From Asterella californica (Eukaryota > Streptophyta > Marchantiopsida > Marchantiales > Aytoniaceae): a stretch of DNA of 64,000 nucleotides. This document shows, piece after piece, positions 1 through 64,000 of the stretch (positions are counted from its first letter, which is position 1; the number at the start of each line of letters is the position of its first letter). A model generated the notes under the pieces. That model was given only the letters and a program-made list of their open reading frames with translations, was not told where the DNA came from and searched no databases. The stretch lies in assembly GCA_036924285.1 (NCBI GenBank), contig JAYKYS010000005.1, positions 868,001 to 932,000 of the forward strand. Reading direction: 5' to 3'. Both the position numbers and the translations under genes were made by a program.

Positions 1-2
1 AC

Positions 3-545
3 ATGCGCAGGATCCGCTTCCCACGGTCCAGGCCCAGCCCCGCCTCACAGAATGCGCACACCCAAGCTGAAATTCACCCAAGTCACTCACGGAGTCTTTC
101 TCTTCCTAATTCGGAGCATACACTCACTAGAGAAGTCCTCCTCACTCCACAAAATTTGGAATTGTCATACTTGAATAATGAGGGCTCAATTTCAGTCAGC
201 GCGGCCTCTACTCTCTTCACTACCACACCTCTTGGTTCATTTCCCGTAAGGACGCCATCTACTGGTTTGCCACCTCTTCCGCACGCGTCCACTGGAAGTG
301 CAACTCTTTCCTTCACACGGATCGATCCAGGTCGCACGCACTTTGAAACGCCCAGTTCCTACGCCCTTTCGGTTCGCACGCCCTCAGTAGTCCTTGTCGA
401 CCGAGAAGTCCTCACATCTGGGGACTCCCATGCGCGCCGCCTGGCACTCGCGTCCTCACGTGGGCTGCACGCCCCCGGGCCGATCGAGGATGGGGATGGA
501 GACCCCATCCGCACCGCATGTGCCACCACTCCGCACGGGGGATAA
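3..545 (+). CDS. Unassigned ORF at left edge
   Basis: A 180-codon ORF with an ATG at position 3, rich in Ser, Thr, Pro and Arg. I recognise no domain. It may continue left of the window or be a chance ORF in GC-rich DNA, since overlapping ORFs also exist on the other strand here. Its 3' end runs into the hairpin-rich repeat that starts near 547, which argues against a real C-terminus. No splice sites or partner genes support it. Confidence 0.15.
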   Translation: MRRIRFPRSRPSPASQNAHTQAEIHPSHSRSLSLPNSEHTLTREVLLTPQNLELSYLNNEGSISVSAASTLFTTTPLGSFPVRTPSTGLPPLPHASTGSATLSFTRIDPGRTHFETPSSYALSVRTPSVVLVDREVLTSGDSHARRLALASSRGLHAPGPIEDGDGDPIRTACATTPHGG

Positions 546-546
546 C

Positions 547-790
547 GTGCATCCCTTGCGCGGGGACGCACAAAACATATCCCCGCCTATCGGGGATATG
601 AAGGCGGCCCTCCATCGGGAGTGCCGCCCCCTCATAGTACCCATGTGCATCCCCGCATAAGGGATGCACATGTACTATCCCCGCCTGTGCGGGGATATCA
701 AGGCATCCTCACATCGGGGGTGCCATCTCCGCATCCCCGCAGAGGGGATGCAAACACTTTATCCCCGCCGCTGTGCGGATATACAGACAG
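547..790. repeat. GC-rich array of short hairpins
   Basis: At least four near-perfect palindromes lie within about 180 bp. They are 577-599 (9-bp arms, core ATATCCCCG), 642-672 (12-bp arms, CATGTGCATCCC), 676-697 (9-bp arms, TATCCCCGC) and 731-751 (8-bp arms, GCATCCCC). Two palindrome types alternate (TATCCCCG type and TGCATCCC type), so the region reads as roughly 85-90 bp diverged tandem units with two hairpins each. A degraded fifth hairpin lies near 760-781. Function unknown. Confidence 0.7.
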
Positions 791-882
791 GGATGTGCAT
801 CCTCGTGCGACGGGGCCGGCAGCCAATCCTCCGCAGAATGTCTCCGTGGCAGTCCGACCGAGGACTTTCCCGACGACCGTCT

Positions 883-1805
883 TGTAAACCCTCCACGATT
901 TCATCGATCAACTACCCCCCCCCCCCTCCGATCTCTCAACTTCCACGATCGCCACCGATGAATCTGCAAATGTCGGGCCTGTCTCTCACTCAAGGGTCAC
1001 CTTTGATGGCTTTGATGGAAGCACACCATGAATCTTGAAGGGAAAAATGCTAAGTTCACTCATTCATACACCCACAAACTTATCAACTAAAATTCTCTTT
1101 AAACACATCAACTAAAATCCTCCATTCTAACGACGTCTCTCAAGTTCTCACATGCTAAAAATATCCCACACTCTCTATATTACTCAAGTTGTCATTACGA
1201 CAATGTGAAAATAAGGATGAGGAGCTCTTCTCTACTCCTCTATTTATACATTCTAGGTTTTTACTTTGGTACCCCCGGTAACTCAGCCGTAACTATTTTT
1301 ACCGGGTTTTACTAAGATATTACTTAAGGTAAAAGCATTAATCACATGGGCTTTTTACCTTTTCACATGGGCTTATTCTTTCAAAGTCAATAACTTCTAG
1401 AAGGATTCTGAAATATTCTCAAGGAATCTCGAATTTCTACCCCCCCTCTACACTAGGACCCACTAAAAAGGAAACATGTGGAATCTCTTCTTGTTTTTAA
1501 TGCCCACAAAGTCCACAACTTTAATCCAACCACTAATATCAAGTCAAAAAGGAGATAAAGGATACTTTCCACCTCCTTTCTACCTTTTAGACAAGATGAC
1601 AAGATAGTAATGCTCACTCTTTAGCAAATATCTGAATTCTGCCAAAAGTACAGCTAAGTTTAACCATAACTAACTTTTAGCTAGTCATGACTAACTTGAT
1701 ACCTCCTAAAAGTACTTTGGCAGCAAATAAACATTCTCAACACTTAGTTAGAATTAAACACCTTACTAATAGACAAACTTCCTATGTGTAACAGAGGTCT
1801 TTACA
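883..1805 (-). repeat. Ty3-A 3' LTR
   Basis: Matches 8734-9639 along its whole length. In element orientation it starts TGTAAAG and ends GGTTTACA. It contains the TATA-like block TGTATAAATA (minus strand, 1250-1241). Relative to the other LTR it has a few extra bases near 1098 and an extra segment near 1708. Confidence 0.93.
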
Positions 1806-1817
1806 TTTTACCCCCGG
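1806..1817 (-). other. Candidate polypurine tract of Ty3-A
   Basis: The minus strand reads CCGGGGGTAAAA directly before the 3' LTR, where the plus-strand primer of an LTR retrotransposon is expected. Confidence 0.6.
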
Positions 1818-1818
1818 A

Positions 1819-2211
1819 CTAAATTTTCGCTCCGTCCTCGGAGTGAAGAGAGAACTTCCGTCGATGAAACAACTTCAACTTGTCATGGTTGACCCGATCG
1901 AATCTCCTTCCTCCCAGCTCCTGAAGGTCATATGTGAAGTTGCTCCACACCTTATCTACAACAAAAGGACCAAAATATCTCGGAAGAAACTTCTTCCTAA
2001 CCCTCTTGAATCTGATAGCATCATACAACATAACCCAATCTCCGACTTGAAAAGGTTTTACCTCCCTCTTGCCCAACCGTTTGTCGTAACTCTTCTTTTG
2101 ATACGCCTGAGCTCGTTCCATCCGGATCATTGCTACCGCTCGGGTCTCTTCCAACTCCATCAGTTGTTCCCTTCTTGATCTGACCACGTCTTCTCCTCTC
2201 GACCTCTTCAA
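1819..2211 (-). pseudogene. Integrase C-terminal part (Ty3-A)
   Basis: A 130-residue ORF carrying the usual end of a Ty3 integrase: a helical, charged stretch (AYQKKSYDKRLGKREV) and then the GPY-like block with VGDWVMLYDAIRF, FLPRYFGPFVV and HDKLKLFHRR. It lies in a different frame from the preceding integrase core, so a one-base indel near 2210-2230 separates them. There is no chromodomain; the protein ends shortly after the GPY-like block. Confidence 0.8.
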
Positions 2212-4448
2212 CTTCGTTGAATAGTTTGAAAAGTATCCAATTCGAATTGGATTGGCAACTTGGACTCCACTCTATAAACTAGTCGAAATGGGGAGTACCC
2301 AGTAGAAGTCTTTGTTGTCGTTCGATACTCCCATAAGATGGCATGTAGTCTCTTATCCCAAGTATGTTTCGCAGTCTCAACATCAGCATCTTTGGCGAGC
2401 ATCATGCAAAGTGTAAGATTGGTCTTCTCCGCAAGACCATTAGCATTTGGTTTGTATGAGGTCGTTACTCGTGGCTTGATAGAAAAGTGTTGTAGCATAG
2501 CAGTAGTCATGCTCCCTACAAACTCTCCCCCTCTATCTGAGACCAACTCTAACGGACATCCAAATCTGGTGATGATCCTCTCCCATAGGAATCTACCGAC
2601 TTCTGTTTCATTAGTCTCCCTCAAAGGGCTAGCCTCTACCCACTTGGTACAATAGTCAGTGGCGACTACAATGTATCTATTGCCTCGAGGTGTCTTATTA
2701 AGAGGACCTACAAAGTCAATACCCCACTTCTCAAATGGTCCTAACACGGGAATTGATCTTAACGGAGGTGTTCTAGTAGACTTCAGAGCAAATGCTTGAC
2801 ATACGTCGCAAGTTTTGCAATAGTCTAAACACTCTTTGAAAATCCCTCTCCAGTGGTAACTCGCATCCAAAATCTTGAAGGTTGTTATCTTACCAGCAAA
2901 GTGACCTCCGCAAACAATTCCGTCGTGAAACTCGTGCATTAGCTTGAATGCCTCCCTCTCACCAACTGCTCTCATTAGTAACCCATCTGCTCCTTGATAA
3001 AACAGAATTCCCTCCACTATGGTGTAAGGTTTGCATCTCTTGATCAACGCGTTACGTTCTCGGGTATGCATACCTTTTGGAAAAGAGCCATCTGCAAGGA
3101 AACTCCAGATTTTCTTGTACTCGTCCGGTATCTCCTCAATGCTTGTGATGGTCATCAGATGTTCGTCTGGAAATGAATCATCAAGTGGTTCTTCTCCCTC
3201 GTCATCATAAGCCCTCGACAAAAGATCAGCATTTGCATGCTTTTTCCCTGGTCTATCTTCGATCACGTAATCGTATTCTGCTAGAAGGATCTTCCAACGA
3301 GCAATACGACCTTCAGCATTAGGCTTATTAAAGATATACTTTAAAGCCTTGTGATCTGTGACTATGGAAAATTTCCCTCCTAGCAAGTAATGTCGAAATT
3401 TCTTCAATCCAAAGATCACCGCTAATCTTTCTCGTTCAGTCACGGAGTAATTCTTCTCCGCTGGCACCATCTACCTACTAGCATAAGCTATAGGATGATC
3501 ATGCCCATCTTCATCTAACTGACTTAATGTACACCCGATAGCTACATTGGAGGCATCCGTATACAGAATAAATGCTTTACTCCACTCAAGTTTAGCAAGT
3601 ATAGGAGCTGTCACCAATGCCTTTTTCAGCTCCTCAAATGCTTCCTTTGCCTTCTGATCATGCACTATCAAGTCAAAATCAACTCCCTTCTTCATGTACA
3701 TAGTCAAAGCTATTGCTTTGTTTGAGAAGGAAAAGACAAACCTACGATAATATCCAACCATCCCAAGAAACTGTCTCAACTTTGTCAAGTTGATTGGAAA
3801 TGGAAGATCCACAATCTTCTTCACCTTCTCAGGATCTACCACAATCCCCTTCTTGGAAATGATGTGTCCTAACAGCAGACCTTCTTCGCAGCCAAAGATG
3901 CACTTCTCTAGATTCAAAGAAGCGTTAGCTTGCTCCAACCGCTGCAAAACTTTGATCACATGATCAAAGTGGTCCTCCTTTCTTCCGTACACACAGAAAT
4001 CATCAATGAAATCACGAACAAACTTTCCTATGAATGGTTTGAACACCTTGTTCATGAACCTCTGAAACGTGGCTGGAGCATTACACAGTCCGAATGGCAT
4101 CACTCGAAATGCAAATGTTCCCCAAGGAGTGAAAGTAGTCAACTGCTGGTACTCCTGTGCTATCTTGATCTGGTTGTATCCACTATAACCATCACCAAAG
4201 CTGTACCACTCATGACCAGCAACTTCTTCCAAAATCTCATCTATAAATGATAGAGGATAATAATCCTTCTTGGTAACTGCATTCAGCTTCTTATAGTCTA
4301 TGCACACTCGCAACTTATCATTCTTCTTCTTGACAATCACAATGAGTGAAACTCATTCTGAGTTCTCCATCTCATAGATGAAACTCGCCTCCCTCAACTT
4401 GTCTATCTCCTCCTTGATCATCATTGCTGTTGTAGGATTGACCTTTCT
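2208..4448 (-). pseudogene. Reverse transcriptase-RNase H-integrase (Ty3-A)
   Basis: A continuous reading frame apart from two internal stops: TGA at 4355-4353, where a conserved Trp is expected, and TAG at 3473-3471, where a Gln is usual. The reverse transcriptase shows LRVCIDYKKLN, the fingers motif VMPFGLCNAPATF and the catalytic FIDD box. RNase H follows with YTDAS and then, after the stop, AEKNYSVTERERLAV and TDHKALKYI. The integrase has an intact HHCC zinc motif (HEFHDGIVCGGHF, then CKTCDVC) and DDE residues in WGIDFVGPL, SDRGGEFVG and NGLAEKTN. The frame is the same as gag, so this family seems to make one Gag-Pol polyprotein without a frameshift. Confidence 0.9.
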
Positions 4449-6701
4449 CTACTTCTGTCGAACTGGTCTTGCGTTCTCCTCCAATTCGATTCGATGAGTC
4501 TCGAGAGTCACCTCCTTCAAATCCTTGTAGCTAAAAGCAAACACATGGATATATTTTTGAAATATATCTAGGAATCTACTTTTCTCCTCTTGAGTGACAT
4601 TGATACCAAACTTCAGGACAGAGAGTCTTCTCACAATCTCTACCTCACTCAATTCTTCTTTGTCAGGATCTTTCTCCACTGTTGGTCGAGGCAACAAGTC
4701 AATAGCACTAAGCTGATGTAATGATTCATCTCGATCAAATCCTTCGTCCTCAGACGAGGATTTTTGATCGTAAGAATCTCCGGTATCTACTTCTGATACA
4801 CTCTGATCATCCTCCGTATCAGATTCCCAGTAGTCACTAGTGGATCTATCAGAGTCAGAAGTCACAACTCCAACACCTGAGAGAGGAACTATCACTCTAT
4901 GATCTCTAGGCCCAATCCGTAAGTATCCCTTGTGCCACCTATCCGTGGTGCGCACAGCTCTCAACCAAGACCTACCTAGGAGCAAATCATAACTAGAATC
5001 CTTTAACACTTGAAAGGACATCAATGTTTGAACTCCCATCACAGACACGACCACTTTCTCTAACACACCAAGAGGTCTTACCCGTTGCTTGTTAGCCATC
5101 CCCACGACAATGCTAGCCGGGCAAGTTGGTTCCATCCCCAACTTCTTCATCAACCTCTCCGATATGACGTTTACAGCCGACCCTCCGTCCATCAATACGT
5201 CAGAGGCGTAGTGATCATTCAACCGGAGTTCAATCTTTGAAGCCCTAGTGCATACCTCTGAAGCATGCACATCCACCACACCAACTCCCACTGACTTTGA
5301 TGTCTTGCTCTTGGGTTTCTTCTTCTTGCTTCTCTTAGAACTCAGTCCTCCTCTGAGTTCCCTTCGTAAGCTGGGATTAAGTGCGATCAGTTGTCCAACA
5401 GTGATGTTGACTTTCTGAGCACCCACATATTCAACCACATCATATCTCGCTTGGGAAGATGAAATGGTGAAATCTGCCATCCCCAGCTTCCTTCTTGGTT
5501 CCCTTGATGTACTCGAAACATTACTCGAACGAGTACTTCTACTTGTTGACTCCTCCATGAAAACCGGTTCATCAGAAAATCGAGTTCTTTTTCTTTCTTG
5601 AGCTAAAAGCTCCACCGGTGCATGAGAAGAGTTTGAACTCTCTCCTTTCTCGTAGATGGGATCTCGCACTACATCGATAGTAGCCAACCCCTTATCTCGT
5701 CCTTGCGATGGATTTCCTCCACCCACATTCATTCTGACAGCTTCGGCACCTCTCGCTCCGTTGTTAGGACAATTTCGCTGGAAATGAGAACCTCCACATG
5801 TCCAACAAGTGATTCCTCCAAAGTTACCTTGGTTGCCTCCAAAGTTACCTTGATTTTCTCGGTTGGGATTGTTGTCGTAACCTCTTTGACCTCCTCCTCC
5901 ACCTTTGTTCCTCCATTCTCGTAACTGCACCACGTTTATCTTGAGATCCGCAAGAGTATCGGTGATGCTCTTCAGCTCGGCATGAAAATCAGAGGTGGCA
6001 GTAGACATCGTTGTTGGGACAAACGGTCTTGGCACCACCGTTGGAGTAGGAGCTGACGTTGAAGCAAGCACCAATTGTGATGGTGCAGGTGCGATCGTTG
6101 TGGCTACACCAAGAGTCGGAGTTGACACCAGAGCAGCATGCTGAGGTTGGATGATATCTCCTTCATCCAAACTCTCTTCCATATTTGTCGCAATCTTGAT
6201 GGCCTCCGCTTTGGTTGCTGGCTTCTCGTACCTCACTTGGGTTCGAATTGAAGGCCTCAACCCTCCCACCAAGTTCTTGGTCAACACTGCTCCAATCCCC
6301 GCCATCGTTAACTCCACATTGTCTCCACTCTTCCGTAGGACCGTCCGAAACCGTTGCTCCAACTTATCCATCCTTTCGGCATATTGCCGAACTTTCTCGT
6401 CGTCTCGTTGCTTCAAATGAGTAAGCTCCACCATGAGCTTTTCATAACTCTCTTCTGGAAGAAATTCTTTGATGAGTGCATTACTCAACGTCTCTCATGT
6501 GTCCTCAACTGCACCAGATGTCTGGCTCTTCATTCGGTCTTCATACCACGTAAGAGCAAAATCTTCTAAAAACTCTAGCAGTAACAACACCCATTCTTCC
6601 TTCCTTCTCACGTTGTTTCCGTTGCAACTCCTTTTGAAGTCTCGTACAAATGGTTCTACATCTTCATTGTCCTTCTCATGAAACACAAGTAACTTCCCCA
6701 T
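4449..6701 (-). pseudogene. Gag-protease region (Ty3-A)
   Basis: One frame from 6701 to 4449, broken by TGA at 6497-6495 and ended by TAG at 4451-4449, beyond which the same frame continues into the reverse transcriptase. The first 70 residues plus the start of the next ORF form a retrotransposon Gag capsid-like region (FALTWYEDR, then LKQRDDEKVRQYAERMDKL). A zinc knuckle of type CX2CX3HX4C is present (CWTCGGSHFQRNC). A retropepsin active site reads VLMDGGSAVNVI, the D-G-G variant common in this Ty3 group, followed by YDLLLGRSWL. An acidic Ser/Asp-rich linker separates protease from reverse transcriptase. Both stops are explained by C-to-T changes. Confidence 0.88.
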
Positions 6702-6914
6702 CTTGTAACTATTCTTTCTACCCTTCTAATTTTTGTGCAATAACTACTCGCTAAAACAGTATGAACATCACCAATTCCATTCGCGAATAATCTACCATAG
6801 GTAAAATGAAAGGAAATGGTTGTAACAACACCTCTTGTGTCATCTCTTCTCCCAAGGTAATCATGAGCATGAGTCGCATCACCGTCTTCTCCACCATCCG
6901 AATGACGATCTCTA

Positions 6915-7406
6915 TCACAACTCAGCTGAGTCCTCTTTTGAAGTCGACAACTTCTCCGTCTCAGCTCTTTGAGTCTCGTCCAACTTCTCGACTACTGATG
7001 TAAGTAGGGCGGCCACATCGACGCACTTGTGTCCTCTTGATAGATCACCCACTCCACAACTTGGACAAGGATCTTCGCCTAGAAGATGAATTGGCGCTGG
7101 TGACGATGGACCCACTCGAAGACTTAAATCAGTAAACTCCCGCTTCCCTTTAGCTCTCTCGGTTCTGATTCTAGTTGGACAATTCACTACTTTGTGTCCC
7201 AACCCTCTACAGAAATAACACCACAAGTCGGTTTCTACTCTTCTCCTCGGAGATTCTACTTGAGGTTTAGTACTAGGGTTTTCAAACTCGACGATAATCT
7301 CTCTCAAACTTTCTCCGACACTTACTATGACATCTAAACCTTGAGGAAGGTTTCTAAGTCTAACTTTCCAATCTTCTGAATTTCCACTCATGTTGCACCT
7401 TCTCAA
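6915..7406 (-). CDS. Ty3-A accessory ORF with zinc knuckle
   Basis: A 163-codon ORF between the leader and gag, same strand, in a position where most Ty3 elements have only untranslated leader. It contains a perfect CX2CX4HX4C retroviral-type knuckle (CYFCRGLGHKVVNC), a second Cys/His cluster (CPSCGVGDLSRGHKC) and an acidic C-terminus. The knuckle suggests nucleic-acid binding. It could be an accessory protein, or a partial second gag captured from another element. It has no in-frame stops, in contrast to the pol region downstream. An inner Met starts the MSGNSEDW stretch a few codons after the first. Confidence 0.55.
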   Translation of the reverse strand: MRRCNMSGNSEDWKVRLRNLPQGLDVIVSVGESLREIIVEFENPSTKPQVESPRRRVETDLWCYFCRGLGHKVVNCPTRIRTERAKGKREFTDLSLRVGPSSPAPIHLLGEDPCPSCGVGDLSRGHKCVDVAALLTSVVEKLDETQRAETEKLSTSKEDSAEL

Positions 7407-7529
7407 CCATTAAGTGGACAAAATATCATAGAGGAAAATAATTCCACATCACTTTCTTAACTCTTCCGAGCTTTATATTGGAAATCGTGTATTATACATG
7501 CTATACACAAAATAAAATCTAATCTAAAA

Positions 7530-7847
7530 TTAACTATCGAAGATATAATCCTCCTCACCATCGTTTGTACTAATCACAACAGACATCTTGAACTCACTCT
7601 TGTAAGGATCCAACTCTACTTCACCAGGAGCATTCGTGGCCTCCACAGTGAATGATGCTTTAAACTCGGCTTTCTTCAAATCTGTGCCAATGGTCGCGGA
7701 AGCTTCTTCGTATAGGATAAAGAGGGCACCCCAAGTGCTATAGATGCGGGTTCGTAACTCATCTATACTTAACTTGGGCTTCTCCGTCTCTGTTCGAACT
7801 CCTAAATGTCTCTTCTTCCACCTCGTCATTCGAAATGGATTCCCCAT
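7530..7847 (-). CDS. Ty3-A small accessory ORF
   Basis: A 105-codon ORF upstream of the zinc-knuckle ORF on the element's coding strand. It starts with a basic stretch (RMTRWKKRHLGV) and ends acidic (NDGEEDYIFDS). I recognise no domain. It is 123 bp upstream of the next ORF, and both are in Ty3-A orientation, so it may be an element-encoded leader protein or a chance ORF. Confidence 0.35.
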   Translation of the reverse strand: MGNPFRMTRWKKRHLGVRTETEKPKLSIDELRTRIYSTWGALFILYEEASATIGTDLKKAEFKASFTVEATNAPGEVELDPYKSEFKMSVVISTNDGEEDYIFDS

Positions 7848-7989
7848 GAAGTATCTTCAAGACCTCCTTGTATGCCGAAACGTATATCTCTTAGTTGGTA
7901 AGAGATCTCTCCAAGATTTTTGTGGTCTCCAGTAGCTCAACCTCCAAGCTACTAAATCATGAAGTTTCAACAGAAACTTCCCTAATCAG

Positions 7990-8440
7990 AACAGATGGTG
8001 ATGACTGTACAAATTTTCAGAGAAATGAAATTTGTATATTTTCACTTTCCTCATGGTTGTCAACCCCCTCCACTTTGAAAAATTCTTTCTCTCTCTTCAG
8101 ATCTCATCTTCTCATGATTTCTTTTGTCTTGGATAGCTTATCAGCCCATCTAAAACATTGGAAAGTTTCTCAGGAAAATAGAATTCACAGAAAATCTGAC
8201 ACTGACTGTAAACTTTTTCCAGAGAACAGAATTCCTCAACTCTCACAAATAAACCCCCTCAACTTTGAAAATTCATTGCTCCTTCTCTAGACCACCTTTT
8301 CCTATGATTTCTTTTGTCCTAGATAGCTTATCAGCCAATCTAAACACTGGAAAGTTCCTCAGGAAAATAAAATTCACAGAAAAGTTGACAGCGACTGTAT
8401 AAATTTTCCAGAGAGCAGAATTTCTAAATTCACAAATTTC
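7990..8440 (-). repeat. 190-bp tandem repeats in Ty3-A leader
   Basis: The block GATAGCTTATCAGCC recurs at about 8132 and 8322, a period of 190 bp. The flanking sequence repeats with it (GAATTCACAGAAAA, GACTGTA, TTTTCCAGAGA). About two and a half diverged copies lie in the untranslated leader between the 5' LTR and the first ORF. Between 7848 and 8733 I see no convincing coding sequence. Confidence 0.7.
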
Positions 8441-8710
8441 TCTCCTCTAATAACTTTTCTCTCCTCCTTTCTCTACAACTCTTGTTGCACCCTCTTTCAA
8501 CTCTCCTCAAACCCTTTCTAAGTGAACAAGATGTAAAGAATGACTTCGAACGCGTCATATATCACTACGGGATACACGAAAGGTTCTAATGTTGTTAACA
8601 TCGCGTTAGCTCTCTCTCCTCCCAACGTTCTCTCCATGTGTTCTCTCATAATCTCTTTTTGTCTAATATAGAACTGAACTCTAAACATTTTCAATGATCC
8701 TTTCAAGTGA

Positions 8711-8729
8711 GGTCTCGGCAACGGAACCA
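8711..8729 (-). other. Candidate primer-binding site of Ty3-A
   Basis: The minus strand reads TGGTTCCGTTGCCGAGACC four bases inside the 5' LTR. It begins with TGG (complement of the tRNA CCA end) and resembles, with substitutions, the tRNA-Asp-type site TGGCGCCGTTGCCGG known from many plant Ty3 elements. Which tRNA primes it is inference. Confidence 0.6.
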
Positions 8730-8733
8730 AAAA

Positions 8734-9639
8734 TGTAAACCCTCCACGATTTCATCGATCAACTACCCCCCCTCCCCCCGATCTCTCAACCTCCACGATC
8801 GCCACCGATGAATCTACAAATGTCGGGCATGTCTCTCACTCAAGGGTCACCTCTGATGGCTTTGATGGAAGCACACCATGAATCTTGAAGGGAAAAATGC
8901 TAAGTTCACTCATTCATACACCCACAAACTTATCAACTAAAATTCTCAAACACATCAACTAAAATCCTCCATTCTAACGACGTCTCTCAAGTTCTCACAT
9001 GCTAAAAATATCCCACATTCTCTATATTACTCAAGTTGTCATTACGACAATGTGAAAATAAGGATGAGGAGCTCTTCTCTACTCCTCTATTTATACATTT
9101 TAGGTTTTTACTTTGGTACCCTCGGTAACTCAGCCGTAACTACTTTTACCGGGTTTTACTAAGATATTACTTAAGATAAAAGCATTAATCACATGGGCTT
9201 TTTACCTTTTCACATGGGCTTATTCCTTCAAAGTCAACAACTTCTAGAAGGATTCTGGAATATTCTCAAGGAATCTCGAATTTCCACCCCCTCCTACACT
9301 AGGACCCACTAAAAAGGAAACATGTGGAATCTCTTCTTGTTTTTAATGCCCACAAAGTCCACAACTTTAATCCAACCACTAATATCAAGTCAAAAAGGAG
9401 ATAAGGGATACTTTCCACCTCCTTTCTACCTTTTAGACAAGATGACAAGATAGTAGTGCTCACTCTTTAGCAAATATCTGAATTCTGCCAAAAGTACAGC
9501 TAAGTTTAACCATAACTAACTTTTAGCTAGTCATGACTAACTTGATACCTTTGGCAGCAAATAAACATTCTCAACACTTAGTTAGAACTAAACACCTTAC
9601 TAATAGACAAACTTCCTGTGTGTAACATAGGTCGTTACA
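8734..9639 (-). repeat. Ty3-A 5' LTR
   Basis: The upstream LTR in element orientation (minus strand). It is 906 bp against 923 bp for the partner and is nearly identical apart from small indels. It would drive transcription leftwards, towards gag and pol. Confidence 0.93.
9088..9097 (-). promoter_or_regulatory. TATA-like box in Ty3-A 5' LTR
   Basis: The minus strand reads TGTATAAATA in the middle of the 5' LTR, a position that fits an LTR promoter. The same block is kept in the 3' LTR. Confidence 0.55.
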
Positions 9640-10774
9640 GTCCATCCCTCACGGATTGCCCCGATGGCAGTCCGTCCGAGGACCAGAGAGACGGTCTCTC
9701 CAATAGGGACATAGTCTCCCGAGGTGGGACACAGGGCCTTCCTGGCCCTCGTCCTTATAGTCCTTACCCAGGCTCTCAAGTCTTACCTCCAAACCAAGTC
9801 TCATCTTGGATTCCTCTTGGCGAGCAGTCGAGTTCTCCTTTTTCTCGGTTCCGGTCTCCTCCGTGTTTGTTGACAGACCTTCAGGGCTTTACATCTGGCA
9901 GTCGGACTCCTCCACCGACGCCACCCCGACCCTGTGTCCTTGTTACTACAACGGGCGATCTCTCTACCTTGTGGCATCAACGACTCGGTCATATCAACCA
10001 TCATCGAGTCCACGAGCTGAGCCACCGCATGTATGTTACCGGTCTCCCTTCTTTCCCGTTCTCTGAGGATATTTGTCCAGCTTGTGCACACGGTAAGCAT
10101 GCACGCACTAAATTCCCACGTGCCAGCTCCACTCGATCCACTCGTCCTCTAGCACTGGTTCATTCTGATATTAGTGGTCGCATCTCCCCTTGCACCTTTT
10201 CTGGCTACGAATATTTCATCACCTTTATTGATTACTACTCGCGTCACACTGTCACTCGCCTTCTCTACTATAAGAGTGAGGCTTTGCTGCTTTCCGGGAC
10301 TATTTGGCATTTGCTGAGCGCGCCACTGGTCAATCTCTCGTCACCTTGCGATCTGACAATGACGGGGAATATCGTTCATCTGCCTTTGACGCTTTCTGTC
10401 GTGAGCGTGGCATCCAGCGTCAATTCACAGTCCCTTACTCTCCTCAGCAGAATGGCGTTGCTGAACGTAAGAACCGCAGCTTGCTTGATGCTGTCCGTTC
10501 TATGCTTTACACTCCTAAGCTTATCAAGCCCTTCTGGGGTGAAGCAATCACCTGCGCCATCTTCCTCCAGAACCGGTGTCCGTCTAAGGTCATCCTGTCT
10601 ATGACCACACCTTATGAACTCTGGCACTCCTATGCCTCCACAACTCCGCGCCGACCCGATCTCTCCTTTCTGCGCGTCTTTGGCTGTCGCGCTTTTTCCC
10701 AGGTCCCCGAGGTTGAGCGCACAAAGCTCGATGATCGCTCTCACGAGTGTATCTTCCTTGGCTATAGCGGCTAG
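9618..10774 (+). pseudogene. Copia GAG-pre-integrase and integrase
   Basis: A first ORF (to about 10290) has the pre-integrase zinc region (LWHQRLGHINHHRVHEL, then CPACAHGKH) and the start of the integrase core (LVHSDISG, YFITFIDYYSR). A frameshift near 10287 moves the core into the next frame. There LRSDNDGEYRSSAF and PYSPQQNGVAERKNRS supply the second Asp and the Glu of DDE, and FGCRAFSQVP and IFLGYSG follow. A TAG at 10772-10774 interrupts before the KGYRL stretch. Upstream of 9950 the frame is Ser/Pro-rich with no domain, so the true start is lost. Confidence 0.85.
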
Positions 10775-11193
10775 AGTAAAGGTTACCGTCTCCAAAGAAA
10801 ATCTGACGATCATACCTTCACCTCTCGTGATGTTATCTTTGATGAGTCCTCCCCGACTCTTCCTCCCACCTCCACCCCCTCTGCTGATCTCCCACTCACT
10901 CAAGCGTCTCCTGAGACCGACGTCCATTTTTATCATACTGTGCCCGCCCCTTCTGCTGGCCCAGCTTATGTCTCGCCCGTCTCTCCCGGTTTCCCTTCAG
11001 TGGGAGTTCCTCTACCATCTCCTGCCGGTCCAGCTCCAACCCCATCCGTTGGTCTTGGATCTGGAGGAGGAGTATCTAGCAGTCATGGCCCTGACGGAGG
11101 AGTCACCAGCAGTACACAGTCCAGTGGGAGCAGTCGCCCTCCACGTTCTCACTCCTCAAGCCATCACTCTCCCCCTGCAGAGAACTTGAGCTC

Positions 11194-12996
11194 GTGCCAT
11201 CCTTATCTTCGGTGCACATCACCACGTCACCACAAGTTTCCGACTCCACCCACAGCGAGTCCTCTCTTCCTCCATTGGATTTCCCAGCACCGCCTCCATT
11301 GAGACGATCAGCTCGACATTCAGTTCCTCCACAACGGAACCCAGATGAAGACTACGACCCTTCATCGCTGATCTTGAAGTCTCGGAAGAACACCAAGCGT
11401 GCATTCATGGTAACTCTCAAACCAGTGCCAATGGAACTTGTTTCTTACACAGAAGCAGTATCTTCTCCTGATGCCGATCAGTGGAGAAGAGCAATAGAGG
11501 AGGAGTTAGATTCTCACGAATCTAACGGCACTTGGAAGCTCACCGACTTGCCACAACAACGTCGACCGATAATATGTAAGTGGATCTTTAAGTTAAAACT
11601 TTATACCGATGGGTCCATTGCTCGTTATAAGGCGAGACTAGTGGTTCGTGGTTTCATCCAGATCTATGGGTTGGATTACACAGAAATTTTTTCCCCTGTA
11701 ATCCGCATTAAGTCGATACGGCTCATCCTTGCCATCTCAGCGCATTATAATCTACATGTACATCAAATAGATGTTAAAACTGCATTTCTGAATGGAACAC
11801 TTAACGAAGAAATATACATGAGTGTTCCGGAAGGAGTGATTACAGCAAGACGCAGTCAAGTATGCAGATTGCTTAAGACTCTCTATGGTCTTAAGCAATC
11901 ATCAAGAGAATGCTACTTGATCATCGACAACTTCTTGCTTTCTCTTGGATTTGCTAAGTCCGGTGCAGACGGAAACGTTTACTACTTGCACCAGAAACAG
12001 CACTTCGTCATCCTTGCCCTCTACGTGGATGACACTGTGATTGCCAGTAGCAGTGAGGCTCTGCTATCCCATGTAAAAGGGAAGTTGAGCTCACGATTCA
12101 AAATGACTGACATCGGTCCAGTCCATCATTGCCTTAGCATTGAGATTAATCGTGACCCATCATCTGACACTATCAGACTTAGTCAAACTTTGTATTTGAC
12201 ACAGAAACTATTTCAGTTTGACTTGCAAGATTGCAAACCCGTGAACACCCCTCTAGTTACAGGTGAGAAACTTTCCTCAGATGACTCTCCTGTCACTGAG
12301 GATGAAAAGAAGCTATGTAATAGTTATCTTTACCAGAATGCAGCCGGCTCTATTAATTGGGCCGCAGTATGTACTCGTCCTGATTTGTCTTATCCCATTA
12401 GTGTACTCTCCCAGTTCATGAGTAGTCCTGGACCTAAGCACATCGCCACTATGAAGCGGATTTTTCGTTACATCAAGGGAACTTTAAATTTGTACCTTGA
12501 GTATGCTCACTCACCCCAGCCCTACTCTCTGTTCGGTTACACCGATGCTGACTGGGGAGGACATTCGGAGACAAGACGATCCACATCAGGACATTGCTTC
12601 ATCTACTCTGGAGGAGCCATCAGCTGGTCCTCCAAGAGACAGAAGTCAGTAGCCCTGTCAAGTACAGAGGCAGAGTATGTAGCTCTTAGCATGAGCTGCT
12701 CAGAGACAATCTGGTTACGTCAGCTCCTGACCGACATCGGATTGCACGACAAGGAGCCGACCGTTACATATTGTGACAACCAAAGTGCTATGGCCCTTGT
12801 CGACACCAGCAAGTTCCACGACCGTACGAAGCACATCGACATCCGATATCACTTCATCAAAGATCACGTCGCTAGAAAAGTTATAGAAGTTAGATATTGT
12901 CCCACTGAGGACATGGTTGCAGATATTCTGACAAAGAGCTTACCAGCTCCGAAGTTGGATTATCTTCTACCAAAGCTAGGAATGTTTTCTAGCTAA
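11194..12996 (+). CDS. Copia reverse transcriptase-RNase H
   Basis: A 600-codon intact frame. It holds a RRSAR-type linker, then WRRAIEEELDSHESNGTW, KARLVVRGF, HQIDVKTAFLNGTLNEEIYM, LYGLKQS and the catalytic YVDD box (ALYVDDTVIASS). RNase H has YTDADWGG, SSTEAEYVALS, YCDNQSAM and KHIDIRYHFI. This is a complete copia RT-RH module of normal length. It lies in a different frame from the integrase, so another indel falls in the Pro/Ser-rich linker (10775-11300). No natural start codon is evident because the family makes a polyprotein. Confidence 0.92.
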   Translation: MPSLSSVHITTSPQVSDSTHSESSLPPLDFPAPPPLRRSARHSVPPQRNPDEDYDPSSLILKSRKNTKRAFMVTLKPVPMELVSYTEAVSSPDADQWRRAIEEELDSHESNGTWKLTDLPQQRRPIICKWIFKLKLYTDGSIARYKARLVVRGFIQIYGLDYTEIFSPVIRIKSIRLILAISAHYNLHVHQIDVKTAFLNGTLNEEIYMSVPEGVITARRSQVCRLLKTLYGLKQSSRECYLIIDNFLLSLGFAKSGADGNVYYLHQKQHFVILALYVDDTVIASSSEALLSHVKGKLSSRFKMTDIGPVHHCLSIEINRDPSSDTIRLSQTLYLTQKLFQFDLQDCKPVNTPLVTGEKLSSDDSPVTEDEKKLCNSYLYQNAAGSINWAAVCTRPDLSYPISVLSQFMSSPGPKHIATMKRIFRYIKGTLNLYLEYAHSPQPYSLFGYTDADWGGHSETRRSTSGHCFIYSGGAISWSSKRQKSVALSSTEAEYVALSMSCSETIWLRQLLTDIGLHDKEPTVTYCDNQSAMALVDTSKFHDRTKHIDIRYHFIKDHVARKVIEVRYCPTEDMVADILTKSLPAPKLDYLLPKLGMFSS

Positions 12997-13021
12997 GTAA
13001 TATTTTTATCCGAACTGTTAC

Positions 13022-13031
13022 TGAGTGGGAG
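13022..13031 (+). other. Copia polypurine tract
   Basis: TGAGTGGGAG lies immediately before the LTR. GAGTGGGAG is a usual tract in plant copia elements and fixes the LTR start. Confidence 0.75.
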
Positions 13032-13291
13032 TGTTAGAATAATGTACAAGTGTGAATACTCCTTTAGGCAGTAACCGATTCAGGCTATTAGATGGTGACT
13101 CTTCATAAAGTCACCAAGACCAAGACCCAAGGTATATTATCCAGGTCCAAGGCCATTGTACATTATTGAGTATCTATTTACTTGGTTCTACCCACACTCT
13201 CTTGAGGAGCTCTCCCACACTCTCATACTGTCCTTATGCCGTGACTTAGAGTTTTGCCTTAGCCTATTCTACTAGCAGTCCATTTCCAACA
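13032..13291 (+). repeat. Copia 3' LTR
   Basis: A 260-bp segment beginning TGTTAGAATAATG and ending TTCCAACA, directly after the polypurine tract. The boundaries rest on TG..CA ends and the tract; no partner LTR exists in the window to confirm them. Confidence 0.7.
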
Positions 13292-13562
13292 CTTACCGCC
13301 TTCCGGCCTTCGACCGTGTATACATGATGTGACAGTCACTCAAGAGTCAATTCCCACTCGTATCATTGTTGTTTGCTAGTTAAAGGTGCAATAAGTAACA
13401 CAAAGATAAAAGAGGTGCGATCAAGAAAAACAAACGTAGGGTGTGATCAAGCAAATTTCCCTCTTTAACCGTATAAATAATAATAGAATCTATGTATAGA
13501 AAATAATCGTAGTGAACTGTTGTATGTACAACGTTGGAGACCTTTGTAGATATATAACTTGA

Positions 13563-13614
<52 letters not shown>

Positions 13615-14949
13615 CTCCCTTGTATGTAATCTTGATTTCCTTGCATAATATAATCACCTTCTCCATCATTATGCAAGGGTTTAATTTTACTACCTCTAAC
13701 ACTTCCTGCAATAAGAGTTAGGAGTAAATATTTGACTAGTCATTCTGTCGCTCATATAGTTTCTGCAGTGCGTTTACAAGTAGTTCACTTATGGGTTCTT
13801 TTCCTAATTCTTGCTAGGGCGTAACATTTAATATTTTTTGTTTTTCATGTTTGCTTATCTATATTTACTTCAAATACAAAAGAATTTGTAAATAACATTT
13901 AGCAACCGTTTCCAAACAACTAGGAAAGCAAAATCAGGTAAAACTGTAATATTCATATTCTTTCTTTCGAGCAATCCAAGTCTTTGTTTCACTGCTATGA
14001 GCGTTGAAAACTTATGAATTCCCTGTGTATGTTTTCGAGCTATTTACACTTGACAAGACATTGTCTGGTCCACTAACCAAAGTTTCATAAAATGAAAAGA
14101 CCCTTCTGAAAATATATCATGGTAAACCCCATCAGAATGTATATTTGCGTCTTTTTGTCCCTAGTTTAACTCTCCATCCCCATCAAACCAATATCCTCTC
14201 TGAATTTATCGCTCGATATTACCGCATGTCACTTTTCTTCTCTCAGGCCATAAATCTATGCATATTATTCATTATTTCAGTGAGTGGAGAAATGTTATTT
14301 CATGTGTTTTATTGTTAATATCAGTAGTTGTATCGTGTTTATAATAATATTTGTTCACAAATTTATTTTATATTTAATTACGAATGATGCTCATGCTTGA
14401 AATGTCTAGAGCGGAAAATGAATCGTTTCTGGTTTAGGGCTGCATTCCATCATCTAGTTAGTGTGGTCCAAGTTACTCCAGACTAAGCTACGCTGGTATC
14501 GCTTGGGACTATGACAAAGTTTAAGTACTCCCATAGAAACCAACCTAATGCTAACACGGTATTCTCAAAGTACGTCTCTCAATTTATCAAAGAATAGAGA
14601 GCGTTGATTTATGGAGATATCATCACCATGGATGAAATATTAAATTAGACACATTAGTGAGAAAACTATCGTTTGGTCAAATATAGTATTTTGTCAAAAA
14701 ACATACGGTGCCAAGTGCAGATTAAAATTGAGATGAGATGAGGCCATTTTGCACTATCTTGCTGCTTCTAGCATCATCGCAGTAGACTTGGGATTCATTT
14801 TGCTACTCGTGTGATTTTATAAATCTTTACGAGCCAACTGATCAGTGAAGATGAAGCTTTCCAATACACTTCTGTTGCATCCGTTTTCTCTATGTTTATG
14901 ATTGTGTACGAGATAGAGATTAGACGATTGCATTGTCTGTGATACATAA
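13292..14949. other. Non-coding stretch with a (TA)n microsatellite
   Basis: AT-rich DNA. A run of about 22 TA repeats lies at 13567-13611. Apparent ORFs across it are translations of the repeat. I see no genes or element ends between here and the transposase remnant. Confidence 0.7.
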
Positions 14950-15951
14950 AGCCATGTTCAATTGAGTGGTACGCATGGTACATTAATGACATTTTAGTAT
15001 CTGACCCTGATAGATTTACTAAGTATTTTAGAGTCAATCCTGAAACGTTCAAGTACATAGTCGAGTTGGTACAACCGAATATGAAGACGAGTCATCCAAA
15101 TGCTTTCGTAATTTACCAAATCACTATATTTCAATAGCTAGACAAGTTGCAATGGCACTGCGTAGTCTGGCTACCGATGATCTCTTGGAAGGAATCGGTG
15201 AAATGTTTTGCCTTGCAGAATGCACTTGTAGTAGAATTATCCAAAATTTCATAAGATTTTTGGTGAGGAGAGGTCAACATCACTTCACATGGTCGACGAG
15301 AGAGAGAGACTAGTGCGGGTCAAGGAAGGGATGAAAAAATCAACAAGGTTTTGATAACTGCGTAGGAGCGATCGACGCCACACATTTTCTGATCGAACTT
15401 CCGCTTGATGCAAATTCTACTGCTCATAAAGATTTTAAGAATGGTACATTCATTTCGATGTAGTCAATTTTGGATTTTGAGCTTCGTTTTCTTGATGTAT
15501 TCGCAGGATGACTCGGAAGCGTACATGATACACGGTTACTTAGAAATAGTGGATTCTACACAGATGTTCAACGTCTTGAATCGAAGCTAAATGGACCACA
15601 CGTGCAAAGTCTTAGAGAGTCCATTATCGATGATGGAGGATATCTAGGAAAACCATGGTTGATCATACCATTTTCAACTGCTACAAGTCGGAAACTTCCT
15701 TTCATTCTCCTGTGAATCAAATTATTTACAGACCGAATGCACAAACATTGGGTTATCTCATTTATGCATGCTGTATTTTACATAACATAAGTCTCGATCG
15801 CATGAGATTTGATGTAGATCCATCAGTTTTTGTTAATATTAATGCTTTCCCATCAGGCTACAATATAACTATCCCTGCAAACTCAAGTACTGATTCAGTT
15901 ATTGAGCAAAGGGATAGATTACTTGAGATTTTACTCCCAGTTGAGCAATGA
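14950..15951 (+). pseudogene. Decayed PIF/Harbinger transposase
   Basis: Fragments in several plus-strand frames line up with a plant PIF/Harbinger DDE transposase. They include RFTKYFRVNPETFKYIVEL (N-terminal region), ALRSLATDDLLEGIGEMF (helix-turn-helix-like), VGAIDATHFLIELP (first catalytic Asp), FELRFLDVFAG and SVHDTRLLRNSGFY (second Asp), and then DDGGYLGKPWLIIPF. Stops and frameshifts are frequent, so the gene is long dead. The family cuts and pastes DNA with 3-bp TTA/TAA target duplications; I could not place its terminal inverted repeats. Confidence 0.8.
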
Positions 15952-15984
15952 GAAAGAAATAGACCTACTAGAGATGCTACTCGA

Positions 15985-16015
15985 TTCAGTCCTTCTCGAG
16001 GCGAGAAGGACTGAA
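15985..16015. repeat. Perfect 14-bp hairpin
   Basis: The arm TTCAGTCCTTCTCG (15985-15998) and its exact reverse complement (16002-16015) flank a 3-nt loop AGG. It lies about 30 bp downstream of the PIF transposase end. It may be a fossil of element termini or a terminator-like hairpin. Confidence 0.8.
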
Positions 16016-16544
16016 CGTAGAGTTGCAAGAGGTCTCATTTAGTAGTCACTGAAATCCTCTCTGGTCCTCTTCGTTCGATGACGGTCGTCCAGAATGCTGA
16101 TGAGAAGCTAAACTCACAAGAGCATCTGCAATCTTTCAAAAATGATTTGCGTGTACTACTTGGAGCTGTTTGTTGAAATCAAACATTTTCCTCGGTAGAT
16201 TGAATGTGCGTTCAGAGCTAACTAGTTTAGCTTCTGAAACCTCTTTCATAGCTGCCAATAATCCACTTGCAAAATCAAACATATCTTCACGCATCTCAGA
16301 TGAAGTCCTTCTGCTCTTTCCTTTTGTTTTGAAGCAAAAATGGTTGATTATGCGGGAGGTTCACTTGAAACCGGATGTGACGCCTCTGCTACAGGTGTGG
16401 ATACATCTGGAATGTCTACCAATGGAACGTCTTCAGTAGATCCACCAAGAGGAACTTGAGAATCGCCTCATCTGGATCAAACAAAAGACTCGAAGAACCC
16501 ATTAGATCAAAACCACTATGATCAACTTCAGGCGTCCCAAGTAG

Positions 16545-16781
16545 TCAATCCAACAACGTATCGTATAACTCTGTTGGATAACTGGAAGGAAGGCTTTTCC
16601 GTTCTGACGTTTCTATCTCGTAATATGAGAGATGCCCAGATGGAATTCTCTTTTCATAGTCGTAAACTTTTGAACTCCTTCTAAAGTTTATCCCAACGTT
16701 TCTTACATTGGAGATCTGATCGAATAAGATCGCATACGCCTTCTGCAAGAAGCATGGAAGCAATGTTTTCCCTCTTTTCAT
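16545..16781 (-). pseudogene. Possible Myb/SANT-like partner protein of PIF element
   Basis: A 78-residue ORF convergent with the transposase, containing YEKRIPSGHLSYYEI and ERKSLPSSYPTELYDTLL. These resemble the C-terminal part of plant Myb/SANT-like proteins that accompany PIF/Harbinger transposases. The match is from memory of the family and is weak. No clear DNA-binding part is seen upstream. Confidence 0.3.
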
Positions 16782-18519
16782 CTTCTCCTAGTTACTACCT
16801 CCACAAGTAATAAAATCCCGAATATGAGCTTCATCAAATGAAGCAGAGTCCAGTCAGGCACTTTCCCCAGTGGAATCTTAACTATGGGTGGATTCACCGA
16901 ATGAGTCACAACACCGTAAGCATTCTAGCTTCTATTCATAACGTCCAAATCTGTATAATGTGTACTGGATGACTGCAGATTTGCTTCCATACCCGCAAGT
17001 TATATCAGTGTTGCTTTGGCAGTGTCGTGTACTATTCAATGAAGTACATAACAGATGATATATATGGAGTCTCTTCGATGTGTGTCTTTACGAAGCATCT
17101 CCATTTTTGTCAGTGAATAGTTTCTATACTATTCAATTTAGAAGTTCGTTACAAAAAAATCAAAGCTCACTTGTAGTTATCACTGCAACAAATTTGAACA
17201 CGAGGTCCTGTTTTGTCCCGTAGTACATGTAGACTGAGACCCAAAGCTTATGGACAGAACTCTTTTCGTCTCCAAGCTTAGACTCTTCGTGAATTAAGGC
17301 AAAAATTTAGAACCAAGCAGATTACGCCATGTGCCTTTGGTTGCACAGCGGTCTAAGAAGATTTCCGGCCAAAGCTTCTCATGGAAAGCCACCCTTAGAG
17401 GTCTTGATGTTGTACTCTTTGACCAGGGTATATTATATTCTGGAAAGATAGATAGAGAATAGATAGAGAACAAAAGCAAGAAGGAATGTTTTTCTTTTGC
17501 TCACAGTGTACTTTGACTCTGAAGAAAAGATTATTTTTCGGTTCCAAGAAAACCTGAAATCTTCATATTAACATTCTCAGTATTAAGTTGTTTGATTTGA
17601 GATCCATCACCACTTGTAAAGCTAGGAAAAGTTTTAATTTTGATTCTTATTTTCACATATTTTATTTTGAAATGAGGAGGTAATCACGGTAACCATTTTC
17701 TGTATAACGTTTAAATTTCTCATGTTTTTGAAAATGATTTTGCAAAATGCTATCTACTGCGTTACCAGGAACACTTGTAGTCATACCGGGGGTTTAAGGT
17801 AAAGACCAACACACCACACACAATGTATAGCCCCTGATCTACTAGAGTGAGTTCAAAGAAAACTCACCCGTAGAAATCAATAGCAACTTGTATTTATCCA
17901 CGACCAAAGTCTCTAGCACTGGTATTGAACTCTAGACCTAACCATTCCCTCGGGAAGGGTTAGGTCATAAGTTAATGTATTGATTAACTAAGCGGACTTG
18001 TAGTCTTGGAGAGGCGTTATCCTACGCTTCACTTATGGTTCTGTTTGTATGTTTCTTCAGTTCTCGATATGACTACTATTTAATAAATATCTATTAATTT
18101 AAATTATTAATAAATATTACTATAGAACGTTTGTATAACTTGTATAACACTCGTATCTTTTCATAATTTGTGAAGAAATGAGTAAATTCTGTGAAGAAAT
18201 GAGTGAGTATTAAATACTTTTTAAATTTTTAGTATTTTATGGTTAGAGAGTCTTCTGTTTAGTGTTTTTGAGAGACTTTTGAGGGACTTCTTGGTACATT
18301 TAGTGTGTTTTTATTTCTACATATCAAGATTCTTCTTTTTAATGGGTTCTTTTTTGAGATGTTCTTACTATGAGTACCGTTTGGTTGGATATTGTCTCTT
18401 TTCTAGCTATGAGTACTCTCTTTCTCATGAGATCGAGACACACCAAGTCCGGTGTGCAATCAGTTATTTACCCCGCAAGAGATAAAATTTCATGTGAAAA
18501 AGATGCACAAGAGCTATGA
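16782..18519. other. No recognisable features
   Basis: AT-rich DNA with only short chance ORFs. An imperfect duplication around 18170-18215 (GAAGAAATGAGT twice) is the only local repeat noticed. Confidence 0.6.
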
Positions 18520-19598
18520 TAGGACCACATGGGATGCCTAGGTTAGCCGAGAGCGGAGGTCTATACTTGCAATCATTATGGCACCGTTAGCCCTTCTTGT
18601 TGGAGTTGCTCGTGAGTCATGGGAGTGGTTGAGAGTCCACTCTGACACTATTTTTGAGATTGTTCGAGATGAGTTTTCTTTGTCCGCGTTTGTTCCATGG
18701 GTTACCTCGTGCTCTTCATGACGAGGTGAGACAACCATTCTGTCTACCTCTCGACATGTTGATACGAAACGTCAAGGACAAGGCGGTGTGGTTAATGTTC
18801 CTCCTTCTTCCTCGTTGATGTCTCCATTATATCCGAGGTGGCAGAGGAGGACATCGAGAGGTGACGGTCCATCTTCAGGGATTCCGTGCATGTGAATGGG
18901 CGGCCTTACAGACGGAATCAGTATGTGCGATACGAGATAAGAGTGAGTCTGTCTCTACACGTGATGTCTCATCTTCCGCCCGCATATGACGTTGTAGGAT
19001 GTTAGGTCATGTTGGAGAGTATAGTAGAGCTGCTAGAGCATTGCATCCTTTGTCAGTGGCATGTCCTACTGAGGAGACGATTGCTTCATTGCGTCTCGCT
19101 CACTCCTCATCGGATGATCTGTCATCACTTGAGGTTCAGGACTATCGTCTTGAGGAGACATTATGTCTCGATAGATCCTTGTTTGCCCAGACCTTGTGCA
19201 CAGCTCCACGTCTATCTTCTGTAGGTCTGTCTGGGATGGTCTACGAGCACTTACAGGATTGTTTTCATACAGACAACCTCTCTAGTGGTTTCATGGAGCT
19301 TTTTCATATAACGACAACAGTAGCTTAGATACATATTCCTCTGTTTATACCTCAAGTACTGGGGACAGCTAGACTTTTGGTCATGACGAAAGGTGGTGGA
19401 GAGATTCGACGTTAGTCATAAGGGAGATTCTCTTACGACTTATTAGTCATACCATTGTCCTTCAACTTCGACATACTTTTCAAGACCACATTTATCCACA
19501 TCAGTTTGGAGTTGCGACGCTTGGAGATTGTGAGTCTGTGTCTTTCGGCATTAGGACTCTCTTGGACGTCCATCCTGATTGAGTTGTCTTACAAGTTG
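18520..19598 (+). pseudogene. Reverse transcriptase relic, 5' half
   Basis: Plus-strand fragments match a reverse-transcriptase-like ORF family that I recall from many green algae and plants. They include CPTEETIASLRLAHS, LCTAPRLSSVGLSGMVYEHL (usually a GPSGW block), QVLGTARLLVMTKGGGEIR and YPHQFGVATLGDCESVSF, then TLLDVHPD, a TGA in place of a Trp, and VVLQV. The relic stops at VVLQV, where Ty3-B begins; the continuation (NAFNSVS) resumes at about 37070. Multiple stops and frameshifts make it inactive. It is not of LTR-retrotransposon type; the exact class is unassigned. Confidence 0.72.
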
Positions 19599-19600
19599 TT

Positions 19601-20079
19601 GTGCGCATACACATCGCTACACAACATACATCGCTGTCAGAGGTACACCACACATACACATAACACATAGACTATGTCATACACATACGCAAGTGTCTCA
19701 CAATGATAAATCATATGTACTCACTCCACCATGTCAGCGGACACTAAACAATCACTAAAATCGAGTCAAATCCACTCTGTGCTCGCAGAGACTCCGGATT
19801 GCACTCACCAAGACTATCCACCATAGCTAGGAGCTTGAAGGCTCAAATTGAAGAACTAAGACTCCTATTGGGTCATCCCAAGAACTCGTCCTAACGACAC
19901 TAACGGCCCTACCGAAATTAGCCACTCCGCACTCGGTCAACCTAACCGAGGTGCTAAACTGATGTGACAGCCGTCGTGTGCATACACATCGCTACACAAG
20001 ATACATCATTGTCAGAGATAACCACACATACACATAACATATGGACGATGTCATACACATACACAAGTGTACCACAATC
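19601..20079 (-). repeat. Duplicated 104-bp terminal segment of Ty3-B
   Basis: Segments 19601-19704 and 19976-20079 are about 85-90% alike and lie 375 bp apart in direct orientation (GCATACACATCGCTACACAA and GATGTCATACACATAC are shared). On the minus strand a purine run AGGGGGGCG (20088-20080) precedes the second copy, like a polypurine tract before a 3' LTR. This may be the Ty3-B 3' LTR with an internal duplication, or two abutting LTR ends. Confidence 0.5.
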
Positions 20080-20229
20080 GCCCCCCTAACTGACGATTAG
20101 ATCCCTCTAACTGCAAATAGCTTCAGATCCCAACTACGTGATCTATACCTTCATGGTGCAAGGATCAGGAGACCGGGTGCTACATCGTCTCATCGTTAGT
20201 CGCCTGTCTGTAATCCATATCATGCAAAG

Positions 20230-20578
20230 ATCTAATCATCTATCCTTGCTATATACATCAAGGACAAACCCACCGTCCAGTAAGAATAACATTGAGAGGT
20301 GAAGTCAAACATGACATGTGTCAACCTCTCGAATAACTATCACACACCAACATACGAGCTACTCCACCAGCAGACCCAAACAACATACACCTCAAGCCCG
20401 CACGTACAACTGCTAAGCTTGAGTCAACGGTCTCATCGATATAGAGACGATGACATGGCACGCAATTATGCATATGGTCCTTCCAAACAACACCATCACA
20501 GCCCTCTAACATGAGTACTCCAGAAGGTAACACCTCACACACTCGTAAAATAGTGCACCTTGCAATCACATCCAACGT
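20230..20578 (-). pseudogene. Ty3-B integrase end with PHD-finger-like module
   Basis: This frame continues the integrase that stops at 29287: LDVIARCTILRVCEVLPSGV and VVWKDHMHNCVPCH lie beyond the Ty3-C insertion. It then enters a PHD-like Cys/His pattern: GLRCMLFG, MLVCDSYSRG, a TGA where Trp is usual, HMSCLTSPL and GRWVCP. Compared with a PHD finger (C4-H-C3), two metal-binding Cys are replaced (Phe and Tyr) and the Trp codon is a stop, so this copy cannot fold normally. PHD fingers read histone H3 tails. In related plant elements such a module ends the integrase and probably guides insertion (inference). Confidence 0.7.
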
Positions 20579-21951
20579 TGTCGGAGTGTGATCCGTCTAC
20601 CTAGGAAAGCGCCGGGCTTCTGGCTGTGGTTGTTTACTCAAGAGGTTGGCTTTCAGGTCACAACAGGAGCTATAAACACTCACACAGGAGTGTAGGATCC
20701 TCTGATATGCTCAAAAAGCGAAATCTAGGTCTCACTGGTAGTAATAGGCTTAGGCGGTGAACTTTGACACACAAGGAGAGGAAAACTATGAAGGTTTAGA
20801 CTTCTAAACTTCCCCTACATGCAAATGAGGCACTACTGAACACACACACGAAGTTTCAGCCTGAGATCAAATTCTGACACGGAGATATGAACAGAAAAGT
20901 TCTGAATAAGAGAATTATGGCAATTTCTGGTACCTAGACAGCTATTCAGACATAGAACAGAGAATTGGCTCGATGAATTTCAAATCTTCTCACAGTATTT
21001 GAAGTCTACAGGATGCTGAACATCCCTGTGAAGTTGGGACTCCTGAATGTTTGTAGAACTCCAGATCTCCTTCTCTAAAGTCACTGCTCTAGATTAAGAG
21101 CTTTTCAGACCCCCTCTGCTTCAGCGGCCGCCCTGAATTACTCAGTTACTCAAATGATTCGAAACTTTTTGGACAGTCGTAGCCCTCCTGACAGTGAACG
21201 CAACCACGAAGTTTTGAAGTGATTTCCTCAATTCTGCTGCAATTGGCACCGAAAACCCCAAAATCAACAAAAGTGATGCAGTTTTGACACAATCCGAACT
21301 TCAATTGGGCATAACTCCTTGTTTATTGATCCAAATCGAGCAAAAATTTCACTGACAGTGCTTGGCACGACGAGCTCTCTCTTCCTGTGTTCTCAGATTT
21401 CGAAGATCCCCCACCAATTCTTCGAACTCTCCTCTAGAGCTCTATTTCTAAACTTAGAGTTTTACAAAAGACAAAAATGGACCAATGGGAGTTCATAGCT
21501 CCACTTGACTGTCCTTTTGTGCCTTAAACTACCTGGTAACTTATCTACACTCATAAGCTACCACGTCAAGCCCCCTAGAGTGCCAGCGTAAAACTTAAAC
21601 TACCTAAAATGACACATAGCCCTGAAAATTAACTTAAATTAGCTAGAAAGCGTGCATGGGCGACAAGTAAGTACAACCCATGAGCTCAAACCACTATCAG
21701 CATGGAAACCCTAAGTTATGTACATTGAACGTCATAGACAAGTAAGAAGTCACTTGCACAAGCGCACAAATGCTTGAACAAGATAACTAACATACTATCA
21801 GTCTACTAGGACTCAAAATAGTATTAACACCGTATGCAAAGGTGTCAAACATATATATAAAGGACTAGAAGTAGTATGAGCTAACTTCTAGAACTACCAA
21901 ACCTAAGCGTCGGAGTAGAAGTCAAGCATGTAGCCGCCAAATGGCGCGACA
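20579..21951 (-). repeat. Ty3-C 3' LTR
   Basis: 1373 bp, virtually identical to 27914-29286. On the minus strand a polypurine run AGAGGGGGTGGA (21963-21952) directly precedes it. Confidence 0.95.
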
Positions 21952-21999
21952 TCCACCCCCTCTGAACCTGCACATCCTCCGGTATGTGCCAGACCTAGA

Positions 22000-22419
22000 T
22001 CAAGACTCTTCAGCTTCAGCTTCAAATTCATCTTCAACCTCCATTGAGTCTTCAGCTTCATCCTCAGTAAGCTCTGCAATGTTCTGGTCCTCCCCTCTCC
22101 TTCTAAAGAGCTTGATTCTCTTCCCTGCGACTGGTATCTTGAGCACTGCACCATCTAACTCTCTCAAAGAGTATGTGGCATTATCATAAACTTCTAACAC
22201 CACATAAGGTCCGAACCATCTCTTGGAAAACTTTCTGATAGCGCTATGCTTATTATCAAGACTACTATCATAGACTAACACCCAATCACCTTCCTTAACT
22301 GGTTTGGGTCGAAATCTATGCGTTCTATCAAATCTGCCTTTGTGCTCTCTCTCTAGCAGTCTTTAACCTTTCCACAGCTTTGGCAACATCCTCAGGTCTT
22401 CGTTCTAACTGCTGGATCC
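22000..22419 (-). pseudogene. Ty3-C integrase C-terminal end
   Basis: The frame 22281-22000 holds VYDSSLDNKHSAIRKFSKRWFGPYVVLEVYDN, split here by the text limit only in description: the GPY-like block is RWFGPYVV. An acidic tail rich in Glu follows. The preceding segment (22419-22340) carries the helical linker QQLERRPEDVAKAVERLK in another frame. Two single-base indels, near 22447 and near 22343, are needed to explain the frame changes. There is no chromodomain. Confidence 0.75.
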
Positions 22420-23463
22420 TTAATGCAAGAAGATCCTCCGTACTTCTACCACTTCCCATGGCAAAACATTCCAAGTAGGCACAACCTCCTCAATCGGCAT
22501 CACAGGTTTTTGCCCTAGTATCAACTCTGCTGGCATGTAACCTGTAACGGTACTATGAGTTGTACGATCTGCCCACAAAGCAAATGGTAGCAGTCTAGGC
22601 CATTCACAGATCTTACCCTTGCAAGCTTTTACCAAAGCTTTGATGATTGGCGGATGACCTCTTTCGCTCTTGCCATTCCCTTCAGGATTGTAAGCAGTGG
22701 TTAACGCCAACTTGATTCCCAATCGCTTGAAGAACTCAACTGCTTCTTGTGCATCCAGCTCACCCCTATCTGCAGTGATCTTTCCCACACACCCATATCT
22801 ACAAATAACATCTTCAAGTAGAAAGCGGCAGACACTAGCAGTGGTCTTCGTCCTCAGAGCACGGCCTTCGACTTGGTTAGATAGATCTTCTCTAGCCAAG
22901 ACTAGATACCTCATTTGTCCAAGTCCAAATGGCATAGTTACCAGATCAACTACCCATTTGTAATGAATGGCTAAAGGATAAGTAGGATGCAATCCATCAC
23001 GATGACGTACGTTGGAATACATCTGGCAGGGTATACAAGATGAAACAAACTGTACTACATCCTTATACATACCCTTCCACCAATACTTTTCCTTCATCTT
23101 GGCAAATGTAGCCCAAACTCCTCTATGACCAGCCCATAAACTCTCATGGAACTCCTTGATCAGCTTCTGCTGCGATTCTAGGTCACATACCACCCGCTGC
23201 GGTATACCTCCTTGTAGCTTAGGGCGCTTCCATAGATGTCCTCCATGTAAAAAGTAACCATAAGCTATCCTACGGATCCTCTTGAAATTTGCATCAGACC
23301 AGCCTTCTTGCCTTTCCAGTGAACTCAAATAGCGCCCAAGATCCAACCACTCGCCAACATACATAGTTTCCTCAAAAAAACTCCAACGAGGCTGCAAAAC
23401 AGCTTCTATCTCTTCTAGCAAGAGCACTAGAATAGAACTCTGTTCCCACATCTTCCTGATCAT
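22420..23463 (-). CDS. Ty3-C integrase core
   Basis: A 347-codon frame with an intact zinc-binding HHCC (FHESLWAGHRGVWATF, then SSCIPCQMY). DDE catalytic residues lie in KWVVDLVTMP, ITADRGELD and EGNGKSERGH. It overlaps the end of the RT-RNase H frame. The switch between the two falls at a run of seven T (23380-23374), where one T fewer would give one continuous frame. It ends out of frame at 22420 through another indel. The integrase would insert element DNA into the host genome. Confidence 0.85.
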   Translation of the reverse strand: MIRKMWEQSSILVLLLEEIEAVLQPRWSFFEETMYVGEWLDLGRYLSSLERQEGWSDANFKRIRRIAYGYFLHGGHLWKRPKLQGGIPQRVVCDLESQQKLIKEFHESLWAGHRGVWATFAKMKEKYWWKGMYKDVVQFVSSCIPCQMYSNVRHRDGLHPTYPLAIHYKWVVDLVTMPFGLGQMRYLVLAREDLSNQVEGRALRTKTTASVCRFLLEDVICRYGCVGKITADRGELDAQEAVEFFKRLGIKLALTTAYNPEGNGKSERGHPPIIKALVKACKGKICEWPRLLPFALWADRTTHSTVTGYMPAELILGQKPVMPIEEVVPTWNVLPWEVVEVRRIFLH

Positions 23464-25513
23464 CTATCATTTCCTTCTCATCGTAATACCTAGCCCTTGA
23501 TAACATATCTGCCACAGGATTATCCTTCCCTGCAATATGTCTAAACTCTGGGTTCAAGGACTTGATATATGCTATCCACCTCAACATAGCAATATCTGGA
23601 GTTGTACAGCTAGTGATCATTCCCAAGAGAGGTAAACAATCTGTCTCCACAACCACAGGTGCTCCTATCAAGTATTCCTTATCACTCTTCATCGCAGTAA
23701 CTACTCCCCATAGCTCTCTCTTGACCTGAGGGTAGTCTCTCTGCCGTGAACTTAATACCTTAGCACCAAAACGCACCACATATCTATTTCCATCCTCATC
23801 GTCTTGTCCTACAGCCCATCCAATGCCAATAGGACTAGTATCAACAGTAAGGATAACAGATCTGCCCAACTCATATGTTACCTTCCGTAGAGTTGGTGGT
23901 GAAGCTAAAAGATCCTTCAACTTCCTCATAGACTCGCTTTGCTCCTCTTGCCACTGAAATCTTTGCCCCTTCCTCAGCAGCTTGTACAACGGATCTGCTA
24001 CATGTGCAAAGTGTGGAATCCATATATGATAAAACACACATGCACCTAGAAACCTTCTCACCTCAGTAACCGATCCACATGTCTCCTTCATCCTTCGGAT
24101 GGCATCAACCTTGTTTGGACAAGGTTTCCGACCATAAGATCCACACAGATGTCTCACTATTAACACCTCCTGTTCTCCAAATACAGACTTTGCTCCTGAT
24201 AAAGTCAAATGAACCTCCTCTTGTCGACTCAGTATCTTATCACAATCAGCTATGTGATCTGCAACAAACTTACGGCACCCCCTCTGATCCATTACCTCAT
24301 TCTTCTCCTCCTCAGCACACCCTTTGATCGGCACATCATCAAGGAATGGCATAGTTTTTTCAGGAATGAAATCCCTCAAAATTTTATTCATGCCATTCAT
24401 CATATGTGCTACAGAATTGGTAGCACCTTGTGGCAAGGTGCACATCCTTAGTAACCCCAAAGGTGTCCTCATTGTAGTCAAGTCTCTACTCTCAAAGGAT
24501 AACTGAAACTGATCGTAACCTGAATATAAGTCTCCCATTGAATAGATAGCACGACCAGCAAAAGCCTCTGCAAACTCGTCTACAATAGGTCCTATACCCA
24601 TATTCCTGATAGTCACCTTGTTAACTGGCTGCATATCTTGAATGAATCTCAAAGCTCCACTCTTCTTCGGAACAGTAAACCATCTGCTAGAATAGGGAGC
24701 TATGGATGGTTCCAAGATACCCATCCTAATCCTCTCATTGAGCAAGTCTATCAACTTCGGTAGATGAGCTCTAGGTACAAGGATAGGACGTAGATTCCAA
24801 GGCACATGCGGTATAGTAAAGATTACCATAGGTGCAACTACACTTGGATCTACACATCCTACTTCATGTGACTCAAACGCAAACGTCTTACCATGCCTAG
24901 ATAACATCTCCCTGAAGCTCTCCTTCTCTTGCTTAGTAAGAAATCCATCACCTCCAATCCTCAGGTCCTTCAGTGTTGTTTCTGTAAACTGGTGCCCAAT
25001 TCTTCTCGGCCCTCTAAGCGTCGGTTCTCGTGCAGCTTGCTCCATCTTCTGATTGTAATCGAGTGGCAAAGGCAAAGCCACTGGTTTGACTTTCTTTGCC
25101 ACTGACTTGTACTTGGTCTCCACATACACCTCTTGCCGATCTATAAACTTATCAATAACATCATAAAGCTCCTTGGAGCTCACTCTCACCACTCTATCTA
25201 CATCATCTGTAGAGCTTTCTAATATAGATTTCAACTCTCCTATAGTATCTACCAAATACTGCTCTTCAAACACTCCAGATATGTATTCATCTCCTGCTAA
25301 CTCTCCACTATCCCACAAAGATTGCTGTACATACTTCACATGTTGTTTCTCAAACCTCTTCAGATTCTCAACCTTCCTATAACACACTGATCCACATGAC
25401 GTCAATCCTAAGAAGCTAGTGGATAAAGCTTCCTGCTCTACTGGATCAGGCGAGAATCCTAGCTCTACTGTACCGTTGAAGTCTCGCTCTTCAATGGTAC
25501 TCTGCCAAAACCC
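23372..25513 (-). CDS. Ty3-C reverse transcriptase-RNase H (-1 frame)
   Basis: About 713 codons open from the slippery heptamer at 25513. A TAG in this frame lies immediately upstream, so entry must be by frameshift from gag. It shows the RT blocks WFTVPKKSGALRFIQDMQPV, MGDLYSGYDQFQLSF and CTLPQGATNS, and the catalytic FLDD box (MPFLDDVPIKGC). RNase H has VILTVDTSPIGIGWAV, KRELWGVVTAMK and ETDCLPLLGM, with DNPVADMLSRA at its end. The first Met is 36 codons after the heptamer. It ends at TGA 23374-23372, inside a seven-T run. Confidence 0.9.
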   Translation of the reverse strand, partial: GFWQSTIEERDFNGTVELGFSPDPVEQEALSTSFLGLTSCGSVCYRKVENLKRFEKQHVKYVQQSLWDSGELAGDEYISGVFEEQYLVDTIGELKSILESSTDDVDRVVRVSSKELYDVIDKFIDRQEVYVETKYKSVAKKVKPVALPLPLDYNQKMEQAAREPTLRGPRRIGHQFTETTLKDLRIGGDGFLTKQEKESFREMLSRHGKTFAFESHEVGCVDPSVVAPMVIFTIPHVPWNLRPILVPRAHLPKLIDLLNERIRMGILEPSIAPYSSRWFTVPKKSGALRFIQDMQPVNKVTIRNMGIGPIVDEFAEAFAGRAIYSMGDLYSGYDQFQLSFESRDLTTMRTPLGLLRMCTLPQGATNSVAHMMNGMNKILRDFIPEKTMPFLDDVPIKGCAEEEKNEVMDQRGCRKFVADHIADCDKILSRQEEVHLTLSGAKSVFGEQEVLIVRHLCGSYGRKPCPNKVDAIRRMKETCGSVTEVRRFLGACVFYHIWIPHFAHVADPLYKLLRKGQRFQWQEEQSESMRKLKDLLASPPTLRKVTYELGRSVILTVDTSPIGIGWAVGQDDEDGNRYVVRFGAKVLSSRQRDYPQVKRELWGVVTAMKSDKEYLIGAPVVVETDCLPLLGMITSCTTPDIAMLRWIAYIKSLNPEFRHIAGKDNPVADMLSRARYYDEKEMIDDQEDVGTEFYSSALARRDRSCFAASLEFF
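25450..25513 (-). promoter_or_regulatory. -1 ribosomal frameshift signal of Ty3-C
   Basis: Minus strand. Slippery heptamer G GGT TTT (25513-25507) in the gag frame, then a 6-nt spacer GGCAGA. Stem 1 has 5' arm 25500-25489 and 3' arm 25481-25470 (11 pairs, one A/C mismatch). The 7-nt loop is 25488-25482, and its GCGAGA (25487-25482) pairs perfectly with TCTCGC at 25555-25550 read as 25455-25450 on this strand (downstream side). The result is an H-type pseudoknot. The -1 frame has a stop just before the heptamer and is open after it; the gag TAG (25467-25465) lies just past stem 1. Confidence 0.88.
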
Positions 25514-27837
25514 CTAGACTCTCTAAACTCCTGAGTAATCTTAGGCAGTGGACGGTCTCTCAAGCTATCACGATTCCTCTCATGTTCTGCAGCAACGGTC
25601 AAAAACTGAACAGCTCTTTTGCCGTCTCTACTACGTATCCTAGCATAGGCTGAACCATCATCCATAACTCGTGTCTCCTTTCTAACAGCAGTAATGTAAG
25701 GCTGCCCTAGAATGATAGGATAGGTTGACATGTCTTGCACAAAGAAATTCTGAACATCACTGATGTCACCCACAGTTACCTTGATGTTGGGACAAGCACC
25801 ATAGAGTTCTCCCCTCTGGTTGTTGGCAGCACGGATAAGCCATCCATGATCGGTGTCTATGGGCCACCTCCCACGCTTGTACAGCTCCTTAGACATCAGA
25901 TTAATCTCTGAGCCATGATCAATCAACGCCACCACAGGTTCCTCTAGATCTCTCAGCTTCACTAAGGTCTCTGTGGTTGCTCTCGCCCAATGGTTGTGAG
26001 AATAATGGCTCTTCTGCGATGCTTCCACCTCATCTTCAAACCTCACGTGCTGATTTGATCTTCCCTCTGATACTTGAGAGCAGTAACCAGCAATCTCATC
26101 CTCCTCATCCTCCGACAGTTTGGTCCCTAGAGCGTTAAGCGTAGCTGCTTCACCCAAAATCTGACGTTTCCTCTTGATGATATCTATGATAACCTCATGG
26201 AACTCACGCTTTGCTATCCCAAGAATCTCACCCAAGGTAAACTCAACCTTCCCATTCAAGATACGATTCTCTAACACCTGCTTCAGGTCTGTAGCAATCT
26301 CAATATCAGACTGAAGTTTGTATGCAGGCATCTTACCCTTCTCCTTGCTTCTCTCCTTCTCCTTTGGTGTTGTAGGTGGTAGATCCTCCATAGTCTCTTC
26401 CCGAGTAGGTGTTGTCTCTTGCCTTGCCTCTGGTCTAGCCCTTTCACTCCTTGTAGCAGGTCGTTTGGCTGTAGAAGCCTCACCTGCATCCTCCCTCCTG
26501 CGTTTTTCTTCTAGTACAGCTTCATGCTGACTTCTTGCAACATAAGCATGCACTGACATAGTATCCACAGGGTCATTCCATCCTGTAGCTTCTCGAATTG
26601 AGTTGCCAACCCTTCGTAGCACATCCTTGTCTAGCTCTGTTCTAGCTACGGACCGCACTACATCAGACCACAACCCAGCAGTCCCTTTCTCTCTCTCCAT
26701 TTCCACTTTCACTCCACAGGTAGCAGCATTCACAAGAGAAACAGCATGTGATGCTGATATCTCATTCACAAGCCTCTTCATACCACCCTTGCCAAAGTTG
26801 GTTCCCAACATCATCCCAGTCTCTCTCAGATGGATCTTACCATCTTTGAAGAAGATCAGATCCTTCCTCAATGCATCTGAAAACTCCCCACAATCTCTTC
26901 TTACATGGTCTAGGCTATCACACCATATACAACGATGAACAAAGCCTTCTCTCATCTGAGGTCTCTGCATAGCAGGCTGTACATTCTGCTCCTTCTCTTC
27001 TAACCTAGTGAGCTTAAGCTTAAGCTCCTTCATACCCTTAATCAACTCATCAAGCGGTGAGTCTTCCTCTCTAGCAATTACCAAAGCGGGCTTAGTAGGC
27101 AACTGCTTGACAGGAATTATCAGAGGTGCTGCTTCACTTACCACCACCTTGTCCCTTCTTCTCTGTCTCTTGGCCAGCAAAGAAACAGCCTCTTCAACCT
27201 CCTTCCAGTCAGTCTTCAATCCTCTCTCCTCACTCTTGTCTTCCAACAACAGCTCAAGCTTTTCCTGAATAGTCACGTCCGCTGCTTGTAGGAAAAGCTC
27301 TGTCTTCTCCACCTCTAGTGTAAGCTTTTCTGTCCTAGAAAGCTGAGCATACTGACGATCAAACTCCCTTAACAACTCATTTACAGACAAACCTTTGTTA
27401 GGCTTCACCACCCACTCCAAGAATGTTCTCTTGGTCACCCTCTCTGAGTCTTCAGTGTAGTACTCTTCCTTCAAAGCTCGCATAAAGCTCTCCCAACTCT
27501 GTCCTTGCTGCTGCTTGAGCTCCTTCACACGCCCACGAATCTCAGGGACAACAGCAAGTTCAAAGTTCTCCACCATCTCCTTCTCAGGTACCTTGTTCAC
27601 CTCCATCTCCCTAGCATAGTATCGCACATACTTGGAAATATCTGTACCCTTGAACTGGTCCATCTGGTGCACCACAGATTGCAACGCCTTGGTTGCTAAC
27701 ACCTCCTTCCTCTCTGTGCTCTGCTGCTGCTGCATGAACATGGAAAAAGCTTGGAACATCTTCATCGTAGCAGCATCAAACTGAATAGGTTGCTGAGCAG
27801 CAGCAGCACCCCCACTTGATGATCCTTGGTTGGCCAT
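25465..27837 (-). CDS. Ty3-C Gag-protease polyprotein
   Basis: 790 codons, intact. Residues 1-40 are a Gly/Ala/Gln-rich leader. A Gag capsid-like region spans about 45-200 (DISKYVRYYAREMEV, WESFMRALKEEY). A charged coiled-coil-like stretch lies at about 265-285, and a perfect CX2CX4HX4C knuckle at 303-316 (CIWCDSLDHVRRDC). A Lys/Glu/Arg-rich linker is followed by a retropepsin domain with its active site at about 638-643 (LIDHGSEINLM), Asp-His-Gly in place of Asp-Ser/Thr-Gly, and IILGQPYI later. Protease is therefore translated together with Gag, before the frameshift. The start ATG is 77 nt inside the 5' LTR, the first good start after it. Confidence 0.92.
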   Translation of the reverse strand: MANQGSSSGGAAAAQQPIQFDAATMKMFQAFSMFMQQQQSTERKEVLATKALQSVVHQMDQFKGTDISKYVRYYAREMEVNKVPEKEMVENFELAVVPEIRGRVKELKQQQGQSWESFMRALKEEYYTEDSERVTKRTFLEWVVKPNKGLSVNELLREFDRQYAQLSRTEKLTLEVEKTELFLQAADVTIQEKLELLLEDKSEERGLKTDWKEVEEAVSLLAKRQRRRDKVVVSEAAPLIIPVKQLPTKPALVIAREEDSPLDELIKGMKELKLKLTRLEEKEQNVQPAMQRPQMREGFVHRCIWCDSLDHVRRDCGEFSDALRKDLIFFKDGKIHLRETGMMLGTNFGKGGMKRLVNEISASHAVSLVNAATCGVKVEMEREKGTAGLWSDVVRSVARTELDKDVLRRVGNSIREATGWNDPVDTMSVHAYVARSQHEAVLEEKRRREDAGEASTAKRPATRSERARPEARQETTPTREETMEDLPPTTPKEKERSKEKGKMPAYKLQSDIEIATDLKQVLENRILNGKVEFTLGEILGIAKREFHEVIIDIIKRKRQILGEAATLNALGTKLSEDEEDEIAGYCSQVSEGRSNQHVRFEDEVEASQKSHYSHNHWARATTETLVKLRDLEEPVVALIDHGSEINLMSKELYKRGRWPIDTDHGWLIRAANNQRGELYGACPNIKVTVGDISDVQNFFVQDMSTYPIILGQPYITAVRKETRVMDDGSAYARIRSRDGKRAVQFLTVAAEHERNRDSLRDRPLPKITQEFRESRGFGRVPLKSETSTVQ

Positions 27838-27913
27838 GATATCTGATCCTGTAACACTCTCAAGAAAACTCCCACCCTAGGTGTTTCACGTCGAGTTCAC
27901 CAAAAAGAGAGTA

Positions 27914-29286
27914 TGTCGGAGTGTGATCCGTCTACCTAGGAAAGCGCCGGGCTTCTGGCTGTGGTTGTTTACTCAAGAGGTTGGCTTTCAGGTCACAACA
28001 GGAGCTATAAACACTCACACAGGAGTGTAGGATCCTCTGATATGCTCAAAAAGCGAAATCTAGGTCTCACTGGTAGTAATAGGCTTAGGCGGTGAACTTT
28101 GACACACAAGGAGAGGAAAACTATGAAGGTTTAGACTTCTAAACTTCCCCTACATGCAAATGAGGCACTACTGAACACATACACGAAGTTTCAGCCTGAG
28201 ATCAAATTCTGACACGGAGATATGAACAGAAAAGTTCTGAATAAGAGAATTATGGCAATTTCTGGTACCTAGACAGCTATTCAGACATAGAACAGAGAAT
28301 TGGCTCGATGAATTTCAAATCTTCTCACAGTATTTGAAGTCTACAGGATGCTGAACATCCCTGTGAAGTTGGGACTCCTGAATGTTTGTAGAACTCCAGA
28401 TCTCCTTCTCTAAAGTCGCTGCTCTAGATTAAGAGCTTTTCAGACCCCCTCTGCTTCAGCGGCCGCCCTGAATTACTCAGTTACTCAAATGATTCGAAAC
28501 TTTTTGGACAGTCGTAGCCCTCCTGACAGTGAACGCAACCACGAAGTTTTGAAGTGATTTCCTCAATTCTGCTGCAATTGGCACCGAAAACCCCAAAATC
28601 AACAAAAGTGATGCAGTTTTGACACAATCCGAACTTCAATTGGGCATAACTCCTTGTTTATTGATCCAAATCGAGCAAAAATTTCACTGACAGTGCTTGG
28701 CACGACGAGCTCTCTCTTCCTGTGTTCTCAGATTTCGAAGATCCCCCACCAATTCTTCGAACTCTCCTCTAGAGCTCTATTTCTAAACTTAGAGTTTTAC
28801 AAAAGACAAAAATGGACCAATGGGAGTTCATAGCTCCACTTGACTGTCCTTTTGTGCCTTAAACTACCTGGTAACTTATCTACACTCATAAGCTACCACG
28901 TCAAGCCCCCTAGAGTGCCAGCGTAAAACTTAAACTACCTAAAATGACACATAGCCCTGAAAATTAACTTAAATTAGCTAGAAAGCGTGCATGGGCGACA
29001 AGTAAGTACAACCCATGAGCTCAAACCACTATCAGCATGGAAACCCTAAGTTATGTACATTGAACGTCATAGACAAGTAAGAAGTCACTTGCACAAGCGC
29101 ACAAATGCTTGAACAAGATAACTAACATACTATCAGTCTACTAGGACTCAAAATAGTATTAACACCGTATGCAAAGGTGTCAAACATATATATAAAGGAC
29201 TAGAAGTAGTATGAGCTAACTTCTAGAACTACCAAACCTAAGCGTCGGAGTAGAAGTCAAGCATGTAGCCGCCAAATGGCGCGACA
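27914..29286 (-). repeat. Ty3-C 5' LTR
   Basis: 1373 bp; differs from the partner at about two sites (near 28180 and 28418). Inside the element on the minus strand, a TGG-starting sequence (TGGTGAACTCGACGTG) about 10 nt from the LTR is a possible primer-binding site; the tRNA is not identified. Confidence 0.95.
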
Positions 29287-30115
29287 ACGTCATCGGTGCA
29301 ATCTGCTGTAGATAGATATAATCGTCAGGATGAAACCTACGAATCGATGACTGATAACCTCCTCCTCGAATAGTCGCATATCGCAATGTATCTCTATGCT
29401 GAGCAATCGCTAGGTTCTCAAAAGTCATAGGTATAACTCTCCGAAATATCTCTACTCGTTGAGAACATGCATTCACCCACATATTCGAGTCATCAAGGTT
29501 CAGCACCTCAGTAGAATCACGACGAATGGCTGAAGATAGATCTGGATCTCGGCCATACAATAGAAAATACGGTGAGAAGGAACCAAAAGACGCTTGTCGA
29601 CTAAATGATAGCCCATAACCAACCATGGTAACTGCACATCCCAATCTCCCAAATGGTCCTTATGCAAGCCATACTTACGCAATCCTCTCTCCACCGTTTG
29701 AACTATCCTCTCCGCCAAACCATCCGTCTCAAGATGATCTCGAGATGTAGTCCGATGATCAATCAGCACCTGATCACACAAGGCTTGAAACTCACCAAGA
29801 AACTCTGTACCTTGGTCCGTCAGCACTTCAGATGGTGCTCCAAAATGACTCAGCATTCGATCTAAGAATGCATACGTCGTCCCTTCACTCGTCTTGTCCG
29901 GTAATACCACCAACTCAATCCACTTGGAGAAGTGCTCCACCATCACCAACACATACCGGTGATGACGTATGGTCAATGGTAAGGGTCCCGCAAAATTCAA
30001 ACTCCAACGATAACCCAACCTCATAATCGATAAGGGGTGTAACTGTGGAGTAGGAGCATTAAATGATGCTCGTACTCGATCACAAACCACACATCGTGCG
30101 ACAAACTACTGCACA
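29287..30115 (-). pseudogene. Ty3-B integrase core
   Basis: Fragments include the second half of the zinc motif (ARCVVCDRV) and catalytic blocks WSLNFAGPLP, LTDQGTEFLGEF and DGLAERIVQTVERGL. The first catalytic Asp is replaced by Asn here. It continues with FSPYFLLYGRDPDL and DDYIYLQQIAPMT, and is cut at 29287 by the Ty3-C LTR. The rest of the protein is at 20578-20230. At least one frameshift (near 29500-29640) is present. Confidence 0.85.
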
Positions 30116-30639
30116 TCGATGTGCATACCAGCCACCAATATTGTCCTTGGAGTAAGCTATGTGTACGCTTCATCCCAAAATGTCTCAACTCCTCATGGGC
30201 ATGTCGTACTAACTGCGTCCTTGGGATGGATGTGACACTATTTGTACTCTCTCATCATCTCACACTCGAAGTACATGTCGTCCTTCTCGTCGCAATCTCT
30301 TCGCTCGTTGACACGATCTCGCTCCTTGACGCTTACTGTGCCTACCACCACGCTAGTACTAGATACTCCATTACGGTCACATTGTCGTGGATATCTCGCT
30401 GGTCTGAAACACCATCTCCATCCTCAAGATCCGGAGACTCGTCATCTACTCTCTGACTTGAGAAAGATAAGACCTAGTCCTCCATACTAGAGTTCATGAC
30501 CAACACACAAAGAAAGATAGATGCATGCCACCCTAGCACTATCTCCTCATCAACCACGTCATGCCATCGAGCCCTAGTCTGATCCTGCTGACTCGTGCAT
30601 GAGTTGCGACTCAATCCATCGGCATCTAGGTTTGCAACT

Positions 30640-31814
30640 CCAGGTTATGAATTACATGGAAGTCATACTCCTGTAAGATAAGAGCCCATCATGCAAGCTT
30701 CCATGTAAGCTTGTCGGAATCCATCAACCACTTGAGCGATTGGTGATCAGTGATGAGAGTAAAAGGGTTCTCAAACAGATAACATCGAAAGTGTGCAACA
30801 GCTCACATTGCCGTCAAGCACTCTCTCTCAAACGAACTATATCTCACTTCCGTCGAATTGTTGAAGCGACTGGCATACGTCACCATGAACTCTTTTTTCT
30901 CATCATCATGCTGAGTCAGCACTGCTCCAAGTCCTAACATACTCCAATCACTATGCAGTTGAAAAGGACGCCCCCTAACGTGTCTCCTCAAGATGGGAGC
31001 AGATGTCAACTTATCCTTGAGCTCTACAAAAGCTCGCTCTTGTTCATCTCTCCATTGCTACTCTTGGTCCACCTTCATCAGCTTGGTCAATGGCTTCGCA
31101 ATTGCACTAAACCCTTTCACGTATCGACGATAAAAGTTTGTCAAACCAACAAATGTCCAAACTCGACTCACATCTGTAGGACGTGGGATACGTGCGATAG
31201 CTTCAACCTTCGTCTGTTGAACACCCAATCCACCTGGGTAGATGGTGTGGCCCAGATACTTTACCAACTTCTGAAAGAACTTGCACGGTTGAGAGCTCAG
31301 GGTGTAACTTCAACCCATGAGCTCTCAACCGCTCGAACACATCCCGTAAGTGTCTCTCGTGCTCCTCCACTGTAGCTCTATAGACTAAGATGTCGTCAAT
31401 ATCACATCTGACAAAATCCAATCCTGCTAGGATTCTATCCATCACCCTTTGGAACTCAGCAGAGACGTTCTTCAACCCAAATGATAAGAACCGCCACTGA
31501 TACAAACAATCCTTGCCGTGAGAGTCAATTCCCTTGAGTGTTGTCTTAGACTTATCTTCTTTTCTCACCGGCAACTGATGACACCCTGCTCGAAGATCTA
31601 AAGTATTGAAGATTTTCACATGCCCCACTGCATCAAAGATCTCCTCAAGTGTCGGCATGGCATACTTATCGGACTTTGTCTGCCGATTGATAAGACGGTA
31701 GTCTCCACACGTGTGCCTATCCGTGCAGTTGTCATACATATCTTTCTTTGCTGGCATAACTGTGGCAGATGCATACTCTTCGTGCGACATCTCCATCAAT
31801 CCAACCTCCAACAA
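30640..31814 (-). pseudogene. Ty3-B reverse transcriptase and RNase H
   Basis: The first frame (31814-31300) carries ASATVMPAKKD, HTCGDYRLINRQT and FNTLDLRAGCHQLPV; the fingers block is QWRFLSFGLKNVSAEF and the catalytic box is IDDILVYR. A frameshift at a local inverted duplication (31286-31331) leads to a second frame with VKYLGHTIYPGGLGV and GLTNFYRRYVKGFSAI (thumb). A third segment (31009-30803) is the RNase H start with HSDWSMLGLGAVLTQHD and YSSFERECLTAM. The fingers motif is altered from the usual MPFGLxNAP. Confidence 0.85.
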
Positions 31815-32339
31815 GTCTTAAGTCCTACTCTGAATCAAGGCTCTCTCCATGTCATTGTATCTGTAAGGACGTCGAAAGTTTGGCGTGTCATTAGTCAAGT
31901 CGATCAGTATACCATGTCCCTCTCAAGGTACCCAAATCCTTCATACTGAAGGCAAAACAATTCTTGTAGCTCTTCAAATCTCTGAACTCTTCGTCTCTCC
32001 TCTCTTCTTCGTCTCTCCTCTCCTATAAGCTTGGGTCCAATCTATGGCTCTCAAGTATCCTCTGTCCCCATGCTAGAGGTAGAAGACGAAGTCATTGACT
32101 GCTATCTTGCAGCCTTTGGAGCAGTTTCTTTTTACTCACCACCAACAACCTCCACCGCCACTGTGCAAAAAACTCTTGCAGTCCTAGCTGCAAGTTCCAC
32201 ACTCTCTCCTATGACATCTCTTGATGTCCAAGGATGACAAACTTCACACACCTCGCCCCCAGCCTTTGTCTCCACCGACTCGATAGACAAAGAGCTCAGA
32301 AGTGTCCAAGCAGTAACACCTGTCGATCGCATCCGACGC

Positions 32340-33310
32340 TGCTCAGTCAATCCAAGGTAACAATCCATGTCAAGCAATTTAAATCCATTGCTTGATCCAA
32401 TATTTGACGATGTGAAGCCTCCGACACCGAAGCTATTGCCGTCGTATCCGTAGAGGAACCCATCGTTCTCTCTCTCTCTCATCGACATTGAGCTCCACCA
32501 ACTGTTGTAATCGAGCATCCCACACAAGCCCGGGTCCTCCATCTCTATAAGCATGTGACGCTGGAAAGCTCATCAAAGTGGACAACGCTGCCATGAGTCG
32601 TCTCACTAGGTTCACCATTGTCATAGGTGACTTATCGACGACTCTCATTACTTGAGATTGTCGTCTTACATCCAAGATGTCATCAACTGTGAGGTGCACT
32701 GATCGTCTCACTATCATGTGCGTGCTTTGAGCACCTCTCTTTGTATCAAGTTGTCCACCACAACCGTGGATGATGTGCATGAGATCCCTCTCTCGCTGCA
32801 TCCAACAGCACTGTCGGTCCGACCCAAGATCGCACCTGATGCACGCTCGTCATCATCTGTGTACGAGCATCACTCAACAAAAGAACGTTCTCCAAGATGT
32901 ACGTTGGAGAATCCACCTGATGCATCTGGAGATGTCGTAAGATCCATAACATCTCTCAGAACATCTTAGATCGCGGGTCATGTAAACCTTGACCTCTCTC
33001 ATCACGCATGTGACCTTGACATGACCACCCGACTATCACCAAGTGAATGATGTCAACAAACGTGAGATCATGCTCCCCCAACAGCGGAATATTTGACAGT
33101 AATGCTTGCTGGTATCTTATAACAGCTGATATGGACAACAACTCAAGATATCTCTACATCAAACGCGCCACATGACGCCCATGAGATGCATCTCGCAACC
33201 TCATCTCTCTCACATACAAGTATCGTTGTACTTATATGCTTGCCTACAATATTGTAGCCAAACCTGTGTTGATCGCTCCAAATAGCTCCAGCACACACAC
33301 ACCCTCCTCT
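32340..33310 (-). pseudogene. Cytosine-5 DNA methyltransferase domain in Ty3-B
   Basis: Minus-strand frames between protease and RT show the ordered motifs of a C5 DNA methyltransferase. Motif I (SAM binding) is VLELFGAINTGLATIL at about 33293-33243. Motif IV is HLVIVGWSCQGHMR near 33040-33007, with the catalytic Cys kept but the preceding Pro changed to Ser. DPRSKMF follows. Motif VI is YILENV near 32900, then LLSDARTQ; motif VIII is HPRLWWTT near 32750. The target-recognition side has LTVDDILDV and MSFPASHAYRDGGPGLVWD. A motif X-like end is ELNVDERERER and, after a frameshift, LLDMDCYLGLTEQRR. At least three stops and three frameshifts break it. Retrotransposon-borne methyltransferases of this class are known in charophytes and dinoflagellates (recollection). 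The expected role is methylation of element or host DNA. Confidence 0.85.
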
Positions 33311-33419
33311 GGATATTATCATACAATGGAAGTCGTATCCAACGGTGATAAGGTCACAAGGCCAGTAGTAGGAATAACCCTTTATTCCTCTACTGTGGTG
33401 CAAAGGCTTCATTCCAAGC

Positions 33420-34060
33420 CTACTGCACCAACCGATCAGCATATTGCTGCAACTCTCCACTCGAACTCCATAGTGGAACATCTAAGGCAGATGGTACTAA
33501 CGTAGACATGCTAGGCATGTCCTCCACCTCCTCAAAGACCAAAGTATCCTCCGCATGAGCATTGCCTTCTAACAACTTGTCCGACCAAGTGATGACCAAA
33601 CTGAATCCTGCAACGGATGTCATCGTCTCTGGTGTAGGCTCCTTGTCCCAACTCTAGCACTGAACCGCACTGGTAAGCGGCTCACTCGTCCCTCACCAGA
33701 CTACCAACCTAGTATGTAAGATGTTGTCTCCGTTCAATATTCGGTCACGAACTCCATAAGATATAACACAACACCTCCAACCAATACATCATAAGACTTC
33801 GCGGTCGTAACGATGGTCTTGGCCCTCACCATGGAGTCATCCGTGAGGTGATCTAGTCAAACTCTCATCGTCAACATCTCGCGTGTCATGTGTAGAGCTG
33901 TACCTCATGATCCTCTTAGAAATGTTTGTAGTTGAAATGAACATCTCTCCACCTCGGACTTCCTCAAACCCAAACCAATGCACGTCACCTTCTCCAACAT
34001 CAACGATTGGGCTCTAGAGTCTAACAAGACTTTTTGTGGTCGATAGACCTTCCCTGAAGA
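33420..34060 (-). pseudogene. Ty3-B protease and linker
   Basis: The minus strand reads PQKVLLDSRAQSLMLEKV near 34045-33990, a retropepsin active site with D-S-R-A where D-S-G-A is expected. KTIVTTAKSYDVLVGGVVLY follows, the usual second half of the fold. A linker frame (33623-33420) with VAGFSLVITWSDKLLEGN and LDVPLWSSSGELQQYADRL leads towards the methyltransferase domain. Several stops are present. Confidence 0.7.
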
Positions 34061-34499
34061 TTTCACCAAAAAAAAATATCACTTTTGTTGTCTAACAACA
34101 TCACACTTGATGCCAAACCAGCACGATAACTCATCTAACATGGCAGTCGCCGCTTGCCAAGTACCACTGGTAGTTGTCTTGATCTTCGACTTCATGGACA
34201 CATCTACAGTCTCGCGCTGAACCACCTCAGCACTAGAGGTAACTACATCCTCGATCTCACTGAGCATGGCCGGCCAGCTGGAACACTAGAGCCAAGCTGA
34301 CTCGCAATGCCTTCATATCCATGGCTGAAAATAGTGGGGCTCGAAAAACTGCTATAGTCGTCTTCAATATCGGGTTCGACGTCGCATCCACAGACGTCGA
34401 GGATTGTCTCGCATCACCCCCACTCCTGGATGTCGATGTCTCTAACTCCACTGCATCATCGGTAGGCCGTTTAGGCACCATAGACGTAGTACTCAACGC

Positions 34500-36181
34500 C
34501 TCCGATAATGTGAATGACTGAGGAAACCTAGCCTATCTATCAGCCTCTCGGTGTTGTGGATCAACTCCACCGACGCACCTCGTGGCTCAGAGATACGTAC
34601 TGCACCCTTAGTCACGACCGTAGATGTCTCAATCTGCGCCACACCAGCCATGAAGTCGAAGTCAACTCCTTCTCCTCCATAAAACGTGGAAGCCTTTGTT
34701 TCACCAGATCTCCGTTGAGCCATAGCCATACTAGCTATGCTATGCTCCAACTGCTCAATCCGAACAGCTGTACCTACTTCTGACGTTGTAGCAGACGGTG
34801 GACCGACTGATCTTCTCTCAAGTGCTGGACCTCTAGCTCCAGCTCGACCACCACGGCCTCCTACACCAGCTCCTCCGCCTCGTCCACGATCAGCTTTCTC
34901 TTGTCTTAGCTCGAGGTGGAAATCAAAACAACGATCACTACTATGACCTGGTCGTCCGCAATGCTCACACTACGTAGGCACCTCTTGAGACGTCTCAGAC
35001 GTCTCATAACCACCTCTCCTCTGTAGACAGTCCTTCTGCTGATGAAGATCATCACACGTCCAGCAAAGACCCACTTGTTGCTCACTAGAGAAGGACGGCA
35101 TGAGCTTCTACCCACCAGATCCTCCAACACCTCCTTGGGATCGTGACTGTTCAGCACGATCCTTACCACCACCACCACTACCACCACGAGGTTGAGCAGC
35201 TTGTGATCCTTGAGAAGAGGTGGTCGTCCCATGTGGTGTCTCCCTGCTGAACCCAACCACCACCACCCTCTCCTCCATCATGTTGAGCTCAATCCGCTCA
35301 GCTAGACGTCGGAACGGAGTCTCTAAGGAGAGTTGTATCCTTGACTCTCATACACAACTCTCTGTCTAATATCCCATACCAGAACTGGGCTGCATGTGCT
35401 TCCATCACCCCTTGGATAACACTGATCAACCGTCTCATGCGAGTAAACGCCTCGTGTATGCTCTCTCTAGTCTTCCGCTGAAACTCCTGCAGACTCCACA
35501 ACTTGTCAATCCGTACACCCTGATGTTCTTCCTCATACATTGGAAGAACTGGACCACATGGTTAAACCCTGGTGGTATCCCGTTCACACTACCACCTGCT
35601 CCACTACTAGTGGACGCACCACTGGTAGTAGGTACTATGCCACTCGTGGATGTACCACTGCTACTGGCACCCAAACTCGCAAGTGCTACGCCTCCCAAAA
35701 CTGCGTTAGTAGTGATAGAAACATAGTTGGGAGACCAATGTTGTCTCCACAACTCAATCTCCACACTGTAGTCTCGCTTGAACTCATGATAATCGTCCAT
35801 CGACGGTCCTTCCAAGTGTTGGAAATCCTTCCACGCCATGAAGGATGTAAACAGCTGTAGGTTCCACATTTACTGCAGATCACATCAACTGTCGAACTCT
35901 TGGATGAAGTCGTCCAACTCAATAGTACCCACTGTACTTGAGTATCGTCGAGGCCCCTTCGTGGTCTCATATATCTCGTCCATGTCTCACAACAACGGTG
36001 TGGCGACACTAGACTCACCATCAGAAAATGTATTATCTGCGTCTGACTCGTCCTCTGGAACTATCGACGATAATGGTGTAGGTAGTCGGTACCTCATCCC
36101 ACTCCGTGTATATCCACTGTCCGAGAAGTCTCCATCAGAACCTCCCGAGAACTCCGTGATGATAGAATCTTGATAACACAT
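34500..36181 (-). pseudogene. Ty3-B Gag
   Basis: Frames on the minus strand include an acidic N-terminus (DGDFSDSGYTRSG), then MAWKDFQHLEGPSMDDYHEF and WRQHWSPNYVSI, a Ser/Thr/Gly-rich linker, and a capsid-like block (RTRESIHEAFTRMRRLISV, AAQFWYGILDRELCMRVKD). Two Cys-rich stretches near 35060 and 34970 look like zinc knuckles (CWTCDDLHQQKDC and CEHCGRPGHSSDRC). A Gly/Arg/Ala-rich part follows. Frames shift several times. Confidence 0.75.
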
Positions 36182-36886
36182 TCTCCAACCAGAATGTCAA
36201 AATCTCCGTCATCACCATAACCACCACTTGTCTAACCCCGCTCCTACTGAACTCACTTATCCTTTACTAGGACGATCAAGGTAAGGGCAACTTGTATCTG
36301 TCATCACCACAGGCAATCTCTCATGATCTGTTGATCGTCAATCCAACCGCATCGTGAGATAAACAAAAGTAGTCTGATTGGTCCGCAACTCCAACCTCAC
36401 TATCGACAGCATACAGGAGGGAACTCACTCTAGAAATCAAACGCCAACACAAGCAAACGCGATGCACAAACAAGAAGCAGAATATGGAGGGGTTTCAACC
36501 ACAAGAAGTCCAAACGATAACCCTCCACACTCAAACATTCACATAGAAACCCAACCCCACCTGAACTGACGTCTCCTCTTCGATGATCACATGCACGATA
36601 TATGATCATCAACTGTCGTAACTGGTACTTAAGGTCACTAACTAGATGTCCACACCTCTAGTACCTCCAAAAATATCTAAGTGGTAGCTCTACTAGCTCA
36701 CCCAAGACAGTTGTCATCAACTGCCTCCATACACGTCTCTACTGTATATGCAAACACTACCACAACTATAGCTTTCCTCTAATACTGTGGGGTCGTCCTA
36801 CCACTCCTCTAGGAAGTGCGAGAATGTCTCTTACTACCTTAAACAAGTCCATAAGTACTTGCACGCATCCCTAGAAGACACCAAGA
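36182..36886. other. Ty3-B leader or terminal repeat, no coding seen
   Basis: The region upstream of Gag in Ty3-B orientation. It should hold the 5' LTR and leader, but I could not match it to the left end of the element. Short ORFs here look like chance. Confidence 0.4.
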
Positions 36887-36985
36887 GCTATTGATCTAGT
36901 GGTAAAGCCAAAGCTAAGACTGCAGAGTTAAGTGTGCAAGTCCATGAATAGTGTTGAGATCGGTGACCTGCTGGTTTTACACTTC
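36887..36985 (+). repeat. Possible tRNA-derived SINE fragment
   Basis: The sequence TTGATCTAGTGGTAAAGCC resembles a Pol III box A (tRNA D-arm). GTGCAAGTCCATG about 50 nt later occupies a box B-like position but matches poorly. It lies near the right end of Ty3-B. A SINE or tRNA fragment is possible; the evidence is weak. Confidence 0.3.
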
Positions 36986-37061
36986 CCACACAACTGAAAC
37001 TTGCATACCTCTCTCACGCACGCTAGCAAGTTGGCTTGCGGCGGACGCAAAGAACAAACTG

Positions 37062-38576
37062 ACATGAAAATGCTTTTAATAGCGTTTCTTGCGCTTCCAT
37101 CTTTAAGGAGCTCATAGATGGCGGTGGATCTTTGACGAGTCTCGTTCTCTTCGTGTGGTCGTTCTATGTTCTTCCTCTCCTCTTTATTACCAGCACGGTC
37201 TTGTGATAGAGGAGGTTACACTCATCAGCTCCACTGTAGGTACTCGTCAAGGGATCTTTTTGGTGGACCCCTCTTCGCTTTAGCTCACTATAGAGCTCTC
37301 TTGACCATCGCCTTGGCTGCTCTAGGTTGTGTTTTCCCATCTCTAGCTGATGATACGTCTATCGTAGGTCCAGTGGACCAAGTCTGTGTTATTTTTTATC
37401 ACCTCGTCTCTCAATTGGCTTTGGTAAGGCTGAGAGTGAAGGTGTCAAAGTGCAAGGTTTGGTCTCTTATAGATAAACCGTCGGACCTCCAGCTCCCAGA
37501 GAGATTTGTTACACCTAGAGATGGTTTACTCATCCTCGGAGTTTCCGGTGGATATAGAGGACTTTGTCTCTCGGTTCTTAGATGTTGTCTTGGCGGAGGA
37601 CGTTTTGCATATCGATGATCTCCTTATGTTAGAGGACCCACAACTTGTCTTTGGTATATTTTCTTCTTCCATTGCACGTCGTCCTGGTTACTTACTCCGC
37701 ATAGTACCTCCATCCTCCATGAAGATAAAAATCTTCATCTCGCGCCTTAGAGAGTTTGATAAGAGGATCATGGGAGTTTTTGGTGACATCGTATGACCAA
37801 AGACCTTTGATTGTGTGACAGGACCTCTCGCACATAAGAAGACATCTTTGTCGATATCATGTGGCGGGATGGGCTTATTATCCATGGAGGAGATTGCTCC
37901 GGTAGTCTTTTTAGGTAGTTGGACCCTCTCAGCACCTTGGCTCTATTGTTGTTTCTTCGTGCGAGATAGACTTATTCTGAAGAGCTATGTGACAGAGGTG
38001 GAGGATGGTTCTCACTCACTATAGATCCGTGAGACAAGACATAGTTTGACTCTTAAGGTTCGTGTGAGACACACCCTCGATTCGATACCCTAGTTACGAA
38101 CGAACTACAGTTTTCTCCGACGGGACACCACTTCCAACAAGTTCTCCATGCGCTCGTAGTGTATCTTTCCATCTCACGGGATACTAGAGCTCAATTCTGC
38201 TCTTGTTTGGACAAGGACGAAGACTCTTGATTCATAGCTCGATCTTACATTATAACGTTTCGATTTGCACCGACTATCTTCTCTACAACGATGAGGTTCC
38301 GCTTAGACTTCGTCCAGCCTGTTGCTTTGACACTGTCCACTTGCGAGTGCGGTGTCTCGCTCGACACTTGCTCGTTGTCCTCACGATGGAGAGCGGATAG
38401 CTATCAATGATGTCATCAAGGACGTCGTGTTTGTCTTAGCACGAGAGAGCGATTACATGACGTGGAGAGAGCGTTGGTATGCTTTTCAGAGGAGAGGATT
38501 AGTGAGGATTGACATGTACATGATGAGAGAAGATCAAGTGTCGGTGACATATGTGATTGTCACAGATCCGACATGA
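37062..38576 (+). pseudogene. Reverse transcriptase relic, 3' half
   Basis: Continues the ORF cut at 19598. It starts with NAFNSVSCASIFKEL, then GGPLFALAHYRALLTIAL and the catalytic region VFPSLADDTSIVGP (ADD at 37346-37354). KVSKCKVWSL, TPRDGLLILGV, DPQLVFGIF, RRPGYLLRIVPP and GGMGLLSMEEIAP follow in changing frames. The C-terminal frame (38352-38576) ends GERIAINDVIKDVV, MTWRERWYAFQRRGLVRIDM and REDQVSVTYVIVTDPT. That last block may be a nuclease-like domain; this is inference. Many stops; inactive. Confidence 0.72.
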
Positions 38577-41500
38577 GATTCAATGATGACACATGTCATC
38601 ACTCACCTCATATGATGGGCTACAAGCGTGGCGGTAGCAACAAAGATGACCAAGTATAGGGTATGCAAGTGGGACATCGGTTCATCTCCTTAACCTTGGA
38701 GATATATGGATCGACGTTTTTAGAGTTCGACATCTTCTTTCGAGATTGTGCCAAAACCTACCATGAGAGACGTGAAGAGGTATCACTTTCTCTTTCTTTC
38801 TACACTCTATTTTTTAGACAGTGAGTTTCCGTTGCTCTACATAGAACTTTAGCAGACGCGGTCCACATGAGAGCAATTGTAGTAGGCGATGCTAATTCAT
38901 GTGCTCTTATTGTATGCAGGAGTTTAGACTTACTCATGTGTGACATTATAGAGACGATAGACGACCTTAGAGCTACTGAAAGCGGGGCTTAGTCCCAAGT
39001 GTTCTTCTTTACATGGAGTTAGTTGCTTGGTCCTTTGGGTCCTTCTTTCCCTTTGTTAGGCTTGATGGGGTCTTTCCATCCGTTTGCTATTCATTGTGTA
39101 GCGTGTTTCTCTCTTTCTGATAACATGAGCAAAAGTTCTCCAAAAGTGATTGAACATGCTTATTACCCTCACGCTACCAGTCGTAATCAGTTACAAAGTT
39201 AGTCATCTCACTATAGTGGGCGTGAGGTAACAATCGAATGAGATAACATGGATAAAAGAAATCCGTGTCACAAGATTCAACATCAATGCTATTAGTACGG
39301 CTATCAAACATCATTTGTTGTACTTACATATGAATGTTGAAGATCTAATCTCCTTGGTTTCTTGTCCTTTATATGATTCTATGCTCCAGCAATTGTTTTC
39401 ATATGATATTTGGCCATAAATTCTCCTTCCAGAGATATATATCACCTTTGAGTTTGAAAAGTACCATAAGACTTCAATGGTAGCTTGAAGTCCTAGATCT
39501 TATTTTAATCACATTATCAAATTCATTCTTCAAATAAAATCGCATTTTTTATAATGTCATGCTTTGTAAATCCTAAACATTTGACTGCAGATAATCTCCT
39601 CAACCAATTTTCTGGCATATCTTAGTTGATCAACCCAGATGAGAATTTGCTTTGGAGTAGTATCTCTAAATGATACGACATAGCTTACGTCTTGCAACCT
39701 TCAGCCTGAGCCTTTTCGTCTAAGCTCATCTAACAATATTCTGTATAAAATATAAAACATAACAGTGATCAATCCGTTATTGACTCTTCCTACAATTGGT
39801 GTCTTGTCACAAAAAGGTGTTCTCAAATAATGCGTACAAGTTCTAGTAAGATATTAGCAAAAATATGGATATAATGAAGAGAAAATGTATTCTTGTGTTT
39901 CTCAACCGATCAAAATCACTATCATGCATACTTATTTGCTCCAATTACTCAATAGTTTGGTTGAAAACTATTTGTAAATTCAGAAAACAGATTTTACAAA
40001 TATCTATTAGTTAATCATAGTAAATGAGATGAATTCTCCATCAAAAGAAACCAAAAACTAATCAAATCCAGTTATCACTATTTTACTTTTACCAAATATA
40101 AGTTTTAATATAGCAAATGATTAGTAATTCAAATAATTAGCTTCGTCAATAAAGATGATTTGTCTAGATGAGAAAAGTAATATGCAGCTAATATTGATCT
40201 TATAAGTATGTAAATATGTTTGTATAAAACTTAACTTATGACAGATACTGGTCTACGATAATATATGTCAGATTTAACTAGCTATGAACAAAGCCTTCTT
40301 AAAAAATATATGTTATGTTGTATAACTATATCAATATTTATTAATGTTTTATTGCTATTATCAATGTATTCTTCTATGTATACGCCTGTTATACTTGATC
40401 AAATTTAAGCTATCGATTGAAGGTGGATTTCAATGAGAAAACATATCCTAGTTTTATAGTACATACGAAAATCTTGATCATGTGATGACTTCATTTTGTT
40501 AGCTCTAGAATACCAAAGAAATATTCAACTCCAAATTTCCAGTTACAACAGGACGATTTTATGTTTGCTACATTGAGGAGAATTACTACTTGCTCCATCA
40601 GTTCACAACAGGGAAAAAATACAAACTTATGTACTAAATATAATATTAGTCTTGTGACAACAAAGATGTACACGAGTTATCATCAAGTACGCTTCCATTC
40701 AGCTCATTCATATATAGTATATTTTGTATCAGAGAATTGAATTTACATATCGTGTGAAAAGAATAATAACATTCGCCACTTTACTAAGACTAGCAACTTT
40801 CTTTTGATGAACGGTTTGATTTCAAACATCCATATTGTAAGCTAATGGTTTAACGTTATAAGTCAATAGTTGGTCCATATGTGTTAAATTTTCTTGTTTG
40901 ACTTCTTTTATTCTCGCAAAAGAGCAATTGTTTACTCTGTAAACTCTCTCCCGGTGAAAGCAGTTTCTTCTTCTCTCACTTGTTTGGGTCATCTTGATTT
41001 CTCTATTCTTCACCATCATTAGAAGATGATGTTATGATTTATTTTAATTTTTGTTCTTACATTTTCCGGAGAATATAAAATACAAAGTAAAACCACTACT
41101 GATAGTCGAAAGATTCTTAAGATCTATTTCAGATGGGTTAGAATCTTGGGACATATTACTTTCTTGCGATCTGCCAAGCTCTCCAAACTTCAACTCCATT
41201 GGACATCAGATTGCTAATGTTGTAGTTGGAACTCCTCCTCGTAGACCAGATGAACCGGCTCCACAGATTAGATTAAATAAAAGACTATCAAACATTAAAC
41301 ATCTCTTAATATGTTTTAGCCTCGGAGTGTGTGACAATAAAAAGATTGTATCAACGCTTATAACTTCTATTTAAAACCAAAGGAATAAATTATTCTCTGT
41401 GGCACGTGTTATCCAATGATTTGCTTTCTGGTGAAGCCAAGATCAACACTCTGAAGAGTTCTTTGGAAGGATTTGCCAGCACTAGCAAATCGACTGTGAG

Positions 41501-42115
41501 CTTTTTAGAGTATATGATATTAAGTCTTTCCAAACTATTTGATTGATCTGTATTCTTCTCATGAAAGTCAATGAATGTTGCAACCTCTTTTAATACAATA
41601 GCAAGTGATGCATATAACTTAATTAAAGAGGATAAACAACATTAACGTAATATTACATAAAAGATAAAAGGAAACATCAATGGATGTAGACTAGACTCGC
41701 TGAATTTTGTCATGAATATGAATGAACCCAAAATATATCAGATAATAATTAATACCATGTTTTATAAATAGAATATTATTGTTGTAAAATGATACTCATG
41801 AATGAGTAAATATTCTAGAACGCTTCAATTGGTTCATTTGTCGTTGTTGGAGGAGTTGGTCCTAGAATATTTCTAATATGAGATCTGTTTCAGATGTCAC
41901 ACTTCTGAAGATATTATTTTCTTGAGGAGCAAACGAGATAATAAGATTTTCTCGATAGGTAGTATAAAGAAACAAGTTGAGGAAGTCCAAAAGCTTGAAC
42001 AGCTATTAATTAAGATGTAGGCCAGATCCCTCTGCCGAGAAATGCGAAGGTCAAAGCCAACGTTGTGGACGACATGTAACATGGTGAAATGAATTCCTCC
42101 TTACCGGGATCACCG
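38577..42115. other. AT-rich DNA without recognisable genes
   Basis: Strongly AT-rich from about 39280 to 42000, with only short ORFs in all frames. None has a recognisable domain, and I saw no terminal repeats. It may be old intergenic DNA between the transposon nest and the host gene. Confidence 0.6.
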
Positions 42116-43923
42116 GCAGAGAACACTGTAGGCTAGTCCACGTGGAGCATACCATAGAGTATATTCAACAGTATCGTGACATTGTGTAACGGGTGAATGT
42201 GGAGTTCTCTTAGAGTCTTGAGAGTCGCGGGGTGGGTAAAGAAACGTCCCCTCGGACCGTGAGCCTCGCAGGGATGGATCGTTTTTACCAAGTCGATGCG
42301 CGGTAAAAATAGTTGTAATAAAGCATTCGTCGGCTGTCAGCTTCTGTCGTTCGATTGATCTTCTGTCTGATCTCTATCCTGGAAAAGTACGAACGAGCGA
42401 ACGATAGAAGGGAAGGGAAAGTTGGAGTGGGGGAGCGAAAGGAGCAGACGAAGCAGAGCTAAGCCAAGACGAAGAATAGGAAAGAGAAGGGATGGGGACA
42501 GGAATGGATGGATGGGACGCGCGCGACGTATTCTGCGGGATGTTTGAGAATCCATCAGAAGAGTGGCGAGAGGGTTGTTGACCTGCTGTGCCTTCTGCTG
42601 CCACTTATGCCGCTGTGCCTGCTACATGCCGTCGAAGCCATCTCCTGCAGAGTAATCCGAAGGTTTCTTCATTATAGTGGTCTAGTTGCTGTGCGAGCAA
42701 TCAGGGTGAGACGGCTGGCTATCTATCGCGTCGAGGGCAGAGGGCTTGGGGCGGAACCCTTGACTTCTTCATTAATTCACAGGTAGAGGAAGGTGAACAG
42801 GAACGGTCGACTGCGACTCTTACGATATTAAGGAATAAGGAGAAATCGGTGCCGCGTGTGGGACCAGTTTGCCACTGCCTGCAGCTCCTCTTTCATGCTG
42901 GTGATGGAGAGATTTGCACTGGTGCGCTTGAAACTCTGGTTCTCCTTGGGGTCTGCGTCTTAGATATTGGCGTAGTGTAGCGAGAGATCGTGACCAGCTG
43001 GAATGTAGAGTTTACATGAGCGGAAGTGCTAGCTCCGTGTCAAATATGTTTTGAACTGCTGATGGAGTATGGTGGCCGTAACTAGATCGAAGGAACTCTG
43101 ATCGGAGGTTGAGTTAGTTCTATCTTGAGAGGGAGAGGGAGGGGAATTTGTTTCAAGGATTTTGTTCTGAGAGGTTCTTGTCTTTGTTAAGCGGGAGCAT
43201 GTCTGGTTGTATGTCCATTACGTCGTGCACAATGGAAGCCGAAAGTATGTGAATTTGGAGGAGAGAAATGATCTCGGCTTTATCAGAGAGTGGACTCGTC
43301 TGCCTTCTCAAGCCAACAAACCAGGTTTCCCAGAGGTTCATTGACAACCGGACAGCTGCACTATTTAGGTCAGTGGTTTTAGAGACAGACATTGTTCTTT
43401 GTTCCGGCCCCGGAGGTCGGTTGTCCAAGAAGAGTACATTAGGGTTTAGGTTGTCTAGATCTGTGATCTGTGCTTAGACTGCGCCAAAGTTTTGTTTCAT
43501 TGGTCACCAGACGTATGGGATTCTGGGACTTGTGAAGGCACATCTTAGACAGAACCCTACGTTACGACATCGTGCTCGATTAGCTTATCGGACACCGCGG
43601 CACTCACTTCTGGTTGTTCGTATGCTCTTCGATTTCGTCTTGACCCACATTATATTCTAAGACGGGACGATGGTGCAGGTAGTCGATAACTACAGGCCGG
43701 GGCAGGAGATTGGACCTGATGATTAGGTCGTAGGAGGAAAGTGGTTGTTGATTGTTCGGTTACTCGCTCCTCAGTACACACTTGCTGAAGGCTAGCGCAT
43801 TGTCAGGTTGGCCCAAATTGGTCGTGGACTTCCACGTTAAAGTAGAGTCGACGGAGCGGCTTCGTCGGGGCAATTGGTCAGACCTAGTTTTCTCACCAGG
43901 GGGTAAGGTCATTCGTGGATACG
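42116..43923 (+). other. Upstream region of the host gene
   Basis: Less AT-rich than the preceding block. It probably holds the promoter and 5' untranslated exon(s) of the gene starting at 43924. No TATA box or start site could be assigned, and short ORFs here (for example 42508-42786) have no domain. Confidence 0.4.
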
Positions 43924-46900
43924 ATGCCGGTATGGATCATTCTTTTGGTTGCGGGAGTTCTTATCGTGGCAGCGCTGGTCCTGGTAGTTGCTATACACAT
44001 ACTCGATGTACACGCCGAGCAGCAGTGTGCCCAACTTCATGACCTCACTCATAGATCCCTGCAGCAAAACCAAAGTCAAAGTCAGTACCAGTATAGGTGT
44101 GGAGAATCGCAGCTTTGTTGCGTTTGTGGCAGTGTGCGTAATCGCCGTTCTCAGGCAAGCAGTGGAAGCATCTCGGTACCACGAGCAAAAGGGAGTTCTA
44201 GAACAGGATCAGCCGGAGGCCTTTTCCAGCCTCTGGTGGATGCAGCCTGTGGGAAGACCTCTCTGGGTTCGGGATCTATAGAATGTCTATCTGGATTTTC
44301 TAGCAGGCGTCATGGAATGGCGAGTGGACTCCAAGGTGGCTGGTTCAATACTCGCAATTTTTTCCGAGGGAGTGGAGGTTGTCGGGGGTCCGAGAGAAAA
44401 TTGGATGTGGATTGTACACAAGCTTCTGTTTCAGTGGCAGCTTCAGCGTCTTCAGGGTCGGGAAGTTCAACTTCCGCTGCGGCATTTGCTTCCGCTAGCC
44501 GGACCGTAGGGGGATCCGGATCTAGTTCAATGACGACAATTACAGCAACCATTACCACGACTAGCTCTTCCTCGTCATCGTCGTCAAGTGCGGGGACACA
44601 GGGTTCAGGAAGTCATGGAGCTGACGAAGGGGCCCCGAAACCTGGTTCTCAACGAAGACTTGTACTAGAAATTTTGATGTCTCCATCTAGTACAGGTGAC
44701 GGGCAAGGAGGTTCTCTTCCCCGGGCTACTGGAGTGAGATTAAAAGTAGAAACAAATGCTAGTTTAGAAAGTCTGGCGAGTCTTGCAGCTGCAGCGTCAT
44801 CTGGAGCAGGGAGTTCGTACCAGGCTTCTGGAACAGATTTGGAAGCTGGGGGTACCACTCTGACAGCGGGGATTACTACGGCAGATAGTGGTGCATTGCC
44901 TGGAGTGGACGTGAACGCTAGCAAGGAACATACTTCTCCAGGGAAGAATGTCTCCTCCTGTAGGGCGTCAAGCATCCTTGCTAAGTCGGGCAACGTCGAG
45001 GCGAACCTTGTGGCCTTGCCGAAAGTAGATAGACAGAAGAATGAATCAGTTCCTCATGGATCTAGTACATCCGTATGCATGTCAAGTACGGCAACCAAGG
45101 CTAATGCTCAGGACGGTGACGAGTATTCAGAGAGCAAGCATGGATGTCCAGCTGAATCAGCAATTTGTGTTAGCTCCCTTGATAAAAGACCAGGGGTTGA
45201 GTTTGGGTCATCTCACAGCTCCGTTGTTGGCACCACTGCTTTTGGGACGGCTAATGTAATTTCTTCGGCTGCAAGTAAAAGCAAGCAAACTGGGCAAGCG
45301 GTTGCCACAGCCACAGCTGCGAAGTCGAAGTCCAAGAATGGAACTTGTAGCTCCAGTACAAACTTATATTCACTTGCTACATTGGTGCCAGGAGGCGGAC
45401 CTTCTGCTTCAAATGTGAATAATGCAAAGGGTACTCACCATCAAGCGTCTTTTAACTCCTCGCTAGATGGTTTGGGTTCACTACGGATAAGTATTTTGGA
45501 CGGGAGTACTAAGGGGAAAGCAATGAAAGAGTGTTCTAAGGGTGTGACAGCCGAAATTGCCTCGGCACTCGCTGCCCTAAATGTTGAGTCGATTGGAAGT
45601 AAAGGTGTTGGGATGAGTTCAGCTCTCGGAGTGGGGGCCCTCCCATCGGAGGGACCTACTAAGGTGGAGAAAGGGGATGTGCCACAAGAAGAGGAAGTAC
45701 CCGGGGATGGAAGCGGATCCGAACAGATTGTTGATGAAGGGGATGAACGTCAACCTGCTATTCACGCTAAAGGAGAAGTGCTTGATGAGGATGAAGTTGA
45801 TGGGGCGAAGAAAGAAAAGAGGAGAAAGAAGAACAGGGGAAGGAGACAGAAAGCCAAGGCTGCGGCTGTTGCGGCCGCAGCGGCCAGTGTCGAAGCTCAG
45901 GATCGGCATTCGCACGAAAAGCCATCCATAGAATTGGGGGAGAAACCGAATGCAGTCTCGGAGGTTGAAGTGGGTTGTACATGTGGGACGCCGAAGGGTT
46001 CGTGTCACTCTGTTGGTTGTCCGTACCCGTTTACTTCATCAGGCAGCATGGTACAGCGTAAGATAAAGGAGCAGTACGATGAACTTGTGAGGTCTAATGT
46101 GGCGAAATCTCTAACGCTCGCCCAGGTCCATTTTCTTGCTTTGACCTTTGAATAGACATGCCAAGCTTGTCGGTTTTACGGATCCCAAAAGTTCCTTCTA
46201 GGAAGGACTTGTTTGGCGCGCATTTTTCTTTTGTCCATACGTCCTTTTCCGCTGGTATAGACCTCTGTCGACCGTCCACGTTGCTACTGGGAATTACATG
46301 TACACTGGAAGTTGAGATTGCTTGACGTACGAAGCAACGGCTTCTTCTAGGACTCTTTGAATTCTCACTATCTGTCACTATCTTATGTGCAGTTGACGTT
46401 AATCGCACTCGTTTACTGATGAGTTTGGGTCTAGAAACTTAATCTTACGAGTCCCGTCGCGATGTTGTCGGTTACCGTTCGTCCTTCGCATGTCGGCCTC
46501 ATGCTGAAGTCTCGTGTTTGTGTTAGTAAGGTTTGACGCTTGGTTGTCAGAAGAGTTGAAGTTCGATGGTCTCATGAGCAATATGCTGCAGGTGGGTCGC
46601 TTTACGACTTGCCTGGTGGAGGCGAAATCATCATTGCAACAAAAGTAAGTTATGGGATCGTGGAAACCTTTCGTCCATCTTTCTACGTAGTGTGTGATTG
46701 TCTGTCCCAGAAAATCTAGTACCGCCTGTCTCAGAAGTTATAGAGACGAATGAGAACTTGGTGCACGTAAACGACTTTTATTTCACTATTTGTCAGCAGT
46801 TAGACATAAGGTGCGGCAGTGCGTGAGCTGGATTGAGTTCACTGTGATCTGATAATATCCGACGACTCCCACTTGATATCTGCCAGATCCGACACTATTC

Positions 46901-47761
46901 AGCGAAGATTTACAATCGCCAAGTCATTACTATCCAAAGCTGATAAATCCTCCTTTGACCGACTTTGTGGTCAGGTCAGTGATGTCTCTGGCAGAAGTTC
47001 TTCTGACTCTGTCTGCTTCCGCGGAAGTTTAAGAAAAGATTGTCCAGCGTCTCAGTTTCCGTTCGATGATTATTTATGATCACTTGTTTTTTCAGAACGA
47101 TTCGTCTCCTCGAGGAAAAATTTCAAATGAAATTTCGGGGTCTTATTTCATCAGCTTTATGGTAATGAGCTGTATCTTCCTATGAGTGGAAGCTAAAATC
47201 TCTGATTGATATATCTGTTCCGCTCACTAAGCGCAGATTTATGGGTTGGAGATAGAGCAGAAGAAACTTGAAGAAGATACTGTAGTGTACAATCGTCTGC
47301 AAGAGCAACTCAAGCTTTCACCGGCTTATCAAAAGGTCAGTTTGGATGTTATGCGTGATGGGACGTACCGACCTAAGTTTGAGTTGAATATCGTTGTCAA
47401 GGACTAGGGCTCATACCATCCAACCTGCTGAGAGGGTTCTTTTATCTCAGGTAGTAAGTAGAGTTCGTTCATCTTGTTTTATCCAGTAAATGATATGTAT
47501 AACGTATTTGTTAACTAATTAATGACGTCTGCTTTGTGACGATCTCGGCTTTATGGTCACCAGATGCTTGAATACGGAAGGACACATTTTGAGTTACAGC
47601 CAAATACTGGGCAATTGATAGAGAAAGTTGACACCGACGAAATGGAGATTTCGTTTGAAGAGTTACTGGCTCGGGAGAAGAAGGATTCGTTCTGGTACGC
47701 TCGGACCTTACTAATGTATCCAGCGGGCAATGTTTTGAAGAATCCTCGTCATCGTCGTTAG
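43924..47761 (+). CDS. Five-exon host gene, conserved plant protein of unknown function
   Basis: Exons: 43924-46125, 46592-46644, 46887-46974, 47237-47335 and 47564-47761. Every junction has GT donor and AG acceptor, and the reading frame stays open (2640 nt, 879 codons plus stop). The ATG at 43924 was chosen because the open frame before it begins with GTG and the hydrophobic stretch starts right after. Residues 1-30 form a membrane anchor (VWIILLVAGVLIVAALVLVV). A long Ser/Gly/Ala-rich low-complexity region follows, then a basic Lys/Arg stretch near residue 625 and a Cys-rich motif (CTCGTPKGSCHSVGCPYPF). The small exons encode a helical, coiled-coil-like tail (QRRFTIAKSLLSKADKSSF, YGLEIEQKKLEED, LKLSPAYQK, EISFEELLAREKKDSFW). 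The tail blocks resemble a conserved plant family from memory; biochemical role unknown. Upstream non-coding exons are possible. Confidence 0.82.
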
Positions 47762-50115
47762 ATAGTGTCATACTTTAGTACTTGTCCGATATCTCGTGTT
47801 CCGAAAAGTACGAAGCGAAAATCCTGATGCCATACACAGTTGTTGTTCTGTATGTTATGGACTAACTTGCGCTGAAGTTTTTCTCCTGATGACATTCAGT
47901 AGAGATGCTATTGAGGGTGGTGATATTATTCCCAGTATCAAGTGAAATTTTAATCCTTCATGGCTGATGGGTTGAGGATACATATTTAAGAGTTGCATCT
48001 CGTAGAATGGTCCAGAAGTTTGTAACATTTAGTGTATTGTGGATAAAAGTGTCTAGTCTCACATACATGGTCGTATAGATGTAGATTGATTGTCTTAGCG
48101 GGCTACTGGTTACACTTGATATGCGATCGTGTATGTGAATGCAGGCAAAAGCACGGGCCTTCAAGATCGTCTGTCCAAGTCAGTTGATTATCCTTGAAGT
48201 ATCATTAAGGGGCCCAGGGATGTTGCGGCGGTCGGAGGTTCTAGACGTGAAGAAGACACTATCCTTTGTTCTTCCTCATATTGAGTACATACTACAGGGG
48301 AACTCCTGGCCTGTTAACAGTGTCGCAATATCGTCTGATATTCCGACAAATATTGAAAAGACGGCGGTATTGACCCTTAAGTGTCGACCTCCTAGTGCTG
48401 ACCAAGTTTTGATACTACTGTTCTCGTTGTCTCTATATCTATGGATCATTGTTGCCCAACTGGATCTTCGGCAACTCCTGTGAACCCCTGTACAGTTACC
48501 GCGGATTCAAAAAAATTCAGTGATACGTGCGACTACTCGCTGGAGGCTGTTTACGTTTTCTGGTGCTCTTTTACATCAAAGTAGCAACACAATCCCTGGG
48601 GATTTTCTGGAGCAAGTTCCCTCCAGGTTACTGATTAAAGTATATGCAGCTAGTAGTTCAACGAGTTAATGTTTCTTTCTCATCTCTACTGGGCTACCTG
48701 CTCCACCTATAGAGGGAGAGAGGACTGTAGGTTTTGGCAACCGTCGAGAGAATCTTTACTTTCGGTAGTGGGGATAGGCCGACTGGCAGCAAGGGAGTAG
48801 AATGGTTAGAAGTTAGAGGTGGAGCAACAGGATGAAGACAATCAGACGGTTTCCAGGCCTGGTTCTTTCGTCAGGGCTTGTTCCAAAGGCGTCTTTCAGA
48901 AAATTTCGTACACGAATTTATGATTGAACACTGAGGGCAAGCTCTGGCCTGTGTTCTACTCTTCTGTCATACTGATATTAAGAATGCACCCCATTTGTTT
49001 AAGTCGGGTGATAGATTCTGCAGAAGCTCTGAAGCCTCTGAAGACTGAAGAATTTCCGTGGTCTTCGTCCCCATCCGTTCGGCTGTAATTATTGCCTACA
49101 GCTGCTGCCAGGAGGGTCAGGCGGTCATGGTGATTGCATGCCTCGTTACGGCTTGAACAGTCCAACACGGTCACGGTTCAGCTCGTTACAGTTACGAGGG
49201 CTGTTTCTCTCAGATAGGCATTAGTGACTCTTAACTGGCACTCTGATACCAATGCTTATATTGGTGCCGCAGCTGCAGCCGTTGCGTGGGTCTCGAAGAC
49301 AGATACTGTTATTCAGAGACCTGTTTCTTTCATCCACCGTCGCCGTATGGGGATATCTCTGGCATCTGGGTGATATCTCATTGTCACAGTTTCCGAGTCC
49401 CCATAAGGAACTCAAATGTGCTTACGTTACATCAGAGTCTTTAAGGTTAGCTTAACTGTACGAATTGCTGAACAGGTAGACCATCTAGGACTGTTACGGG
49501 CTCTTCGACACAGATTGCGTTGTTGCAGGGGTTTACAGATCAGAGAGAACTCCAAGGTTTATGTTTAGTTTCCAGGATGTGCTGGATGGTGACGGGAGGC
49601 GGACGAAATGCCGCTCTTCTAAGGTTAAAAGTATCTATTGTACCGATTTTTAAGGAAGTGACGTTTCATCCAGATGCATAAATTCGTGTGTCAGTGTCCG
49701 TTGTCTTACCGTCCAAGTGAGGTGCATCGTTTTATGTGGTATTCGACACTTAGAAGGTGGCGATGCTTACCGTTCCTTCCGTTTAATGTTTCGACATACT
49801 ACTGTGTCCGTCCCTCTCCTGTAACTATGCGGAATATTTTGGGAGAGAAGTTGCGTAACCGCGGTTGTAGTGGCTTCAGGTCTATTCGATTAACTTTAAC
49901 ACTTCTGCTAGTGGACACACGGTACTCCAGTCGATAGGATCCGTCTGAAGCCGAATTCTTGAGAAAGCAAAATCCCGGTAGCATGATTGGCTCTTCGTTT
50001 CCGTCGTTTTTTCGAGGAATTCCTAATTGCTGCGCTCTGTTCATTTGGAAGCTGCGGGATATCCAGTACTCGACCCAATTGTAAGTCGTGAATTGTACCC
50101 CGCTCGGATAAGATA
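47762..50115. other. Downstream region of the host gene
   Basis: Likely 3' untranslated and intergenic DNA. Scattered ORFs up to 163 codons occur (for example minus 50290-49799) but none shows a domain or splice-supported continuation. Confidence 0.4.
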
Positions 50116-50345
50116 GCATTCTGTTTCTGCAAGAGGTGAAGACAGAAACGATGCCTTGCAGCCTGACTGTGTCCCAAGGATCGTGGTAATAGAAATGATC
50201 CAAAAGGAAACTTATAATATCAGAAAACTGTCCACAAAAGAAAAGAATTCTGTTTCTGCAAGAGCTGAAGACAGAAACGATGCTTTGCATCCTGATTGTG
50301 TCCCAAGGAGCGTGGTATTAGAAATGATCCAGAAAAAAACTTAGA
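50116..50345. repeat. 129-bp tandem duplication
   Basis: TTCTGTTTCTGCAAGAG followed by GAAGACAGAAACGATGC recurs at about 50119 and 50248, and CCTGA, TGTGTCCCAAGGA and AGAAATGATCCA repeat along with it. Two copies at about 90% similarity, the second incomplete. Confidence 0.8.
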
Positions 50346-51128
50346 ATATCAAAAACCTGTTATTGTGAATCACTAGCATATCAAAAAATTGTTCTTGTGA
50401 AACACTAGCCTGTTCACTTTGAAGTTATAAATTTTTTGTTCAGGAAGATATATGTACCATGTGTAGGTTTTCTATCTACTCTTTTCTACACGCTATTTTC
50501 AATTCTCAAATTCTTTGATGTAAAAATTGTCCTCAAATCAGAAAATCAATCTAGATATCTCTTTAGCAGTAATCTCTGTAAATCTCTTTTATTCTTAGTG
50601 TACATGAATTATCAAAGTAAGAAATAAATGAAAACTCAGCTAAAATTATTTTTAAGCTTAAGTTTATATTATTAATACATGCAAAATCTAACTATGATGA
50701 ACAAATAAGATGTTAGAATTGAAAATTGGATATTTGTGATAATTGGATCTGAAAAAGAAATACGTATATGCAATTGTACTTGTAAATTTTATCCTCATTC
50801 AAGTAGATGGATGTTCATCGAACAAGCGCATCCGGAGTTCAGTCTTCCACTTCCACTCAGTAGTGCGAGGAGATAACACTCGTGTAGTGGCGGTTCATTA
50901 ACTTGCGAATGATGTTCTCATTCCAATCCATTGTGCATGTTACGAGATGAGCTTCATGGATCTTCGCAAAATGAATCTGTAATAAGTAGAGTCATACTTA
51001 TCAACTAGAGGAGAAATTGGTTTAGTAGAAGTCCTTGGTATAAGAATTAGTTACGGCTAAGTTGGCCGAAGAATACATGCAACAAATAGTACTTCTACCA
51101 ATAGGCGAGTGCGCCAAAAGTCCGCCGG

Positions 51129-51189
51129 GAAACTTCCAGAAGGAAGTTTCTAGAAAGAAGCTTCTAGAAGTTTCCAGCCGGGAAGCTTC
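51129..51189 (+). promoter_or_regulatory. Heat-shock element cluster in Ty3-D 5' LTR
   Basis: Perfect alternating GAA/TTC pentamer units: GAAacTTCcaGAA at 51129-51141, TTCtaGAA at 51148-51155, TTCtaGAAgtTTC at 51162-51174 and GAAgcTTC at 51182-51189. Two three-unit and two two-unit heat-shock elements lie about 135 bp upstream of the TATA box. Heat-shock factors bind nGAAnnTTCnnGAAn. A comparable LTR arrangement makes the Arabidopsis ONSEN element heat-inducible. Confidence 0.82.
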
Positions 51190-51323
51190 CAGCGAGCCTT
51201 CTACGTGGCTCATTCTGAACCTCTAGATGTTGTTCTAGATCTAAGGTTGCATGTAAGCCACATCAGCGATCCGCGTGAGAGATGAGCATTGGCCGGAAGC
51301 TGATCATGTACTATTCCTCTCAC

Positions 51324-51331
51324 TATATAAA
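51324..51331 (+). promoter_or_regulatory. TATA box in Ty3-D 5' LTR
   Basis: TATATAAA about 60 bp before the LTR end, downstream of the heat-shock elements; the same block is at 56933-56940 in the 3' LTR. Transcription would start about 30 nt downstream. Confidence 0.75.
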
Positions 51332-51394
51332 GGCTGCGAATGCACCACCACGGGCATTCGAGTTTCGAGTTCACTCTAGAGCCTCATCTTACAA

Positions 51395-51406
51395 TGGTAT
51401 CAGAGC
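51395..51406 (+). other. Primer-binding site, initiator Met tRNA
   Basis: TGGTATCAGAGC lies one base after the 5' LTR. This is the standard plant site complementary to the 3' end of initiator methionine tRNA. Confidence 0.95.
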
Positions 51407-51972
51407 ATGAAACTCTAAGAGAGCGGATTACTCCTCTTAGAAGGACCTTTGATCGAGGTACCTAGCAATTGGAACTCTGAGTGCGCTGAAAGGATCAAGA
51501 GAGCTATGTGATGGATGGGGGTAGATTTCCAGCTCCAGAATTACCATTCTTGAATACTTTTTTTTATGTATATGCGTCGAGAGCATTTTCGAGTGTATCT
51601 TGTTTATCATTTCGGTGAAGATTTCATGGGTCAAGTGATGAATTCACCAGTCCCGGTGATTCTTCCAGTAGTGACATATGCAGCTAGTTGGGATTTGACC
51701 GTCTACATCTTGATTTAGTGAGCATGGATCTAAACCTACCCGCTCCTGTTCCCTTCAACACGTGGGTGGAGATCCGCTATGTCTGCAGACCGAAATCGTT
51801 ACATAGAGAGTTTGTGATTAGAAATTTTGGTGAGGATTTCTACTGCGAGATAATTGATTCTCTTGTCCCTTTTGTAGTACCTGTAGTATACGAACGTTTC
51901 CGAGTGGCCGTCATAACTCTGTACTAGGAGAAGCTTGAAACTTACGTGTCGTAAGAGAGAGAGAGAGCGATC

Positions 51973-53103
51973 ATGGAGCAACAACCTCCAAATCCAGAGT
52001 TGGTGATGCAGGAACTGATGCAAGGCATGTTGACCGAATTTCAAGAGATGAAGATGACGGTTGAAGCATTACAGAACAAAATGCTGAACCTCGAGGGTCA
52101 GAGTATGACAGACGTTGCAAGAGGAGGATCGTCTCAAGGAGTACCGATGGTGGGAGAGCAAGCTGCACCAAGAGAACCCGTGGCACAAATCGTTAGAGCT
52201 CCAGTCGATGAGGAAGGTGCCCTGCTACTACGGATGAAGAAGACATGTAACATTGAACCGTACAAAGGTCAACGACTTATGGGAGTAGTCGAGAATTGGA
52301 TTTCTCGGATGAATCGATATTTGCGACTTTTCAGTACGCAAATCACGGACCACAAAGCGGGAGTGTTTGCGTGTGGCTACTTGACTGATAAAGCTCTCAC
52401 GTGGTATGATGCATGTGGGAGATCGGTGTTGACGGAAGGGAGGACAGTCACATGGACTGCAATGCAAAAAGGATTGTTGAAGAATTTCCAGTCTGTGGAC
52501 TCGGTGCAAATGGCTCGAACGAGGATGTGGGGATTGAAACAGAAGGGAAGCCTTCAAGAGTATGTAGAAGCCTTCCTCGACTTGCAAGTTGCAATCACTG
52601 ATATGAGTCCGGCGGAGGCTCTTGATAATTTCAAGAGGGGGTTGAAGGAAAGAATTCGACAAGAAGTAATGGTGCAAAACCCACTCACGGTTTTTGAGGC
52701 CATCACTTGCGCTCAGAGAATTGCTGGAGCATTAGGAGGAGAAGTGATGATTCCACCAAATCATCAGAATAGATCCGAAATCCCGTATGCAAACAGTCCG
52801 ACACCCATGGAGCTAGGCAACATCCGCTATCAGCCACGACAATTTCAAGGTGGAGATCGTCGAGGACGGCCAGAAGAAAGACGTCAAGGAGCTCCTAGAG
52901 GAGAAGGTGTCAGGAATGCTACACCTCAACTCGAGCAACGTCGATGTTACAGCTGTGGGCGATTCGGCCACATAGCTGCAAATTGCCGAAGTCGTTTTTC
53001 TAGAGATCCAAGACCTTCATATCGTCGACCTCTGAATCATCTGAATGAGACGGAAGGAGATGAAGAAATCGAGGCAAGACTGGGAAACGAAGAACACCAG
53101 TAA
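51973..53103 (+). CDS. Ty3-D Gag
   Basis: 376 codons starting at the ATG at 51973, about 580 nt after the LTR. A short coiled-coil-like N-terminus is followed by a retrotransposon Gag region (about 95-240: [48 protein letters not shown]). After a basic Arg-rich linker comes a CX2CX4HX4C zinc knuckle ([14 protein letters not shown]), and then an acidic tail. It packages element RNA into virus-like particles. The last codons hold the frameshift heptamer, so a fraction of ribosomes pass into pol. The frame is intact. Confidence 0.93.
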
Positions 53104-56100
53104 ATGCACCTCGCGGCCTTACTGGTGCAAGGAGGGAGAAGAAAGGCGAGGGAAGGAGAAGGAGATTGACAAAAAACAATGCACAACTGATTGTCGCGGA
53201 TGGAGTCTTGGAAGGGACCCAGGTGAGAGTACTAATCGATCCTGGTGCAACAGAGAACTTTTTGTCTCGATCGACTGTTATGAAGTTGGGAATGGAGTTA
53301 GAAAGTGATGAGAGTGAAGAGGTGGAACTGCCCAATGGACAGACTGAGAAGATTGAATCTCTATCTCGAAAAATAGAACTTACTTTAGGTGAATATCGTG
53401 AAGATATTGAGTGGCGAGTGATCACATTAGCCCGTTATGATGTCATATTGGGTATGCCGTGGATGGAGCAGTATAATCCCGAAGTGGATTGGCGAAGAAA
53501 AGTGGTGAAAACCAAACAGTGGAAAATCTTCGGAGATAGAGTGAGATCTCGAAGACAGAACTTGCCTTTGTATGTAATAGGTACAAGTGCTATACGTAAC
53601 AACGATGTCTGTTTTTTGGGTTTAATAAGAGAAGTCCCGAGTACACGACTCGACGGGCAGATACCAGACAGCTTGACTGGAGTGATAGCAGAATATGAGG
53701 ATGTCTTTCTCGATGATCTTCCTTCAGGATTACCACCAAAACGAAGGATTGACCACAAAATCGAGGTGATTCCAGGGAGCACCCCTCCTTGTAAGGCCCC
53801 ATACAGACTAGCGTCACATGAATTGGAGGAGTGCAAGGCGCAAATCGAGGAGATGTTACAAAAAGGGTTCATCCAGCCCAGCGTGTCACCATATGGAGCT
53901 CCAGTCCTTTTTGTTAAGAAAAAGGATAACAGCCTACGGATGTGCATCGATTACCGAGCACTCAATCAACAAACGGTGAAGAATAAGTATCCACTACCTC
54001 GGATGGATGACTTGTTCGACCAACTCGAAGGAGCAAAGTACTTCACGAAGCTAGACTTACGGAGCGGGTACAACCAGATTCGAATCGCTGATGAAGATGT
54101 GGAAAAGACTGCCTTTCGAACAAGGTATGGTCACTTCGAATATTTAGTAATGCCATTTGGTCTCACAAATGCACCGGCCACCTTCATGGGCCTGATGAAT
54201 GACATATTCCGTCCGTACTTAGACAGATCAGTCGTTGTATTTCTTGACGACATCCTAGTCTATAGCAAAACTATGGAGGACCATGTGCACCATTTGAGAG
54301 AGGTTCTCCAAGTACTCCGCCAAAATAAACTGTACGCCAAAATTTCAAAATGTGAATTTGGCAAGACGGAGGTGGACTACTTAGGACACAGAGTGAGTGC
54401 AGAAGGCATACAAGTAATGACCGATAAAATAGCTGTCATCCAACAATGGAAGGCTCCAGAAGATCAGACCCAACTTAAGAGCTTCTTGGGATTGACAAGA
54501 TTTTATCGTAGATTTGTTAAGCATTTTGCCAAGCTTGCACAACCACTAACTGCCCTGTTAGGCAAAGGCAAGAAATGGATGTGGGGAACAACGCAAGAAG
54601 TAGGTTTTCAAGCATTGAAAACCGCGCTACTACATGCTCCGATCCTCAAGTGGTACGACCCAAAAAAACCTATCAAGTTAGCAACGGACGCATCAGGCAC
54701 GGCAGTAGGGGCGGTGTTGCAGCAAGAATGGAAGGATGATTGGCATCCAATTGCATACTTCTCTCGGAAGTTGTTACCAGCAGAACAGAACTATCACACC
54801 ACCGAGAGAGAAGAATTGGCGATAGTTCTCGCTACTAAGCATTGGAAGCACTATCTAGGGGAGAAAGCTTTTGTGGTCGAGACAGACCACAAACCTTTAG
54901 TCTATTTGGAGACGCAGAAGGATCTCTCAAAGAGACAAATCCGTTGGGCAGAATGGAGGTAGCGATTCAACATGACCATCACGTACGTTGAGGGCAAGAA
55001 GCAAATTGCTGATGCATTAACCCGCATGCCTATGGTGCATAACATAGTCTCTGAAGTCAAGGTGAATTCTGACTTTTGGACAAAATTGATCGAGGGCACA
55101 AAATCGGATGCACAGACTGTCGCAGCAAAACCTTCAAGAACCATCGCCCGCAACCATGGTTTGGTATTCCATGAAAGGAAGTTATGGATCCCAGATGATC
55201 TAGAACTACGTACCACCATACTAACTGAATGTCACGATTCAGCCATTGCAGGACACATGGGGGCAGAAAAAACGTTGGAAGCAGTCCAACGAGTGTTCTA
55301 TTGGCCCAAGATGGCAGAGGATGTTGCAGTATACACTCGGAGTTGTGCAATGTGTCAACAAAATAAGGCTACAAATCAAGCACCCTCCGGTCTCCTTCAA
55401 CCCCTCCCGATCCCTTCCAAACGTTGGGAACATGTTAGTATGGACTTAGTGTGTGAACTTCCCACGACGAGCTCAGGTTTTGACTCCATCGTCGTCTTCG
55501 TTGATAAGCTCAGCAAGATGATCCATCTTCGACCGACCACGAAAGACGTCTCAGCACCGCAACTTGCTCAGATATATTTGAACACCATTTTTGCTCAACA
55601 CGGTCTATCACGGGTGCTTATAACAGATAGAGGTCCTCAGTTTACGAGCATGTTTTGGAGAACCCTATTTGGTCTGTTCAAGACCAAACTTGCCATGTCT
55701 ACGGCTTATCACCCACAGACCGATGGACAAACCGAAAGAGCCAATCGCACCATTGAAGACATGCTACGAGCCTTTACTCTGGAGGAGCATGCGAAGTGGG
55801 ACACTTTACTCCCTTTGGTAGAATTTGCCTACAACAACTCCCTCAATGCATCTACTCGTGAAACATCTTTTTATCTCATGTACGGCGAACATCCTCTCAC
55901 ACCAGCAAGTTTGACACGATTCAGCACGACGTCGTCAGTCAACATCAAAGTGGATGCTGTTAATGAATTCGTTGCACGAATTCAACAAGGAGTGGACAAA
56001 GCTAAGGTGAAACTACAAGTTGCTCAGAACCGACAAAAGCAATATGTCGATGGACACCGTCGGCATGAAGAGTTCACGATTGGTGATCAAGTTTGGTTAT

Positions 56101-56525
56101 CCACAACCAACCTTACTCTGATCGGCAGTCGTAAATTCAACCCTCGCTTCATCGGGCCTTTCTCTGTTGTCCGGAGAATTGGAGCAGTGGCATATCAACT
56201 CGAACTTCCACCCCACATGAAGATTCATCCGGTTTTTCATGTGTCTTTATTACGGCGATATACACCACGACCTCCTCAATTTGGCAATTCGCAAGAGTCG
56301 CGACCACTGCCTCAAATTATCGATGGCGAGGAAGAGTTTGAAGTGGAATGCATCTTAAAGAAACGTGTTCGTGGGACTCGTCATCAACGGGTAGATTATT
56401 TGGTCAAATGGAAAGGCTATCCATTACATGAAGCAACATGGGAACCTGCAACCAATCTTGCACACGCCCCACTCATAGTGCAAGCTTTCGAACAGCAGTT
56501 GAGCAACGAGGACGTTGCTTCTTAA
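53064..56525 (+). pseudogene. Ty3-D Pol (protease, RT, RNase H, integrase, chromodomain)
   Basis: Frame open from 53064 in the -1 frame relative to gag, interrupted once by TAG at 54960-54962. The retropepsin site reads [13 protein letters not shown] (D-P-G in place of D-S-G) and continues [12 protein letters not shown] has [27 protein letters not shown] and the FLDD box ([11 protein letters not shown]). RNase H has [16 protein letters not shown] and [12 protein letters not shown]. The stop falls in the RNase H/linker end (after RWAEW), where a Gln codon is usual. The integrase follows with HDSAIAGHMGAEKTLEAV, CAMCQQ, SMDLVCELP, ITDRGPQFTS and DGQTERANRT. The C-terminal chromodomain reads YLVKWKGYPLHEATWEP. 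Chromodomains direct insertion to marked chromatin. Confidence 0.93.
53082..53151 (+). promoter_or_regulatory. -1 ribosomal frameshift signal of Ty3-D
   Basis: Slippery heptamer G GGA AAC at 53082-53088 in the gag frame, then a 6-nt spacer GAAGAA. Stem 1 is CACCAGTAA (53095-53103, including the gag stop) paired with TTACTGGTG (53119-53127), nine perfect pairs. Loop bases CCTCGC (53109-53114) pair perfectly with GCGAGG (53146-53151). Together they form an H-type pseudoknot. The -1 frame is open from 53064. Confidence 0.9.
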
Positions 56526-56538
56526 AAGGGGGGAGGTT
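56524..56538 (+). other. Ty3-D polypurine tract
   Basis: AAAAGGGGGGAGGTT lies directly before the 3' LTR and just after the pol stop. Confidence 0.85.
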
Positions 56539-56992
56539 TGTAATAAGTAGAGTCCTACTTATCAACTAGAGGAGAAATTGGTTTGGTAGAAGTCCTTGGT
56601 ATAAGAATTAGTTACGGCTAAGTTGGCCGAAGAATACATGCAGCAAATAGTACTTCTATCAATAGGCGAGTGCGCCAAAAGTCCGCCGGGAAACTTCCAG
56701 AAGGAAGTTTCTAGAAAGAAGCTTCTTGAAGTTTCCAGCCGGGAAGCTTCCAGAAGGAAGTTTCTAGAAAGAAGCTTCTAGAACTTTCCAGCGAGCCTTC
56801 TACGTGGCTCATTCTGAACCTCTAGATGTTGTTCTAGATCTAAGGCTGCATGTAAGCCACATCAGCGATCCGCGTGAGAGATGAGCATTGGCCGGAAGCT
56901 GATCATGTACTATTCCTCTCACTATATAAAGGCCGCGAATGCACCACCACGGACATTCGAGTTTCGAGTTCACTCTAGAGCCTCATCTTACA
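56539..56992 (+). repeat. Ty3-D 3' LTR
   Basis: 454 bp. It matches the 5' LTR except for about eight substitutions and a 38-bp insertion (56751-56788) that copies the neighbouring heat-shock element block. Confidence 0.96.
56690..56788 (+). promoter_or_regulatory. Expanded heat-shock element cluster in Ty3-D 3' LTR
   Basis: Three-unit elements at 56690-56702, 56723-56735, 56743-56755 and 56776-56788, plus two-unit elements at 56709-56716 and 56762-56769. The 38-bp duplication raises the count from two to four three-unit elements. If this LTR templates the next 5' LTR or drives flanking DNA, heat response could be stronger (inference). Confidence 0.78.
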
Positions 56993-57429
56993 GAATCCTC
57001 TTCGTGGTAAACTTGTTGATAACAAAGTTAAAAGTTTCAGACATATAGTTCTCTCTTGCTCATGTATAGAAGTACATATTCGTGAGTGTGATGACCCGTG
57101 TGAGGAAACTCATCATGACCAAGTGCGTAGGTCCATCTACATCGAGTACAGACGTCCAGAGGTCAGAAATGACATAAAAGCTAACATATTCAGAAGTGGT
57201 TAGTCGAGGATGGAAACTTACTCTTCATGTAATATGTGTCAGATGCCGGTCTATTCAAGTCAAGTAGATTGCAACATGGTCGAGGTATTCTAGTTTCGCA
57301 CGGGAGGATAAAACATGTAATATGATCTCCAACCCATATGATCTGTAGCATTTTGGATGTCTAAACACAACAGTGATGCGTCATCCTCCTCTTGATCATA
57401 ACATCCATCCTCACCAACGATTCTCTTGA

Positions 57430-57970
57430 CATTCAATTATGCACATGTATAAATCCACCCTTTCAACTTGTCAACAATGCCATGTTCAGCCAACTCAAGG
57501 TACATCACCCGTCGAGTAAGCACATGATCTCCTAAATTCAATCCTCTCATCATGACCACTCGCTGAACTAGTTGGGGCTTGTTTCCAACAACTGATGCTA
57601 CTTGAGAGCGTAGCCACTCGTAGTACACAAGTCACCAAGTGTCTCTTTGTGAGGAGCTCTAAGTCAATGGTCATCTCTGCATCTTCAATGACTCTGAGGA
57701 CACGCTTCTTGTTCATCACATCGGTCAAGAACTTCTTGATCACGTTCTTGCACTTGTGTCATAAGTCCTTCTAGTTGACAACTGTGACAGAGTAAGATGT
57801 CATCCACTGATGTCTTGTCGTCATGCATCATCTCGTCTGGCACTATCCCACGAGCTAGCAATCGCTGAAAGCTCTCCTCAAACGCACGGTCCTCAATAAG
57901 TCATGCATTATTTCTTGTCTTCACACGTATCATATTCACCAACTCTATCACACGATCATCATTTGCGTCG
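57430..57970 (-). pseudogene. Remnant of an unassigned coding sequence
   Basis: The minus strand reads DRAFEESFQRLLARGIVPDE and MMHDDKTSVDDILL, then (after a frame change) KNVIKKFLTDVMNKKRVLRV and MTIDLELLTKRHLV, with LRVATLSSSISCWKQAPTSS and YLELAEHGIVDKLKGWIY further on. The amino-acid pattern is plainly coding-like and stays on one strand, with stops and frameshifts between blocks. I do not recognise a domain. It could be a decayed host gene or an accessory ORF of an unrecognised element. Confidence 0.5.
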
Positions 57971-60540
57971 ATGAATGCACATTTGTTATTGTATCAATTA
58001 TGCATCGAGTCATATCTCAAGTCAGCGTATACAACATAATTTTCTACAAGATCGTGTGTTACATCAAAAATGACCAACTATGCTACAACTCTAATCTGTC
58101 AAGGAAAATAAGAAAGGATAGCATTGAAGGGAAGGTGTTTCAAGACTCACCGTCTACAGGAGCTGCGTTCAAGTTGGAGAAGTGTTTTGCTAACACTTGG
58201 GTCTGTAGCTCGGCCTTCTTTCTGGACCACTGGTCCAACGTCACCTCGACCCACTCTATCTCTCTTCGGTTGTCACTTTGGAAATAGAAGAAATGGGTCC
58301 TCGATACCAATGCTAACCACCCTCTCGGTACATAGAATCCAACTAGGAGAACTCTAGTCTAACACATAATGCAGCTGAGTACATGCGGTGGATATGTCTG
58401 GGATACTATTCTTCTTCGTCGATCTCCATCCATAGATATGTTGATCAAGACATATTAGCTTCACATGCCAATTTTGGTGGATGGAAGAAATGATAGGTGA
58501 CAGAAATGAATGTTCGCATCCGTGGTGAAGACATCCATCTGTAGCTACACTCGATCTCTTTTCCTCATGACATTCATTCAGAATATGAGAATCCGTCACA
58601 ACAACCTCCTCAACATGAGAGTCTAGTATTGTTGTCTAACACCTACAAATAAAAGAGTGAAGGTTACAAACTCTTTACTTACTTTATAAACATATGAAGT
58701 CATATAGAACAATTTTATGCGAGCATAAAGTCAAATGTCAAAAGATAAACAACTGGTCTTCATTGGCTACGCTACCAAGAGCATGCAACACATCCGCATC
58801 CGCAACAAACTCATCAATAACTCTGGATGCGCTCTCCCTCTCCTCTACGATTATAAATGTATCACTCGATAACTTCTCAGCTTCCAAGACGATCTGATCT
58901 ATCCACGACTCAGCTGTGACAAAACAAAAATCTGAATATGGCAACGTGATCCGTACCAAGGTCCAAGAGTTTCATGACCTGCACATACATAGATATCACT
59001 GACTCTTGAACTCTCATCAAACCTGTGGGGACTTCCGGACATCCTCTAGGTGCATGCAATCCCCTGGTGGTCTAAGATGTACTCTAGACGGCATCACTAA
59101 AACAAGAAAGTCTATTGAATTCACTCATGTCTATCCGTCTGGAGGTCCAAGAATGATCTAGTGCTGTAACCAAAATCCACCCAACTGAAAATTAGTACAG
59201 AACTCTAAAGCCAACCCCCAATTTTCACTCTAAAACCTGAGAGAAGTATAATATTACCAAGATGTGAAAGTAAAGTTAGTGTAGATAAAAGTAATATCAA
59301 ACTACATGAATAATAATCTAACTATGAAGCTAGGAAAGAGATAGCTAAACCACCGAAGACCAAACAAATAAAATAACTGGAATAAATAAACTGTTCACTT
59401 ACATATAAAAAAACAAGCAGAGAAAGTGTAACAAAAGATCTCTACTGTAAAATCAGACTGAACTCACTATTTGAACCCAAGAATAAGCTAAGAAGAACAT
59501 GCAAAGCATAAAATTTGACATGAAAACAAAATGAAAAATTGAAAGAGCAAATGCAAGAATGAGTTCAAGAAAACAGAATGAGAGTGAAAAGAAAAACTTC
59601 TGAAGGTTACACTTCTCTACATGTAGCCCACCCTCCAGCAAGGAGGCTGGTTCCGCCTGCCAAGGACCTTCCGGAAGTGCATGCAGGAAATTTATTTTCG
59701 GCATGTAGAAATCTCATTTCCGGCTCGTCGAAAAAGTTATTTAGCTATTGGTCTGCCGGCCGGACCATGTTCTTTGCTTTTTCTTCTCGCGCGTCACATG
59801 GAGATCACGGATGTGTGTTCTTATTGCCAACATTCTGAGTACTCTAACGCATAACAACTTTGTACAAGCACAATTCAAAATTCTAATTTGAATAGATTTT
59901 CTTTCTGCGGTCCTCAGAGTTTCATTCTTTGGGAGAGAAAATACAAAGCCTCTGATCTCTGATTTCGATCAGATAGGTATCAATTTGAAGACCTTCAGAT
60001 TCTTTACGTTAGATCGTTACTTTTTGATGACGAATAAAAACCTGGCAGTTAGGCGTATAATCGATGAGCTAGCCCGTCGAGAGTAAACAAGACTAGTTTT
60101 AATTAACACTACTTAGCGGATGTATATCCCACCCAGTGTTCGGGGAGGTTGTCAAGGAAAAACTGCATTTCACCGGAAATATTTACTGGAGATCGGTGGC
60201 ACTGTTTTACTTCCGGAACCTTCCGTGAATTTTATCCTGAACCATAAACTTTCCGATGATAATTAAATAGGGTAATTTTTTTCCCGAACATCCTGTTTCC
60301 TTCATGTCGACTTTCCGCTCGTTTCTTTTAACGAACTGTTTTTTTCCGTCGTCCCAAAAATTTCTGTTCGTAATTATATTTAAAAACTTTTTTTATTATA
60401 AAATCAATCGTTAATTTTTTAAAAGTTTAGTTTCACTTTGTCTCCGGTTTACGCTCATCTTTTCAATTCCTCCTCCTCGCGAATAGTTTGTAGTTTGGGG
60501 ACATGGCCGACCATGGACAAACAATCAACCTGGCTATATA
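57971..60540. other. No confident genes
   Basis: Minus-strand ORFs at 58599-58354 and 58959-58738 have coding-like composition and might belong to the same decayed sequence as 57430-57970, but no domain is seen. From 59160 to 60540 the DNA is AT-rich and empty to my eye. Confidence 0.4.
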
Positions 60541-60730
60541 CCTAAACTCCCATAAGAGACCTCAGAGTTTTAGCAACCCACCATAGCTAAAACTAAGGTG
60601 GGTTGCTAAAACTAAGGTGGGTTGCTAAAATTCTGAAGTCTCTTGCGGGAGTTGAACCCGAGAACCCCCCAACTGGGGCAAGAGATCATACCCCCTCCGA
60701 AATACAACTGAAAAACAGTTGTATTTCGGA
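60541..60730. repeat. Two hairpins with possible tRNA-like core
   Basis: Hairpin 1: a segment of about 37 bp at 60547-60583 is repeated in inverted orientation at about 60616-60652 (TTTTAGCAACCCACC against GGTGGGTTGCTAAAA). A 20-bp unit ending GGTGGGTTGCTAAAA is duplicated inside. Hairpin 2: TCCGAAATACAACTG (60696-60710) and its perfect reverse complement (60716-60730) around a 5-A loop. Between them, on the minus strand, GGGTTCAACTCCC resembles a Pol III box B. Could be a foldback MITE or a SINE fragment. Confidence 0.6.
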
Positions 60731-60795
60731 GAGGGTTCCCAAGAAGTCCCAGACTGTAAAATGCAAACACATGCAAACAGAGAACCAATTAACTT

Positions 60796-63108
60796 TCAAG
60801 ACAGTGGAGTAGTAACACTGCATGAACCCCGATCAGAAGAACTCGAACTCAAGTGCACAGCAGGATGTGCGTAAAGGTGCCTATACTCCACGCTGTTCCT
60901 CCAGAGAGAAATAGCTTCCGACAGAAGATCTTCGTCTCCTCCAATACCTTGTAAACTCACTCGCATTGTAGCTTCAAGATGTTTGGTTTGAAGTTTATTT
61001 CTAAACTTCGTCTTGATAGCATTCTGGATAGAAAAAGCTCGTTCGCAGACGGAGGTGGAAACACACTGAATGCGTGCAATATTGGCCAAAGTAAACAAAT
61101 TCGGATACTGACCTTCGTACACTTCGTCACCAGACAACATAAACCACAAGTCGTTAAACCGCTTCTCTGCCCATTCTGATCTGCAGTGAATCTTAAAGGA
61201 TCTAAATTCACCTCGAATAGCAGAGGAAGAAATCAAGGCTTTTTGAATACTACCCGAACCGAATGGCAGATCTTGTCTAAAAAAGTCACAAAGCTGCTCT
61301 ATCTCTCTCGCACCCCATTCTCTTACCGCTAGCGCAGTTGAAGGCATCAGAAGAGGGTTCAAAACCTTGAAACAACTAATGACAGAATTATCCTCGAACC
61401 TCTCCTCCAAAGCAGAGCACACAGCTTGAGAAAACTCTTTCTGGAAAAGTAAAGCACTCTCCAAATCTCTGCCAATGCGATCTCTCTCCAAAGTCACTGA
61501 GTGAAACATTTTACCTCTTAGTTCAGACTGAAGGCGCTTCAGATACCCACCTGGAGGACCATACTCTGGCAGAATGTGATATCCTGTGTCCTCGTTCAGA
61601 AGACAAGCGTTGAGATCTGTGGTCTCCACTAAGAAGTTAACACCAATCTCAGTTATCGTAGTCCTCACTAGAGGACCTACATTCGAACAGTCTATGGATA
61701 GACTCTGGAAAGCTTTGTTCAATCTCGCCAAGCTACCTAGAATATCAGCTAAGTAATAAAATATATACAACATTTTGAAAGAACCAAGCTTCTGGAACAA
61801 AGACGAAGCCACACAGTCATCCGATTTTGCAACATCACGAAAGTAAACCAAGACTGACTCGTAACTATCACAGACACTGGTAACAGCTTGCCAACGGCTT
61901 AACCATCGGATCTTCAAGTATCGCTTCATGCACTTTCGTGCATCATTCAATGATTCATGCAACGACGACAGACTTGCCTTACGCTTGGAGCTGCTCTGGA
62001 AATAAGAAGCAAGCGTATTCAGGATACTATCGACATTGTCACTAATCTCTTTGCAGCCAGGACTTTTAGCTGCAGAAAGACTCGCCAAGTTAGTTCGATG
62101 TGCAATACAATGCACAGAAAGCATGTGAGGATTAACCGTACGTTTTAAACGCGCAGCGACTCCATTCCGAACACCGATCATGGTGCTCGCACCATCCGAA
62201 CCAAATCCCATAAAACGATTAGAGTCTAAGTTACAGTCAGAAACAAGACGAGTTACAGCAGAAGTGATAGCTTCAGAGTCTTTCAACCGCATTTGCAACA
62301 ACCCAAGAAAAGATGATTTCACTACACCTTCGTCCAAAAAGGTAGCAAAGACCACTAGATGACCGGTCACAGAGACGTCAGTCGATTCATCCACCATTAT
62401 CCCGAAAAAAGGAGACTTTCTTACCTTGTCCAAGACACGCTTGTGCAGTATCTGACTTATACAGAAGATAATATCTGCACAACTCTTGTCGTCTTGAAAC
62501 ATGGAAGTGGTTATGTCGCCGGTAACAAAATGAAGCATCTTACATAGCTTCGGAAACTTCGAGAAGGAGATACCTTCCTTACCAATAAAGTAAGCAGCAC
62601 GAAATAATGTTAGAACTGCTTTGTCGCATGTCTCCCTCGCGGTTGTCATGGCTTTCTCTATGGTCTTTGCACCCAGTAATTTTACAGTAAGAATTGCCTT
62701 ATGCTCATTTGAGGCAGCATGGTCATGGAAAGCAGAAGTCCTTACATTTCTAGACCCTCTCGTAGCAAAGTGCCCTCGCCCCCTACCTTTCTCGCAGAGT
62801 TTACAAAATACTCTGCCAATGGAAGGATCGAAGCGGATCTAGTCAAAATCAAGGAGCCATTTATCATTCCATGTCTTACAATTATGTAAGATTTCTGTCT
62901 TCTCCGCGGCAGTGAAACGTTCTGTACTAACGCTCTCATCTAAGCTTGCAGTATCTACCTCGATGGATGGTAACTGTACAGTTACCTTCTCGGAAGTGAA
63001 ACCTGAATCGAAAAGACACTTCTGTCTCTTCATTGCTCTAAGCTGTAGACTCTCAAGAAAGAACTGCGCCACTATTATGTCTAAAGGTAACTTGCAGTAT
63101 CTGTTCAC
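60796..63108 (-). pseudogene. hAT-superfamily transposase
   Basis: One frame of about 770 codons broken by a single TAG near 62840. The upstream part (63108-62840) is basic. After the stop comes a zinc-finger-like block (FCKLCEKGRGRGHF, then RTSAFHDHAASNEHKA) of the BED/TTF type. The main ORF (62649-60796, 617 codons) contains the RNase H-like catalytic start GIMVDESTDVSVTGHLVVF and GFGSDGASTMIGVRNGV, then SVHCIAHRTNLA and a long insertion domain. It ends with the hAT dimerisation region VSTSVCERAFSIQNAIKTK and LQTKHLEATMRVSL. It resembles the ZNF862-like branch of hAT. Terminal inverted repeats were not found. It would excise and reinsert DNA with 8-bp target duplications. Confidence 0.88.
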
Positions 63109-63133
63109 AATGATTACCGAGAATCGATGCGAG

Positions 63134-63257
63134 CCGACTCACAGAACTACCACCTCTCGACGCAGACGAGGAAAGACGAGAAGAACTCCGAATGGCCGAC
63201 TCACAGAACTACCACCTCTCAAAGCAGACGAGGAAAGACGAGAAGAACTCCGAATGA
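63134..63257. repeat. 62-bp tandem duplication
   Basis: CCGACTCACAGAACTACCAC at 63134 recurs at 63196. The whole 62-bp unit (with GCAGACGAGGAAAGACGAG and AAGAACTCCGAATG) is present twice with few differences, just upstream of the hAT coding start. Confidence 0.85.
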
Positions 63258-63587
63258 CAGACGGACTTGGAGCAGCTCGCACGCAGCGATGCAGAATGTG
63301 GTGCAAAATGTGAGAGGGGAGGAAGACGCGTAAGGTATGACGTGAAACAGCGGCGAATGTAGGAGGTGAGGAGGTGAGGAGACACTGAAGCGATTGACAA
63401 CAAAATCGAAGCGTAAGTTGCGTAGACCCACATCAGTCACTGTGAACAGTCGAGATTTCCCAGTCGACTCGTGGTCCACGGCCCGCCGCCTGCAGCTTCA
63501 AGTTCAAAATCGGTAAGAAAAGGGCGCGCGCGGTAGTTCAGTCTCAAGAAGCAACAGAAACATAAACTAATCCGACGAGAAGCATCT

Positions 63588-64000
63588 GCACAATGAGACA
63601 ACGGAGAAACAATAAACAAATGCAACGAAAGTACTCGATTGACATGTGCACAATGAGACGGAGACCAGCAATAAACAAATCATACGAGTAGAGCCAGCAG
63701 CCGTAAATGACAAGTATTCGTCTCCGCTTGGTCCAACATGCCCCGCAAGTTCACTGCACAGCACGCACTGTAAGAACTAGCAAGCCTGACACAAAAGCGG
63801 ACGATCGAGTACAACCAGCCCTAAACGACGAAATTTCATCTCCGCCTGGTCAAATATGCCCCGCTAAGTCGATTGATTCGCATCATCGCGTCGACCGCGT
63901 GCCAGGTCCTCTTCCGTCTTGCCAAGACTGCACAGCACGCACTGCAAGAACAAGCAAGTCGACAGAAAAGCAGACGATCGAGTCCAACCAGCCCTAAACG
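63588..64000. repeat. Interspersed short direct repeats at right edge
   Basis: TGCACAATGAGAC recurs at 63588 and 63647. CTCCGC, GGTC and ATGCCCCGC recur at about 63721 and 63839. A block starting CTGCACAGCACGCACTG and ending CCAACCAGCCCTAAACG recurs at 63754 and 63928 (174 bp apart). The array runs off the window. Confidence 0.75.

Follow-up and report, generated by a model that had tools for sequence, protein, structure and literature searches.

Gypsy elements combining a Dnmt3 gene with DIRS-like repeats were described in Klebsormidium by de Mendoza et al. (2018, PMC5890265), and a 2025 survey restates the range as 'streptophytes and dinoflagellates' (PMC12344493). KnitGypsy-Dnmt3 of the charophyte Klebsormidium nitens is described as pairing gypsy domains with an intronless Dnmt3-class methyltransferase under purifying selection, and as having DIRS-style terminal repeats despite its gypsy-type domains (PMC5890265). 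Other retrotransposon-borne C5 methyltransferases are reported from the dinoflagellate Symbiodinium, namely SymbioDIRS-Dnmt3, in which two domain orders also occur, and SymbioLINE-Dnmt; these differ from the element described here in being DIRS (tyrosine recombinase) and LINE elements rather than gypsy-type elements with a DDE integrase (PMC5890265). An in-frame stop between two ORFs occurs in SIRE1 of soybean, in MuLV and in TMV, the last with the context CAR-YYA, and in those systems the stop separates gag from pol, pol from env, or parts of the replicase (PMC2194720).

The Asterella californica family, compared by description, differs from KnitGypsy-Dnmt3, which has its methyltransferase in the Pol polyprotein ORF, has fewer copies and is known from one charophyte (PMC5890265); in Asterella the enzyme lies in the Gag-protease ORF, before a UAG-CAR-YYA signal, the integrase carries a PHD finger at its C-terminus, and the family is numerous. 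Its stop, unlike those of SIRE1, MuLV and TMV, leaves a methyltransferase on the abundant Gag side. Chromoviruses, the chromodomain gypsy elements, also carry a histone-reader domain at the C-terminus of the integrase, although the reader in the Asterella element is a PHD finger and not a chromodomain. REM1 of Chlamydomonas is reportedly a Ty3-gypsy element with a PHD finger, said to lie with a chromodomain in a separate inverted ORF and without a methyltransferase. The words PHD, readthrough and Marchantia do not occur in the text of PMC5890265, and in the literature searched, which covered few of the subscription journals, such elements were nowhere described with a PHD finger, a leaky stop, a Gag-side methyltransferase or copies in bryophytes. 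This comparison suggests that these four features are new relative to the Klebsormidium kind. That a parasite should carry the class of enzyme that silences parasites has been a puzzle since 2018, and this family makes the question concrete and testable.

The window analysed here is a 64,000-nucleotide stretch of Asterella californica contig JAYKYS010000005.1, and on sequence grounds it contains a dead member of a large family of Ty3/gypsy type that encodes a Dnmt3-class methyltransferase. An intact copy from elsewhere in the genome (L021) aligned piecewise over window positions 36169–29285 on the minus strand, with 85–91% DNA identity. Reading along that strand, a remnant of the 5' untranslated region (36174–37048; blastn with a piece of L021, 87.7% over 880 bp) is followed by Gag with zinc knuckles (34127–36169; 86.8% identity to L021, with stops and frame breaks), a retropepsin-type protease (33543–34132; 84.8%) and the methyltransferase with a short C-terminal tail (32105–33538; 88.4%, core motifs from 33293 down), all decayed. 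The methyltransferase reading frame stops at an in-frame UAG (32104–32102) that divides Gag-protease-methyltransferase from reverse transcriptase (RT), and the next six bases, CAGTCA (32101–32096), match CAR-YYA. Decayed RT and RNase H follow from the UAG on (30639–32104; RVT_1 E 3.6e-17, 89.9% identity to L021), and then the first part of the integrase, with its zinc-binding region and DDE core (29285–30638; 91.5%). The relic is broken at 29284/20585 by a separate, younger LTR retrotransposon on the same strand (20585–29284; 1365-bp LTRs 99.85% identical), which is not part of the methylase element, and resumes over 20584–19597 with the last part of the integrase (20465–20584; 90.8%), the decayed C-terminal PHD finger region (20252–20464; 89.7%) and a B-A-B set of terminal repeats (20078–19597). 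These repeats are B1 (19973–20078; 92.5% identical to L021 B and 87.9% to the relic's own B2), A2 (19761–19969; 72.9% to L021 A) and B2, the end of the element (19597–19704; 92.6% to L021 B); the 5' repeat A1 was not found at the relic's 5' end. The sequence-only reading had already set a methyltransferase between protease and RT, and this order stood, but its coordinates did not, as the protease occupies 34132–33543 and the RT domain begins at 31922.

Methyltransferase motifs I, IV, VI, VIII and X are present on the minus strand in the order first proposed. When the piece from 33293 down was translated with X at stops and searched against profiles, PF00145 was the sole Pfam family matched, at an E of 0.27 that lies below the family cut-off, an NCBIfam search of the piece gave no match, and the best solved relatives were DNMT3A chains (E 0.19). 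The suggested HMM check thus gave the right family at an insufficient score, and confirmation came from relatives. A protein search found four relatives (E 4e-61 to 2e-33), two of them with a precomputed PF00145 assignment, and the intact L021 enzyme matched PF00145 at E 1.2e-8. The methyltransferase of the Marchantia relative P0005 scored 227 bits against the relic, while the best of 200 dinucleotide-preserving shuffles reached 23.9 bits, which rules out a chance motif match. The identity as a C5 methyltransferase is therefore firm because relatives match strongly, the relic alone being weak, and the earlier proposal of a C5 DNA methyltransferase within a Ty3 element was borne out by the relatives, the shuffles and the intact copies together. 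Over 362 residues the relic enzyme is 58% identical to that of L021, with 13 stops in that frame and pieces in two further frames, so that the copy is indeed dead. In intact copies the motifs run linearly from I to X without rearrangement and the catalytic Cys, Glu and Arg are kept. By sequence and by fold the nearest solved relatives are of the DNMT3 class, with DNMT2-type chains far weaker (E 0.005–0.17). Overall, the Dnmt3 class of the enzyme and the anatomy of the element, taken jointly, are almost certainly as described here.

A PF00145 search of the 516.7-Mb genome gave at least 123 places above the cut-off (all 123 scored, of 1250 candidates), 28 of them in open frames 1000 aa or longer and 16 in frames of 1367–1381 aa. 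When 1.1 kb of the L021 methyltransferase region was searched as DNA, at least 40 places emerged, all 40 scored at 99–100% identity (2570 candidates). Seventeen copies (L009–L025) were opened, chosen by a methyltransferase match in a long frame, so that the sample bears the enzyme by choice and is uninformative on its loss. ORF1 was whole in 15 of them (1367–1381 aa; the other two 1281 and 1149 aa) and encodes a zinc-knuckle Gag, then a protease bearing DSGAQ and, last, the methyltransferase. The L021 protease had no Pfam match and was recognised by its DSGAQ motif and by the PF13650 match that some relatives give. ORF2, whole in nine of the 17 copies (1038–1041 aa), lies in the same frame as ORF1 with exactly one stop codon between; in L021 it encodes RT, RNase H, an integrase with H2C2 and rve matches and, at the C-terminus, a PHD finger (PF00628, E 6.7e-11). 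The order Gag-protease-RT-RNase H-integrase, the gypsy-type RT and the DDE integrase place the family in Ty3/gypsy, and a Pfam scan of both L021 ORFs for the tyrosine recombinase of DIRS elements (PF00589) found none, with the rve integrase instead. Identical long terminal repeats at both ends were not seen; the repeats are split as A (294 bp)-coding-B (108 bp)-A-B, and the B-A-B arrangement at the 3' end was found in 14 of the 17 stretches. In L021 both repeat pairs are 100% identical, the ends are TGTC...GACA, a G-rich tract before B1 reads as a polypurine primer, and the target-site duplication is the 4-bp ACCG, with three of four bases matching in L023, the only other copy in which both flanks were examined. 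The original interpretation was thus sound on a Ty3/gypsy methyltransferase, a dead copy and intact copies elsewhere, and missed the placement in the Gag-protease ORF ahead of a conserved UAG-CAR-YYA rather than in the RT ORF, the PHD finger and the split repeats.

The family is young and abundant, and substitution patterns indicate that its methyltransferase is under purifying selection; the dN/dS set comprised 16 of the 17 copies for ORF1 (L011 was removed by a motif filter) and nine of 17 for ORF2 (only frames of at least 1000 aa beginning QSTTSSS). In the last 70 codons before the UAG (L021 5709–5918 and equivalents), pS was 0.018 relative to 0.086–0.095 across the rest of ORF1 measured, with a pooled dN/dS of 1.6, which looks like RNA rather than protein constraint.

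The sequence UAG CAG TCA divides the two ORFs in 18 of 18 cases, that is, in the 17 opened copies and the relic. In the divergent relative L063, ORF1 ends in UAG CAA TCA and is followed in frame by a 1047-aa ORF2 with RT, RNase H, integrase and PHD finger. The context between two in-frame ORFs is thus of TMV type in all of these, and UAG-CAR-YYA has been kept across deep divergence, because L063 shares it with a methyltransferase only 50% identical; a six-base CAR-YYA match is expected by chance about once in 512 per site. CAR-YYA alone is reported to direct TMV readthrough (PMC2194720), and readthrough at the TMV motif is given as 32% in planta (PMC2754532). In the 120 bases around the stop, three older copies diverged from L021 by 2.5% at third positions, compared with 4–25% in other intervals, and pairs of young copies showed no clear divergence dip at the UAG. 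Three of four RNA folds 3' of the UAG gave nothing out of the ordinary (z −1.0, −1.2 and −0.5), and the fourth, that of the relic, gave z −2.3. The UAG is probably a leaky stop.

All 19 PHD fingers compared (17 proteins with a located finger, L021 and L063) keep the C4HC3 pattern, and the nearest solved fingers include those of KMT2C, CHD4, DPF2, KDM5B and PHF21A. The position that we take to be that of the cage Trp in readers of trimethylated H3 lysine 4 is Gly in 18 of the 19 and Ala in one, and because of this the finger is a predicted reader of unmethylated H3 lysine 4 (H3K4me0). H3K4me0 is the mark read by the DNMT3 ADD domain (PMC11021467). Whether the finger targets the integrase to chromatin is a finely balanced proposition; a histone reader on the integrase does predict the chromatin state of the targets.

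Taken as a whole, the anatomy is best explained, with somewhat better than balanced confidence, by a leaky stop that yields methyltransferase at Gag dose, methylation of cDNA and PHD-guided integration. Most ribosomes would stop at the UAG, making Gag-protease-methyltransferase the major product, and a minority would read through to give the full polyprotein. The enzyme would then be packed into particles at Gag dose, beside RT, and would methylate the cDNA of the element itself, ahead of integration or during it, while the PHD finger, which in its build resembles readers of unmethylated H3 lysine 4, would steer the integrase to chromatin without the active mark, such that the new copy would arrive already marked and in suitable chromatin. 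A Gag-side methyltransferase at a leaky-stop signal predicts many enzyme molecules per particle and a cDNA substrate, and, if this holds, a parasite that produces the enzyme in large amounts together with its coat protein would be dealing in an uncommon manner with the mark that normally silences it. The single step of cDNA methylation is plausible but, in our judgement, falls slightly short of an even prospect. A self-contained writer-reader system, in which Gag-dose methyltransferase would mark cDNA before integration, perhaps at non-CG sites, and a finger reading H3K4me0 would let copies enter pre-silenced and tolerated, is speculative and on balance doubtful; equally doubtful is the analogy that such a system would rebuild, in a parasite, the cellular DNMT3 pairing of ADD and catalytic domains.

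The mutation footprint bears on these proposals. Of the derived changes in the relic, 343/459 were C-to-T on either strand, distributed as CHG 113/615, CG 55/567 and CHH 175/2015, relative to 41/2962 for A-to-G and T-to-C. Among singletons of 11 young copies (six of the 17 were left out), 238/337 were C-to-T (CHG 78/7236, CG 51/7008, CHH 109/24941), and copies L009, L014 and L025 gave CHG 59/1900, CG 35/1826 and CHH 128/6749. Within a 3.9-kb part of the relic, the CHG rate was above that of CHH (p 3e-6) and the CG rate was not (p 0.5). Thus, when CG self-methylation was sought as a mutational footprint in the relic and the copies, no such signal appeared and the excess lay in CHG. In all three sets (relic, older and young copies) context dependence was steep, with C-to-T commonest in CCG and rarest in CAT, and CTG was the second most changed context in the relic (L009–L025 compared with window 29295–36204). 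The pattern suggests that the copies are methylated, mostly outside CG, in a footprint that comes from this one family and in which host and self are not separable; the CHG-weighted excess could equally stem from host enzymes, and the self-marking envisaged by the sequence-only reading is conjecture.

That relic C-to-T changes are strongest in CHG, with CG not above CHH, counts against cDNA methylation by a Dnmt3-type CG activity, the Dnmt3 enzymes of dinoflagellate DIRS elements having been reported to methylate CG (PMC5890265). The absence of a CG preference is also in keeping with a role on RNA, or with one in which the enzyme chiefly helps the particle to bind nucleic acid and does not mark DNA. 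Within the Gag fusion the enzyme comes after the zinc knuckles, where genomic RNA would be expected; de Mendoza et al. brought up the possibility of an RNA substrate for LINE-borne enzymes, and when they tested the Klebsormidium enzyme in yeast it gave no sign of acting on DNA, a result that they describe as inconclusive (PMC5890265). However, a role of this kind is improbable given the kept catalytic residues and the DNMT3-class DNA methyltransferases that are the nearest relatives by sequence and fold. Similarly unlikely is that the enzyme damps its own family by methylating integrated copies, which the host then tolerates: the dominance of C-to-T is as expected of methylated DNA, but its CHG emphasis equally fits host non-CG methylation in a genome with its own DRM and DNMT3-like genes, the footprint comes from one repeat family, and the youth and abundance of the family do not suggest damping. 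We retain the leaky-stop, cDNA and PHD explanation as the best overall.

A search for relatives returned 54 proteins at E ≤0.01 among 7998 candidates scored. Those with names comprised 15 from Marchantia polymorpha (at most 76% identity), one from Sphagnum fallax and one from Closterium sp. NIES-53; Klebsormidium was absent by name among the 54, most of which have no organism label. One relative, P0051, is labelled as a Minisyncoccia MAG. An IMG/VR search with alignment A1 gave 30 loci with short matches of 26–51% identity. Because the Marchantia relatives are deposited as gene models in a model plant, methyltransferase gene counts there may be inflated by them.

Type 1 elements have the order Gag-protease-methyltransferase-RT-RNase H-integrase-PHD and comprise the A. 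californica copies, L063 and P0035, as well as the Marchantia, Sphagnum and Closterium relatives as far as their gene models extend. L063 (CADCWO010000201.1) lies on a contig binned in an uncultured Synechococcales cyanobacterium MAG, and we infer that it is eukaryotic contamination; the two ends of the contig share 57 bp and thus give a circular assembly, as is expected of collapsed repeats. Type 2 elements (e.g., P0037–P0040, P0042, P0043) run RT-RNase H-methyltransferase-integrase-PHD, and P0058 runs methyltransferase-RT-RNase H-integrase. In 11 of 32 retrotransposon methyltransferases (P0035, P0036, P0038, P0045, P0047–P0053; eight of the 11 type 2), Glu stands in place of Pro in the catalytic PC motif (WECQ, PECK), with the Cys, ENV and the motif VIII Arg kept.

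In the RT tree, the 18 methyltransferase-bearing rows were separated from three other gypsy elements of the window (99/98), and type 2 formed a clade both there (98/95) and in the methyltransferase tree (99/94), which held 30 of 34 rows after removal of the partial P0015, P0031, P0045 and P0054. When 19 of the 30 rows were placed with cellular and bacterial-type DNMT3 rows, a limited outgroup without DNMT1, CMT and DRM, the 19 retrotransposon enzymes formed one clade (100/99) on a long branch, and long branches were flagged; the methylase tree envisaged by the sequence-only reading was thus obtained for DNMT3 and bacterial-type rows, with the DNMT1, CMT and DRM that it had also named outside the set. 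The two positions of the enzyme, between protease and RT in type 1 and between RNase H and integrase in type 2, could reflect independent captures from related donors, and two independent captures are reported in dinoflagellate DIRS elements (PMC5890265). We consider this a poor prospect here, however, because the 19 retrotransposon enzymes group together, separately from the bacterial-type and eukaryotic DNMT3 rows, and the type 2 elements are united in the RT and methyltransferase trees alike, so that a single capture and one relocation suffice. The simplest reading of the trees is one methyltransferase capture and one later shift of position.

The relatives also bear on the stop. Sixteen further proteins (P0005, P0006, P0008, P0019–P0030, P0033) end 68–128 residues past the methyltransferase and before RT, in protein models in which a stop and a contig end are not distinguished. 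P0035 carries all domains of the same order in one ORF without a stop, and so the stop gate is not universal; the models of P0007, P0011, P0014, P0016, P0017, P0031 and P0054 extend into later domains, possibly by predicted splicing. That the UAG is an ordinary stop, with the RT ORF reached by splicing or reinitiation and CAR-YYA a functionless inheritance by descent, would suit the Marchantia models P0007, P0011, P0014 and P0017, which pass from methyltransferase to RT with a shorter spacer, as if spliced, but is very improbable given that both codons after the UAG fit the consensus in two such distant lineages, that ORF1 and ORF2 remain in one frame and that the sixteen models end where they do.

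Two further origins for the methyltransferase were rejected. A separate nested insertion is excluded because 15 of the 17 opened copies encode Gag, protease and enzyme without interruption in a single reading frame, and because the same order recurs in other species. A retrocopy of a present host gene was rejected, as the host DNMT3-like and DRM genes differ from the element enzyme. At least three of the 123 PF00145 places are host genes, namely the DNMT3-like L026, which is 44–47% identical to Diphasiastrum, Sphagnum and Marchantia proteins, and the DRM genes L027 and L028; motif order in the DRM genes differs from the linear order of the element enzyme.

Elsewhere in the window, the interior of the LTR element nested in the relic (22000–28000) is strongly depleted of CpG, with an observed/expected ratio of 0.37, relative to 0.72–0.88 in the ten other window stretches measured. 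By eye from the ORF list, the window also contains a gypsy element (2208–6494, minus strand), a copia-like element (9582–12996, plus), a gypsy element with a chromodomain-like end (51955–56525, plus) and a hAT-like transposase (60796–62838, minus). A 755-aa open frame (43888–46155, plus), rich in simple sequence and with an N-terminal membrane-like stretch, is a possible host gene.
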